Assembly: GCA_948144175.1 (NCBI GenBank)
Contig: CANXME010000309.1
Location: 1,247,001 to 1,311,000, forward strand
Direction: 5' to 3'
Length of the DNA stretch: 64,000 bases
From: Closterium sp. NIES-65
Lineage: Eukaryota; Streptophyta; Zygnematophyceae; Desmidiales; Closteriaceae
Shown here: in pieces, positions 1 to 64,000 of the stretch
Position numbering within the stretch: position 1 is the stretch's first letter
Layout of the letters: the number at the start of each line of letters is the position of its first letter
Translations under genes and position numbers: made by a program
Notes under the pieces: generated by a model
Told to the model about the DNA's origin: nothing
What the model saw: the letters and a program-made list of their open reading frames with translations, nothing else
Databases searched by the model: none

Positions 1-250
1 CACGCTTACCTCTCTAGAGGCCGCGTACGGCCTCGCGATCGCCCCTAGAGGCCCCGTCGGCCCCACGCTTACCTCCCTAGAGGCCCCGTACGGCCCCGCG
101 ATCGCCCCTAGAGGCCCCGTCGGCCCCACGCTTACCTCCCTAGAGGCCCCGTACGACCCCGCGATCGCCCCTGGAGGCCCCGTCGGCCCCGCGCTTTCCT
201 CCCCTAACGGCCCCGAACGGCCCTGCGCTCGCCCCTAACGGCCCCTTACC
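1..250 (+). repeat. GC-rich tandem repeat in the leader of element 1
   Basis: About four copies of a unit of roughly 62 bp built from CCCTAGAGGCCCC, GTCGGCCCC and CGCGATCGCCCC blocks. The same blocks appear in reverse orientation in the leader of element B (20240-20640). This places the array in the untranslated leader of this subfamily and not in host DNA. Confidence 0.75.
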
Positions 251-805
251 GCCCCTCCTAGCTCGCTGCCCCACTGAGCTCACCATTGCCCTCCTTAAGA
301 AGGAACTACTTGCAGCTAAGACTAGCATAGTCGCTGTAGATGCCTCTCGTGGCGACCCCCGTACCCCGTTCTTTGAGGGGTGTTCTCCTTCCCCCCTTCT
401 TCCCTCTATCGCCTCTGCTGCTGCTGTCGACCTCCTTGGTGCTGAGAAGGTCGGTACTGAGTCTGCTTCGAGCGGGCGCCGCATCGGCAAGGGCAAAGGG
501 GGCAAGGATGGTGGCGGTGACGGCGGCGGCCGCGGCCGTACTTCGTTCTGCTCCTTCAGCAGGTTCTTGGTTCGCTCCCTCCTCCGTGTCCTCCTCCCTC
601 CTCAGGGTGTCCTCCGTCTGCCCAGCTGCCGTCGCAGCTACCGTCTGCCTCCTCTCTCCCTGGTCCTGCTCCTTACACTGGTCCGACTAGAGGTCTTACT
701 GAGCATCGTGAGCCTGAGTCTCGTCCTGCGTCGCCTGTCCGTGCTGCTCTCACTGGTAGTCGTGTCCAGCGTCAGCGTCTTCCTGCTGTCCCAGGCACTC
801 ACCGG

Positions 806-2740
806 ATGGCGCTTCGTCCGTCCACTGCTCCACAGCGTGTCCCACTACCGTCTCCTCCTGCTTCCTCTCTTCCTGCTCTTGCTGACCCTGGGTCAGACTC
901 CCTTCGTGCCGCCAGTCCTACTGTCACGCGTCTCGTGGCTACTGCTGTCACTGACCCTTCCTTTGAGTCCGCTGCTGCGTCTGCCTTAGTTGCTGAGCTT
1001 GTCGACTTTGCTGCCACCTGTCGTCTAGACTACGCTGCTAGCCTGGTTGCTGAGTCTGAGTCTGTCTGTCCTCCGTCCGTCGGGGGTGAGTGTGCTCTTG
1101 GCACTGACGTCCTTGAGGATAGGCAGGAGGAGTTTGAGTACTTTGCTGCCGCTTTGCCCCATCTCGTGTCCATGCTTATTGCCCCTGAGGGAGACCCGGA
1201 TGCACCAGACATCCTGAGCCCACGCTCTTACGCAGAGGCGATGGCCGGTCCCTACTCCTCTCAGTGGCAGCCGGCCATGGACACAGAGATGGCTTCCTGG
1301 AAGTCCACAGGCACCTACGTCGACGAGGTTCCCCCGCCTAGGGCGAACATCATCAGTGGCATGTGGATTTTCAGGGTGAAGCGGCCGCCGGGCTCTCCGC
1401 CTGTCTTCAAGGCGCGTTACGTTGCACGAGGCTTCAGTCAGCGAGAGGGAGTTGACTTCTTCCAGACCTTCTCCCCGACCCCGAAGATGACCACTCTTCG
1501 GGTTCTGCTGCACGTCGCCGCTCAGCGTGACTACGAGCTCCACTCTCTTGACTTCAGCACTGCTTTCCTGCAGGGCAGCCTGCACGAGGAGATCTGGCTG
1601 CGCCGTCCACTTGGCTTCACTGGGTCGTTCCCTCCTGGTACCCAGTGGAGCCTCCGACGGCCAGTCTACGGTCTCCGCCAGGCGCCACATGAGTGGCACG
1701 ACACGCTGAGGACTACACTTGCGGCTCTTGGGTTCGCGCCTTCTACTGCTGACCCGTCGCTGCTTCTACGCACCGACACTTCATTGCCGCCGTTCTACAT
1801 CCTCGTGCACGTCGACGACTTGGTCTTGGCCACTGCAGACACTGCGGCACTCGCCCACGTGAAGTCGGAGCTGCAGAAGAGACACATGTGCACAGACCTG
1901 GGTGAACTGACAAGCTATCTTGGCTTGCGGATCACCCGGGACAGAGCACGCCACACCATCACCTTGACTCAGTCACACATGGTGCAGCAGGTCCTTCAGC
2001 GCTTCCGCTTCACGTACTCCTCGCCTTAGCCCACTCCTCTGCCTACCGGTCACTCGCTCTCAGCTCTGCCTTCGGATGAGTCCGTAGAGCCGAGTGGCCC
2101 GTATCCAGAGCTTGTGGGTTGCCTCATGTACCTGATGACCTGCACTCGACCTGACCTTGCATACCCTCTTAGCATTCTTGCACGCTATGTCGCTCCCGGC
2201 CGTCACCGGAAGGAGCACATGGATGCAGCTAAGAGGGTGTTGCGCTACTTGTGCAGTACGTCAGGCATGGGGCTAGTGCTTGGAGGGCGAGTCCCAGATG
2301 TTCTCACTGGACACTCAGACGCTTCTTGGGCAGACGACCAGGCTACTCGGCGGTCGTCTCAGGGTTACTCCTTTAGTCTTGGCTTTGGTTCAGTTTCTTG
2401 GCGTTCTACTCGCTCTTCTTCTGTTCTCAGCTCCAGTTGTGAGGCTGAGATCTACGCCACAGCCATGGCGGCTCAGGAGCTACGCTGGCTCACCTACTTG
2501 CTGACCGACCTTGGAGAGCAGCCTCGTTCTCCTCCAGTGCTGTACGTCGACAACAAGGCAGCCATTGCCTTGTGTCAGGAGCACAGAACGAAGCACATTG
2601 CTCTGCGCTACTTCCTTGCTTGAGAGCTGCAGCAGCGTGGTCAGCTTCGCCTGCGTTACGTGGCCTCTGAGGCCAACACTGCTGATGTGTTCACCAAGGC
2701 GCTTCAGCCTTGTGACCATTAGCGCTTTTGCACTCTTCTA
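806..2740 (+). pseudogene. copia pol remnant: reverse transcriptase and RNase H
   Basis: The translated region shows the copia RT landmarks in order: a W-I-F-R-V-K block near 1363, the K-A-R-Y-V-A-R-G-F-S block near 1411, a Y/H-V-D-D active-site block near 1807, then the RNase H part with D-A-S-W-A-D-D near 2320 and the C-terminal A-D-V-F-T-K-A motif near 2680. It reads on the plus strand towards the LTR at 4331. As a fossil it is broken at several points. It would have copied element RNA into DNA in cytoplasmic particles. Confidence 0.85.
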
Positions 2741-2934
2741 GGCCTTGTGCCTACTGTACCTCACTTGCTTACTTCTTGAGTCTGTTTGTACTGTAATCTC
2801 TATATATATATACATGCATGTCTACTCTTGCTAGGTTGTGATCATTGTACCTCTTGTTCTATTATAAACCTGCATGTGAACTGGTCTTGTGACCACTTGC
2901 TTGTGCTCGGAATTTGTGTGGTCTCCTTGAGATC

Positions 2935-3203
2935 TGTCAAAATTATATTTATTATAACTGCATGTAGTTCTAGCAATAGTGTAGTTATTTAAACTTTGTA
3001 TTGGTGGTGCACCTTATGTGTTTCCTTTGCTATATGTACTTCAAAACTATAGTGAAGCTCCTCATTCTCCCAACTTTTTCTCAACTCACTCGAACTCCTA
3101 CCTAGGCACAAAACCGCTCGACACCTAAAGCTCGGGCCTAGGCTACTAAGCCTAGGCCCCACCTTTCTACCTCTCAACTTACCCATTCTTATTACTCTCG
3201 ACA
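2935..3203 (+). repeat. TRIM-like element, first LTR
   Basis: 269 bp, TG...CA bounded, almost identical to 3978-4246. A short palindrome-rich stretch around GGGCCTAGGCTACTAAGCCTAGGCCC lies near its 3' end (about 3135-3160). Confidence 0.85.
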
Positions 3204-3271
3204 TGTTATCGGAGCTGAGTTCGTCCTGGCCTGTGGGCCCGCTTTACACTTCCGCTGCTAATATTTTCCGG

Positions 3272-3500
3272 TCGCGCGCCTAGGGCGCGTGACGATTTTA
3301 TTTTTACCTTGTCCCGCCCACGGGCGTGTGACTCCTTCCCTGCCCGTCGCGCGCCCCGTGGCACGTGACGGTGCCCTTCAACTGCCCATCGTGCGCCCCG
3401 TGGCACACGATGGTGCCCTGCTCGTCGTGTGCCCCGAGGCACACGATCGGGCCCTTTTATTCTACCCGTCGTGCGCCCCGTGGCACTGGCCCGCGACGGG
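3272..3500 (+). repeat. ladder of palindromic hairpins in the TRIM interior
   Basis: Six short inverted repeats follow one another: about 3272-3291 (CGCGCGCCTAGGGCGCGTG), 3311-3332, 3346-3371, 3388-3413, 3425-3446 and 3468-3500. Most share the core GCGCCCCGWGGCRC, that is a stem around a CCCCG-A/T-GG centre. The same core recurs once or twice in the leaders of elements 2 (about 6296-6322) and A (about 30497-30571, minus strand). Confidence 0.7.
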
Positions 3501-3977
3501 CCTTCTTTCCGCCCCTGCACTCCCTGAAGCCGCCCCTGACCCATCTGCACCGACACCTCTTCGCCGCTCTGCGGCTTTCTTCCTTCCCACCCCCCTTCTT
3601 CCTTTGCCTCCCTGCAGCCGTGGGGAGGAGGGTATGGGGGTGGAGGGTGTTGGAGTGTGGCGTCACCTCTCTCCCTTCCCCTCCTCCTTCTTTCAGTCCC
3701 ACCGCTGCAGCTGCCGCTGGGGGAGGAGGGTGTGAGGATGTGGGGGAGCAGGGGGAGTGGTATCGGGGTGGCGGGTGTGAGGCAACAAGCAGCCGTCCCT
3801 CCACCTCTCCTCTCTTCCCCCTTTCTCTGCTGCTTCTGCAGCAGTGTGGGGGAGGGGAAGGGGGAGGGTGAGGAGATGGAGGGGGTGTACCTGCTGTTGC
3901 TTGTTTTATTGTTCGTTGGTGTACCTCTGCAGGTTGTGCTCTGCACTTAGCTATTCCTGCATGCAGTTACGGGGGGA

Positions 3978-4246
3978 TGTCAAAATTATATTTATTATAA
4001 CTGCATGTAGTTCTAGCAGTAGTGTAGTTATTTAAACTTTGTATTGGTGGTGCACCTTATGTGTTTCCTTTGCTATATGTACTTCAAAACTATAGTGAAG
4101 CTCCTCATTCTCCCAACTTTTTCTCAACTCACTCGAACTCCTACCTAGGCACAAAACCGCTCGACACCTAAAGCTCGGGCCTAGGCTACTAAGCCTAGGC
4201 CCCACCTTTCTACCTCTCAACTTACCCATTCTTATTACTCTCGACA
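3978..4246 (+). repeat. TRIM-like element, second LTR
   Basis: 269-bp direct copy of 2935-3203 with one base difference noticed. It is followed directly by the AGATC target duplication and by the resumed 3' untranslated sequence of element 1. Confidence 0.85.
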
Positions 4247-4330
4247 AGATCCACCCTGAGCTTGTTTTGCCTTGCTTTGCCTTGACTGGTTTTGTGACCC
4301 CTAGTTCTCCCCACTTTGCCTATGTGGGTG

Positions 4331-4465
4331 TGTCAAACATTATATATGTTGTTGTGTTTGTTTAGGCTAGAGTGGGTTAGCCTATAGGGGGTACACAATT
4401 CTAGGGTTAGGTACTTGTACTGTTTTCACTGCTAATCTATTCATTATTGTTCCGTTATTCCAACA
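4331..4465 (+). repeat. 3' LTR of copia element 1
   Basis: 135 bp, TGTCAAAC...CCAACA. It is preceded by the polypurine-like CCTATGTGGGTG that all elements here carry before the LTR. It is the reverse complement of a close relative of the LTRs at 5905-6039 and 20742-20876. Confidence 0.85.
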
Positions 4466-4679
4466 TATAGATCAGATATATTTCATTGCAACTTGATTAG
4501 TTTGGAGAATATTATTTATTATTATATCTAGACATTGTTTCTATTTACTTTTTAATTTTAATATGCTAGTATATGTTTTATGCATCTATTTTGGTTTTTG
4601 TGTCAATTCATTTGTCTGTGTTTTTCAGCGTGTGAACTTGGATTGGCATCGGGGCATCTGAGAGGGCTCTTCGTGACAT
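4466..4679. other. AT-rich non-coding stretch
   Basis: AT-rich sequence between the LTR of element 1 and the OTU-like gene. No gene, RNA or repeat was recognised. It could be promoter or intron sequence of that gene. Confidence 0.4.
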
Positions 4680-4685
4680 TTGGAG

Positions 4686-5929
4686 ATGGGCACTCCTGCA
4701 CCTAGACTCTATACGGGTGCTTCAATTGACGGTGCATTAAGAAGAAGGTTTATGTTTCGTAAAAGAATTGTGTGTGGGGATGGGGCATGCTTATATCGAT
4801 GCTTATCACTCGCAATAACCAATAACGATGATCTTTGGCGTCCACAAAAAGGACAAAATTGTTCAACACGTACATGCAAATTGGGCTAGATACCAAATCG
4901 TGGCGTCGATGTTTCATTATGTGCCACTAGCATCGGCGGATGAATATATCGATTATATTCAACATCCTTCAGTTTGGGGTTCGGTTTGCGAAATCAAAGC
5001 ATTTTACAAGTTAATGAACATGACTATAATTATTTGGCTCCATTCTCGTGAATGGGTGCAATGCAAGGGAATTGAATTTGTAACGCATAATAATCAAATC
5101 CATCTTTGGTTATCAAGCAACCATTACACACTTCTCGAAGAGTGTGACGACGGCGAAACTTGGGGCACCTCATTTCTTGTTGAATCAAGTACACAAACTG
5201 TACATGATGCGACTATTGACAGAGACTGCTCTTTCAAACGGAACTTGGTATCACCAGCTACGCTTAATGAAATCTCACATGACGTCGTTTCGAGTGATGA
5301 TTTCGGATTAAATGATAAGGAGCGTGACACTCCACGAAGTGCGAAAGTATCTACACTTAATAGCGCTGCCTTATCTGATTTAGTGCGAAGTATTGGAATA
5401 CGTCATGTGCAATCGAGTTGTGTTGACGAAGCAGTAAGAAAATGTGACTGTTGAAATTATTGAAGATGGAAGGATTGATGCAAATGGAGATATTCATTTC
5501 TCACTTCCTGACATTGCACCGACAAGAGACCTTATTGGTATTATTGCAGAACGATCTCGTTACATAGTAAGGTTGATGGTCAAAGGAGAGAAAATTCGTG
5601 CTGGCGGGTTTCTTACTAATCGTCATGCCGCGTGGGCACGTCAATATGCCATCTTAAAGTATAGAGGATTGAATACGAAGGAGAAGCTACCGTTCGACCG
5701 ACCATATTTTATCGACAACGAAACAGTCGTGCGCATCCCCTTTTTTTATTCGATATTTAAGATTGATGACGTATCGACACAAATTTTGAAAAAGACGTAT
5801 ACAGGCGTCTTCAAAGGCTGTGAGAAGTTTGGATTTCGTATGATGGTGCGCATTAAACACCATATGTACGAAAAATGGGATTCGGAAGAATCAGCGGCAC
5901 GTGCTGTTGAAATAACGGAACACGGATGA
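4686..5929 (+). pseudogene. broken OTU-type cysteine protease gene
   Basis: The first part encodes the OTU catalytic cysteine box G-D-G-A-C-L-Y-R (about 4776-4800), matching the family motif G-D-G-N-C-L-F-R. Some 110 codons later comes I-H-L-W-L-S-S-N-H-Y-T-L-L (about 5098-5136), matching the catalytic histidine box in which the imidazole pairs with that cysteine. OTU enzymes remove ubiquitin or related tags. A second segment (about 5444-5929) has no recognised domain and runs into an LTR. The reading frame is not continuous (about two breaks), so this is a pseudogene unless introns are involved. Base composition is much more AT-rich than the retroelements on both sides. Such OTU genes occur both as host genes and as cargo of DNA transposons, and I cannot tell which this is. 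Confidence 0.65.
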
Positions 5930-6039
5930 ATGGACTAGCAGTGAAAACAGTACAAGTACCTAACCCTAGAATTGTGTACCCCCTATAGGCTAACCCACTC
6001 TAGCCTAAACAAACACAACAACATATATAATGTTTGACA
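5905..6039 (-). repeat. 3' LTR of copia element B
   Basis: 135 bp, read on the plus strand as TGTTGAAATAACGG...ATGTTTGACA, followed by the polypurine-tract complement CACCCCCATAGGC. It pairs with 20742-20876. Confidence 0.85.
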
Positions 6040-6119
6040 CACCCCCATAGGCAAAGTGGGGAGAACTAGGGGTCACAAGACCAGTCAAGGCAAAGCAAGG
6101 CAAAACAAGCTCAGGGTGG

Positions 6120-6248
6120 TGTCAGATTTATATGACATAGTTGCTGTAGGCTATAGTAAGGTAGCACATATGGGGTACAGGGTTTCTAGGGTTGTATTTG
6201 TACCCAATCTTTCCTTAGTCATTTTCATTCCTGTTCTTCAATTTCACA
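6120..6248 (+). repeat. 5' LTR of copia element 2
   Basis: 129 bp, TGTCAGATTTATATGACA...CAATTTCACA, followed at once by the initiator-Met-type primer site TGGTATAGAGCAGG. Confidence 0.9.
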
Positions 6249-6295
6249 TGGTATAGAGCAGGTTCCCTGTGGGAACTTCGCCTAGGGCCCACCGA

Positions 6296-7083
6296 AGCGC
6301 GCCCCGAGGCGCGCGATTCCTTTTTTTTTGCGACCCTCCGAGTCGCCCTGTCCCCTTGCGGCCCCGCCGCCCTTCAGACGCGGCCCCGCCACCCCCTCGC
6401 GCGGCCCCGCCACTCAGTCGCGGCCCCGCCACCCAGTCGCGGCCCCGCCGCCCAGTCGCGGCCCCGCCGCCCGTTCTGATCGCGGCCCCACCGCCCAGTC
6501 GCGGCCCCGCCACTTCGTCGCGGCCCTGCCGCCCAGTCGCGGCCCCGCCACTTCGACGCGGCCCCGCCATCCCTTCGCGGCCCCGCCGCCTTTCTGCGGC
6601 CCGACCACCGCCCTACCAGCGGCCGTCCCGCCGCCCTACCTGCGGCCCTACGCCGCCTCATCTGCGGCCCACCCGCCGCCCTACCCGCGGCCCTTCGCCG
6701 CCCTACCCGCGGCCCTTCGCCGCCCTACTTGCGGCCAGCCGCCACCCTACCTGCGGCCCACCTGCCGCCCTATCAGCGGCCCGCCCGCCGCCCTACCTTC
6801 GCGGCCCAGCCGCCCTACCTCCACGGCCCCAGCAGCAGCCGAGCCGCCCGGAGCAACCGAGCCGCCCGGAGCCGCCGAGCCGCCCGGGAGCAGCCGAGCC
6901 GCCCAGGAGCAGCCGAGCCGCCCAGCCGCAGCCGAGCCGCCCAGCCGCAGCCGACCCTGCGCCTGACCCGCCCTGCACCCGAACCGCCCAGCCGTCGAGC
7001 CGCCCGGGAGCCGAGCCGCCCTGCGCCCGAGCCGCCCAGCAGCCGAGCCGCCCAGCACCTGAGCCGCCAAGTCGCTGAGCCGC
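6296..7083 (+). repeat. GC-rich minisatellite leader of element 2
   Basis: After a GCGCGCCCCGAGGCGCGCG hairpin come two arrays. The first repeats GCGGCCCCGCCNCCCAGTC-type units (about 6360-6600, 19-20 bp). The second repeats GAGCCGCCC-AGCAGCC-type units (about 6835-7080). Long open frames on both strands here are by-products of the repeat and of its lack of stop codons, not genes. The array lies between the primer site and the gag start. Confidence 0.8.
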
Positions 7084-7183
7084 CTTTCTGCATATCTACA
7101 CGACCTGCCCTGCCTGGTGAGCACAGTCCCACTGACACTGCAAGCTCCTTCCCTGCTGCTTGCACTGCGTTGCTGTCGTCGCC

Positions 7184-8449
7184 ATGGCTACCCCTAGTGT
7201 CCTAGCTTTTGACGCTGAGGGTCGCGCCATTGATTTTGAGGTCTGGTTAGACGACCTGCAGCTGTTCTTACAGTGCGACAGGGCTGACGACCTTTCTCTC
7301 TTTGATCTCACCTCTAGCGCCTCTCCTGCTCCTGCTGCTGATGCTGATCCCGCTGTCCGCTCTAAGTGGGCCACCCGCGATGCTGCTGCACGTCTTGCTG
7401 TGCGTCGCCACCTCCCTACCTCTGAGCTTGCGCACTTCAGTCAGTACAAGAGTGCTCAGACCTTGTACGACGCTGTAGTTGCGCGCTACTCCTCCCCTGC
7501 CACTGCTGCACTGAGCCGTCTCATGCTTCCCTACCTCTTTCCTGACCTCTCTGCCTTTCCCACTGTCGCTGACCTCATTACGCACCTCCGCACTAGTGAC
7601 ACTCGCTACCGCGCCGCCCTTCCTGCTGAGTTCTGCGCTAAGAACCCCCCCCCCATGTACATCGCTCTCTACTACGTAGTCGCGCGCCTCCCTGACTCCC
7701 TTCGAGTCGTCAGGGACCACTTTCTCGCAGTCTGTCCCACCACCCTCACCGTCGACCTCCTCGAGAAGGCCCTCCTCGCAGCGGAGAAGAGCATAGTCGC
7801 TGTAGGTGCTTCTCGTGGTGACCCTCGCACCCCCATCTTTGAGGGGTGCTCTCCTTCCCCCTTGCTGCCCTCTGTTGCCTCTGCTGCTGCTGCCGACCTG
7901 CTTGGTCTTGAGTCGGTCGGCGCGGCGTCTGCCCCTAGTGGGAGACGTCGCTCCAGCAAGGGCAAGGGGGGCAAGGGCGCGGGTGGAGCTGGAGGGGGCG
8001 GTGGCGGTGGCGGCGGTGGCGGCGGGGGGAGTGGGGGTGGCGGCGGGACTAGTGGCGGGGGTGGTGGTGGTGGTGGCAGCAGCGGCGGAGACGGTGGTGG
8101 TGGTGCCAGCGGTGGTGGTGGAGGCAGCGGCGGAGGTGGAGGCGGCGGAGGTGGTGGCGGTGGAGGCGGCAGCGGAGGAGGCAGTGGTGGTGGAGGGGGT
8201 GGAGCTGGTCGGGGTGGTACCCAGCAGCGTAGCGGCGGTGGTGGTGGCCAGCGCTCGCAGCGGCAGCAGCAGCAGCGCTCTCGGGACATCCCTTCGCCTC
8301 AGCAGCTTCGTGAGTGGTACGCTGGGCGTCAGAGGGGTGGGGGTACTGGTCCCTGCACCTACGTTCTTCGTTCCGGCGATCGCGCGGGTGAGCAGTGTGG
8401 GGGTGCCCACGCCACCCAGCGCTGCTTTGGCCGCCTGACGGACGCCTAG
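7184..8449 (+). mobile_element. copia gag region of element 2
   Basis: The frame begins at the ATG of M-A-T-P-S-V-L-A-F-D. Copia gag proteins start with a core of this kind, in which W-L-D-D-L-Q-L-F follows. A helical capsid-like part runs to about residue 210. A glycine-dominated tract of about 100 residues (about 7973-8215) and then a zinc-knuckle-like end follow, with spacing C-x14-C-x3-H-x4-C. The start was chosen because the same M-A-(T/S)-P-S-V-L opening recurs in elements B and C. Gag would form the particle shell and bind element RNA. Confidence 0.85.
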
Positions 8450-8551
8450 CGTCAGAAGTTCCCTGGGGCTAGTGAGATCCCTCGCTGGGATGAGCTTCTC
8501 AGGGCTGGTGTAGCGATCTTTGATCTTGATTTTGATGCTATCCTTACTGCT

Positions 8552-11500
8552 ATGTATGTTGTGGATTATAGTGAGGAGTATGAGGGTTACCGCTGTTTCC
8601 AGCCCGACCCGGGCATTGGTACTGCTGCGCTAGGTGCTTGTGAGGCTGCTGCTCTAGGTGCCAGTGCGTCTGCGCTCTCAGGTACTGGTGAGACTGCGCT
8701 CTCAGGTACTGAGTCGTCCTCGTCCTCCCTCACTTTCACACTTGACTCCGGAGCTTCTCGCTCCTTCTTTCGAGACCGCACTACCCTTACGCCGCTCGGC
8801 CGGCCGGTTGCAGTCTCTCTTGCTGACCCCTCTGGGGGTCCTGTCCTGTCTCACTTCTCCACTGTCCTCCCGTGTCCGGCTGCCCCTTCGGGCACCCTGT
8901 CGGGTCTGTACCTTCCCTCGTTCTCTACGAACTTGGTGAGTGGAGCGGACCTACAGGATGTGGGTGTTCACCAGTTCACTCCTGCGAGTCAGCGGGTGAC
9001 CCACTGCACGGAGGCATGCACAGGCCGACACCTGGCCACGTTCTCGCGTCGGGCGGGGTCGAGTCTCTACACCCTGACCGTTGAGTCTCCTCCTGTCCCT
9101 GCGTCTGGTCAGGTGGCTGCGTCGGGTCAGGTACTTGCTGCTGCGTCCCGGTCGGGTCCTGAGTCTGCCCCCTGTTCTTGTCGCCTCCTGTCTCACGAGA
9201 CTCTCCTGTGGCACCACCGTCTTGGTCACCCCTCCTTGCCCCGTCTTCGGAGCATGGCTTCCCGTGTCCTTGTCTCCGGTCTTCCCCAGTCTCTCCCTCC
9301 TCTCCCCTCCGGACCAGGACCTTCCTGTGTCCCCTGTGTCGAGGGTCGCCTCCGGGCTACTCCTCACTCCTCCCACTTCCCCCCGACAGAGGCTCCCCTG
9401 CAGACGCTTCACATGGATGTGTGGGGCCCTGCCCCCGTCCGTGGGCAGGGTTACGAGCGCTACTTCCTGTTGGTGGTTGACGACTACTCGCGTTACACCA
9501 CAGTCCTCCCCTTGCGCAGCAAGGGTGCGGTCACTGAGGTGCTGATCGACTGGATCCGCGCAGCTCGTCTCCAGCTCAGGCGGAGCTTCGGCTCGGACTT
9601 TCCTGTTCTGCGTCTGCACTCTGACAGAGGCGGAGAGTTCTCCTCTGGCCTTCTGCGAGACTACTGTCGTGCACGGGGGATCCGCCAGACCTTCACGCTT
9701 CCGGACTCCCCACAGCAAAATGGGATTGCTGAGCGCCGCATTGGCATGGTCATGGATGTCGCTCGTACGTCCATGATGCATGCGGGTGCCCCCCATTTTC
9801 TGTGGCCGTTTGCGGTGAGGTACGCGGCGCATCAGCTCAACCTTCACCCCCGGGTCTCTCGGCCTGCGATGTCCCCAGTCTTGCTGTGGACGGGGAAGGT
9901 TGGCGATGCGTCTGTGTTCCGTGTCTGGGGATCTCGGGCGTTTGTCCGCGACTTGTCTGCGGACAAGCTGTCCCCTCGTGCTGCTCCCTGTGTCTTCCTT
10001 GGCTTCCCCACTGACGCCCCAGGGTGGCAGTTTTACCACCCCTCCTCTCGTCGTGTTCTGTCCTCCCAGGACGTCACGTTCGACGAGTCAGTCCCCTTCT
10101 ACCGTCTCTTCCCCTACCGCACTCCTTCCCTCCCCCCTCCCCCGGACTTCCTTGTGCCGGTTCCCCCCCCAGTAGACCCCCTCCCCCCTCAGGTTCCTGC
10201 CCCCTCAGGTGTGTCCCAGGTAGACGCCGTTGACCAGGTCGAGGTTACTGGTGACTCTGGTGCTGCTGCGGGTGCTGAGCGTGGGGGTGCTGACTCTGGG
10301 GGTGCTGTGCGCGGGGGTGCTGAGCCTGGGGGTGCTACTGCTGGGGGTGCTGGGCCTGAGGGTGCTACTGCGGAGGGTGCGGAGCCTGGGGGTGCTGAGC
10401 CGGGGGGTGCTGTGCCTAGAGGTGCTGAGTCTGGGGGTGTTGGGTCGGGAGCTGCTGAGCCTGGGGGTGCTGAGCTGGGCGCTGCTGAGCCTAGGGGTGC
10501 TGCGTCTGGAGCTGCTGAGCCTGGGGTTTCTCCTGCTGCTGCGTCTCGCCGGGAGCCCCTCTCTCCACAGGAGCTGCGCGAGTGGTTCGCTCGCCGCAGG
10601 AGGCGTGCTGCTGAGTCTGGAGGAGCTGCTGGAGCTGGAGCTGGAGCTGGAGCTCCTTCGACCGTCGAGGGTGCGGGTGCTGCCGGTCCCGGAGCTGCTG
10701 GACCTGCGGGTCCTCCTGGAGCTAGAGCTGCTGAGGGCGTTCGTGCTGAGCCTGCTGCTGTTGGTCCTGCCGCTGGAGGTGTGGGTGGCGCTCGTGCTGT
10801 AGCTGAGGGTGCTGGTGCTGTCCCTGCTGAGTCAAGAGCTGCCGCGCGGCCTCGGCCGTACTTCGTTCCGCTCCTGCAGCAGGTTCTTGGTCTTTCTCCT
10901 CCAGTAGAGGGTCCACCACCTGTCCAGTCGCAGTCCCTGCTGGAGCCTTCCTCTCCACTGCCTGCTCCCTCTCCTTACACTGGTCCTACTGGAGGTCTTG
11001 CTGAGCGTCGTGAGCCTGCGTCTCGTCCCGCGTCGCCTGTTCGTGCTGCTCGCGCTAGTGGTCGCAGTTCGCGTCAGCGTCCTCCTCCTGTCCCTGGCAC
11101 GCACCGGATGTCTCTGCGTCCGTCCACTGCTCCTCTGCGTGCCCCTTTGCCTTCTCCTCCTGAGTCCTCTCTTTCTGCGCTTGCCGACCCTGAGTCGGAC
11201 TCTCTTCGCGCTGCGAGTCCTACTCTCACGCGTCTGCTTGCTACTGTCGTCACTGACCCCTCTTTTGAGTCCACTGCTGCGTCTGTTCTAGTCGCTGAGC
11301 TCGCTGACTTTGCTGCTCGCTGTCGTCTTGACTACGCTGCTAGTCTTGTTGCTGAGTCTGCGTCTGTCTGTCCTCCGTCCGTCGGGGGTGAGTGTGCTCT
11401 TGGCACGGACGTCCTAGAGGACAGGCAGGAGGAGTTACAGTGTCTAGCGGCTGCTTCACCTCATCTCGCGTCTGTACTGCTTGCCCCTGAGGGAGACCCG

Positions 11501-13093
11501 GATGCACTAGACATCCCGACTCCGCGTTCTTACGCGGAGGCCGTAGAGGGTCCCTACTCCTCTCAGTGGCAGGCAGCTATGGATGCAGAGATGGCTTCCT
11601 GGAAGTCCACAGGCACCTACGTTGACGCGGTTCCCCCTCCTGGGGCGAACATCGTCAGTGGCATGTGGATCTTCAGGGTGAAGCGGCCGCCGGGCTCTCC
11701 ACCTGTCTTCAAGGCACGGTACGTTGCTCGTGGCTTCAGTCAGCGGCAGGGAGTTGACTACTTTCAGACCTTCTCTCCCACCCCGAAGATGACTACTCTT
11801 CGGGTGCTGCTGCACATAGCCGCTCAGCGCGACTACGAGCTTCACTCTCTCGACTTCAGCACTCCGTTCTTGCAGGGTAGCCTGCACGAGGAGATCTGGC
11901 TTCGCCGTCCACCTGGCTTCACTGGGACTTTCTCTCCTGGCACCCAGTGGAGCCTCCGACGGCCAGTCAACGGTCTCCGCCAGGCACCGCGTGAGTGGCA
12001 CAACACACTGAGGACTACGCTTGCGGCTCTTGGGTTTGCTCCTTCTACTGCTGACCCGTCGCTGTTTCTTCCCACCGACACTTCCCTGCCGCCGTTCTAC
12101 ATCCTCGTGTACGTCGACGACTTGGTCTTTGCCACAGCGGACACTGCTGGACTCGCCTACGTGAAGTCCAAGCTGCTGAAGAGACACACGTGCACAGACC
12201 TGGGTGAACTGCGCAGCTACCTTGGCTTGCAGATCACTCGGGACAGAGCACGCCGCACCATTACCTTGACTCAGTCACACATGGTACAGCAGGTCCTTCA
12301 GCGCTTCGGCTTCACGTACTCCTCGCCTCAGGCCACTCCTCTGCCTACTCGCCACTCACTCTCAGCTCTGCCTTCGGATGAGTCCGTAGAGTCGAGTGGT
12401 CCGTATGCAGAGCTTGTTGGCTGCCTCATGTACCTGATGACCTGCACACGACCTGACCTTGCATACCCTCTGAGCATTCTTGCACGCTATGTTGCTCCTG
12501 GGAGACACAGACCGGAGCACATGGCTGCAGCGAAGAGGGTATTGCGCTACCTGTGCAGTACGTCAGGCATGGGGCTAGTGCTTGGAGGGCGGAGTCCAGT
12601 GGTCCTTACCGGCCACGCGGACGCTTCTTGGGCTGACGACCAGGCTACGCAGCGGTCGTCACAGGGTTACACCTTCAGCCTTGGTTCCGGCTCTGTCTCG
12701 TGGCGGTCTACTCGCTCGTCTTCGGTTCTCGGCTCCAGTTGTGAGGCTGAGATCTACGCCGGGGCCATGGCTGCACAGGAGCTTCGCTGGCTCACCTACC
12801 TGCTGACGGACCTTGGAGAGCCGCCTCGTTCTCCTCCAGTGCTGTACGTAGACAACAAGGCTATGCTGGCCTTGTGTCGAGAGCAGCGCTTGGAGCACAG
12901 AACGAAGCACATTGCTCTCCGCTACTTCCTTGCTCGTGAGCTGTAGCAGCGTGGTCATTTGCGACTTGCGTACGTGGCCTCTGAGGCCAACACTGCTGAT
13001 GTGTTCACCAAGGCACTCGCGCCTTGTGACCATCAGCGCTTTTGCACCCAGCTGGGTCTTGTGCCTGTCTTGCCTCACTTGCTCTCCTCTTGA
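8552..13093 (+). mobile_element. copia pol region of element 2
   Basis: Protease with the aspartate motif L-D-S-G-A-S near 8747; integrase zinc part H-H-R-L-G-H-P near 9212, the catalytic block H-M-D-V-W-G-P near 9411 and D-R-G-G-E-F near 9622, then P-Q-Q-N-G-I-A-E-R. Next is a variable linker (about 10240-10540) rich in E-P-G-G-A repeats. Reverse transcriptase follows with Y-V-D-D-L-V near 12111, then RNase H with D-A-S-W-A-D-D near 12625 and the closing A-D-V-F-T-K motif near 12990. This is the longest uninterrupted copia frame in the plus-strand set. Confidence 0.9.
10240..10545 (+). repeat. 15-bp tandem repeat coding for E-P-G-G-A linker
   Basis: About 20 imperfect copies of GAGCCTGGGGGTGCT sit between integrase and reverse transcriptase. 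They code for a glycine/alanine/proline spacer. Equivalent arrays lie at about 16430-16650 (B), 26950-27440 (A) and 45840-46110 (C), with different copy numbers. Confidence 0.8.
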
Positions 13094-13299
13094 CTTCACT
13101 TGTACTATGACATATATATATGCTTGCTCTTGTTTGCCTAGTTTTATATATATGTCTGTACTCCTGCATGTGAACTGGCCTCTGGCCCTACTCTTGTGCT
13201 CGGACTGTGTGGTGACTTTGTGATCCACCCTGAGCTTGCTTTGCTTTGCTTGACTGGTCTTGTGACCCCTTGTTCTCCCCCACTTTGCCTATGGGGGTG

Positions 13300-13428
13300 T
13301 GTCAGATTTATATGACATAGTTGCTGTAGGCTATTGTGGGGTAGCACATATGGGGTACAGGGTTTCTAGGGTTGAATTTGTACCCAATCTTTCCTTAGTC
13401 ATTTTCATTCCTGTTCTTCAATTTCACA
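13300..13428 (+). repeat. 3' LTR of copia element 2
   Basis: 129-bp partner of 6120-6248, preceded by the purine-rich CCTATGGGGGTG tract and followed by the GGTGG target duplication. Confidence 0.9.
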
Positions 13429-13585
13429 GGTGGATCTCAAGGAGACCACATTAATTCCGAGCACAAGCAAGTGGTCACAAGACCAGTTCATATGCAGGTT
13501 TATAATAGAACAAGAGGTACAATGATCACAACCTAGCAAGAGTAGACATGCAGGTATATATATAGAGATCACAGTACAAACAGAC

Positions 13586-16500
13586 TCAAGAAGTAAGCAA
13601 GTGAGGTACAGTAGGCACAAGGCCTAGAAGAGTGCAAAAGCGCCGATGGTCACAAGGCTGAAGCGCCTTGGTGAACACATCAGCAGTGTTGGCCTCAGAG
13701 GCCACGTAACGTAGGCGAAGCTGACAACGTTGCTGCAGCTCTCGAGCAAGGAAGTAGCGCAGAGCAATGTGCTTCGTTCTGTGCTCCTGACACAAGGCAA
13801 TGGCTGCCTTGTTGTCGACGTACAGCACTGGAGGAGAACGAGGCTGCTCTCCAAGGTCGGTCAGCAAGTAGGTGAGCCAGCGTAGCTCCTGAGCCGCCAT
13901 GGCTGTGGCGTAGATCTCAGCCTCACAACTGGAGCTGAGAACAGAAGAAGAGCGAGTAGAACGCCAAGAAACTGAACCAAAGCCAAGACTGAAGGAGTAA
14001 CCCTGAGACGACCGCTGAGTAGCCTGGTCGTCTGCCCAAGAAGCGTCTGACTGTCCAGTGAGAACATCTGGGACTCGCCCTCCAAGCACTAGCCCCATGC
14101 CTGACGTACTGCACAAGTAGCGCAACACCCTCTTAGCTGCATCTATGTGCTCCTTTCGGTGACGGCCGGGAGCGACATAGCGTGCAAGAATGCTAAGAGG
14201 GTATGCAAGGTCAGGTCGAGTGCAGGTCATCAGGTACATGAGGCAACCCACAAGCTCTGGATACGGGCCACTCGGCTCTACGGACTCATCCGAAGGCAGA
14301 GCTGAGAGCGAGTGACCGGTAGGCAGAGGAGTGGGCTGAGGCGAGGAGTACGTGAAGCCGAAGCGCTGAAGGACCTACTGCACCATGTGTGACTGAGTCA
14401 AGGCGATGGTGTGGCGTGCTCTGTCCCGGGTGATCTGCAAGCCAAGATAGCTTGTCAGTTCACCCAGGTCTGTGCACATGCGTCTTTTCTGCAGCTCCGA
14501 CTTCACGTGGGCGAGTGCTGCAGTGTCAGCAGTGGCAAAGACCAAGTCGTCGACGTACACGAGGATGTAGAACGGCGGCAGTGAGGTGTCGATGCGTAGA
14601 AACAGCGACGGGTCAGCAGTAGAAGGCGCGAACCCAAGAGCCGCAAGTGTAGTCCTCAGTGTGTCGTGCCACTCATGTGGCGCCTGGCGGAGACCGTAGA
14701 CTGGCCGTCGGAGGCTCCACTGGGTACCAGGAGGGAACGACCCAGTGAAGCCAGGTGGACGGCGCAGCCAGATCTCCTCGTGCAGGCTGCCCTGTAGGAA
14801 AGCAGTGCTGAAGTCAAGAGAGTGGAGCTCGTAGTCACGCTGAGCGGCGACGTGCAGCAGAACCCGAAGAGTGGTCATCTTCGGGGTCGGGGAGAAGGTC
14901 TGGAAGAAGTCAACTCCCTCTCGCTGACTGAAGCCTTGTGCAACGTAACGCGCCTTGAAGACAGGCGGAGAGCCCGGCGGCCGCTTCACCCTGAAAATCC
15001 ACATGCCACTGACGATGTTCGCCCCAGGCGGGGGAACCTCGTCGACGTAGGTGCCTGTGGACTTCCAGGAAGCCATCTCTGTGTCCATGGCCGACTGCCA
15101 CTGAGAGGAGTAGGGACCGGCCATCGCCTCTGCGTAAGAGCGTGGGGTCGGGATGTCTGGTGCATCCGGGTCTCCCTCAGGGGCAATAAGCATGGACACG
15201 AGATGGGGCAAAGCGGCAGCAAAGTACTCAAACTCCTCCTGCCTATCCTCAAGGACGTCAGTGCCAAGAGCACACTCACCCCCGATGGACGGAGGACAGA
15301 CAGACTCAGACTCAGCAACCAGGCTAGCAGCGTAGTCTAGACGACAGGTGGCAGCAAAGTCGACAAGCTCAGCAACTAAGGCAGACGCAGCAGCGGACTC
15401 AAAGGAAGGGTCAGTGACAGCAGTAGCCAGGAGACGCGTGACAGTAGGACTGGCAGCACGAAGGGAGTCTGACCCAGGGTCAGCAAGAGCAAGAAGAGAG
15501 GAAGCAGGAGGAGACGGTAGTGGGACACGCTGTGGAGCAGTGGTTGGACGAAGCGCCATCTGGTGAGTGCCTGGGACAGCAGGAAGACGCTGACGCTGGA
15601 CACGACTACCAGTGAGAGCAGCACGGACAGGCGACGCAGGACGAGACTCAGGCTCACAACGCTCAGTAAGACCTCTAGTCGGACCAGTGTAAGGTGCAGG
15701 ACCAGGGAGAGAGGAGGCAGACGGTAGCTGCGACGGCAGCTGGGACGACGGAGGACACCCTAAGGAGGGAGGAGGACACGGAGGAGGGAGCGAACCAAGA
15801 ACTTGCTGAAGGAGCGGAACGAAGTACGGCCGCGGCCGTGAAGTGACACCAGAACCAGCAGAGACACACGCACCAGGGTCCTCAGCACCAGCAGCAGCTC
15901 CAACGTCCGAGTCCCCAGCACCAGCAGCAGCTCCAACGCCCGGGTCCGCAGCACCACCATCAGTTCTAACACCCGGGTCCTCAGCACCAGCAGCAGCTCC
16001 AACGCCCGGGTCCGCAGCACCACCAGCAGCTCCACCACCCGGGTCCTCAACATCAGCAGCAGCTCCAACGCCCAGGTCCGCAGCACTAGCAGCAGCTCCA
16101 CCACCTGGGTCCTCAGCACCAGCAGCAGCTCCAACATCTGGGTCCGCAGCACCAGCAGTAGCACCAACAGCAGCGGGGTCCACGACACGAGGCGCGCCAC
16201 TCCGAAGAGTGCAGCGCCGCTCGTAACACTCACGGATCCGCTCATGGGAGGGGAGCTCCCGACTAGGAGTAGAAGTACTAGCACCAGTCCCAGTAGCACG
16301 CCCGGCTCCAGAGGTGCCTCTCCTGAGGCTGCAGTACTGTAAGTACCACTCACGCAGCTGCTCCAAGGAGAGGGCTCCCCCAGGTGTAGGACTCCCAGGC
16401 TCAGTACCTCCAGACTCATAACCCCTAGACGCCGGACTCTGCTGCTCAACACCCCGAAGCTCAGCACCCCCAGGCTCAACACCCCCAGGCTCCGCACCCC

Positions 16501-19500
16501 CAGGCTCCGCACCCCCAGGCTCCGCACCCCCAGGCTCTGCACCCCCAGGCTCACCACCCCCAGGCTCCGCACCCCCAGGCTCAGCACCCCCAGTCCCGGC
16601 ACCCCCAGGCTCAGCACCCCTAGGCTCAGCACCCCCAGGCTCAGCACCACCAGCAGGAAGAGAGTCGACACCTACCTCAACAGGCTCAACCGTGTCTACG
16701 TGAGACACACCTGAGGGAGCGGCACCTTGAGGGGGGAGGGGGTCTACAACAGCAGCACCTGGCGCGAGGAAGTGAGGCAGGGGGGGGAGCGGGGCAGTCC
16801 GGTAGGGGAAGAGGCGGTAGTAGGGGACGGACTCGTCAAAAGTGACGTCCTGAGAGGGCAAGACTCGGCGCGAGGTGGCGTGGTAAAACTTCCAACCAGA
16901 CGCGTCCGGGACAAAGCTGAGGAAGACGCAGGGAACAGCACGAGAGGAGAGCTTGTCCGCAGACGTATCGCGGACAAAAGCTCGAGATCCCCAGACCCGG
17001 AAACGCGACGCATCACCAACCTCCCCCGTCCACAGCAGCGTGGGCGAGGTCTCCGGCAAGGAGACACGGGGCCAGAGGTTGAGCTGATGCGCAGCGTACC
17101 GGACCGCAAACGGCCACAGAAAGTGGAGGGCAGCCGCATGGATCAAGGAGGTACGGGCGACCTCCATGACCAGGCCAATGCGGCGCTCCGCAACCCCATT
17201 CTGTTGTGGAGAGGCCGGAAGCGTGAACGACTGCTCAATGCCGTGCTCAGCACAGTAGGCCGCCAAGAGGTCGGAGGAGAACTCACCACCTCTGCCAGAC
17301 TGCAAGCGCAGGACAGGAAAGTCCGAGTGAAAACGCTCGCTTAGCTGGAGACGGGCTCTGCGGATCCAAGGGATCAAGACATCAGGGACCTCACCCTTGG
17401 TGCGCAAGGGGAAGACCGAGGTGTAGCGCGAGTAGTCGTCAACAACTATCAGGAAGTACCTCTCCTGACCCTGACCACGGACGCGGGCTGGGCCCCACAC
17501 GTCCATGTGGAGCGTCGTCGGGGGAAACGAGGAGGGGTGAGGAGCGGCGCGCTGCCGTCCCTCAACACAGGGGAGACAGGTAGGAGCAGGTGAGGGTGGG
17601 AGGGGAGGAAGGACCCTGGGCAGGCCAGAGACAAGGTACCGGGAGTGCATGGCACGAAGCCGGTGCACAGACGGGTGGCCAAGGCGGTGGTGCCAGAGGA
17701 CAATCTCGTGTGCCAGAGAGCGACACGAGCAGGGGGGCGACAGCTGACCTGACGCGGACGCAGACGCAGACGCAGCAACCTGAGGGGACTCAGTAGTCAG
17801 TGTGTACAGGTCCGACTCCGGCTGCCGAGTGAAGGTAGCCAAGTGACGGCCCGTACGAGCACACGTGCAGTGTGTCATGCGCTCGTAGGCAGGGGTGAAC
17901 TGGTGAACACCCCCGTCCTGGAGCGCACATCCTGCCACCAAGTTCGTAGAGAACGAGGGGAGGTGGAGACCTGACAGTGTGCCCGACGGGACCACAGTAC
18001 AGAGAAGGACAGTGGAAGAGGTCGCAATGACCAGACCCCTAGAGGGGTCAGCAAGGGAGACAGCAACTGGCCGAGCAAGCGGCTCAAGGGCAGTGCGGTC
18101 ACGAAAGAAGCAGCGAGAAGCACCTGAGTCCAGTGTGAAGGTGTGCAGTGCTGCAGTCGACTCAGTACCAAGGGGGGCAGACGCACAAGCACCTAGAGCA
18201 GCTGCCTCACCAGCACCTGGGGTGGCCGACACGCGAGTACCTGGAGCGGCAGACGCACTAGTCCTAATGCCCGGATTAGGCGGCACATACAGGTACTCAG
18301 CTCCCTCTCCACTAGTAGACATCACATACATAGCAGATAGAATAGCATCAAAGTCTAGAGCATAGATATCAATCCCCTTCTTCAAGAGATCAATCCAGTG
18401 GGGCAGCTCAGTGGCCTGAGGGAACTGACCACGCCAAGCGTCGTCGAGACGAGCGAAGCAGCGCTGTGTGGCGTGCGGTCGTCCACACTGCGCCACCCCC
18501 CCCCCCCCCCCCCCCCCGTGCTGTGAGTACCACTCACGGACCTCCTGGGGCGACGGAGTGTGCTGCTGGCCCTGGCCAACGCCAGCGCCTCCACGACCAC
18601 CACCGCCACCGCCACCTCCTCGACCACCCCAACCCCTGCCGCCGCCTCGTCCACCGCCACCCCAACCACCGCCTCCGCCCTTGCCACCTCCCCCGCCGCT
18701 GCCGCCACCACCCCCACCGCTGCCACTAGCCCCTCCTGTCGCGCCACCACCCCCACCGCCTCCACCGCCCCCACCACCACCTCCCCCGCCGTCACCGCCA
18801 CCACCCTTGCCCCCTTTGCCCTTGCCGCTGCGGCGCCCGCTCAAAGCAGACGCAGTACCGACCTTCTCAGCACCAAGGAGGTCGAGAGTAGCAGCAGAGG
18901 CGACAGAGAGAAGAAAGGGGGAAGGAGAACACCCCTCAAAGAACGGGGTACGGGGGTCGCCACGAGAGGCACCTACAGCGACTATGCTAGTCTCAGCTGC
19001 AAGTAGTTCCTTCTCGAGGAGGGCAATGGTGAGCTCAGTGGGGCAGCGAGCTAGGAAGTGGTCCCTGACAGCACGCAGTGTGTTAGGGAGGTGGGTGACT
19101 AGGTGGTAGAGAGTGAGCCAGAGTGGGGGGGGGGTGCGTGGCAAGGAACTTAGCGGGCATGGTGGCACGGAAGCGGGCCTCACTAGTACGGAGGTGTGTG
19201 ATGAGGTCAGCGACTGTGTGGAACGAGGCCAGGTCGGGAAACAGGTAGGGGAGGGAGAGACGGCCTAGCGCGGCAGAGGCAGGTGAGGAGTAGCGAGCAA
19301 CGACAGCTGTGTACAGTGCCTGTGCAGTCTTGTGCTGGCCAAAGTGCTCGCGTTCGTCTATCGGTAGGGAGTTACAAATAGCGAAGCGAGCGTGGGCATC
19401 ACGAGTCTGCCACTGTGAGCGAGTAGTGCTGTCAGCAGTAGCAGCAGGGGCAGGGGTATGGCCTAGGGCGTGATTGTACAGTGAGATGTCCTCCTTGGCA

Positions 19501-19595
19501 GTAAGCTGTAGGAAGAGGCGCAGGTCATCTAGCCAGGTGTCGAGCTTCACTGGGCGGCCCTCAACATCGAAAACTAGCACCGAAGGACTAGCCAT
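13586..19595 (-). mobile_element. copia gag and pol region of element B
   Basis: Minus-strand coding block. The gag opening M-A-S-P-S-V-L-V-F-D is at 19595. A glycine-rich gag tail follows around 18480-18830 and the knuckle end with C-G-x2-H-x4-C near 18470. The protease L-D-S-G-A-S block lies near 18140, the integrase H-H-R-L-G-H-P near 17690 and P-Q-Q-N-G-V-A-E-R near 17200. A repeat-rich linker occupies 15840-16650. RT Y-V-D-D-L-V lies near 14560 and RNase H between 13650 and 14250. A few breaks are present. A run of about 20 cytosines (plus strand, about 18496-18516) marks a slippage-prone glycine tract. Confidence 0.88.
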
Positions 19596-19649
19596 AGGAG
19601 CAGCAGTAGGAGTAGGCAGGCAGGTAGGACGGTCGGTTTGGTTCAGCCG

Positions 19650-20640
19650 TGACATGATGTTATAGCCCCTACACGATGGTTCAGCCGAGACACGATGTTA
19701 CAGTCCAGACACGATGGTACAGCCGAGACACGATGTTACAGCCCAGACACGATGTTTTAACCCTTCACGATGGTACAGCCCAGACACGATGTTTGAGCCC
19801 TTAACGATGGTACAGCCCCGACACGATGTTTGAGCCCGGAACGATGGTACAGCCCAGACACGATGTTTGAGCCCTTAACGATGGTACAACCCCGACACGA
19901 TGTTTGAGCCCTTAACGATGGTACAGCCCTGACACGATGTTTGAGCCCTTAACGATGGTACAGCCCAGACACGATGATAAGCCCAGACTCGATGGTACTC
20001 GCCGTGAAGGGCGAGCGTGGGGCCGTGAGGGGCCGTGAAGGGCGAGTGCGGGGCGGTAAGGGGCCGTTAGGGGCGAGCGCGGGGCCGTAAGGGGACGTGA
20101 AGGGCAAGTGCAAGGCCGTTCGGGGTTCTTAGGGGCGAGCGCAGAGCCGTTCGGGGCCTCTAGGGGCGAGCGTGGGGCCGATCGGGGGCGTTAAGGGAGA
20201 GCATGGGGCCGGTCGGGGCCATTAAGGGCGAATGCGGGGCCTTTCGGGGCCTCTAGGGGCGAGCGCGGGGCCGTAGAGGGCCTCTAGGGAGGCAAGAGCG
20301 GGGCCGACGGGGCCTCTAGGGGCGAGGTCGGGGCCGTAAAGGGCCGTTAGGGAGGTAAGCGCGGGGCCGACGGGGCCTCTAGGGGCGATCGCGGGGCCGT
20401 AAGGAGGGCCTCTAGGGAGGCAGGCGCGGGGCCGACGGGGCCTCTAGGGGCGATCGCGGGGCCGTACGGGGCCTCTAGGGAGGTAATCGTGGGGCCGACG
20501 GGGCCTCTAGAGGCGATCGCGGGGCCGTACGGGGCCTCTAGGGAGGTAAGCGTGGGGCCAACGAGGCCTCTAGGGGCGATCGCGGGGCCGTAAGGAGGGC
20601 CTCTAGGGGCGGCTAGCATGGGGCCAACGGGGCCGTTAAA
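19650..20640 (-). repeat. minisatellite leader of element B
   Basis: Two arrays stand between the gag start and the 5' LTR. At 19670-20000 a unit of about 37-38 bp alternates ACACGATGTTTGAGCCC and AACGATGGTACAGCCC. At 20010-20640 a unit of about 30-62 bp has GGGGCCGTNNGGGGCCTCTAGGGGCGA blocks, the reverse of the array at window positions 1-250. No credible gene lies here. Confidence 0.8.
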
Positions 20641-20741
20641 AACCGAGGCGCCCTAGGGCACAGGTAGGTAGGTAGGTAGGTAGGTAGTGGTGGGCCCTTA
20701 AAAAAAAAATTCGGTCCTAGGAAGGACCTGCTCTGATACCA

Positions 20742-20876
20742 TGTTGGAATAACGGAACAGGGATGAATGGACTAGCAGTGAAAACAGTACAAGTACCTAA
20801 CCCTAGAATTGTGTACCCCCTATAGGCTAACCCATTGTAGCCTAAACAAACACAACAACATATATAATGTTTGACA
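20742..20876 (-). repeat. 5' LTR of copia element B
   Basis: 135 bp, plus-strand TGTTGGAATAACGG...ATGTTTGACA. On the minus strand it is followed by TGGTATCAGAGCAGG, complementary to the 3' end of initiator tRNA-Met. Confidence 0.88.
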
Positions 20877-20899
20877 ACTATATAATATTCTACTCGCAG

Positions 20900-22973
20900 G
20901 TCACTGTAGAGGTGGACCACAAGTTTCTGGAAGATTGGGTAGTAGGAGGAGACAAGCCATCCGATTTTTATCTTTAAGTGATGGTGATTGGAACCAAGAA
21001 CACCTACATAAAGAACGATGGAAAAACTTCGCCAGGAAAGATGCTTGTTTTTGACGCAGCACGGTCTGTCGCCGAGATGATCATGTGGCCGGAGTCCACG
21101 GGATCTAGTTGATGCGACGTGCGAGCATTGAACGAGTTCTTGATGGGATTCTCCATTGGAGATGTCTATCAAGTTCGTCCTGTCAATGCTTCGCGCAAAC
21201 AACCTGGCTGGTAAGTTCAGTCTGAACTTGGACTTGAGCATATGCATGAGTACATGTAAATACTCATATTAATATATGCTACTATGGACAGGACTCTTAT
21301 TGGAGGCCTTGACGTGCAACTAACGTGGATACATCGTTGTTCATACATGGTGAAAGATGATGAGGGCCTGCAGCTGACTTTAGGAGACGTGCCCACTGCA
21401 CCGCTCAAGAACTTCTTCGAGACGAACGACGATTCCAGGGTAAGTCTTAAAAATTTTGGTGCAAAGTTTGGTCTGTGGAAAGATGACTAAGAATGAGGAA
21501 GAGAGGAAGGATAAAAAGAGCGTCGTTTGACATACCCCCTATGATGTAACTCACTAAAGCACATCTAACTTTATGTGTGGTCCTCGTTAAAGTGATAAGT
21601 GCGTTGTTGTATTCATGTTTGTGTTGATCATGCTTTTACTCTCAATTATCTTTTCATAATTTTTGTAATCTTCTTAATGACATTTTGCTCTTCTGTATTA
21701 CCAAATCCCTTGCGTTTCTGTCAGACTCAAAGCCACAACATACGAAGAGCCAAATGGATTGCCCAAGCTTACAGCGATCATCCAGGATTCCTCCCTTGAG
21801 AGTGTCCTAGTATTGCTGGGGGACGCTGCCACGCGGATCCACCAGTGCTGTAAGACATACCTGGATCAACACTCAGATGCTACAGACGTGCCTGTCTACA
21901 TTAGCAATGTCTATCTAAAGTCGGGTTTGTTCACGACAACGATGCTTTTGGATGTTGCCATTCTTGACACTCGACGAGCGTCGGAGATCACAAATGCCCC
22001 CGACACGGCGGAACCGCAAGACGTCGAGCTCGTGTCGCTGTAAGTGAACATAGCATCCGCATTTGAACATTTTCTAAGTGAGACGCCCGAAAGTAACTCT
22101 TCCGTTTCTCGTATTCAGGATGACTAATGTGGACACAGTTGTAATGACAACTAGGAAAGAGAAGATAGCGTCTCTCGTAGCTGAGATCAAGGATCCTTTG
22201 CACACCTCGCGCACGGTGTGCAAGGGTGGATCGGAGGGTTTTTTTCCACTGGCAGTTTTCAGATCCTGTGCCACACGCGAGCATTCGTGCTCGAGGCATG
22301 GATCCGCTTCGATCACCCGGATCGAAAACACGACGGTGTCACTTGTCGTACACGAGAACAGTAAGTAAGGTACTTGTATGCTTTTTTGTACAGTGTTAGA
22401 CGTTTTGTCAAGGCATTAACTATTGTTTTGTTTTGCTCAAAATTTTCAGCGTCATTCAGGAACCAAGCCTACGGCTTGGTGGTTCAACAAAGCCTCTTGA
22501 CAAAAGTAATCCCACATCTCCAAATGTCTACATTTCTTTCCTTGCCCTCGGATGAGCGCCAAACTCTACTAGGTGCTCTTCAAGGTCGCTGGTTCGTTAA
22601 GGTACGAGTTTATATTCTTTAGATTTAGTCACTGTTGATGAATATTATATTTTTTTTATCATTTATACTCTTTCCCCCCTTCAGGTTCACTTTGGACTTG
22701 AGGGGGGCGCATCTACAAGACCATTGTTGACATCTCGAGCGTCCCGAAGTCAAACGTCGACACTGTCAACTTTGATACTGCGAGCTCCCAGCCATCGTCC
22801 ACACCTACAAAGAGGAGGTTTGACGTGCGTGGAATAATAATATTCACTTGGTGTTTTGCTTTGCTAAACAATCTTTATGTCATGTAACTACTAATGTTTT
22901 CCATTGATTTTTTTGTTTCAATTTTCAAATTCTTGCAGCAACGGTGAAGACCGAGACGCGTGAAGTTGGTTAA
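20900..22973 (+). pseudogene. unrecognised spliced gene, truncated by element B
   Basis: Several stretches bounded by good splice signals read on the plus strand. The exon candidates are 20900-21210, 21292-21439, 21725-22039, 22118-22360, 22450-22601, 22685-22824 and 22939-22973. Donors such as GTAAGT occur at 21211, 21440 and 22361, and acceptors such as TTTTCAG occur before 22450 and TTGCAG before 22939. The pieces encode ordinary-looking soluble protein, for example L-L-G-D-A-A-T-R-I-H-Q-C-C and F-L-S-L-P-S-D-E-R-Q-T-L-L, but I recognise no domain. The first candidate exon contains in-frame stops and its upstream side is cut off by the LTR of element B. It is therefore probably a dead or incomplete gene, or part of a DNA transposon. 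Confidence 0.4.
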
Positions 22974-23741
22974 GAATCATTTGCTTTTTCTCTGGGTCTT
23001 TTTGAAACAATCTGGTTAAAGAAATGTGGGTGGGAGATAAACTAGACAATGCCATATGGATTTTGCTTTTGGGGTCGTTCTATTCGTCGACTGCAAATGA
23101 TTGCGTGACTAATTATCTTTGTGTGAGTAAGTATGTTTGGTTATGCGTATGTAAGTGTGTATGCATATGTATGTACCGGTATGTGTGTATGTATGAATGT
23201 ACAAATGTATGTATGCGTGTATTTGCGTGCGTATGCGTGTGTAAATTCAACCATTACAATAACAATGGATGTCTGTGATTTTTAAAAAGAAAGCTCAACT
23301 CTATCATTTCACAAAAGGTTCATTGGCACACTCAGTGACTCGTGTGCGACCACTTCGAACTGGATTTGATATAGTTGACTTTTTTTTTAGAATTCACAGA
23401 TTGTGTTGTTTCATGTGACAGTTGATTATTCAAAAGTTAAGCTATTGACCTCCCCCCAATGCTAGGCAGGGGATGGCGGTAGCTTAGTTTTTGGGTTGTT
23501 AACTGTCACGCATATTACGGTGTCGTGTGCATGTGCATCATTCATGATATATCACATTAAGCATTATGCATTGTATAGCATCATTTATGCATTATGCATG
23601 CATCTATTTATTATTGTCACAACAACATCTACCGTAACAATAAACATATAAACCAAACAGTACAACAAAGGTGCACAAAACAACTGCAAAAAAAAACATA
23701 TGGTTTAGTGCACTGATAACAGTACTGTATTTAAAACTGCT
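22974..23741. other. AT-rich non-coding stretch with GT-rich microsatellite
   Basis: No gene recognised. A TGTATG/TGCGTATG-type microsatellite runs through about 23125-23245. The remainder is AT-rich and ends at the CAACA target duplication of element A (23742-23746). Confidence 0.6.
23125..23245. repeat. TATG/TGTG microsatellite
   Basis: Irregular run of GTATGT, GTGTGTATG and GCGTATGCGTGT units. Confidence 0.8.
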
Positions 23742-23746
23742 CAACA

Positions 23747-23877
23747 TGAGAAAACTGAAACGAGAATGAATGAACTATGAATGAAGTGGGTACAAGTACT
23801 AACCCTAATTGGGTTGTACCCCCTATGGGATACCCCACTAAAGCCTACACAACAGCATAAGCTATAACGTTCTCACA
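23747..23877 (-). repeat. 3' LTR of copia element A
   Basis: 131 bp, plus-strand TGAGAAAACTGAAACG...GTTCTCACA, bordered on the inside by the polypurine complement CACCCCCATAGGC. Confidence 0.9.
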
Positions 23878-24049
23878 CACCCCCATAGGCAAAGTGGGGG
23901 AGAACAAGGGGTCACAAGACCAGTCAAGCAAAGCAAAGCAAAGCAAAGCAAGCTCAGGGTGGATCACAACGTCACCACACATTCCGAGCACAAGTTCAAG
24001 GCCACACGGCCAGTTCATATGCAGGAGTACACACATATATATATATATA

Positions 24050-24292
24050 TGTCAGACTTCATATTAATTATATTTGTAACTGCCTGTAGCTGTAGTTAGT
24101 GTAGTTATTGCAAACTTTGTTAGGTGGTGCACCCTTTTGTTTCCTATACTATATGTTCCTTGAACCTATAGTGAAACCCACTTTTCATCTTCCAATTTTC
24201 TCGATCCCCTCACCCTTGGGCCCAACTCACTCGACACCTAAGTTGGGCCTAGGCTCCTAAGCCTAGGCCCTTACATTCTAGTTTATTTAACA
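24050..24292 (+). repeat. solo LTR related to the TRIM-like LTRs
   Basis: About 243 bp, TGTCAGACTTC...TTATTTAACA, clearly but distantly similar along its length to the 269-bp LTRs at 2935 and 3978 (shared TGTAGTTAT, GGTGGTGCACC, CTATAGTGAA and CTAAGCCTAGGCCC blocks). It is flanked by ATATA-type sequence on both sides, so the target duplication cannot be fixed exactly. It interrupts the 3' untranslated part of element A. Confidence 0.75.
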
Positions 24293-24366
24293 ATATATAT
24301 ATAAGGCTAGACAAGCAAGAGCAGGCATATATATACATATATATATATGTAACAGTACAAGGAAGG

Positions 24367-27300
24367 TCAAGAGGTGAGCAAGTGAGGCAAGACAGGTACA
24401 AGACCCAGCTGGGTGCAAAAGAGATGATGATCACAAGGCGCAAGTGCCTTGGTGAAGACATCAGCACTGTTGGCCTCAAAGGCCACGTACGCAAGCCGCA
24501 ACTGACCACGCTGCTGTAGCTCACGAGCAAGGAAGTAGCGAAGAGCAATGTGCTTTGTTTTGTGCTCCAGTCTCTGCTCGCGACACAAGGCCAGCATGGC
24601 CTTGTTGTCTACGTACAGGACTGGAGGAGAACGAGGCGGCTCTCCAAGGTCGGTCAGCAGGTAGGTGAGCCAGCGAAGCTCCTGTGCAGCCATGGCCCCG
24701 GCGTAGATCTCAGCCTCACAACTGGAGCCGAGAACAAAAGACGAGCGAGTAGCCCGCCACGAGACAGAGCCGGAACCAAGGCTGAAGGTGTAACCCTGTG
24801 ACGACCGTTGCGTAGCCTGGTCGTCAGCCCAAGAAGCGTCCGCGTGTCCAGTGAGGACCACTGGACTCCGCCCTCCAAGCACTAGCCCCATGCCCAACGT
24901 ACTGCACAAGTAGCGCAACACCCTCTTCGCTGCAACCATGTGCTCTGGTCGATGTCTCCCAGGAGCAACATAGCGTGCAAGAATGCTAAGAGGGTATGCA
25001 AGGTCAGGTCGTGTGCAGGTCATCAGGTACATGAGGCAGCCAACAAGCTCTGGATACGGGCCACTCGACTCTACGGACTCATCCGAACGCAGAGCTAAGA
25101 GTGAGTGGCGAGTAGGCAGAGGAGTGGCCTGAGGCGACGAGTACGTGAAGCCGAAGCGCTGAAGGACCTGCTGCACCATGTGTGACTGAGTCAGGGTAAT
25201 GGTGCGGCGTGCTCTGTCCCGGGTGATCTGCAAGCCAAGGTAGCTGCGCAGTTCACCCAGGTTAGTGCACGTGTGTCTCTTCTACAGCTCGGACTTCACG
25301 TAGGCGAGTCCAGCAGTGTTAGCTGTGGCAAAGACCAAGTCGTCAACGTACACGAGGATGTAGAACGGCGGCAGAGAGGTGTCGGTGCGCAGAAACAGCG
25401 ACGGGTCGGCAGTAGAAGGAGCAAACCCAAGAGCCGCAAGCGTAGTCCTCAGTGTGTCGTAGCGCTCACGTGGCGCCTGGCGGAGACCGTAGACTGGACG
25501 CCGGAGACTCCACTGGGTACCAGGAGGGAAAGACCCAGTGAAGCCAGGTGGGCGGCGCAGCCAGATCTCCTCGTGCAGCTATGCTGAAGTCGAGAGAGTG
25601 CAGCTCGTAGTCACGGTGAGCAGCAACGTGCAGCAGTACCCGAAGAGTGGTCATCTTCGGGGTGGGGGAGAAGGTCTGAAAGTAGTCAACTCCCTGCCGC
25701 TGACTGAAGCCACGAGCCACATAACGCGCCTTGAAGACAGGCGGAGAACCCGGCGGCTGCTTCACCCTGAAGATCCACATGCCACTGACGATGTTCGCCC
25801 CAGGTGGGGGGACAGCGTCAACATAGGTGCCTGTGGACTTCCTGGAAGCCATCTCTGCATCCATAGCTGCCTGCCACTGAGAGGAGTAGGGAACCTCTAT
25901 CGCCTCCGCGTAAGAGCGCGGAGTCGGGATGTCAAGTGCATCCGGGTCTCCCTCAGGGGTAAGCAGTACGGACACGAGATGAGGTGAAGCAGCAGCGAGA
26001 CACTAGAACTCCTCCTGCATGTCCTCAAGGACGTCCGTGCCAAGGGCACACTCACCCCCGATGGACGGAGGACAGGCAGACCCTGACTCAGCGACAAGAC
26101 TAGCAGCGTAGTATAAACGACAGCAAGCAGCAAAGTCGACGAGCTCAGCAACTAGGGCAGACGCAGCACTGGACTCAAAAGAAGGGTGAGTGACGACAGT
26201 AGCAAGGAGACGCGTGACAGTAGGACTGGCAGCACGAAGAGAGTCCGACTCCGGGTCGGCAAGAGCAGGAAGAGAGGACTCAGGAGGAGAAGGTAAGGGG
26301 GCACACAAAGGAGCAGTGGACGGACGCAGAGACATCCTGTGTGTGCCAGGGACAGGAGGAGGACGCTAACGCGAACCACGACCACTAGCGCGAGTAGCAC
26401 GGACAGGCGACGTAGGGCGAGACGCTGGCTCACGACGCTCAGCAAGACCTCCAGTAGGACCAGTGTAGGGATAAGGAGCAGGCAAAGGTGAGGTAGGCTG
26501 CAACTGTAACTGTGACAGGACAGGCTGTGGACACACTAAGGGAGGAGGAGGACCACTAGAAGGTGGAAGACCAAGAACCTGCTGCAGGAGTGGAACGAAG
26601 TACGGTCGAGGCCGCGTGGCGACGCCAGAAGCAGCAGGGACAGCACCAGTACCCCCAGCAGAAGCACCCGCTATAGCAGCACCTCCTACAGCTCCAGAAC
26701 CTCCCGCAGCACCAGGAGCACCCCCAGCAGGACCGCCAGTGGTAGTCTCAGCGTCAACACCCTCAGCAGCACCAGCTCCAGTCGAAACTGCAGGCCCAGC
26801 AGCTCCAGCACTCCCAGAACGAGCACCTCCGGGACCCGCGACAGCAGCACCCTCAGTAGCCGAAGAACCTCCAGCACCAGCAGCACGGCTCCAGCGCCGG
26901 GCAAACCACTCGCGCAGCTCCTGTGGAGAGAGCGGCTCCCGGCGAGACGAAGCACCCAGAGAACCTCCTGGCGGAGCACCTCCAGGCTCAGCACCCGAAG
27001 GACCGACAGCAGTAGCCTCCGCGCCAACACCCGTAGCAGCTCCCGCTCCAAAAGTACCTGCAGGCCCAGCAGCTTCAGTACTCCCAGGACGAGCACCTCC
27101 GGGACCCGTGGCACCAGCACTCTCAGCAGCAGCAGAACCTCCAGTACCCGCAGCACCTCCAACTCCAGCAGATCGCCTCCAGCGTCGGGCAAACCACTCA
27201 CGCAGCTCTTGTGGAGAGAGTGGCTCTCGGCGAGACGAAGCACCCGGAGAACCGCCAGGCTCAGCACCTCCAGGCGTAGCACCCCCAGGCTCAGTACCCC

Positions 27301-29674
27301 CAGGCTCAGCACCCCCAGGCGTAGCACCCCCAGGCTCAGCACCCCCAGGCTCAGCACCCCCAGTCGTAGCACCCTCAGGCTCAGCACCCCCAGAGTCAGG
27401 ACCCCCATAGTCAGCACCCCCAGGCTCAACACCCTCAGCAGCACTAGAGTCACCAGCAACCTCGACAGGCTCGACAGCGTCTACCTGGGAGACACCTGAA
27501 AGGGCAAGACCCTGAGGGGGGAGGGGGTCTGCCGGGGGGGGACGTGGCACAAGGAAGAGCGGTGGCGGGGGGAGGGACGGAGTGCGGTAGGGAAAGAGAC
27601 AGTAGTAGGGGACCGACTCGTCGAACGTGACGTCCTAGGAGGACAGAACACGGCGAGAGGTGGGGTGGTAGAACTGCCACCCTTGCGCGTCAGGGGGGAA
27701 ACCCACGAAGACGCAAGGAGCAGCACGAGGGGACAGCTTGTCCGCAGACAAGTCGCGAACAAACGCCCGAGATCCCAAGACACGGAACGCAGACGCATCG
27801 CCAACCTTCCCCGTCCACAGCAAGGCTGGGAAGGTCTCCGGCATGGAGACCCTGGGCTGAAGGTTGATCTGATGCGCCGCGTACCGGACCGCAAATGGCC
27901 ACAGAAAATGGGGGGCAGCCGCATGCATCATGGACGTACGGGCGCCGTCCATGACCATGCCAATGCGGCGCTCAGCAATCCCATTTTGCTGTAGAGAGTC
28001 CGGAAGCGTGAAGGTCTGGCGGATGCCTCGTGCACGACAGTAGGCTCGCAGAAGGCCAGAGGAGAACTCTCCGCCTCTGTCAGAGTGCAGACGCAGAACA
28101 GGAAAGTCCGAGCCGAAGCTCCGCCTGAGCTGGAGACGAGCTGCGCGGATCCAGTCGATCAACACCTCAGTGACATCACCCTTGCTGCGCAAGGGGAAGA
28201 CTGTGGTGTAACGCGAGTAGTCGTCAACCAACAGCAGCAAGTAGCGCTCGTGACCCTGTCCACGGACGCGGGCCGGGCCCCACACGTCCATGTGAAGCGT
28301 CTGCAGTGGGGCCTCTGTCAGAGGAAACTGGGAGGAGTGAGGGGCAGCCCGCTGCCGCCCCTCGACACAGGGGACGCAGGTAGGGCCAGGCCCCAGAGGA
28401 AGGGGAGGGAGGGACCGGGGAAGACCAAAGACAAGGACACGGGAGGCCATGCTTCGGAGACGAAGCAGGGAGGGGTGGCCAAGGCGGTGGTGCCAGAGGA
28501 GAGTCTCGTGAGACAGGAGGCGACACGAGCAGGGGGCAGACTCAAGACCAGACCTGGACGCTGCAGAAAACACCTGACCCGACGCAGCTACCTGACCAGA
28601 CGCAGGGATTGGAGGAGACGCAGTGGTCAGTGTGTACAGGCTTGACCCCGGCCGACGTGTAAACATGGCCAGGTGTCGGCCTGTCCAAGCGTCCGTGCAG
28701 TGGGTCACACGCTGACTCGCAGGAGTGAACTGGTGAGCCCCCGCATCCTGTAGGTCAGCACCACTCACCAAGTTCGTAGAGAACGAGGGGAGGTTAAGAC
28801 CAGACAGGGTGCGAGAGGGGGCTGCCGGACACGGGAGGACAGTGGAGAAGTGAGCAAGGACAGGACCCCCAGAGGGGTCTGCCAAGGAGACTGCAACTGG
28901 CCGACCAAGCGGCGTGAGTGTGGTGCGGTCTCGAAAGAAGGAGCGAGAAGCCCCCGAGTCAAGTGTGAAGGTGTGGGAGGCCGAAGCCGACGCTGTATCT
29001 GAGAGAGCAGACTCACCTGCACCTGAGGAAGCAGACTCACTAGCACCTAGAGCAGCAGGCGCACCTTTACCTGGAGCAGGAGACACACTAGCACCCAGAG
29101 CAGCAGCCTCACCAGCAGCTAGACCAGCAGGCGCTATACCCGGGTCAGGCGGTACGCACAGGTGACCGGCACGGTCAGCACTAGTAGGCAATGCATACAT
29201 GGCAGTGAGAATAGCATCATAGTCAAGAGCAAATATATCGACCCTCTGCCTAAGCAACTCCACCCAGTCGGGGAGCTCAGCCTCGTCGCCAAACTCGGTA
29301 CGCCAGGCGTCGCTCAGACGGGCGAAGCAGCGGGACTGTGTGTGACTAGGCGTCCCACAAGGCTGACCAGTCCGAGCACCAGTGCGAATCACGTAAGAGC
29401 AGCGAACAGAACTGAGAGACCCTCTACTCTGAGCGTACCACTCACGAAGCTGCTGGGGCGTGAGAGACGCGCGTGGGCGTCGCTGGAGCTGCATCTGGCC
29501 GCTGCCAGTAGTAGTAGCAGTAGTAGCGCCGCCACCCCTACAACCCCAACCAGCGTACCACTCACGCAGCTGCTGGGGCGTGAGGGACTCATGCGGACGT
29601 TGCTGGGGCTGCATCTGGCTCCGCGAGTAGAAGCAGGAGCAGGAGTAGCAGCAGTAAGGCAGGCGGCCAAGCAA
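24367..29674 (-). mobile_element. copia gag-pol region of element A
   Basis: Minus-strand coding block. The gag tail has a repeated T-P-Q-Q-L-R-E-W-Y-A segment (about 29430-29600) and a knuckle-like end near 29340-29390. Protease L-D-S-G-A-S lies near 28950, integrase H-H-R-L-G-H-P near 28480 and P-E/Q-Q-N-G-I-A-E-R near 27980. A duplicated linker segment with E-P-G-G-A repeats covers 26620-27440. RT Y-V-D-D-L-V lies near 25340 and RNase H between 24430 and 25000. Several breaks are present. Confidence 0.85.
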
Positions 29675-29734
29675 GCGGCGGGCAGCGCGCTAGTAAGGCA
29701 GGGGCTCACCAGTGGTGGGAAGAGCAGGCTGGAC

Positions 29735-30490
29735 GACTCGGCGGTGCGGGCGGCTCGGGCGGCTCGGCGGCACGGCGGCACGGCAGCAACTGCGGCTCGG
29801 CGGCTCGGGCGACTCGGGCGGCTCGGCGGCTCGGGCGACTCGGGCGACTCGGCGGCTCGGACGGCTCGGCGGTACGGCGGCACGGCAGCAACTGCAGCTC
29901 GGCGGCTCGGCGACCCGGCGGCTCGGGCGGCTGAGGTGGCGCTGCGGCTCGGGCGGCTCGGGTGGCTCGGGCGGCTCGGCACTAGCTCGGCGGCGCCGGC
30001 GGCTCGGTGGTGACGGCGGGGCCGCTTGGGGACGGCGGCGGGGCCGGGTGGAGCGGCGACGGGGCCAGCAGAGGCGGCGCCGGGGCCGCAGAGTAGGCGA
30101 CCGGGCCAGCAGAGGCGGCGCCGGGGCCGGGAAGGGCGGCGCCGGGGCCGGGGAGGTAGGCGACGGGGCCGGGAAGGGCGGCGTCGGGGCCGGGAAGGGC
30201 GGCGTCGGGGCCAGCAGAGGTGGCGCCGGGGCCGGGAAGGGCAGCGCCGGGGCCGCAGGGGTAGGCGACTGGGCCAGCAGAGGCGGGGCCGGGTCGGGAA
30301 GAGTGGCGTCTAGGTCGCCGGGGTAGGCGACGGGGCCAGCCGAGGTGGCGCCGGGGCCGGGGAGGGCGGAGCCGGGGCCGGGAAGGGCGGCGCTGAGGCC
30401 GCAGGGGTAGGTGACGGGGCCACTAGGGCGGCGGATCGGGGCCGCGAGGGCGGCGCTACGCGTCCGCTAGGGCGGCGCGACGGGGTAGCA
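29735..30490 (-). repeat. minisatellite leader of element A
   Basis: Two arrays are seen: GGCGGCTCGG units of 9-10 bp (29735-30000) and GGGGCCGGGAAGGGCGGCGCC-type units of about 18-21 bp (30015-30430). They lie between the primer site and gag. Both strands are free of stops for long distances because of the repeat, which explains spurious open frames here. Confidence 0.8.
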
Positions 30491-30639
30491 GGGCCGCGCG
30501 CCTCGGGGCGCGCGCCAGAAAGAAAGTCGCCGCGCGCCAAATAGGTCGCACGCCACGGGGCGTGCGACAGATCGAGTAGCAGCGGAAGCAGTAGTAGGGC
30601 CCTAGGAACAGTTCCCACGAGGGAACCTGCTCGATACCA

Positions 30640-30770
30640 TGAGAAAACTGAAACGAGAATGAATGAACTATGAATGAAGTGGGTACAAGTACTAACCCTA
30701 ATTGGGTTGTACCTCCTATGGGATACCCCAATATATCCTACACAACAGCATAAGCTATAATGTTCTGACA
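30640..30770 (-). repeat. 5' LTR of copia element A
   Basis: 131 bp, plus-strand TGAGAAAACTGAAACG...ATGTTCTGACA, followed outward by the CAACA target duplication. Confidence 0.9.
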
Positions 30771-30775
30771 CAACA

Positions 30776-31587
30776 TGCATACAGTATGGACAGGATACGA
30801 TTGTAGTTTACAAAATATATTTTAATTATAAAAAGATATAAATATGAAAATATAATTTGGCAAAATCGATGATAAAGGGTTGCTTCGCAACCCAAAAAAA
30901 GGCTACTTATGCCCATCGTTTTTGTCACGCTGTGTGGATTTGCCGCACCGCACCGCGTGTCGTCCTGGCCGCAGCGTGATTCAGCGCCCTTCCCAACCAA
31001 TCAACGAAACAACCACCGATTTTGGTTGTCATCTGTGAGGGGATTGGGCGGCATAGCTTCGCATGTAACTCATCGGCAACTCCTTTCCAGGCAAAAATGC
31101 CGAACCACCCCAACCGGCTTCCCCAACCAAACACGCAGTTCCCGAGGCTGGAAAATCTGTCTGTTTGCTTTTCTGAGATTCTAAAAGCCTTATTAGCGGT
31201 CTCAAACCGATGTAACCTGCTTCAGAACGTATTGTACCTTGATTAACCGTTTCGTCGAAGTTGGTAGGAGCTTCCCAGCATCAACACCAGCACCTCCAGC
31301 AAACCTGTCTGCTTTTGCTGGTACAAGGCATGTCTGCAAATGTATACCTATCACTTGAGTTGACATGTTGCTTGTTGACAAGAGCTCTAAAGAAGAGACA
31401 GCAGTCTCTGCGGTTTCTGTGACTTGGCTGTCTGGTCGGAATATATGCGGATGGCAACGTTATGTTAAATCAGAACCAGCACCCCCATTTTCAGGCGTCT
31501 CCCTGCTGTTGAAGAATTGTATTCAGCCATGCATTTATTACTTCCGCTTCTTCACAGTTATTGTCCTAGTTACCCGCAACATCGGGA
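30776..31587. other. 5' flank of the fucosyltransferase gene
   Basis: No retroelement sequence and no convincing coding sequence. The first 130 bp are AT-rich, the rest is of mixed composition. It should contain the promoter and 5' untranslated region of the gene starting at 31588, but no core promoter element stands out. Confidence 0.45.
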
Positions 31588-34500
31588 ATGCCGACAGTCT
31601 TAAGAGCTAGCTCGGTCGATGCAGTTGTAGCAGAGACAGCAATAGCAGCTAGCCAATCAGCAAGCAGCATGCGGAGGCAATTGAATCCGCGAATAAACGG
31701 GCGATCATCAATAAAGTCGCAATTATTCACGCGAATACAGTGCCGATTACTCGTCGCCACTCTGTCACTTACGCTGCTCGCGCTTCGCTACGCAAACGCC
31801 AAGGTATGCCCTAGGTCATAAACGCGCTACTGTCTTGTTTCATTAGGGACGACAGCTCTTTCAGTGCTTTCGATGTATCCCGTTGCTTCAGCGTTCAATG
31901 TATCATGTTACCTTGCTGTCGATCATGCCACTCGAGGCCCTCAAAATAGATTTTTGAAGCAATTCCTCGCTGTTTTCCTATTCTCCCGGTCTAATTTCAC
32001 GTTACATTCCCGTCTATTCCACACGTTATTCTCCCGTCTGATTACACGTTTCATGCGAATCAGCCTGTCGCAAACCAGTCGCCGCGATATGGCGAGTCTC
32101 TAGCGCAAGCTCAGCTTAGAGCCTTCATTCCTAGGAGGCGTCTGGGGCTCTACTTATTCGCTGAAGGCGGGCAGGATGAAGTCCTGGGTGATTTCCTCGT
32201 GAAAAAGGCAGCCAAACCGCAGACACAATCCGTGCAGTTGGTGCAGGAGCAGCAGAAGCAGCAGCCGGAACAATGGCAGCAGCATCAGGAAAAGCAGCAG
32301 AAGCAGCAGCAGCAACAAGTGCAAGGCAAGGAACAAGGTGTGGGGAAAGTTACGAATCAGGGGCAAAGAGTTGGACAGGTGTGGGCTGACGAACATGCGC
32401 TGGCCCAGGCGTTGGGATCAGGAGAAGATGTAGCGCAACCGCCGCCGCAGAAAGCGTCAATGCCGCCGTTGCAGGAAGCGCAACCACCGCCAGGGCAAGC
32501 GCCGGGTGGCACGGAGGCGCAAGCGACTCCACGGGAGGAGAAAAGTTCGGGCAGAAAAAGTCCACCACAGGAAACGGCCGGTCAGCAGGAGGAAAATTCG
32601 GGGAAAATAGAGGGTGAGCAAAGTAGAAACGAGGGAGAAAGGACGCAGGAGGAGCGAGGTAGGGGTGGGGAGCACTGGGAGAGGGGGGACTGGGAGGTCA
32701 TTCCAGGTGTGAGCTCCCCGGGAAAGGCGGAGAGAAAGGCGGAGGGAAACGCAGGGGTGAAAGAGGGCGGTGGGAAGGCGGAGGAGCGAGGCAGGGGTGG
32801 GGAGCACTGGGAGAGGGGGGACTGGGAGGTCATTCCAGGTGTGGCGACCTCCCAGGGAAAGACGGAGGGAAAGGCAGAGGGAAAGCCGGAGGGAATGGCA
32901 GAGGGTAACGCAGGGGAGAGAGATGGTGGCAGTGGGAAGCCGAGCTACAGGCAGGGGTCGAGGTTCGACAGGGCTGCTGCGATGAGTGCTATGAGGCGGA
33001 GGAGAGAGGGCGCGTGCTGGAGCAAGGAGGAGCGACACCTGTACCACACGGTGAGAATTGGTGAACGAATGTGAAGAGCGCGGTGGTGGGAGGCCGAGCT
33101 ACAGACAGGGGTCGAGGTTTGACAGAGGTCGAGGTTTGACAGAGGTCGAGGTTTGAGAGGCCTGCAGCGATGGGTGCTATGAGGTGGAGGAGAGAGGGCG
33201 CGTGCTGGAGCAAGGAGGAGCGGCACCTGTACCACACGGTGAGAATAACAGAGTGCCTGTGTGAGTGCATGTGTGAGTGCATGTGTGAGTGTATGTGTGA
33301 GTGCATGTGTGAGTGCATGTGTGAGTGCATGTGTGCACTATAAACAACACTAAGGCGTGCTGGAGCAAGGGGAAGCGGCACCTGTACCACACGGTATGCA
33401 AAAGTCACTTCGAGATGCAGCGGAAGTGAAAGTTCAAGTTTGCAGTGGTTCAGATCAGACCCTTTCAAACCTGTGGTCGATTGCTTGCTTCTTTTTCCCT
33501 CCTCTCTCCCCTTTCCCACACAGGCGAACCCAGACCCCCCGTCAGCAGCCTTCCAAGCAGCAGTGCGGGCGCATGAGGCGATGCAGAGGGAGTGCATGGG
33601 GACTGGGAAAAGGGAGGAGTGGGAGTGGGTGCGGAGTGGTGACTGGTGAGTGATTTTCTGAGAAAGGAAGAAGGAAGAGAGTGGGGGGAGTTGCGCTGGT
33701 GCGTCTGTGAGTGGGAGACAGTGTGCGTCTGTGAGTGAGGGAGTGAGCGGTCGCATTGGGCAATGCAGAGGGAGTGGGGACTGACTGGGAGAAGCGAGGA
33801 GTGGGAATGGGTGCAGAGCGATATGACTGTTGACTGCATTTTCAGGAAAGGAACTGGCAGAGGAGGAGGGGGGAGGGGAGTGGAGAGGTGGGGAAAAGTG
33901 TGCGCTGGTGCGTCTGCAACATGCATTTAGGCACCTATGCATCCATGCATCCCTGCACCCATGCATCCCTGCACCCATGCACCCATGCATCCATGCATCC
34001 CTGCACCCATGCATCCATGCATCCCTGCACCCATGCACCCATACACTCTTGCATCCATGTATCCATGCATCCATCCGTCTATGCACCTGCCCACACCAAC
34101 AGGGACAAGGACAGGCCTCGATACGGACCAGACAGGAAGCCATGCCAGTACATCTACGTCCCTCCCTTCCCCCGAGGTGGGTGTCTTCCCCATTCCCCCC
34201 TTCCCCCACTCCACCTGTGACTTTCCACCCCTTTCCTCACTCTATACGGACCTTCCCCCACCCCACCAAGCCATGAGCCATGCCATCATGACCACGCCCT
34301 GGTCCTTAGAAGCCGCCCCTCCCCTTCCCACCTCCACCCGCCGCCTACACCCTTGCACTTCCATATTCCTTCTCCCTCTCGTCTCCTCCTCCCCCACCGC
34401 AACTCTCACACTCACCTTTCCCATCAGGTCTGGGCAACCGGTTAGTGAACCACGCGAATGTGTTGGTGCTAGCTCTCATCACACACCAAGCCATCATCTC

Positions 34501-37500
34501 CCCTGTCTTCCCTATCTCCCCACTCTCTTTTCCCTCCTCGCCCCTCACACCCCCATATCAGGTCTGGGCAACCGGTTAGTGAACCATGCGAATGCGTTCA
34601 TGCTGGCGCTCATCCCACAGCGAGCCATCATCACAATGCCCTGGTCCTTCTGCTCCCCTCTTCCCACTCCCCTTTCCCCTCTTTGCAACCTCCTCTTTCC
34701 CCTCTCTCGCCCCTCACACCCCCATATCAGGTCTGGGCAACCGGTTAGTGAACCACGGGAATGCGTATGTGCTGGCGCTCATCACCCACCGGGCCATCAT
34801 CACCACGCCCTGGTCCTTCTGCTCCCCAATACCTTCATTTCCCTCTTCCCTCACCCCCAACAGGTCTGGGCAACCGGCTAGTGAACCACGTGAATGCGTT
34901 CATATTGGCGCTCATCACACAGCGAGCCATCATCACCACGCCCTGGTCCTTTGTGGTCCGTCGATTCTGCAACCCCTTTGGCAACTCCACCTCGTGGTCG
35001 CTGCCCTTTCCTGTGCACAGGTGCGCATTTTGATATAAGCACTCTGCTGCACTGCCGCACTGCCGCACTGCCGCACTGCCGCACTGGCGCACTGGCGCAC
35101 TGCCGCACTGGCGCAGTGCTGCAGTGCCGCACTGCCGCACTGGCGCACTGCCGCACTGGTTAGAAACTAATCTCACCCGAGAGCCAAACCGATTCTGCAA
35201 TCCCTTCGACAACTCCACCTCGTGGTCGCTGCCCCTGCCTGTGCACAAGCGAGGTGCTTTCAATATAAGCACACTGCTTAATGACCTGTCTCACTCAAAA
35301 GTCAGATTGATTCTGCAATCCCTTCAACTCCTCCACCTCGTGGTCGCTGCCTGCCCTGGCCCGCTCACAGGTGAGTCGAGTTTTGAGTCGACTCAAAACT
35401 CGACTCACCACCTCGTGGTTGCTGCCCTGGTCCGCTCACAGGTGAGGCAAATAGTCAGTGCCGATGAGATGAGACGCTCCCTGTGTGAGCCCTTACTCTC
35501 AAAGCGAGTCATCATCACCGCGCCCTGGTCCTTTCTAGTTCGCCGATTCTGCAACCCCTTCAACAACTCGACCTCATGGTCGCTGCCCCTGCCTGTGCAC
35601 AGGTGCGTTTTGCCCCACCCCAGACATTCCTACTGATACAGCGGGCCATCATCACCACACCCTGGTCCTTCGCCGTTCGCCGCTTCGGAAACCCTTCAAC
35701 TCCTCCACCTCATGTTCGCTGCCCTGGCCCGCTGTCACAAGTGCGTTTTGCCCCAGACATTCCCATATAAAGCAGCCCGGTTATAAAGCAGCCCGGTTAT
35801 AAAGCAGCCCGGTTATTAAGCAGCCCGGTTATGACATTCCCATTCACTTAAGAGCCAAGCTTCTGCAAGCAATCCCTTCAGCACCAACTCCTCCACCTCC
35901 TAGCCGCTGCCATGGCCGGCTAATGGGTGCTGTTTGGCCCAGACATCCCCGTTACAGGCAGACTGGTTATAGGTATTCCTCACGACTCCATCTTTCCGTC
36001 CTATCCTCTCTGCTACAGTCCTTCATTGGTGTGGTTAAGAACCGAACGCTGGAGTTTAAAGACGTAGTTAAATACCACACTCGGGGTTAGCGGAATTTGG
36101 AGGAGCCTGCCTAACAAATCAACTCCCCGTTTCACTCCTCTCCCGCTGTGCAGCTCGTTCATTGGCGTGGTCAAGAACCGAACGCTGGAGTTTAAAGACG
36201 TAGTTAAGTACCATTCGGAGCGAGGAGCAGCAGACGGAGCAGCAGGAGGAGGGGTAGCAGCAACAAGAGGCGGAGTAGCAACAACAGGAGGAGCAGCAGC
36301 AGGAGGGGGAGGAGCAGCAGGAGGGGGAGGAGCAGCAGGAGCAGTAGCAGCAGGAGCAGCAGCAGCAGGAGAGGCAGGAATGTTGGAGCTGTCTGCAAAA
36401 GAGGTGGCTGTGTTGATTCGCAACCGCACTGTGAACATTCACCTGGCTGGCAGGTGAGAGAGGGGGGGGGAAGGAAAGGGGCGTGGGGTGGGGTGGGAGG
36501 TGAGGCATTCAAGTGTCCTACCCTCGAAGGAAGAGGTGGCTGCGCTGATTCGCAACCACACTGTGAACAATCACCTGGCTGGCAGGTGAGCGGGGGGAAG
36601 GGAGGAAGTGGATGGGGGATTTGGGTTGGGGTGGGGCCGCGGAAGGAAGGGAGGACTGGTGGGACTGGGGTGCTGCTGCCCTCAAAAGAAGATATGGCCC
36701 CGTTGTTTCGCAACCGCACTGACCATTCACCCAGGTGGCTGGGAGGTGAGGGGAAGAGAAAAGGGAGGTCGAGGTGAGGGGGAGGGGTAGTGGAATATTT
36801 GAAACCAAGAACATTCATTGGACAACCCTATAAGGGCGAGGGAGTGGGGGGAAGGCACACACACACACGTTGTTTCGTTTCTTGCATTCTTGCACATGGT
36901 GTTTTGTTTCGTTTCTTGCATTTTTACCCATCGCATTCCTGTGTGTAGTATTGCATCTCTTTCGTATCCATGTTTTCTGTACCCACTTTGTATCCAGAGG
37001 CGTGCACACGTTCTGCAAAAATGCATGGGAGAGCATCGACGCAGCCGTGTTTTTTGAGCATGGATATTTTAACCCGTCTGCTTCTTTATCTGCACCCATC
37101 CCATTCCTGTGCGTGTCTCTCCCTTGTCCATGTGATTGTGCCTTCCTAGAGGAGCGCACACGTTTTGCACGGATGCGTGGGACAGCATCAACACAGCTGT
37201 CTTCTGGAGCATGGCAATCGATGTTTACTTCGTGCCCAGCCTCTACTACCTCCCCACATACGCTGTAAGCCCCTTCCATATAAGAACCTTCCATGTGAGC
37301 CTCTACTACTCTCTACCAACCATGTCTGGCGCGCTCATGTGTTTTGGAGCATGGCGATCGATGTCTACTTTGTGCCAAGCCTCTACTACCTCCCCACATA
37401 CGCTGTAAGCCCCCGTGTTATATCACTATATGTATGTATGTATGTATAGATGTGTATGTATGTGCTTCTGTGAATTTTCGGGCCTTTTTTCGGTAAGTAA

Positions 37501-40500
37501 AAGGGGGGGAGATATCCCGCATTCTCCCCTTCTTTCCCCGACCACCGCCTTTTGACAAACATTTGTCTCTTCCCACGTGAAAGAAGAGTGTTTTTGAGAC
37601 ATCTCAAGAACCCTGACCACCTATAAAACCCCTGTCTCCCCTCTTCCCGCACACTCCAGGCAACTCTGAAAAGGTTATTCCCCGCCCGCCTTGTGGCCAC
37701 GTGATAAAAGTGTTATTTTGAGATTCCCCGGGGAATAGGTTTCCTGCTTCTCAAAATAACACTCTTCCCCCACGCTCCAGGCAGCTCTGAATAGGTTATT
37801 TCCCAACCACCGTGTGCTGAGCTGACTCACACCGTATGTTTTATGAGAATTCTAAAAAAACATTCCCCAACCACCGTGTGCTGAGCTGACTCACACCGTA
37901 TGTTTTATGAGAATTCTAATAAAACATTCCCCAACCACCGTGTGCTGACTCACACAGCACGGTTCCTCACTCCTACTCACCAGGCAGCTCCTCCCTCTCA
38001 CCCTCCTTCCCCACCCACCAGGCAGCTCTGAATACGTTATTCCCCGACCCCTGTTTGTTGACTCGCGCTGCTGGGTTTCTCACTCCAATTCCTCTGCAAC
38101 CCCTCCCACGCTCCCCGTTCCCGCCCACCAGGCAGCTCTGAATAAATTATTTCCCGACCACTGTGTGTTTATTCACACTGCTCGCTTTCTTCTGCACCCC
38201 GGAAACCAGCTCTGGACGGCAATTAGCGTCTCTTCCTTCCCGCCACCACTATCCCCCTTCACGCCCCTAATTCCACCCACCAGGCTGCTCTGAATATATT
38301 ATTCCCCCGACCACCGTGTGCTGACTCACACCGCTTGGTTCGTCCCTCCTACACCCCCCCACCTCCTCCCTCTCACCCCTCTTACCACCCACCAGGCAGC
38401 TCTGAATAGATAGTTCCCCGACCACCGTGTGCTGACTCACACTACTGCTCGCTTCCTCTTTCCTGCTCAGTTCCTCCCTCCCTCCCTCTCACCCTCCTTC
38501 CTCACCCACCAGACAGCTCTGAATAAATTATTCCCCGACCATCGTGTGTTGACCCACACCGCTCGGTTTCTTCTTTCCTTCTGCTTCCCCCACCTCCGCC
38601 CTCTCACCCCTCTTTCCCCACCCACCAGACAGCTCTGAATAAGTAAATCCCTGACCACCGTGTGTTGACTCTCACAGCTTGGTTCCTCACTCCTACTCAC
38701 CCCACATCCTCCCTCACTCCCTCTTACCACCCACCAGACAGCTCTGAATCAGCTATTCCCCGACCATCGTGTGTTGACTCACACTGCTCGGTTTCTTCTG
38801 CACCCCGACAACCGGCTCTGGGCGGCGATCACTCGTCTTTTTCATGCCAACCTGGCGCACCACTCCCACAGAGTCGGCATTCAGGTAGTGCAGAATGGTG
38901 CAAGGAGGTTGCAGTGAGGTGCACTGCGGTAAAATGCGGTGCAGTGAGGTGCAGCATGGTGCACAATTCCAGGTTTGCAGTTGACACACAGGTGCAGCCA
39001 GGTATCGTGAGGTGCAGTGAGGTGCAGATTAACAGTCCAGTCCATCCCCCTCCCAAAGCTCAAGTTGATGTGCCATACGCACCTCTTGGACCAAGTCAGC
39101 CCCTATCCTCCCCCTCTCTCCCCTCCTTCCCTCCCTCTCCCTTCTTCTCCCCTCCACCCCCCCCCCCATTCCCCCCCATATGTGCACTCATGTGCCACTC
39201 TCTTCAGATCCGATCAGCACTCGGGATTGATCTCCCATTGGCTGACCGTGTCCTCTCATGTGCTGCTGATGTGGCACGGTACCTCCCTACCATTAGCTCC
39301 TCTAACCAGGTTAACTTTCTCTCTCCCTCGCCCCAAATGTGATTCTAGCGAATCCTTGAATCGTATTTAGTGCAAGTTTTGTCACTGCATAGCAAAACTG
39401 GATTATCTTCTAAGGTGCCCCAAAAGTTTTGTCCTTGCATAGCAAGACTAGATTATCCCTGGAAATGCATATGTTTCTAAGTACTTTGATTTTCTATATT
39501 AAATATTCCCAACCCTACCACCCTTCCAGACACAGCCAGCCAACATCACATGCAAGGCCGATATGCCTTGCACGGTACACAAAACACCCTTTTCCCTCCT
39601 CTACCTTCTTCCCTTCCCTATCCAATGGCCCCCTTCCAGACACAACCAGCCAACAGCAACAGCCAAGAAGGAACGGAGGGCGAGGGAGGGACGGTGGGGG
39701 TGGTGGTGGCATCGCTGAGCGCGCAGCATTGGATAGACATGCAAGGCCGATACGCCCTGCACGGCGCACATGACTCCACCCTCCTCAGCTTCTGCACGTG
39801 GGTACACTCGCTTAACAGAATAATTGAACGCGTATAAATATGTCTATGCTATGTTTTTTTTTTAATATATATATTTGCATGTTCAAAGATGGTATTCATT
39901 ATGCACAGCTCATGCACGGGTGCACTTCCGCTCTTGTGTGGATGTTTCTGTGTGTGTTCCTTCGCCTGCTACCTGTCAGGTTGAGTGGTCAGTGGGCGGA
40001 GAAATGGACCGACACCGGATCATGTGGCTTCTGTTGTGTTTGCCCCTCTGCCACTCTGCCCCTCTGCCACTCTGTCACTCTCCCACCTGTCAGGTTAAGC
40101 GATCAGAGGGCGGAGAAATGGACCGACACACAATTCGAGTTTGCAGTCATGGAGATGTGGCTCCTCAGCTTCTCGTATGCTCCTTTTTTTTTGCACGCTC
40201 GTTCTTTTTTCTGTTAATTATCTGAGGCGGCTTAGAATAGTTGGAGTTCGCCGTCCTGGAGATGTGGCTCCTCAGCCTCTTTTGCATTCCCTTCGTCCAC
40301 TCCCTTTCCTTGCCCTCACTTCGCTTATTTTTGTTTTGGTTGTTCCTTCACACTTCGGGTGTAACGATCAGACGTTTGGCTCGGCTCCGTCTTTTCTATG
40401 TTTGTCCACATGCCTACTCTTACATCAGCTTTCCACTCGTCTTTGCAGACCTTCCAATATGCAATTCACTCTGCTTTTGGTTGTGTCTTCAGCACCCTTC

Positions 40501-40954
40501 TTGTGCGTTCCCAACCCAACACCCCAAAATGTCTTCCTTCCCCTCCTCACAGGGACCGCATTCTCATTTCAGACTTCTCGTCCTTCGGCTGGGTGGCCCT
40601 AGGCCTGGCCGGTATTGACGGGTACTCCATGGCGGTGGCTGTGATCCACGCCTTTCAGATCGACTGGCGCAAGGAGAATCGCCCCGTGTGCGTTCCAATC
40701 TCACCGGAGCCTTGCGATGTGCTTGGTGCCTCTGCTTCACTGGTAAGTCCACTTCATGTACATGCATGCTCATATTCAATATGTTGTTACAATGTATAAC
40801 GTGTTGACCTAATTGTTTTGTTTTCTTTCTCTAATAGTCTATGTGCAAGGGAAACCACACTGTGGAGGGCGTGGAGCTGGAGGGAGACCAATTGCGTGAT
40901 TATTCTACATGTCCTGGATCGTATTTGGGTATACGAGATATGAGAGCCTTTTGA
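31588..40954 (+). CDS. GT37-like fucosyltransferase, 13 exons
   Basis: Probable Golgi glycosyltransferase of the xyloglucan alpha-1,2-fucosyltransferase family (GT37), adding fucose from GDP-fucose to wall glycans. My exons are 31588-31803, 32115-33050, 33524-33645, 34103-34176, 34864-35020, 36154-36453, 37150-37264, 38738-38884, 39208-39309, 39640-39801, 40107-40174, 40553-40742 and 40838-40954. All junctions are GT-AG and in phase, totalling 2706 nt (901 residues). An N-terminal hydrophobic anchor lies near residues 50-65 (L-L-V-A-T-L-S-L-T-L-L-A-L). Family motifs in order: C-W-S-K-E-E-R-H-L-Y; G-L-G-N-R at 450-454; C-N-P-F...S-T-S-W-S-L-P; Y-F-V-P-S-L; L-F-P-D-H-R...P-D-N-R-L-W; V-G-I-Q-I-R near 686-691 (donor-nucleotide motif); L-L-S-F-S-D...S-S-F-G-W-V; and S-P-E-P-C. 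It is longer than usual (about 550) because of a Q/E/G-rich insert in exon 2 and an Ala/Gly-rich insert in exon 6. The start could instead be the ATG at 31669. Acceptor substrate unknown. Confidence 0.85.
32199..32960 (+). repeat. low-complexity insert with duplicated block in exon 2
   Basis: Within exon 2, about 250 residues rich in Q, E, G and K separate the G-Q-D-E-V-L-G-D-F-L segment from C-W-S-K-E-E. A block reading E-R-G-R-G-G-E-H-W-E-R-G-D-W-E-V-I-P-G-V occurs twice (about 32652-32720 and 32784-32850). It is followed by short K-A-E-G repeats. It lies in the stem region between membrane anchor and catalytic domain, where length is usually tolerated. Confidence 0.75.
33084..33393 (+). 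repeat. two partial copies of the end of exon 2
   Basis: 33084-33238 repeats the last part of exon 2 (from the G-S-R-F-D segment to H-L-Y-H-T). 33355-33393 repeats only its last 39 bp or so. Both still end in a donor (ACG then GTGAGA or GTATGC) at the exact exon boundary. Between them lies a GTGAGTGCATGT minisatellite (about 33250-33335). Confidence 0.85.
33250..33335 (+). repeat. 12-bp minisatellite GTGAGTGCATGT in intron 2
   Basis: Seven or so near-perfect units. Each begins with GTGAGT, which is itself a consensus splice donor. It lies between two copies of the exon-2 end. Confidence 0.85.
33754..33830 (+). repeat. partial copy of the end of exon 3
   Basis: Repeats the second half of exon 3 (GCAATGCAGAGGGAGT...GAGTGGGAATGGGTGCAGAGCG) with small indels. 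No clean donor remains. Confidence 0.75.
33925..34090 (+). repeat. CATGCATCCCTGCACC minisatellite in intron 3
   Basis: Irregular 8/16-bp units CATGCATC and CTGCACCC repeated about 20 times just upstream of exon 4. It generates long but meaningless open frames on both strands. Confidence 0.85.
34266..34823 (+). repeat. four partial copies of the first part of exon 5 (GLGNR exon)
   Basis: Copies at 34428-34490, 34562-34655 and 34731-34830 each begin with ATCAG-GTCTGGGCAACCGGTTAGTGAACCA, that is an acceptor plus the nucleotide-binding G-L-G-N-R-L start of exon 5. They fade before the exon's second half. A fourth scrap at about 34266-34312 keeps only the GCCATCATGACCACGCCCTGGTCCTT part. The intact exon follows at 34864-35020. 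Confidence 0.9.
35041..35160 (+). repeat. CACTGCCG/CACTGGCG microsatellite in intron 5
   Basis: About 14 eight-base units CTGCCGCA with CTGGCGCA variants. Confidence 0.85.
35371..35408. repeat. perfect 38-bp palindrome at a duplicated splice donor
   Basis: The 19-base arm GTGAGTCGAGTTTTGAGTC is followed immediately by its exact reverse complement. Its first bases are the donor of the preceding exon-5 fragment. Confidence 0.95.
35766..35830 (+). repeat. 16-bp tandem repeat in intron 5
   Basis: Four copies of ATAAAGCAGCCCGGTT, the last one slightly changed. Confidence 0.9.
36019..36080 (+). repeat. partial copy of the start of exon 6
   Basis: CTACAG acceptor followed by TTCATTGGTGTGGTTAAGAACCGAACGCTGGAG..., matching the beginning of exon 6 (36154 onward) for about 60 bp, with a one-base length difference at its start. 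Confidence 0.9.
36520..36750 (+). repeat. two partial copies of the end of exon 6
   Basis: About 36524-36586 and 36684-36746 repeat the exon-6 end (AAAGAGGTGGCTGTGTTGATTCGCAACCGCACTGTGAACATTCACCTGGCTGGCAG), each keeping a GTGAG donor. Confidence 0.88.
36998..37070 (+). repeat. partial copy of the start of exon 7
   Basis: TATCCAG acceptor then AGGCGTGCACACGTTCTGC...GAGCATGG. It matches the first half of exon 7 (37150-37264), then diverges. Confidence 0.88.
37322..37404 (+). repeat. partial copy of the end of exon 7
   Basis: Repeats the second half of exon 7 (TTTTGGAGCATGGCGATCGATGTCTACTTTGTGCC...CACATACGCT) and keeps the same donor GTAAGCCCC. Confidence 0.92.
37660..38700 (+). repeat. eight-unit array of the start of exon 8
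   Basis: Units begin at about 37660, 37781, 38022, 38132, 38284, 38396, 38513 and 38629. The intact exon is at 38738. Each has a pyrimidine tract, a CACCAG-type acceptor and GGCAGCTCTGAATAARTTATTCCCCGACCACCGTGTGYTGACTCACACYGCTCGG, coding for L-N-K-L-F-P-D-H-R-V-L-T-H-T-A-R in the better copies. Spacing is mostly 109-121 bp. The unit at 38132 also keeps a short stretch of later exon sequence. Further small scraps lie near 37861-37970. Confidence 0.92.
39530..39595 (+). repeat. partial copy of exon 10
   Basis: CCTTCCAG acceptor then ACACAGCCAGCCAACA, joined to ATGCAAGGCCGATATGCC...GGTACACA. It matches the start and a later part of exon 10 (39640-39801) with the middle absent. Confidence 0.85.
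39980..40285 (+). repeat. partial copies flanking exon 11
   Basis: Upstream, about 39980-40020 repeats the acceptor and first part of exon 11 (GGGCGGAGAAATGGACCGACAC). Downstream, 40231-40285 repeats its second part (TGGAGTTCGCCGTCCTGGAGATGTGGCTCCTCAGC). The exon itself is placed at 40107-40174 because only that copy has both halves, and its donor GTATGC joins in phase to exon 12 to give L-L-S-F-S-D, the expected family motif. Confidence 0.85.
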
Positions 40955-41365
40955 TCTGTTTCAGTTCGCTTGTGTTGTAACAAACGGTATCGGTGGAATG
41001 TTATGAATGAACTTGCAGAGTGCGCAAAATAACGAATAACGAGAAAGATGGATTACTGAATGACGATACAAGGAAAGTGACGGAAATTTATAAGGGGAAT
41101 CCTAGCTAGGCGAGGAGGTTGGGCGAAGGATGGCTCGGTAATGTTGCAATTGGAGCGGGGCCGACTCAGGGATGGTTCAGTACGACGAAATAGGCCCAAC
41201 AAGTTCGTCGCGTGACACTCGGGATGGCCGCGACGAGTGCCTCAGTAAGGACGTGTTACGGTTCGCCTTTGATTACCACGATCAAAGTCGATCAATAACT
41301 TATGGGAAGCTAAGGCGGCGATTTCGGGCAATCGGGAGCAATCACTTGATTGCGATCAGCTGATT
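40955..41365. other. 3' flank of the fucosyltransferase gene
   Basis: No gene or repeat recognised. It should hold the 3' untranslated region. It ends at the GCCCC target duplication (41366-41370) of element D. Confidence 0.5.
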
Positions 41366-41370
41366 GCCCC

Positions 41371-42338
41371 TGTTAACGGGAATGGAGTGTTGGCCCCGCC
41401 CTCGCTTGGGCAACGCCGACGACTTGGTCGGATGTACGGGAGTAACAGCCGACCGTTCACAGTGGGAGAGCTGCTCGACAGGCTTCGTCGAGCTGCAGGG
41501 GACCGCTGTGGTGTTGCTGTCGACCAGGGAGCTCGACAGCTGCAACTGATTGGTCTGGGAGACGGGTGGGACGTCGACCAGGACCTGCAGCTCGACCGGG
41601 AGGTCTCCGGAGTATTCCGTCGACCTGCAGCTCGACCGGGAGGTCTCCGGAGCATCCCGTCGACCTGCAGCTCGACCGGAAGGTCTCCGGAGCATCCCGT
41701 CGACCTGCAGCTCGACAGGAAGGTCTCCGAGCATCCCGTCGACCTACAACTCGACCGGGAGGTCTCCGCGGCATCCCTTCGACCTGCAGTTCGACCGGGA
41801 GGTCGACGGAGCAGTCTGTCGACCTGACAAGTGAACAGCGGTCGACGAGGGGAGCTTGGTGCCAACCGCTGACTGTTCCGGTCGACGGAAGGGGTCTGTC
41901 GACCAGGGGGTAGCTCGACGGGAGTTGTGGTCGACCAGAAGGTGCGCACACCTGCGAGCGTGCGCACTGGTGTGTTCTACGGGGCAACGCTGGACAGCCG
42001 CTCTGCTGCAGCGTTGGCACGCCGTCGACCTGCTCTGCTGGCACGTCGCCCTTCTGCAGTGCTGGCGCGGCTCCTCTACGCAACGCTGGCAGGCGGTCGA
42101 CCGAGCTGTGCTGGCGGTCGACCAGGCTAGCTGCAGGGTTGCTAGGTGCCTGATGTAGTCATTCTGTCATTGCTTGTTCAATCATTATGTAATTTCGATT
42201 TTGCCTAGTGGAAACTCTTGCCGATTTCTCTCGTGAATGTGCAAGAACTAAGGAACCAATCAAAGCTACGATCATCTCTAGTAGTTCGTACCAACCCCCG
42301 TAGTCTAACTCACTACCGTTGTAGAGTGACTCTCCGCA
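41371..42338 (+). repeat. 5' LTR of copia element D
   Basis: 968 bp, rich in GTCGAC. It contains about six copies of a 38-40-bp unit GACCTGCAGCTCGACCGGGAGGTCTCCGGAGCATCCCGTC (about 41580-41820). Confidence 0.9.
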
Positions 42339-42854
42339 TGGTGCGGTGAGCGTGGACGGCCCCGCAGATTACCTTCACATAGGAGCCGAATTTTGCACCT
42401 ACTAAGTCGTTCGTAGGCCGGCAGCAGCGTTAGTCGCTATGGTCGACCCCGTAATTGATGCGGGCGTAGCGGACACCTTGGAGGCACGTTTGGCTGATGC
42501 GAGGAGACGCCACGCGGATGGCGAGTACGAGACGATCCCCATGGTGATCGCCAAGTTGGGCATCCGGTCGTAGTGGGCGACGGAACACCCTTCCCGTCCT
42601 GCTTCTCCTCGACCGGTGCGCAACGAATGTGGCGTCGACGACGAGGTCGACGGTGGTGCACGAGTCAGCGGCAGCGAAGGCACGAGGCAGAGAGGGGTGA
42701 TCAAGGTTGACGGTGGTGTCGACGGAATCCAGGCGCGAGTGCAACGGTCGACGGCAGCTGCAGGCAGCTCGCGTGCCGACATCGATCTTCGACGTCACTC
42801 TCCTCTACGAAGCGGTGGGGGGCTCTTGGCGACGACGCATGTGGCGGCAGGCGG
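42339..42854 (+). other. leader and gag start of element D
   Basis: Sequence between the 5' LTR and the insertion point of element C. The primer site TGGTGCGGTG comes first. An ATG at 42439 opens a short frame M-V-D-P-V-I-D-A-G-V. The frame that later runs through the gag domain crosses the insertion point, so gag begins in this interval or just after. Confidence 0.6.
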
Positions 42855-42859
42855 GATTG

Positions 42860-42991
42860 TGAGAAGAAGTGAACGAGAATGGATGAACTATGAATGAATT
42901 GAGTACAAATATGAAACCCTAATTGGGTTGTACCCCCTATGGGATACCCCACTATAGCCTACACAAATAAGTAAGCTGTAATGTTCTGACA
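42860..42991 (-). repeat. 3' LTR of copia element C
   Basis: 132 bp, plus-strand TGAGAAGAAGTGAACG...ATGTTCTGACA, bordered inward by CACCCCCATAGGC. Confidence 0.92.
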
Positions 42992-43203
42992 CACCCCCAT
43001 AGGCAAAGTGGGGGAGAACAAGGGGTCACAAGACCAGTCAAGCAAAGCAAAACAAAGCTCAGGGTGGATCACAAAGTCACCACACATTCCGAGCGCAAGG
43101 TCAAGGGCCACAAGGCCAGTTCGCATGCAAGATCATATACAGAGATATACAAGAGTCAAGCAAGCAAGAGAAAGAGTATATATAGGTCAAGGTACAAGCA
43201 AGG

Positions 43204-46200
43204 TCAAAAAGTGAGCAAGTGAGGCAAGACAGGCACAAGACCCAGCTGCGTGCAGCAACGCTGATGATCACAAGGAGCAAGTGCCTTGGTGAAGACATCA
43301 GCATTGTTGGCCTCAGAGGCCACGTACGCAAGTCGCAACTGTCCACGCTGCTGTAGCTCACGAGCAAGAAAGTAGCGGAGAGCAATGTGCTTTGTCCTGT
43401 GCTCCAGTCGCTGCTCTCGACACAAGGCCAGCATGGCCTTGCTGTCTACGTACAGGACTGGAGGAGAACGAGGCGGCTCTCCAAGGTCGGTCAGCAGGTA
43501 GGTGAGCCAGCGAAGCTCCTGAGCAGCCATAGCCCCGGCGTAGATCTCAGCCTCACAACTGGAGCCGAGAACAGAAGACGAGCGAGTAGCCCGCCACGAG
43601 ACAGAGCCGGAACCAAGGCCGAAGGTGTAACCCTGTGACGACCGCTGCGTAGCCTGGTCGTCAGCCCAAGAAGCGTCCGCGTGCCCAGTGAGGACCACTG
43701 GACTGCGCCCTCCAAGCACTAGCCCCATGCCCGACGTACTGCACAAGTAGCGCAACACCCTCTTCGCTGCAGCCATGTGCTCTGGTCGGTGTCTCCCAGG
43801 AGCAACATAGCGTGCGAGAATGCTGAGAGGGTATGCAAGGTCAGGTCGTGTGCAGGTCATCAGGTACATGAGGCAGCCAACAAGCTCTGCATACGGGCCA
43901 CTCGACTCTACGGACTCATCCGAAGGCAGAGCTGAGAGCGAGTGGCGAGTAGGCAGAGGAGTGGCCTGAGGCGAGGAGTACGTGAAGCCGAAGCGCTGAA
44001 GGACCTGCTGCACCATGTGTGACTGAGTCAGGGTAATGGTGCGGCGTGCTCTGTCTCGGGTGATCTGCAAGCCAAGGTAGCTGCGCAGTTCACACAAGTC
44101 AGTGCACGTGTGTCTCTTCTGCAGCTCGGACTTCACGTAGGCGAGTCCAGCAGTGTCCGCTGTGGCAAAGACCAAGTCGTCGACGTACACGAGGATGTAG
44201 AACGGCGGCAGAGAGGTGTCGGTGCGCAGAAACAGCGACGGGTCGGTAGTAGAAGGAGCAAACCCAAGTGCCGCAAGCGTAGTCCTCAGTGTGTCGTGCC
44301 ACTCACGTGGCGCCTGGCGGAAACCGTAGACTGGACGCCGGAGACTCCACTGGGTACCAGGAGGGAAAGACCCAGTGAAGCCAGGTGGGCGACGCAGCCA
44401 GATCTCCTCGTGCAGGCTACCCTGCAAGAAAGCTGTGCTGAAGTCGAGAGAGTGCAGCTCGTAGTCGCGGTGAGCAGCAACGTGCAGCAGTACCCGAAGA
44501 GTAGTCATCTTCGGGGTGGGGGAGAAGGTCTGAAAGTAGTCAACTCCCTGTCGCTGACTGAAGCCACGAGCCATGTAACGCGCCTTAAAGACAGGCGGAG
44601 AACCCGGCGGCCGCTTCACCCTGAAAATCCACATACCACTGACGATGTTCGCCCCAGGAGGGGGAACAGCGTCAACGTAGGTGCCTGTGGACTTCCAGGA
44701 AGCCATCTCTGCATCCATAGCTGCCTGCCACTGAGAGGAGTAGGGACCCTCTATCGCCTCCGCGTAAGAGCGCGGAGTCGGGATGTCTAGTGCATCCGGG
44801 TCTCCCTCAGGGGCGAGCAGTACAGACGCGAGATGAGGTGAAGCGGCGGCCAGACACTGGAACTCCTCCTGCCTGTCCTCAAGGACGTCCGTGCCTAGGG
44901 CACACTCACCCCCGATGGACGGAGGACAGGCAGACTCAGACTCAGCGACAAGACTAGCAGCGAAGTCTAGACGACAGCGTGCAGCAAAGTCGACAAGCTC
45001 AGTGACAAGGGAAGACGCAGCAGAAGACTCGAAGGAAGGGTCAGTGATAGCAGTAGCAAGGAGACGCGTGACAGTGGGACTGGCAGCACGAAGAGAGTCC
45101 AAATCCGGGTCGGCAAGAGCAGGAAGAGAGGAAGCAGGAGGAGAAGGCAAAGGGGCACGCAGAGGAGCTGTGGACGGACGCAGAGACATCCGGTGCGTGC
45201 CAGGGACAGGAGGAGGACGCTGACGTGAACCGCGACCACTAGTGCGAGCAGTGCGAACAGGCGACGCAGGACGAGACGCAGGCTCACGACGCTCAGTAAG
45301 ACCTCCAGTCGGACCAGCGTAGGGAGAAGGAGCAGGCAAAGGGAAGGCAGGCTGTAGCTGTAACTGGGACAGGACTGGCTGTGGACCCTCTAAGGGAGGA
45401 GGAGGAGGACCAGGAGAAGGTGTCAGACCAAGAACCTGCTGCAGAAGCGGAAAGAAGTACGGTCGGGGCCGCGTGGCGACGCCAGAAACAGCAGGGACAG
45501 CACCAGTACCTCCAGCAGGAGTACCCGCTCCAGCAGCACCTCCAGCAGCACCTCCAGCACCCCCAGCAGCACCAGGAGCACTGCCAGTCGAACCGCCAGC
45601 AGTAGTCTCAGCGCCAACACCCACAGTAGTACCAGCTCCAGGAGAACCCTCAGGCCCAGCAGCTCCAGCACCCACAGCACGAGCACCTCCGGGACGCGCG
45701 GCAGCAGCACCCTCTGCAGCCGAAGAACCTCCAGCACCCGCACCACGCCTCCAGCGCCGGGCAAACCACTCACGCAGCTCCTGTGGGGAGAGTGGCTCTC
45801 GGCGAGACGAAGCACCTCCAGGCGGAGAACCTCCAGGCTCAGCACCCTCAGGCAAAACACCGCCAGGCGGAGCACCCCAAGTCTCAGCACCTCAAGGCTC
45901 AGCACCCCCAGGCTCAGCACCCCCAGGCTCAGTACCCCCAGGCTCAGCACCCCCAGTCTCAGCACCCCCAGGCTCAGCACCCCCAGGCTCAGCACCCCCA
46001 GGCTCAGTACCCCCAGGCTCAGCACCCCCAGACTCAGCACCCCCAGGCTCAGCACCCCCAGACTCCGCACCCCCAGGCTCAGCACCCTCAGGCTCAGCTC
46101 CCGCAGCAGCACCAGAGTCACCAGTGACCTCGACAGGCTCGACCGCGTCTACCTGGGACACACCTGAAGGGGCAGGACCCTGAGGCGGGAGGGGGTCTAC

Positions 46201-48089
46201 CGGGGGGGGACCTGGTACCAAGAAGAGCGGGGGCGGGGGAAGGGAAGGAGTGCAGTAGGGGAAGAGGCGGTAGTAGGGTACCGACTCATCGAACGTGACG
46301 TCCTAGGAGGAAAGAACACGTCGAGAGGTGGGGTGGTAGAACTGCCACCCAGGGGCGTCGGGGGGGAAGCCCAGGAAGACGCAGGGAGAAGCGCGAGGGG
46401 ACAGCTTGTCCGCAGACAAGTCGCGGACAAACGCCCGAGATCCCCAGACCCGGAACGCCGACGCATCGCCAACCTTCCCCGTCCACAGCAGGGCTGGGGA
46501 GGTCTCCGGCCTGGAGACTCTGGGGTGGAGGTTGATCTGATGCGCCGCGTACCTGACCGCAAACGGCCACAGAAAATGGGGGGCAGCCGCATGCATCATA
46601 GACGTACGAGCGACGTCCATGACCATGCCAATGCGGCGCTCTGCAATCCCATTTTGCTGCGGTGAGTCCGGAAGCGTGAAGGTCTGCCAGATGCCTCGCG
46701 CACGACAGAAGGCACGCAGAAGGCCAGAGGAGAACTCTCCGCCTCTGTCCGAGTGCAGACGCAACACAGGAAAGTCCGAGCCAAAGCTCTGCCTGAGCTG
46801 GAGACGAGCTGCGCGGATCCAGTCGATCAGCACCTCAGTGACATCACCCTTGCTGCGCAAGGGGAAGACTGTGGTGTAACGCGAGTAGTCGTCAACCACC
46901 AACAGGAAGTAGCGCTCGTGACCGAGTCCACGGACGCGGGCAGGGCCCCACACGTCCATGTGAAGTGTCTGCAACGGAGCCTCTGTCGGAGGAAACTGGG
47001 AGGAGTGAGGGGCAGCACGCTGGCGCCCCTCGACACAGGGGACACAGGCAGGGCCAGGGCCCTGAGGAAGGGGAGGGAGGGACCAGGGGAGACCAGACAC
47101 AAGAAGACAAGAGGCCATGCCTCTGAGCCGAAGCAGAGAGGGGTGGCCAAGGCGGTGGTGCCAGAGGAGAGTCTCGTGAGACAGACGGCGACACGAACAG
47201 GGGGCAGACTCAGGACCAGACCTGGACGCTGCAGCAAACACCTGACCAGACGAAGGGACTCGACCCGACTCAGCACTGGGAGGAGAAGCAGTTGTCAGTG
47301 TGTACAGGCTCGACCCTGGCTGACGTCTAAACGTAGCCAGGTGGCGACCTGTGCTAGCCTCTGTGCAGTGTGTCACCCGCTGACGAGCAGGAGTGAACTG
47401 GTGGACCCCCACATCCTGTAGGTCAACACCACTCACCAGGTTCGTAGAGAACGAGGGGAGGTAAAGACCAGTCAGGGTGCCAGAGGGAGCCGCCGGACAC
47501 GGGAGGACTGTGGAGAAACGAGACAGGACAGGACCCCTAGAGGGGTCAGCCAGGGACACCACAACCGGCCGACTAAGCGACGTGAGAGTGGTGCGGTCCC
47601 GAAAGAAGGAGCGAGACGCCCCAGAGTCAAGGGTGAAGGAGGCAGAAGCCGACACAGTACCTGAGAGGGCAGACTCACTAGCACCTGAGAGCACAGACGC
47701 ACTGGCACCTAGAGCAACAGCCTCACTGGCACCTGACACAGCAGTACCAATGCCCGGGTCGGGCGGAAAGCACCGGTAACACTCACCATAATCACTAACA
47801 GTCACAGCATACATGGCAGCAAGGATGGCATCAAAGTCAAGATCAAACACAGCTACACCAGCCCTAGACAGCTCTCCCCAGCGGGGGATCTCAGAGGCCT
47901 CCGGAAACTGATGGTGCCAAGCGTCGGTCAGGCGGGCAAAGCAGCGGCGAGCGGTGTGGGTGCCCCCACACTGCTCACCCGCGCGGTCGCCGGTCCGAAG
48001 GACGTAGGCGCAGGGACCGAACGCCCCACCACGCTGACGCTGCGAGTACCACTCACGGAGCTGCTGAGGGGCGGGAACGTTGCGAGAGC

Positions 48090-48121
<32 letters not shown>

Positions 48122-49172
48122 CCACCCCCAGTGCCACTCCTCTGGGACGAGCCACTCCGACCACCTCCACCACCGCCACCCCCGCCTCCGCCGCCACCGC
48201 CGCCACCGCCACCCTCGCCCCCGCCGCTCCCACTGCCTCCTCCGCCACCACCTCCGCCGCCACCGCCGCCTCCACCGCCGCCACCAGGACCTCCACCCCC
48301 GCCTCCACCCCCACCGCCACCCCCACTCCCCCGCCGCCCCCACCTCCTCCGCCACCGCCCGCGCTAGCTCCACCCGCTCCCTTGCCCCCCTTGCTCCTGC
48401 CAGAGCGGCGCCTACCGCTGGGGGCAGACGCCGCACCGACCGACTCTAAACCAACGAGGTCGGCCGCAGCAGCAGAGGCGACAGAGGGTAGCAGGGGGGA
48501 AGGAGAACACCCCTCAAAGATGGGGGTGCGCGGGTCACCACGAGAGGCCCCTACAGCGACTATGCTCTTCTCGGCCGCTAGGAGGGACTTCTCAAGGAGG
48601 TCGACAGTGAGGGTGGTGGGACAGACAGAGAGAAACTGGTCCCTAACAGCACGAAGGGACTCAGGGAGACGGGTGACTAGAAAGTAGAGGGTGATGTACA
48701 TAGGAGGGGGGTTTTCAGCGAGGAAGGCAGCAGGAAGAGCAGCTCGGTAGCGAGTGTCACTAGCGCGAAGGTGGGTAAAGAGGTCAGTGACTGTGGGAAA
48801 GGCAGCAAGGTCAGGGAAGAGGAACGGTAGCATGAGGCGGCTCAGTGTAGCAGTGGAAGGGGAGGAGTAGCGCGCAACTACAGCGTCGTACAAGGCCTGA
48901 GCGGTCTTGCACTGACTAAAGTGTGCACGCTCGGAGGAAGGGAGGTGGCGACGCATAGCAAGACGTGCAGCAGCATCGCGTGTGGCCCACTTGGAGCGAA
49001 CAGTGGGGTCAGCATCAGTAGGAGGGGCAGGGACAGCGCCAGAGACAAAGTCAAAGAGAGAGACCTCATCTATCGCATCACACAGTAAGTACAGCTGCAG
49101 GTCCTCAATCCAGACAGCAAAGTCAATGGCGCGACCCTCAGCGTCAAAAGTCAGGACACTGGGGGTGGCCAT
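43204..49172 (-). mobile_element. copia gag and pol region of element C
   Basis: Gag opens at 49172 with M-A-T-P-S-V-L-T-F-D. A glycine-rich tract (about 48150-48390) and a knuckle-like end near 47960 follow. Protease L-D-S-G-A-S lies near 47630, integrase H-H-R-L-G-H-P near 47150 and P-Q-Q-N-G-I-A-E-R near 46650. The E-P-G-G-A linker occupies 45840-46110. RT Y-V-D-D-L-V lies near 44190, RNase H D-A-S-W-A-D-D near 43670, and the closing A-D-V-F-T-K-A near 43300. This is the best preserved minus-strand copy, with a few breaks. Confidence 0.9.
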
Positions 49173-49309
49173 TGTAGCAGCTGACAGTCTCACCGGGCAG
49201 GAAGGGTCGGGTAGCAGAACAGGAGTTGCGCCGGTCGGGTAGCAACAACACGGCAACACGGCAGCACAGCAGCTGCGCCGGTCCAGGAGCCCCACAGGAG
49301 CAGAAGATC

Positions 49310-50170
49310 GGCTCCTCGGGCGGCTCGGGCGGCTCGGGCGGCTCGGGCGGCTCAGGCGGCTCGGGCGGCTCGAGCGGCTCGGGCGGCACGGGCGGCGTGG
49401 GCGGCTCGGGCGGCTCGGGCGGCGTGGGCGTCTCGCGGACGGCTCGCGGGCGGCTCGCGGGCGGCTCAGAGGCGGCAGCACGGGCGGCTGGTGCGGCTCG
49501 TGGACAGCTGCACGGGCGGCTGGGGCGGCGAGCGGGCGGCTCACGGGCGGCTGCACGGGCGGCCGAGGCGGCTCACGGGCGACTGGGGCGGCTGCACGGG
49601 CTGCTGGGGCGGCTCGCAGGCTGCTCACGGGCGGCTGCACTGGCGGCCGCACGGGTAGGTGCACGGGCGGGTGCACGGGCGGCCGCACGGGTAGGTGTAC
49701 GGGCAGGAGCACGGGCGGGTACACGGGCGGGTGCACGGGCGGGCACACGGGCGGCTGCACGGGCTGCTCGTCGGGCGGCGCTAGGGCGGCGCGTGGGCGG
49801 CGCTAGGGCGGCGCGTGGGCGGCGCGTTGGGCAGCGCGACGGGCGGCGTTAGGGCAGGCAGCGGGCAGCGCGACGGGCGGCGCGTTGGGCAGCGCGACGG
49901 GCGGCGCGTTGGGCAGCGCGACGGGCGGCGCTAGGGCGGCTGCACGGGCAGCGCGACGGGCTGCGCTAGGGCGGCGCGTTGGGCGGCGCTAGGGCGGCGC
50001 GTCGGGCAGCGCGTCGTGCGGCGCTAGGCTGGCGCGTCGAGCGGCGCTAGGGCGGCGCTAGGGCAGCGCGTCGGGCAGCGCTGTGGGCGGCGCGTCGGGC
50101 GGCTAGCGCTAGAGCAGGCAGCGGACGGGCGCTAGGGCGCTAGGGGCGGCGCTCACGTTCGAGGGCGGGC
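49310..50170 (-). repeat. minisatellite leader of element C
   Basis: Runs of GGCGGCTCGG (49315-49430), CACGGGCGGCTGCACGGGCGG (49480-49760) and GGCGGCGCTAGGGCGGCGCGT units of 10-20 bp (49770-50130). Non-coding leader between primer site and gag. Confidence 0.8.
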
Positions 50171-50261
50171 GGTGCGCTAGCGGCTAGGGCAGAAAAAAAA
50201 AGGACGTTTCGAGGTGGTGGGCCCTAAGCACAGGTCCCACAGGGGAACCTGCTCGATACCA

Positions 50262-50393
50262 TGAGAAGAAGTGAACGAGAATGGATGAACTATGAATGAA
50301 GTGAGTACAAATATGAAACCCTAATTGGGTTGTACCCCCTATGGGATACCCCACTATAGCCTACACAAATAAGTAAGCTGTAATGTTCTGACA
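50262..50393 (-). repeat. 5' LTR of copia element C
   Basis: 132 bp, nearly identical to 42860-42991, followed by the GATTG duplication and the resumed gag sequence of element D. Confidence 0.92.
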
Positions 50394-50398
50394 GATTG

Positions 50399-51420
50399 CA
50401 CCGGCGTATGGCTACTTCAAGTTCTCGCCAGACCGGATCACCATCGCACCGCTGCAAGGTCGACGGGACCTCATCACCTGGAGGGAGTCAATCGAACCTC
50501 AGCTGGAGGTCGCCGGGCTGAAGGGCTTCGCCGACTGCAAAGTGCCAATTCCGCCCGTGGACGATGTCAAGCTGCGCGGGGAGTTTCAAGCGGCTCACTT
50601 GCTCACCTTCATGGTCATCTCGAGGTGCTGCTCACCGGTGGTGCAGCTGGCGCTCAGGAGCTTTCGAGAGCGACTCGATGCTGGTCACTAGGCATGGCAC
50701 TTCATCATGTTGACGTACCAGGTCAGGGACGACCTGTACATCAGGCAGCTGGAGGAGAAGATGACTCACATTTGGATGGGCGAGCAGGATTCGGCGACGG
50801 ATTATTGCAACCGCGCTCAATGGATCCTGGCTGAGATGCGGATGGCGGGCGCCAAGTACTCGACGGCGTCCTACATCACCCACATCGTCAAGGGCTTGCC
50901 GCGCAGCTACAATCTCATGAAGAGGATGATGATGGTGGCCGGCACGCGTGAGTCCCTCGATGAGGACTCCATCACCAGCTACATTCTTCAAGATGAGGCG
51001 ATGCAGGAGGCCGAACAGCCCACAGAGCTTCTTCCGCAGGCAAACTACGCTGCATCGACGAAGCTGAATCAGCAGCAAGGGCAGTGCGGGAAGCCGGGCG
51101 GAGGTGGTAGCGGAGGTGGGCAGTCGACGAAGGACGTCGACGAGAAGCGGTCAACGCGGGACAAGGGTCGACGAGGTGGTGGTGGTTGACGGCGGGAGTG
51201 CTGGATCTGCGGCGACCCCGACCATCTCTCCTTCGAGTGCCCCGACTGCGATGACAGCGACGAGGACGACAACAAGGGAGGCCGTAGTCGATCGGCCAGT
51301 CGTCGCCCCCGTCGAGATGAGAAGCCGCGCAAGGAGAAGCAAGCGTCGAAGAGACGTCGTCGACGAAGGACGTCGACAGCTCCAGCGGCAAGAGTCGAGG
51401 CGACGGAGAGGCGTCGTGCT
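50399..51420 (+). mobile_element. copia gag region of element D
   Basis: It resumes after element C. A capsid-like domain of the type W-R-E-S-I-E-P-Q-L...D-Y-C-N-R-A-Q-W-I is followed by a basic region and a canonical zinc knuckle C-W-I-C-G-D-P-D-H-L-S-F-E-C (about 51200-51240, spacing C-x2-C-x4-H-x4-C). This is the ordinary copia form, unlike the stretched form in elements 2, A and B. A few breaks are present. Confidence 0.85.
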
Positions 51421-51422
51421 CG

Positions 51423-54400
51423 ATGGTCGGCGTGGTGGAGCCGACGGTCTCGCTGGCGCCGAAGGCTAGAGAGGACTTCCGGGCGGTGGCGGCAGCAGTG
51501 CAGGCCAAACCGATGTCGGTGCTGCTCGACAGCGGATGCTCCCACCACCTGATGGGGACGAAGGCGGTTTTCATCGACATGGGGCCAAGCAACGGTGTGA
51601 AGCATGTGCGTGGATTCAACGGGGCACTGCAGCCTGTCGAGGGTCGCGGAACCGTCACTCTACAGGGGGAGGCCGGCAAGCGGGTCCTCATCCCCGACGT
51701 GCTCTACGTTCTGGGCGTTCAGGCGAACCTGCTGTCAGCCGGCCAACTGAAGGAGAGCGGAGTGCAGCTACAGGGCGACGGCGACGAGATGCTGCTTGTC
51801 ACCGCGACCGGGGAGGTGCTCGGTCGAGCACGCTACACCGGACGTGTTCTCTGCACCGACCTTTGCCCCTGCTCGACGCATTCGACGTCGACCGAGGTGG
51901 TGGCTCTGCGGACGATCGTCTCGGCGACAAAGACGACCACTGCCCTGTTGCATGTGAGGCTCGCGCACGTCGGCGTCGACACAATCAAGAGCTCGGCGAA
52001 GCATGAAGTTGCCGTTGGGCTTGACATCACGCCGTCGTCCGGAGCAGATCCGCCGTGTGTCTCGTGCGTCGGAGGGAAGCTGGCGCGGCATACCTTCCTC
52101 GACAAGGGCTCGGACGCCGAGGAAGCATTGGCTGTCGTGCACGTTGACTTGTGCGGGCCATTTCGGGTGGCTGCCAAGGATGGCAACTTGTATTTCCTGC
52201 TGCTGAAGGATCGCCATACTCGGTTCGTGAGGGCAATGCCGGTCGCTAAGAAGAGCGACGTGCTACGGGAGTTCGAGAAGTGGCTGGTGCTTGTGGAACG
52301 ACAGACGAAGAAGTCGGTGCTGTCACTTCGCTCCGATCAAGGAGGGGAGTTCCTCGGCAAGGCGTTCACCGACTTCGTCGTCGGGAAGGGCATCGTCCAC
52401 GACCTGACGTGCCCCTACACTCCGCAGCAGAATGGGATGGCTGAGCGGGAGATGCGCACGGTCGTCGAGTCCGTGCGGACGATGCTGCTGCACATGGGCG
52501 TGCAACATCACTCGTGGCACCTTGCTCTTCGACAGGCGGTCTGGGTGCGCAACTGGTTGGAGCAGTCGACGACGCCGCCGAGGACGACTCCGTACCAGCT
52601 GCTGACCGGGACGAAGCCTGACCTCACGCTGGCGCGGGTGTGGGGCTGCATGGTGCAGCTCATGGTTCCTGAGCAGCTGCGCGGTGGGAAGCTGGCGCCG
52701 AAGGCTCGCTAGGGGCTTCACCTAGGTGTGTCGCCGGAGAGCAAGGGTTGGGAGGTGCTCGACCTGACCGACAACAAGGTGGTCACGTCGGTCGAGGTGA
52801 TCTTCTACGAGACGCTGTCACTTGAGGTGTGGAAGGCGAAGTATGGGCTGGTGTTGGAGCGAACACAGGCGCACCCGCCGACGGACACCTCGACGGCGAC
52901 GATTCCGTTGCTCACCAAAGTCGACGAGCCTGCTGGTGAGGATGTTGTGGAGGTTCTTCCCCCTCCCCCTATCCTTGCTCCTCCGTTCTCCGTCGCAGAT
53001 CGGCCTGGGTCGTCACCTGTGTCGACCACCGACGATGAGGGGAGCCTTGAGGCGTCGCCTGTGGCGCCGGCCCATGGCATCGCCGGCGGTCGACAAGGTG
53101 CCAAGCTTGTCGACCAGGATGGGAAGCCGTTGGCGACAGGGGAGCAGCAGACAGGGGAGCCGGTCGAACAGGAGGCAACAGCAGCGGTGCAGCCGACAGG
53201 GGAGCAGCAGCCAAGGCGGTCGACAGGAGAGCTGTCGAAGTCAGCAGCAGACGAGCAGCCGGACAACGGGTCAAAGCAGCTGGTCGACGACAAGGACGTC
53301 GACGAGGAAGGGGAGCAGTCGGCGGGTGAGGACTCCACCGAAAGCGACGTGGTGGAAGTGCCGATCGAGCTGCGACGTGGTGGAAGTGCAGATCGTTGCT
53401 GATCACGAGGCCTGAGCTGCGACGCACAGGTCGAGCTCGACGGCCACCGGAGCGGCTAAGCTTCCACACCTGTCTACTGCCAGTTGTCTTCACCACGGTG
53501 TTTGACGAGGTCGATGAAGACCTGTTGTACGACGACGCCGAGGAGGATGAAGACCTGCCAGAGCTCGACCCCGACATGCATGCCGACCCCGAACACCGCT
53601 GGGGCATCGCCAGGATGACGGTGAAGGAGGCGCTGTCGAGCTAGAAGGGCGAGGCGGTGAAGGCCGCCATGGAAGAAGAGATTCGCAGCCTCATCGGCAT
53701 GGGCACTTGGGAGCTGGTCGAACGCCCACGTGGGGTGAACATCATGAAGAACCGGTGGGTGCTGACGACCAAGTACCGCATCGACGACACCGTCGAGCGC
53801 GAGAAGGCGAGGCTGGTCATGAAGGGCTTCACGCAGGTGTACGGTGCCGACTATGACGAGACGTACTCGCCGGTGAGCAGCTACGTCACACTGAGAATCT
53901 TCCTCAGCATCGTCGCCATCCTCGACCTCAACCTGATGCAGCTCGACATGAAGAACACTTTCCTGCAGAGCAAGCTCGACAGGGTGCTTTACATGTACCA
54001 GTCGGACTACTTCGACGATGGGACTGGCCGGGTGTGTAAGCTGATGAAGAGCCTCTACGGGCTAAAGCAGTCGCCGCGGCTGTGGTACAGGGCTCTCGAT
54101 AGTGTGCTGCTGGGCGCCGGCTGGAAGAAGAGCCAGGTCGACGAGGCGCTCTACTTCAAGGCCGGCGACGACAGAGTGACCTGCTGGGTGCTGGTCTACG
54201 TAGACGACCTGCTCGCCACCAGCAGCAGCACCGCGATGCTGAAGAAGTTGCTAGAGGCCGCCTTCGAGCTGCGTGAGATCTCGCCGGTGGTGAAGTACCT
54301 TGGGCTGGAGATCGTGCGCGACAGGCTGGCCAGGAAGCTGTGGCTGCACCAGCAGGGCTACGCCGAGAAGCTGCGCAGGCGCTTCATCGACGAGGAGCAG

Positions 54401-55186
54401 GGCGGTCGAGTCCCGAAGACGCCGGTCTCGGTCAACGACTACGTTCAGCTGACGTTCGACGACGACGAGGTGGAGGAGGAGTACCGGCAGAAGGTCGGCT
54501 CGCTGAAGTTCGCGGCGACGACGACGAGGCCGGACATCGCATTCGCCTGCAGCAAGCTGGGGAGCGGCCTCACGGTGAGGAGCAACCAGCATTGGCGCGA
54601 GGTCGATCGCTGCCTCGCCTACCTCGCCGACACCCGCGACACCGCCCTGGAGTTCGGCGATGGACCAGAATCGTTGGAGCTGATCGGCTACGTCGATGCC
54701 GATGAAGTGGGCAACAAGCAGAACCGGACGAGCACGGGAGGCTACGTGTTCGTCTACGGAGGGGCCGCCGTCTCATGGTCGAGCTCGCGCATCAAGTGCG
54801 CGAGATTGTCATCGACCGAATCGGAGTACGTGGCGGCCACAGATGCCGGCAAGGAGGGGCGTCGACTTCGCTTCCTCCTTGCGGAATTCAAGCTGCTTGA
54901 CGCTGGGAAGCCGACCATCCTCCGCGTCGACAACACGTCGGCGATCACGGTCGCTGAGGGCTTGGGGTTGACGGGCAACCTCAAGCACATGGAGCGACGC
55001 TACGCCTGGCTGCAGCACATGGTGAGGCGCGGGAAATTTGTGCTGAAGTACATCCCGACCACCGAGCAGCCGGCGGACTTCCTGACGAAGGCGCTGCATT
55101 TTCTGGCTTTCAACCGGTGCACTGTCGCCATCGGCCAAGTTCGTCTGGCCGACGTCGGCGACGGCAACGACGAGGTGCAGCAGTAG
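51423..55186 (+). mobile_element. copia pol region of element D
   Basis: Protease L-L-D-S-G-C-S-H-H near 51519; integrase with H-x-R-L-A-H-V near 51950, V-H-V-D-L-C-G-P near 52140, D-Q-G-G-E-F near 52336 and P-Q-Q-N-G-M-A-E-R near 52420. A linker rich in charged residues spans 52850-53600. RT W-E-L-V...T-K-Y-R begins near 53707, Y-V-D-D-L-L-A lies near 54198, RNase H D-A-D-E-V-G-N near 54694, and the closing A-D-F-L-T-K-A near 55075. Largely open, with few breaks. Confidence 0.9.
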
Positions 55187-55315
55187 GTGCCGTGCCCTTC
55201 TGCACGGCTAGTGCGGTGACTGCGTGCTGTGTGTGGGGTGCACGCCGAGGACGAGTTTTCTCTGTGGAGTACTGCCGTGTGGGCTGGAGGCCCAAGCGTG
55301 AGCGCGGCAGGGGAG

Positions 55316-56502
55316 TGTTAACGGGAATGGAGTGTTGGCCCCGCCCTCGCTTGGGCAACGTCGACGACTTGGTCGGATGTACGGGAGTAGCAGCCGACCG
55401 TTCACAGTGGGAGAGCTGCTCGACAGGCTTCGTCGAGCTGCAGGGGGCCGCTGTGGTGTTGCTGTCAACCAGGGAGCTCGACAGCTGCAACTGACTGGTC
55501 TGGGAGACGGGTGGGACGTCGACCAGGACCTGCAGCTCGACCGGGGTCTCCGGAGTATTCCGTCGACCTGCAGCTCGACCGGGAGGTCTCCGGAGCATCC
55601 CGTCGACCTGCAGCTCGACCGGAAGGTCTCCGGAGCATCCCGTCGACCTGCAGCTCGACAAGAAGGTCTCCGAGCATCCCGTTGACCTACAGCTCGACCA
55701 GAAGGTCTCCGGGGCATCCCGTCGACCTGCAGTTCGACCGGGAGGTCGACGGAGCAGTCTGTCGACCTGACAAGTGAGCAGCGGTCGACGAGGGGAGCTT
55801 GGCGCCAACCGGTGACTGTTCCGGTCGACGGAAGGGGTCTGTCGACTAGGGGGTAGCTCGACGGGAGTTGTGGTCGACCAGAGGGACCTGGTGGTCGACC
55901 AGAAGCAGTGGTGGTCGACCGGAAGCACGTGGTGGTCGAACGGGTCGACCGGGTAACTTGCTCGACGAGTTCTGCGGAGGCACGCGAACGTCGTCGAGGA
56001 CGCGATGGCGCAGGTGACTTCGGGCTGGTATCTCGAAGTCGATGTGGCTCGTCAGGCGCAGACAACAGCCGACGGATGCCCAACGAGGCAAGTCGGGCCA
56101 ATCGTCTACGCACACCTGTGAGCGTGCGCACTGCTGTGTTCTACGGGGCAACGCTGGACAGCCGCTCTGCTGCAGCGTTGGCACGCCGTCGACCTGCTCT
56201 GCTGGCATGTCGCCCTTCTGCAGTGCTGGCGCGGCTCCTCTACGCAACGCTGGCAGGCGGTCGACCGAGCTGTGCTGGCGGTCGACCAGGCTAGCTGCAG
56301 GGTTGCTAGGTGCCTGATGTAGTCATTCTGTCATTGCTTGTTCAATCATTATGTAATTTCGACTTTGCCTAGTTGAAACTCTTGCCGATTTCTCTCATGA
56401 ATGTGCAAGCACTAAGGAACCAAGCAAAGCTACGATCATCTCTAGTAGTTTGTGCCAACCCCCGTAGTCTAGCTCACTACTGTTGTAGAGTGACTCTCCG
56501 CA
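55316..56502 (+). repeat. 3' LTR of copia element D
   Basis: 1187 bp with the same ends and the same 38-40-bp minisatellite (about 55530-55760) as the 5' LTR. An additional block lies around 55880-56100. It is followed by the GCCCC duplication. Confidence 0.9.
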
Positions 56503-56507
56503 GCCCC

Positions 56508-58639
56508 AACTCGATCAACCTCCTAAAACCGCCCAATCAAACACAACCCCACCCAGGCCTGTCGAAGTTCCTGGGGCCCATACTTGGAGTCCCCAACTCC
56601 TCCCTATCTGACCCTGTATTGGCCGTAGCTGAGTGTTTTGGCGCCCTTAACGGTCACGGGCGCAGGCGAAAGTGAAAACTTGATATCCGGGCTTGCACTT
56701 ACACTATCTTAGCTAAGGGAAAGTTCGGCTGCTCCAAAGCTGACTTAGAGATATCACAAACATGGGATTGGCTAGAAAACGCTAAGGGAAAAAATCCCCT
56801 TGGCGCGCTCTTGTGCAACCTAAGGAGAAAGGGGGGGGGGGGGGGGGGGGGGGGGATTGGGGGGGTCAAGCAGAATTTCTTGGGGAGGGGGGGGGGGGGT
56901 CCTAGAACCGGATATCTAAACTTTCTGGGTGGGGAAGGTCTGGTTAGAGCACTTAACACATCCGGGGAAGGGTCGAACGAAGCACTTAGTGGCACGGGTG
57001 CAGGGCGATCCTAACACTTTATGCAGTCGAGCTGGAGCCAAAGTAGCCCGGAATTTCAGGGCATTAAGGGCATATGCCCGTCAATCGATAGGCCTGACCC
57101 CACCCAATCACCGGCGATCAGTTCATGGCATTGGTTTGGGCTACCAAGCGACGCTTGCGAGAACTTACCTGTTGTGCTGGGTTTCGTGAAGCCAAGAACT
57201 TTCGTTGGATGGTTCTGGAGCTGCAGCGTTTCTGGGCACCTGTTTATTTGAAGATACAGGGAGACAGTGAAAATCGCTAGATCAATGGACAAATCTTCAC
57301 CCTCGCCAAAGTGGGCCCCGAAAGTGTAAAAAAGGGGTGGCACGCTTGTCACGCACCCTCGCTGAATGTTCGAGGAACAGGCCCCACGTTATCAGGGCAA
57401 AACATCCTGATTACCCTGAAATCAGGATGCAGTTTTAAATTTGCCCTGTAATTTCAGAATAGTGTCAATTTTAACCCTGTGGTCTCAGGGTGTTGTTATG
57501 TGAAATGCCGTGGACATTCAGGATGGCCGTGGTGTTCTTCCCTGAAGCGTCAGGATGAATGCCGAGGCTTGCCCTGACGCGTTTTTAAAAGGGGGGATGA
57601 AGGGGGGGAGGTGGGGGGGGAGGGAGGGCCTGTTCCCGTTGAATTTTCTCCCCGGGGATTTTTTTCCCCGTATCTTTTTCCAGCCTTCGCACAATTCCAT
57701 TGACAGTCCGACCCCCTGCAACCCACCAGCCAATTCTGTTGGGAACAGGTTGGGCAAGGCAACACTCGTCTCCTCGTGTGCCATGCATGCACCCTTCCAG
57801 TGTTGCTGTTAGAATACGGTAGCGGTGGTATTCTCTGGTCTAGTTTGGTGGTATTATTTACCATTGATTAATTGGCAAGAGTAGGACAATGCTGGTGCCA
57901 CTAGACTAGAAGTGTTAAGAACAGAACCCTGAACACTTGTATTTTTGCCCTGACAGGCCAGGATAAATTTCTGTAGAAGCCCTGAAATCACAGGAAGCCT
58001 CTGAAAATTTGCCCTGACAAATCAGGGCATTTTTTCAGATTCTGGAAAGTTGCCCTGAGGCCTCAGGATGCCCCAAAACCTAGCACGGGCCCTATCGAGG
58101 AATACCTTATCTGATCGGGCGGCACGAGCGATGCAATCAGGGAACATTCGGGACGTGACATGTCCCAAGAGTACGCGTCCCAGACGTTTGTGACGCGCAA
58201 ATCCTGCATATGCTGTCAGCTGTTTGAATGACAGAGTGCGCACGTGCGACGTGTGCTGTATTTTACATTGGCTAGCGCCTATCACGGTACTGTCGCCAGC
58301 GAGTTGCATGCTGGCACGAAATCGCACAGCCGATGTTGTGGCTCGAAATGTCAAGTCAATGCGTCATAAACCTAGGCACTGCCCCCAGTCTGCACAGCTC
58401 GTGGGTCCCCAAATATATTCGTCCTTGCTGCCCATCCTGCACGAAAACGAGGCATCAAGAGACCATATATCCACCACATTATTTTCCCGGTAAAACGATA
58501 TGCACGCTCCCCTTCCCCACCCCAAGTCTGGCTGCCTAGGGTTGCGAACCACTCCCCCTACACAAACTGAGAGCGCAAGTTACGAGTCACAATTGCACCA
58601 CCCGATTTTCTCTGCTAGGACGAAGTAGCAGTCTCCGCC
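56508..58639. other. non-coding stretch with poly-G runs and short inverted repeats
   Basis: No gene recognised. A G-run of about 30 bases lies at about 56830-56860 and a second run of 14 or so near 56890. From 57380 to 57580 and again from 57940 to 58075 there are many copies of a loose palindrome CCCTGA(N)n-TCAGG, spaced about 30-50 bp. Confidence 0.6.
57380..58075. repeat. dispersed CCCTGA...TCAGG palindromic repeat
   Basis: About 12 occurrences in two clusters, for example CCCTGAAATCAGG and CCCTGACAAATCAGGG. The copies are too diverged to define a unit boundary. Confidence 0.6.
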
Positions 58640-59346
58640 ATGGTCCGTAAGCGTAAGAACGCTGACCGCGATGACGGCTCTGTCGACCTTAACGAAATCC
58701 CTTACATTCGCTGGATGAACGACCAGACCGCTAACGGTCATCAACCCGCTACATATGTCCCGCCTGTCGCGGCGGTGCTTGATGGCACAACTTCGCAGAC
58801 GCATCGCGGGTCCTTCGCAAGTGCGCCGAACGCCAGTGCGTGTGGCGACTTCTAGGGCTGCTGAAACGGAGGACGACGAGGACGAGGATGACTCCGACTT
58901 TCATGAGGTTGGTGATGTCGAAGGCGAAGATGAGGAATACGAGGAGGATGACGACGACGTCGCCGAGGAGGAGGTGCAGCCCGTGAAGACGCCATCACGC
59001 CGGACTGTAAGCAGGGCCGCGAGCAGCGGCAAGGACAAGGGGAAGGCTTCTGCTGTAGACAAGCCGCGCACGAGGAAGAAGGCGCGGGTGGACGCGCCAC
59101 AGACAAGACCATGTGGTCCGAATAGGAGAACGAGATTTTTGTCGCCGCCCGTTGGTTCACCAAAGACGAGATGAAACCGCTTAAGGGCAAGCAAGGGACC
59201 TGGTACTGGGCGCGCCTTGTAGCCCACATCAAGGAGGAGAACCCGGGATGGTTCCGGGCGTAAACGCAATGCAAAAGCAGTGGCGCAACTTGATGCGCCT
59301 GTGGAAGCAGCTCCGGCGAGGTGACGGCAGTTCTGGTAATGGATCG

Positions 59347-59483
59347 TGTGAAACTGAATGAACAGGAATAAGTGAACTATGAATGAAGGCAGTACAAATA
59401 TGAAACCCTAACTGGGTTGTACCCCCTATGGGATACCCCACTACAGCCTACACAATAGTATAAGCTATAGATATGTTCTGACA
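59347..59483 (-). repeat. 3' LTR of copia element E
   Basis: 137 bp, plus-strand TGTGAAACTGAATGAAC...ATGTTCTGACA, identical by eye to 60970-61106. Confidence 0.93.
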
Positions 59484-60969
59484 CACCCCCATAGGCAAAG
59501 TGGGGGAGAACAAGGGGTCACAAGACCAGTCAAGCAAAGCAAAGCAAAGCAAGCTCGGGGTGGATCACAAAGTCACCACGCATTCCGAGCACAAGTTCAA
59601 AGGCCAGACGGCCAGTTCACATGCAAGATCATATATAGAGATATACAAGAGTCAAGCAAGCAAGAGCAAGAGTATATATAGGCGAAGGTACAAGCAAGGT
59701 CAAGAGGAGAGCAAGTGAGGCAAGACAGGCACAAGACCCAACTGCGTGCAACAACGCTGATGATCACAAGGCGCAAGTGCCTTGGTGAAGACATCAGCAG
59801 TGTTGGCCTCAGAGGCCACGTACGCAAGTCACAACTGTCCACGCTGCTGTAGCTCACGAGCAAGAAAGTAGCGGAGAGCAATGTGCTTCGTTCTGTGCTC
59901 CAGTCGCTGCTCTCGACACAAGGCCAGCATGGCCTTGTTGTCTACGTACAGGACTGGAGGAGAACGAGGCTGCTCTCCAAGGTCGGTCAGCAGGTAGGTG
60001 AGCCAGCGTAACTCCTGCGCAGCCATAGCCCCAGCGTAGATCTCAGCCTCACAACTGGAGCCGAGAACAGAAGACGAGCGGGTAGCCCGCTACGAGACAG
60101 AGCCGGAACCAAGGCTGAAGGTGTAACCCTGTGACGACCGCTGCGTAGCCTGGTCGTCAGCCCAAGAAGCGTCTGCGTGCCCAGTGAGGACCACTGGACT
60201 GCGCCCTCCAAGCACTAGCCCCATGCCCGACGTACTGCACAAGTAGCGCAACACCCTCTTCGCTGCAGCCATGTGCTCTGGTCGGTGTCTCCCAAGAGCA
60301 ACAAAGCGTGCGAGAATGCTAAGAGGGTATGCGAGGTCAGGTCGTGTGCAGGTCATCAGGTACATGAGGCAGCCAACAAGCTCTGCAAACGGACCACTCG
60401 ACTCTACGGACTCATCCGAAGGCAGAGCTGAGAGCGAGTGGCGAGTAGGCAGAGGAGTGGCCTGAGGCGAGGAGTACGTGAAGCCGAAGCGCTGAAGGAC
60501 CTGCTGCACCATGTGTGACTGAGTCAGGGTAATGGTGCGGCGTGCTCTGTCCCGGGTGATCTGCAAGCCAAGGTAGCTACGCAGTTCACCCAGGTCAGTG
60601 CACGTGTGTCTCTTCTGCAGCTCGGACTTCACGTAGGCGAGTCCAGCAGTGTCAGCTGTGGCAAAGACCAAGTCGTCGACGTACACGAGGATGTAGAACG
60701 GCGGCAGAGAGGTGTCGGTGCGCAGAAACAGCGACGGGTCGGCAGTAGAAGGAGCAAACCCAAGTGCCGCGAGCGTAGTCCTCAGTGTGTCGTGCCACTC
60801 ACGTGGCGCCTGGCGGAGACCGTAGACTGGACGCCGGAGACTCCACTGGGTACCAGGAGGGAAAGACCCAGTGAAGCCAGGTGGGCGACGCAGCCAGATC
60901 TCAAAAAAAAAAAAAATCGTGGGTGGGCCCAAAAAAAAACGGTCCTTAAGAGGGACCCGCTCTATACCA

Positions 60970-61106
60970 TGTGAAACTGAATGAACAGGAATAAGTGAAC
61001 TATGAATGAAGGCAGTACAAATATGAAACCCTAACTGGGTTGTACCCCCTATGGGATACCCCACTACAGCCTACACAATAGTATAAGCTATAGATATGTT
61101 CTGACA
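60970..61106 (-). repeat. 5' LTR of copia element E
   Basis: 137 bp partner of 59347-59483, followed by the GATCG duplication and the resumed Myb-like gene. Confidence 0.93.
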
Positions 61107-61816
61107 GATCGGTAGTCAAGCCACCCTCGTTCCAGTTCGTGGAAATCTACAACCACGACATGGCTGCAGCCGATCCGCACTCGGTCGATTAGGGAGGCGC
61201 GGGGAACATCAACGTGCATGCACGCATGGAGGTGCCGTCTACTTCACAGCCAGTAACTTCGACGCCCATGTTTACTGGTAGGCTATCAAGTATATGGTCT
61301 GACGCATATTTGTTTACTCCTACGGTCTATGTATGTTTAGGCTTGTCGTCGCGTCTCCTGCTGTGTACACTGCATGCGGTATGCTCTACCCTTACAAAAT
61401 GTCCATTTCATTACGTACATCCGGTACACAATGTTAATCGACAAGTACTACCGTGACTACTACTCATGAGCTTGCTCCCCCCCTACAGCCCCCCCCTACG
61501 CATGATACACCCTCATCGAAACGTCCGCGAGTGCGTGAGACGGCAATCATGCAGGCCGCCATGCTCGTCGCGGATACTATCAAGAGCTGCCATGGGGATG
61601 CAATGAACCGGCTTGAGACCCTCGTACGTGGATGCAGCAGGACGTCCGATTGTCTTGGGAGCGCGCGCAATAGCATGCCGGGTCTCCTGCTGCTCGAAAT
61701 GTTCGCAACGAGGCCCCCCACCGGCAGCAACTGGACACGTACACGCATGTGGGCGGGATGACCCTGCCGTTGACCTTCCTGAAGAGACGGCGAGGATGGC
61801 GAAAAGGCGGACGATG

Positions 61817-62935
61817 TCAACCCTGATACGGATGACGTGGAGATATGGGTGCGCGGCGAAGACGAGTGATGTAAGAGGAATGTAATGCCAACCCCAAGCG
61901 TTTACGCCTTTCACGCAAGGCCGGCTGTGTGCACGGCACACTGGGCTCCCATTTGTGCTCTGCTATCGCGCCTCTTGTCCACCACGGTTCCCTGTTGCGT
62001 GGCAGATTTGCCCATGGCTTGTTCACGCGTCTGACACGGCCCATTGTCTTGCACATGTTATGCAGGATGATGGCGCACGAGACGCCCGCCAGGATCCGCC
62101 ACAGCTTGCAGTCGTTGCGGCCGGCGAACAAGCGCCAACGTCCCTTGAAGGCACCGATGCATCGTTCAACCGCCATGCGTGTAGCGCTTCGACAACGGTT
62201 GAAACTTTGCTCCCAGTCTGCCATTAGCTCCCCCCCCCCCCGGGGAGCATGCAGAGGGGTCAGGCAAAAGTCCCGTAGTGGGTATGCGACATCCCCCACT
62301 AGTTGGTATGGGGCAATGTCCCCTCCTTGTAACCGCTCGTGTAGTGCACTTAGCATGAATATTATTTGGTCGTGCGCACTCCTGGGATACCCTATGAGGT
62401 AGTCCGATATAATCCCCTTCACATCACATGTCACTTGAAGCTGGACTGCATATGCCAACTTGCGTGTGTAGTATTCCGTGCGGTGCCCATCCATTCCTTT
62501 CATTTCTATGTGTGTGCCGTCTATAGCCCCTATCACAGCAGGAATGACCTTGATGGCTCTAAACTCCTCGGCCATTGCATCGAGTGTCTCTCGCGTTGGG
62601 AAGTGCACCTACATCGCCTTGTACACTGTCGGGGAGTTCTCGAGGAAGATGTCAACGAGCTCATGACACAATGACTTCGTAATGCCAAAGAGGTAAGACA
62701 TATCCACATATGTAATGCCACTGGCGAAAACTTCATCGCCACAAGTATTGCGGCGTCCATTGTGATGCGGTGTCAGTTAACAACCGGTTGCAAGTAGTAG
62801 TACATTCCGTCCTTGATGCGGTCGAGTATTGCGCGGTTAATCCTGTACATGTCCATGAAATCGTCGCCCCGCATCCCTTCTAGGTCTTTTGTCTACAGCG
62901 CGAACCGCCTTCGGTGCAAAACCCTGCGTCGGCGC
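61817..62935 (-). pseudogene. PIF/Harbinger-type DDE transposase (DDE_Tnp_4), broken
   Basis: The catalytic part is one frame on the minus strand from 62608 to 61817 (about 263 codons). The first aspartate lies in V-I-G-A-I-D-G-T-H-I (residue 30 of that frame), the second in V-G-D-V-A-Y-P-L (near residue 105), and the glutamate in V-E-R-C-I-G-A-F-K-G-R-W (near residue 149). This is the DDE triad of the family, which cuts and joins transposon ends. Upstream, 62920-62780 encodes the usual N-terminal F-M-D-M-Y-R-I-N-R-A-I-L-D-R segment but has in-frame stops. A frame change near 62740 leads into I-T-Y-V-D-M-S-Y-L-F-G-I-T-K-S, and a TAG precedes V-H-F-P-T. It is therefore inactive as it stands. 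Confidence 0.85.
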
Positions 62936-64000
62936 CTCAGCTCAAGGCTTGCAAGCCGGGATGATGTTGCGGAATCGTCGCCATCGTAGAAGGCTCCCGC
63001 TTCTAGCACACCGACCACAGAACGGGAGATGGCTCTAAGGAAGATAGTGTAGTAGTAGGATGTTCACGCCAAGCAGGCGTAGTAGGAAGGGGGTTGTGTG
63101 AGGCCCTGACATGTCTATGCTAGAAGTCGTAGTTATTTGCTGTGCTAGACAAGGATTATGTTTGTGGTGGTTGAGCCTCTGGTTTGTGTGCTTGTTGCGT
63201 TGTGCGCACACATCATTCCACTAGTATAGCCCCGCTTTGCAAGTTGCGTGGCTTGTGTCTGTAGGTGCTTTTTCTCGAAGTTGTCACTGCCCGGTCAAGC
63301 CACCAGTGCGAAGTTGCAAAAAGTGCATGTAGTCGAGTTTGGCCAATAAGACGTATCCAGCTGTAATGCCGTCCGACTTGGAAACTGTCGTAATACAAGT
63401 GTTCTCGTTTATAGTCCGACGGACTGAGACGCCGTGCGTGGACTATGTGTGAAAACCTTCAAAGCCCGAGCAAAACACGATACTTATAGTCCCGTTCAGG
63501 AAAATTGCATGAAGAGTGGTTTGTTTGCTACTAGTCTTTGGATTTTGTCTTTTACGTAGATTCGGTTCCCCGCGCTGATCAAAGTCGCATGAAAAATGGG
63601 CAAAACAAAACAAAATCAATTATGGTTTGGGGGTCGAATAGAAGGTAAGAACTTCTCGTTTACCTTGTAAGCGAGGTACATGAGATGTCATCGTCGAGCG
63701 CGCTGGAGACCGCGCGACAGGATTGATAATTACAATCGATGATCCCTTATTTCTCGTTTTCCCTGAATGTTAGGGCTGGTTCGATTTGGAGCCTCTGATT
63801 GGCTGTGGAGCTGATTTGTGCAATGATTCGGTCAAGCTGCGAAATTTCCCGCCAAAAAAGGGACTATAGGGGTCGGGCCAACCCTAGGCGATCTTGGAAA
63901 ACTCTTCACACAGGCGATAAGGGACTCTTTCAGCGAGGGCCTCTAACCCGGAACACTTGTACATTATGCGTTAGTGACGCAATAATTTACAACATTTGAA
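62936..64000. other. flank of the DNA transposon, nothing recognised
   Basis: Mixed-composition sequence without a credible long frame, RNA gene or repeat. The right terminal inverted repeat of the PIF/Harbinger element could lie here, but I could not pair it with a left one. Confidence 0.45.

Follow-up and report, generated by a model that had tools for sequence, protein, structure and literature searches.

The fucosyltransferase gene and the exon fragments in its introns

The window analysed here is a stretch of 64,000 nucleotides from contig C309 of the Closterium sp. NIES-65 assembly, and its positions 31588 to 40954 are spanned by a PF03254 (xyloglucan fucosyltransferase) gene with 13 exons. 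All 13 exons have GT-AG splice sites and are in phase when joined, with a single terminal stop codon and 904 codons in our model. The preliminary description had also joined the exons in phase, and this joining holds; its length of 901 codons is not firm because exon 2 has several possible in-frame acceptors, and 901 lies within this uncertainty. The predicted protein matched a single Pfam family, XG_FTase (PF03254), which we take to be GT37, with a score of 166.2 bits (E 1.3e-48). This score is far over the curated cut-off of 23.4 bits. The predicted fucosyltransferase differs from the family in having long Gln/Lys-rich and Ala/Gly-rich stretches. The exons are as follows.

31588–31803 (+): exon 1, with the ATG and, by eye, a signal-anchor-like segment; no fragments
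32115–33050 (+): exon 2, acceptor ambiguous in frame
33524–33645 (+): exon 3
34103–34176 (+): exon 4; no fragments
34864–35020 (+): exon 5, complete copy, with the GLGNRL motif
36154–36453 (+): exon 6, Ala/Gly-rich middle with 18 bp different between contigs C309 and C763
37150–37264 (+): exon 7
38738–38884 (+): exon 8, complete copy
39208–39309 (+): exon 9; no fragments
39640–39797 (+): exon 10
40094–40174 (+): exon 11
40553–40742 (+): exon 12; no fragments
40838–40954 (+): exon 13, including the stop codon; no fragments

Each exon was aligned to positions 31000–41500 with its own position masked, and an alignment was accepted as a fragment if it scored higher than any of 60 dinucleotide shuffles. 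There were 14 queries, with exon 2 represented by its last 151 bases and exon 6 by its two ends, the low-complexity middle being omitted. We obtained 29 sense-strand local alignments above the shuffle maximum in the introns. Antisense fragments were absent from the gene, as the best reverse-complement score was below the shuffle maximum for all 14 queries; the shuffles and the lack of antisense matches together rule out chance similarity. About 29 fragments from at least seven exons had been counted previously. Our independent alignment arrived at the same number of fragments, and the actual number of source exons is eight of 13 (exons 2, 3, 5, 6, 7, 8, 10 and 11); exons 1, 4, 9, 12 and 13 had no fragment over the threshold in the region searched. 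Two of the 29 alignments (33086–33125 and 33140–33238) are read as a single fragment interrupted by a short repeat. By eye, a fragment comes either with a pyrimidine tract and acceptor of its own or with a donor of its own. Exon positions are given in brackets below.

33086–33238 (+): exon 2 tail fragment (818–936), interrupted by a short repeat, with donor
33355–33393 (+): exon 2 tail fragment (898–936), with donor
33747–33829 (+): exon 3 tail fragment (42–122), donor GT lost (by reading)
34282–34307 (+): exon 5 internal fragment (63–88), upstream, no edge reached
34428–34501 (+): exon 5 head fragment (1–74), with acceptor
34562–34649 (+): exon 5 head fragment (1–88), with acceptor
34731–34818 (+): exon 5 head fragment (1–88), with acceptor
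35190–35247 (+): exon 5 tail fragment (99–156)
35309–35351 (+): exon 5 tail fragment (100–142), altered end
35408–35428 (+): exon 5 tail fragment (124–144)
35497–35602 (+): exon 5 tail fragment (52–157), with donor
35638–35725 (+): exon 5 tail fragment (56–144), altered end
36019–36077 (+): exon 6 head fragment (2–60), with acceptor
36531–36585 (+): exon 6 tail fragment (246–300), with donor
36675–36745 (+): exon 6 tail fragment (235–300)
36998–37063 (+): exon 7 head fragment (1–65), with acceptor
37338–37404 (+): exon 7 tail fragment (49–115), with donor
37630–38687 (+): exon 8 head-fragment array with a unit of about 110 bp; eight units above threshold (+) at 37782, 37926 (beginning at exon position 18), 38023, 38133, 38287, 38397, 38513 and 38629, and one more similar unit at about 37630
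39529–39609 (+): exon 10 upstream fragment, acceptor and first nucleotides (by reading) followed by 98–154; the contrary case
39980–40015 (+): exon 11 head fragment (1–36), with acceptor
40241–40280 (+): exon 11 tail fragment (41–80)

A recount with other settings gave 28 fragments in this gene. Thirteen lay upstream of their exon and contained its start, nine lay downstream and contained its end, five reached neither edge (within 8 nt) and one was contrary. The contrary fragment (39548–39609) lies upstream, yet it matches positions 98–154 of the 158 in exon 10. Thus, the relationship between side and exon edge, which had been called strict, applies to the 13 upstream and nine downstream fragments and is not quite strict, given the one contrary and five edgeless cases. 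We found no second complete copy of any exon in the gene, in agreement with the earlier statement that each exon has one complete copy.

We also determined the coverage of local direct repeats, dropping those in which at least half was short-period tandem repeat (84 reduced to 53 over the window). Direct repeats covered 39% of the exon bases and 46% of the intron bases of the gene. With the same filter they covered 4.3% of the remaining 54,633 bases of the window, a control that is largely Ty1/copia-like DNA. Inverted repeats were absent from the gene and covered 9.4% of the rest of the window. When low-complexity filtering was turned off, 52 of the 55 local direct matches in the region of the gene touched an exon or a fragment; the other three were two short-unit minisatellites. 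Ty1/copia-like polyprotein ORFs flank the gene on both strands (521–29689 and 43207–55183), and eight of ten large ORFs tested around it contained Ty1/copia-like domains (RVT_2, rve, gag_pre-integrs).

A second contig, C763, has an identical array layout, with nine substitutions and six gap runs (two of which are alignment ends) over about 9.7 kb. An artefact of one contig was rejected since C763 repeats the array, although the two contigs belong to one assembly. Substitutions fell in exons (one), fragments (three) and other intron sequence (four), and the contigs are too similar for a comparison of allelic rates to be informative. Among their differences, the exon 6 Ala/Gly tract varies by six codons (an in-frame 18 bp) at window position 36294, and there is a 60-bp minisatellite step at 33257.

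Partial exon copies in other genes and their decoy splice sites

The assembly comprises 874 Mb in 2,400 contigs, and many profile matches in it occur on contig pairs with equal scores (duplicated contigs). According to the published study of the Closterium peracerosum-strigosum-littorale complex, NIES-65 has 876 Mb and a mean intron of 485 bp (PMC10407611). A search for XG_FTase gave 79 matches, from which we took 20 loci, each standing for a separate apparent gene or contig pair; the sample lacks at least one further pair (C1244 near 585 kb and C1295 near 921 kb). As a side observation, the GRAS family, which among algae is a streptophyte one, had 98 matches genome-wide, with several each on contigs C831, C2046 and C238. 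The flagellar Radial_spoke family had no match, but it gave none in the control genomes either, so that this result does not prove its absence.

A survey of other genes in the genome, which the preliminary description had suggested, gave positive results throughout the two main groups. At least one same-strand partial exon copy above threshold was present in 12 of the 12 intron-rich fucosyltransferase paralogues (L020–L031), and partial exon copies were present at all seven chaperonin and tRNA-synthetase loci. Five of the eight intron-poor paralogues (L012–L016) also had a same-strand partial copy above threshold. Four of the seven chaperonin and tRNA-synthetase loci (L032–L035) had been chosen for doubled partial matches in the search tables, and L036, L037 and L038 were chosen without regard to this. 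Among the CCT loci, 22 of 26 best-hit exons had fragments (L032, 6/7; L033, 3/4; L034, 3/3; L036, 4/5; L037, 6/7). At L038, copies were found at both exon stretches examined, in three matches: one internal, one ending 19 bases short of the stretch end and one starting from its second base. The antisense score was over the threshold at three loci (L012, 50 versus 41; L028, 40 versus 36; L038, 50 versus 36), so single matches at these loci deserve less weight. A gene-specific oddity is ruled out by the paralogues and the housekeeping genes, and the gene in the window is therefore not the special case for which it had been taken.

In two paralogues, L021 and L024, almost the entire aligned stretch of the GLGNR type is present twice, the second copy covering 145 of its 153 bases in L021 and 122 of 129 in L024, which means that near-complete copies do exist outside the six genes tallied below. 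These copies lie side by side and are 89–90% alike (L021 3844–4153 and L024 1948–2268, gene strand).

Arrays were seen at several loci. Directly upstream of a real exon, L032 has about 11 near-identical 124-bp units (5711–7138, gene strand), each consisting of the first 57 bases of the matched CCT exon stretch with its acceptor side, which makes a tandem acceptor array. L026 contains an array (2626–5544) of 116-bp units that are 98% alike and take in the tail end of an exon stretch of its fucosyltransferase gene. Arrays with units of 54–67 bp lie near or in paralogues at L021 68–2583, L024 1–687, L025 1625–2562, L028 4159–4875 and L029 3937–4668, with minus loci turned to the gene strand. Several paralogue loci hold arrays of 54–86-bp units without an assigned origin, and intron-only short-unit arrays exist too.

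The side on which fragments lie was tallied for the fucosyltransferase gene in the window and the five CCT loci; L035, L038 and the paralogues were not included. The edges of the 26 CCT exons were set by a simple splice-site score, with no site or a poor site for at least five. The six genes contained 94 fragments, with a maximum of 14 for one exon: 44 were upstream with the exon start, 28 were downstream with the exon end, 21 reached neither edge within 8 nt (eight upstream and 13 downstream), one was upstream with the exon end only and none had both edges. Hence, 72 of the 73 edge-reaching fragments were on the side of the exon that corresponds to the edge they contain. L032 contributed 17 of the 44 upstream fragments, which are not independent because its units belong mostly to the 124-bp array; without this locus there were 27 upstream with the start, 25 downstream with the end and one contrary. 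Such a distribution necessarily follows if a duplication has one end in an exon and the other in an intron, and the geometric argument made earlier on this basis was sound. When a complete exon copy was defined by the presence of both splice sites, none of the 94 fragments qualified.

The splice dinucleotides of the fragments were mostly intact. The decoy AG was retained in 39 of 44 upstream fragments and the decoy GT in 24 of 28 downstream fragments, compared with 35.7 and 21.3 expected from squared identity. These values do not suggest that decoys need to be destroyed or that they have been weeded out. Strong donors following decoy acceptors were fewer than expected (2 versus 8.2 in 6,757 bases). 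Control counts were 1 versus 0.5 in spacers, 1 versus 12.5 in fragments and 6 versus 19.7 in real exons. Selection against such donors was therefore rejected, as the depletion disappeared in the spacer control; the shortage is inherited from exon composition and provides no support for exon definition.

Exon association, flanking sequence and codon positions

In the unaided count, 32 of 43 repeat components at the five CCT loci overlapped an exon found by the search. Nine of the 11 non-overlapping components lay in profile gaps. Of seven peptides read there, five aligned with those parts of the Cpn60_TCP1 profile that had been lacking; none of the five reached the curated cut-off, and two were weak (E 0.12 and 0.031). 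The other two peptides gave weak CCT theta matches (i-Evalues 2.6 and 0.073). Peptides of the remaining two components had no match. With the filter off, these nine taken as exons and the fucosyltransferase gene added, 46 of 52 components were exon-associated, a somewhat favourable figure since some exons were found via their repeats. Random placement of 60–250-bp duplications, after removal of those that were whole-exon or internal, predicted 30–36%. Part of the excess may reflect the longer recognisability of exon copies.

In many clean young copies the similarity ended at the splice site. Among ten examples displayed, the exceptions were one in L014, whose flank was alike but more diverged, and one in L037 that was not exon-related. 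Over 40 bases, flank identity was 0.69 upstream (null 0.40) and 0.51 downstream (null 0.28), compared with 0.90 and 0.87 for the exon parts of the same fragments; the L032 array, in which the flanks match throughout, inflates the upstream mean. Nineteen of 44 upstream and eight of 28 downstream flanks exceeded the 95th percentile of unrelated flanks. Of the pairs at least 93% identical, 97 of 189 aligned over at least 0.9 of their offset, and these were mostly arrays. Many isolated young pairs had gaps and unlike flanks.

By our derivation, at most about half of the mismatches in neutral dead copies of conserved exons are expected at the third codon position. In the fucosyltransferase gene, mismatches at first, second and third positions numbered 66, 37 and 104 (104 of 207 at the third), which fits this limit; the 71 CCT and tRNA-synthetase fragments fail it, with 105, 85 and 405 (405 of 595 at the third). 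Mismatches private to a single fragment were distributed 18/19/23 in the fucosyltransferase gene and 36/38/111 in the CCT and tRNA-synthetase fragments, and differences between fragments of the latter group 64/60/209. Alignment gaps broke the frame in 21 of 28 cases in the fucosyltransferase gene and 37 of 43 in the CCT and tRNA-synthetase fragments. The even private changes and frame-breaking gaps of the fucosyltransferase gene are as for dead copies.

We also considered conversion of a fragment by its own exon. For an 82-bp fragment common to L023 and L026, five sites grouped fragment with fragment and none grouped a fragment with its own exon. This fragment groups by copy and not by gene, which indicates descent as ordinary DNA, and gene conversion is unsupported in this one case.

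Origin of the fragments and implications for splicing

We favour, as a fairly probable reading, a model in which introns grow by recurrent exon-anchored local duplication while exon-definition splicing spares one-sided copies. Short local duplications, giving copies of about 40–200 bp, would have one end in an exon and the other in an adjacent intron. A copy beginning upstream of the exon would contain the acceptor and the exon head and would be located upstream, and a copy ending downstream would contain the exon tail and the donor and would be located downstream. Where a duplication took in a whole exon or lay within one, it would alter the protein and would mostly be lost. Decoys with one site would survive because pairing across exons would find no partner for them, the true exon alone having both sites. 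Judged from the genomic sequence, duplication would be the cause of the fragments and exon definition the filter, and the fragments would presumably be absent from mRNA.

Serial tandem duplication, as put forward in the preliminary description, accounts for the geometry, and the fully matching flanks of the L032 array are as it predicts. It falls short in three respects. Neutral duplication predicts many intron-only duplications, which leaves the 46 of 52 exon-associated components unexplained; under it the flanks should resemble one another almost as closely as the exon parts do, so that the many unlike flanks are unexplained; and it does not yield the third-position bias of the CCT and tRNA-synthetase fragments. 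The phenomenon reaches beyond one gene, and its mechanism is understood only in part.

If alleles or homeologues that had diverged strongly underwent unequal exchange, the copy would derive from the other functional allele. This would account for both the third-position excess in the CCT and tRNA-synthetase fragments and the poorly matching flanks, and PMC10407611 reports a strain complex with genome-wide copy-number variation. We nevertheless consider this origin unlikely, since C309 and C763 are only nine substitutions apart in about 9.7 kb and the fucosyltransferase gene has no third-position excess over half (104/207). The same codon bias (405/595, and 64/60/209 between fragments), together with splice dinucleotides slightly over expectation (AG 39/44, GT 24/28), could instead mean that the fragments are functional, with decoy sites or alternative exon parts regulating splicing and being kept by selection. 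Function of this kind seems quite unlikely in view of the gaps that are not multiples of three (37/43 and 21/28), the barely biased private changes in the fucosyltransferase gene (18/19/23) and the finding that none of the 94 fragments reaches both exon edges. If whole exons had been duplicated in tandem and one copy truncated afterwards, the third-position bias would be explained by both copies having once coded, and L021 and L024 do have near-complete second copies of one exon stretch; tandem exon duplication is also a known process (PMC9013439). Truncated copies, however, would retain either of their ends irrespective of side, against the 72 of 73 on the predicted side, and no complete copy occurred among the 94, such that we give hardly any credence to this route.

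The remaining alternative involves a palindromic element with the core TTTTGAG-NNNN-CTCAAAA, which would insert or provoke breaks and leave long direct repeats, some of them with exon edges. A perfect 40-bp palindrome (35370–35409, +) lies where two exon 5 tail fragments meet, and its core, TTTTGAGTCGACTCAAAA (TCGA centre), has 13,080 exact copies in the 874 Mb; a variant with an AATT centre has 2,601, and the reversed control gave 0 for each. Centres ACGT and GCGC also occur in the loci, and the arms outside the core vary by site. With up to two mismatches allowed, 8 of 51 palindromes in the window and L012–L037 were at local direct-repeat junctions, compared with 0.9% of random positions; eight of the 51 belong to one array in L023. 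A palindrome arm of at least 8 was present in 16 of 157 gaps between copies. The other 141 gaps had none, and by a local control p was ≤0.05 for only 18 of the 157, compared with about eight by chance. As a general explanation the palindrome is very improbable, although some duplications may have arisen by this route. An extension of exon-anchored duplication to the whole genome, as a main source of intron sequence in the form of decaying and re-amplified exon-edge copies, with the palindrome perhaps partly driving it, is an idea that we put forward tentatively and with some doubt.

Tandem exon duplication copies complete exons that have both splice sites and are usable. In the AGGT model of intron gain, a duplicated AGGT-containing exon segment supplies the ends of the novel intron. 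Pseudoexons and decoy splice sites are intronic and normally skipped in spite of plausible splice sites. The fragments described here resemble pseudoexons in being intronic stretches with plausible splice sites, and differ from them in that they can be recognised as parts of the neighbouring exon, are ordered by side and occur in several genes. As in tandem exon duplication and mutually exclusive exons (PMC9013439), exon sequence would have been copied locally within the gene; unlike there, the 94 copies tallied here include no complete one. A tandem duplication with a breakpoint in coding sequence that splicing masks is likewise a feature of intron gain by tandem genomic duplication (PMC2891723). 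That process creates a new intron within an exon, whereas here the copies, with an acceptor or donor of their own, lie in existing introns. The Closterium genome study (PMC10407611) reports a similar assembly size (876 Mb, compared with 874 Mb and duplicated contigs here), and its available part gives intron numbers and lengths with exon fragments unmentioned. No report of introns packed with partial exon copies was found at the level of titles and opening lines of abstracts, in a search with few subscription papers and no bioRxiv preprints.

Splicing in these genes probably has to pass over many intact-looking decoy sites. The fragments would be fossils of former exon sequence within introns. 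If the pattern is genome-wide, it would constitute an unfamiliar route of intron growth by which gene annotation would be misled. It would also be a natural experiment on splice choice between near-identical sites, with intact one-sided decoys at many exons, in which exon definition would be directly testable by sequence and cDNA. If exon-anchored duplication is a main source of intron sequence, the spliceosome of this alga would face a standing background of near-perfect decoys.
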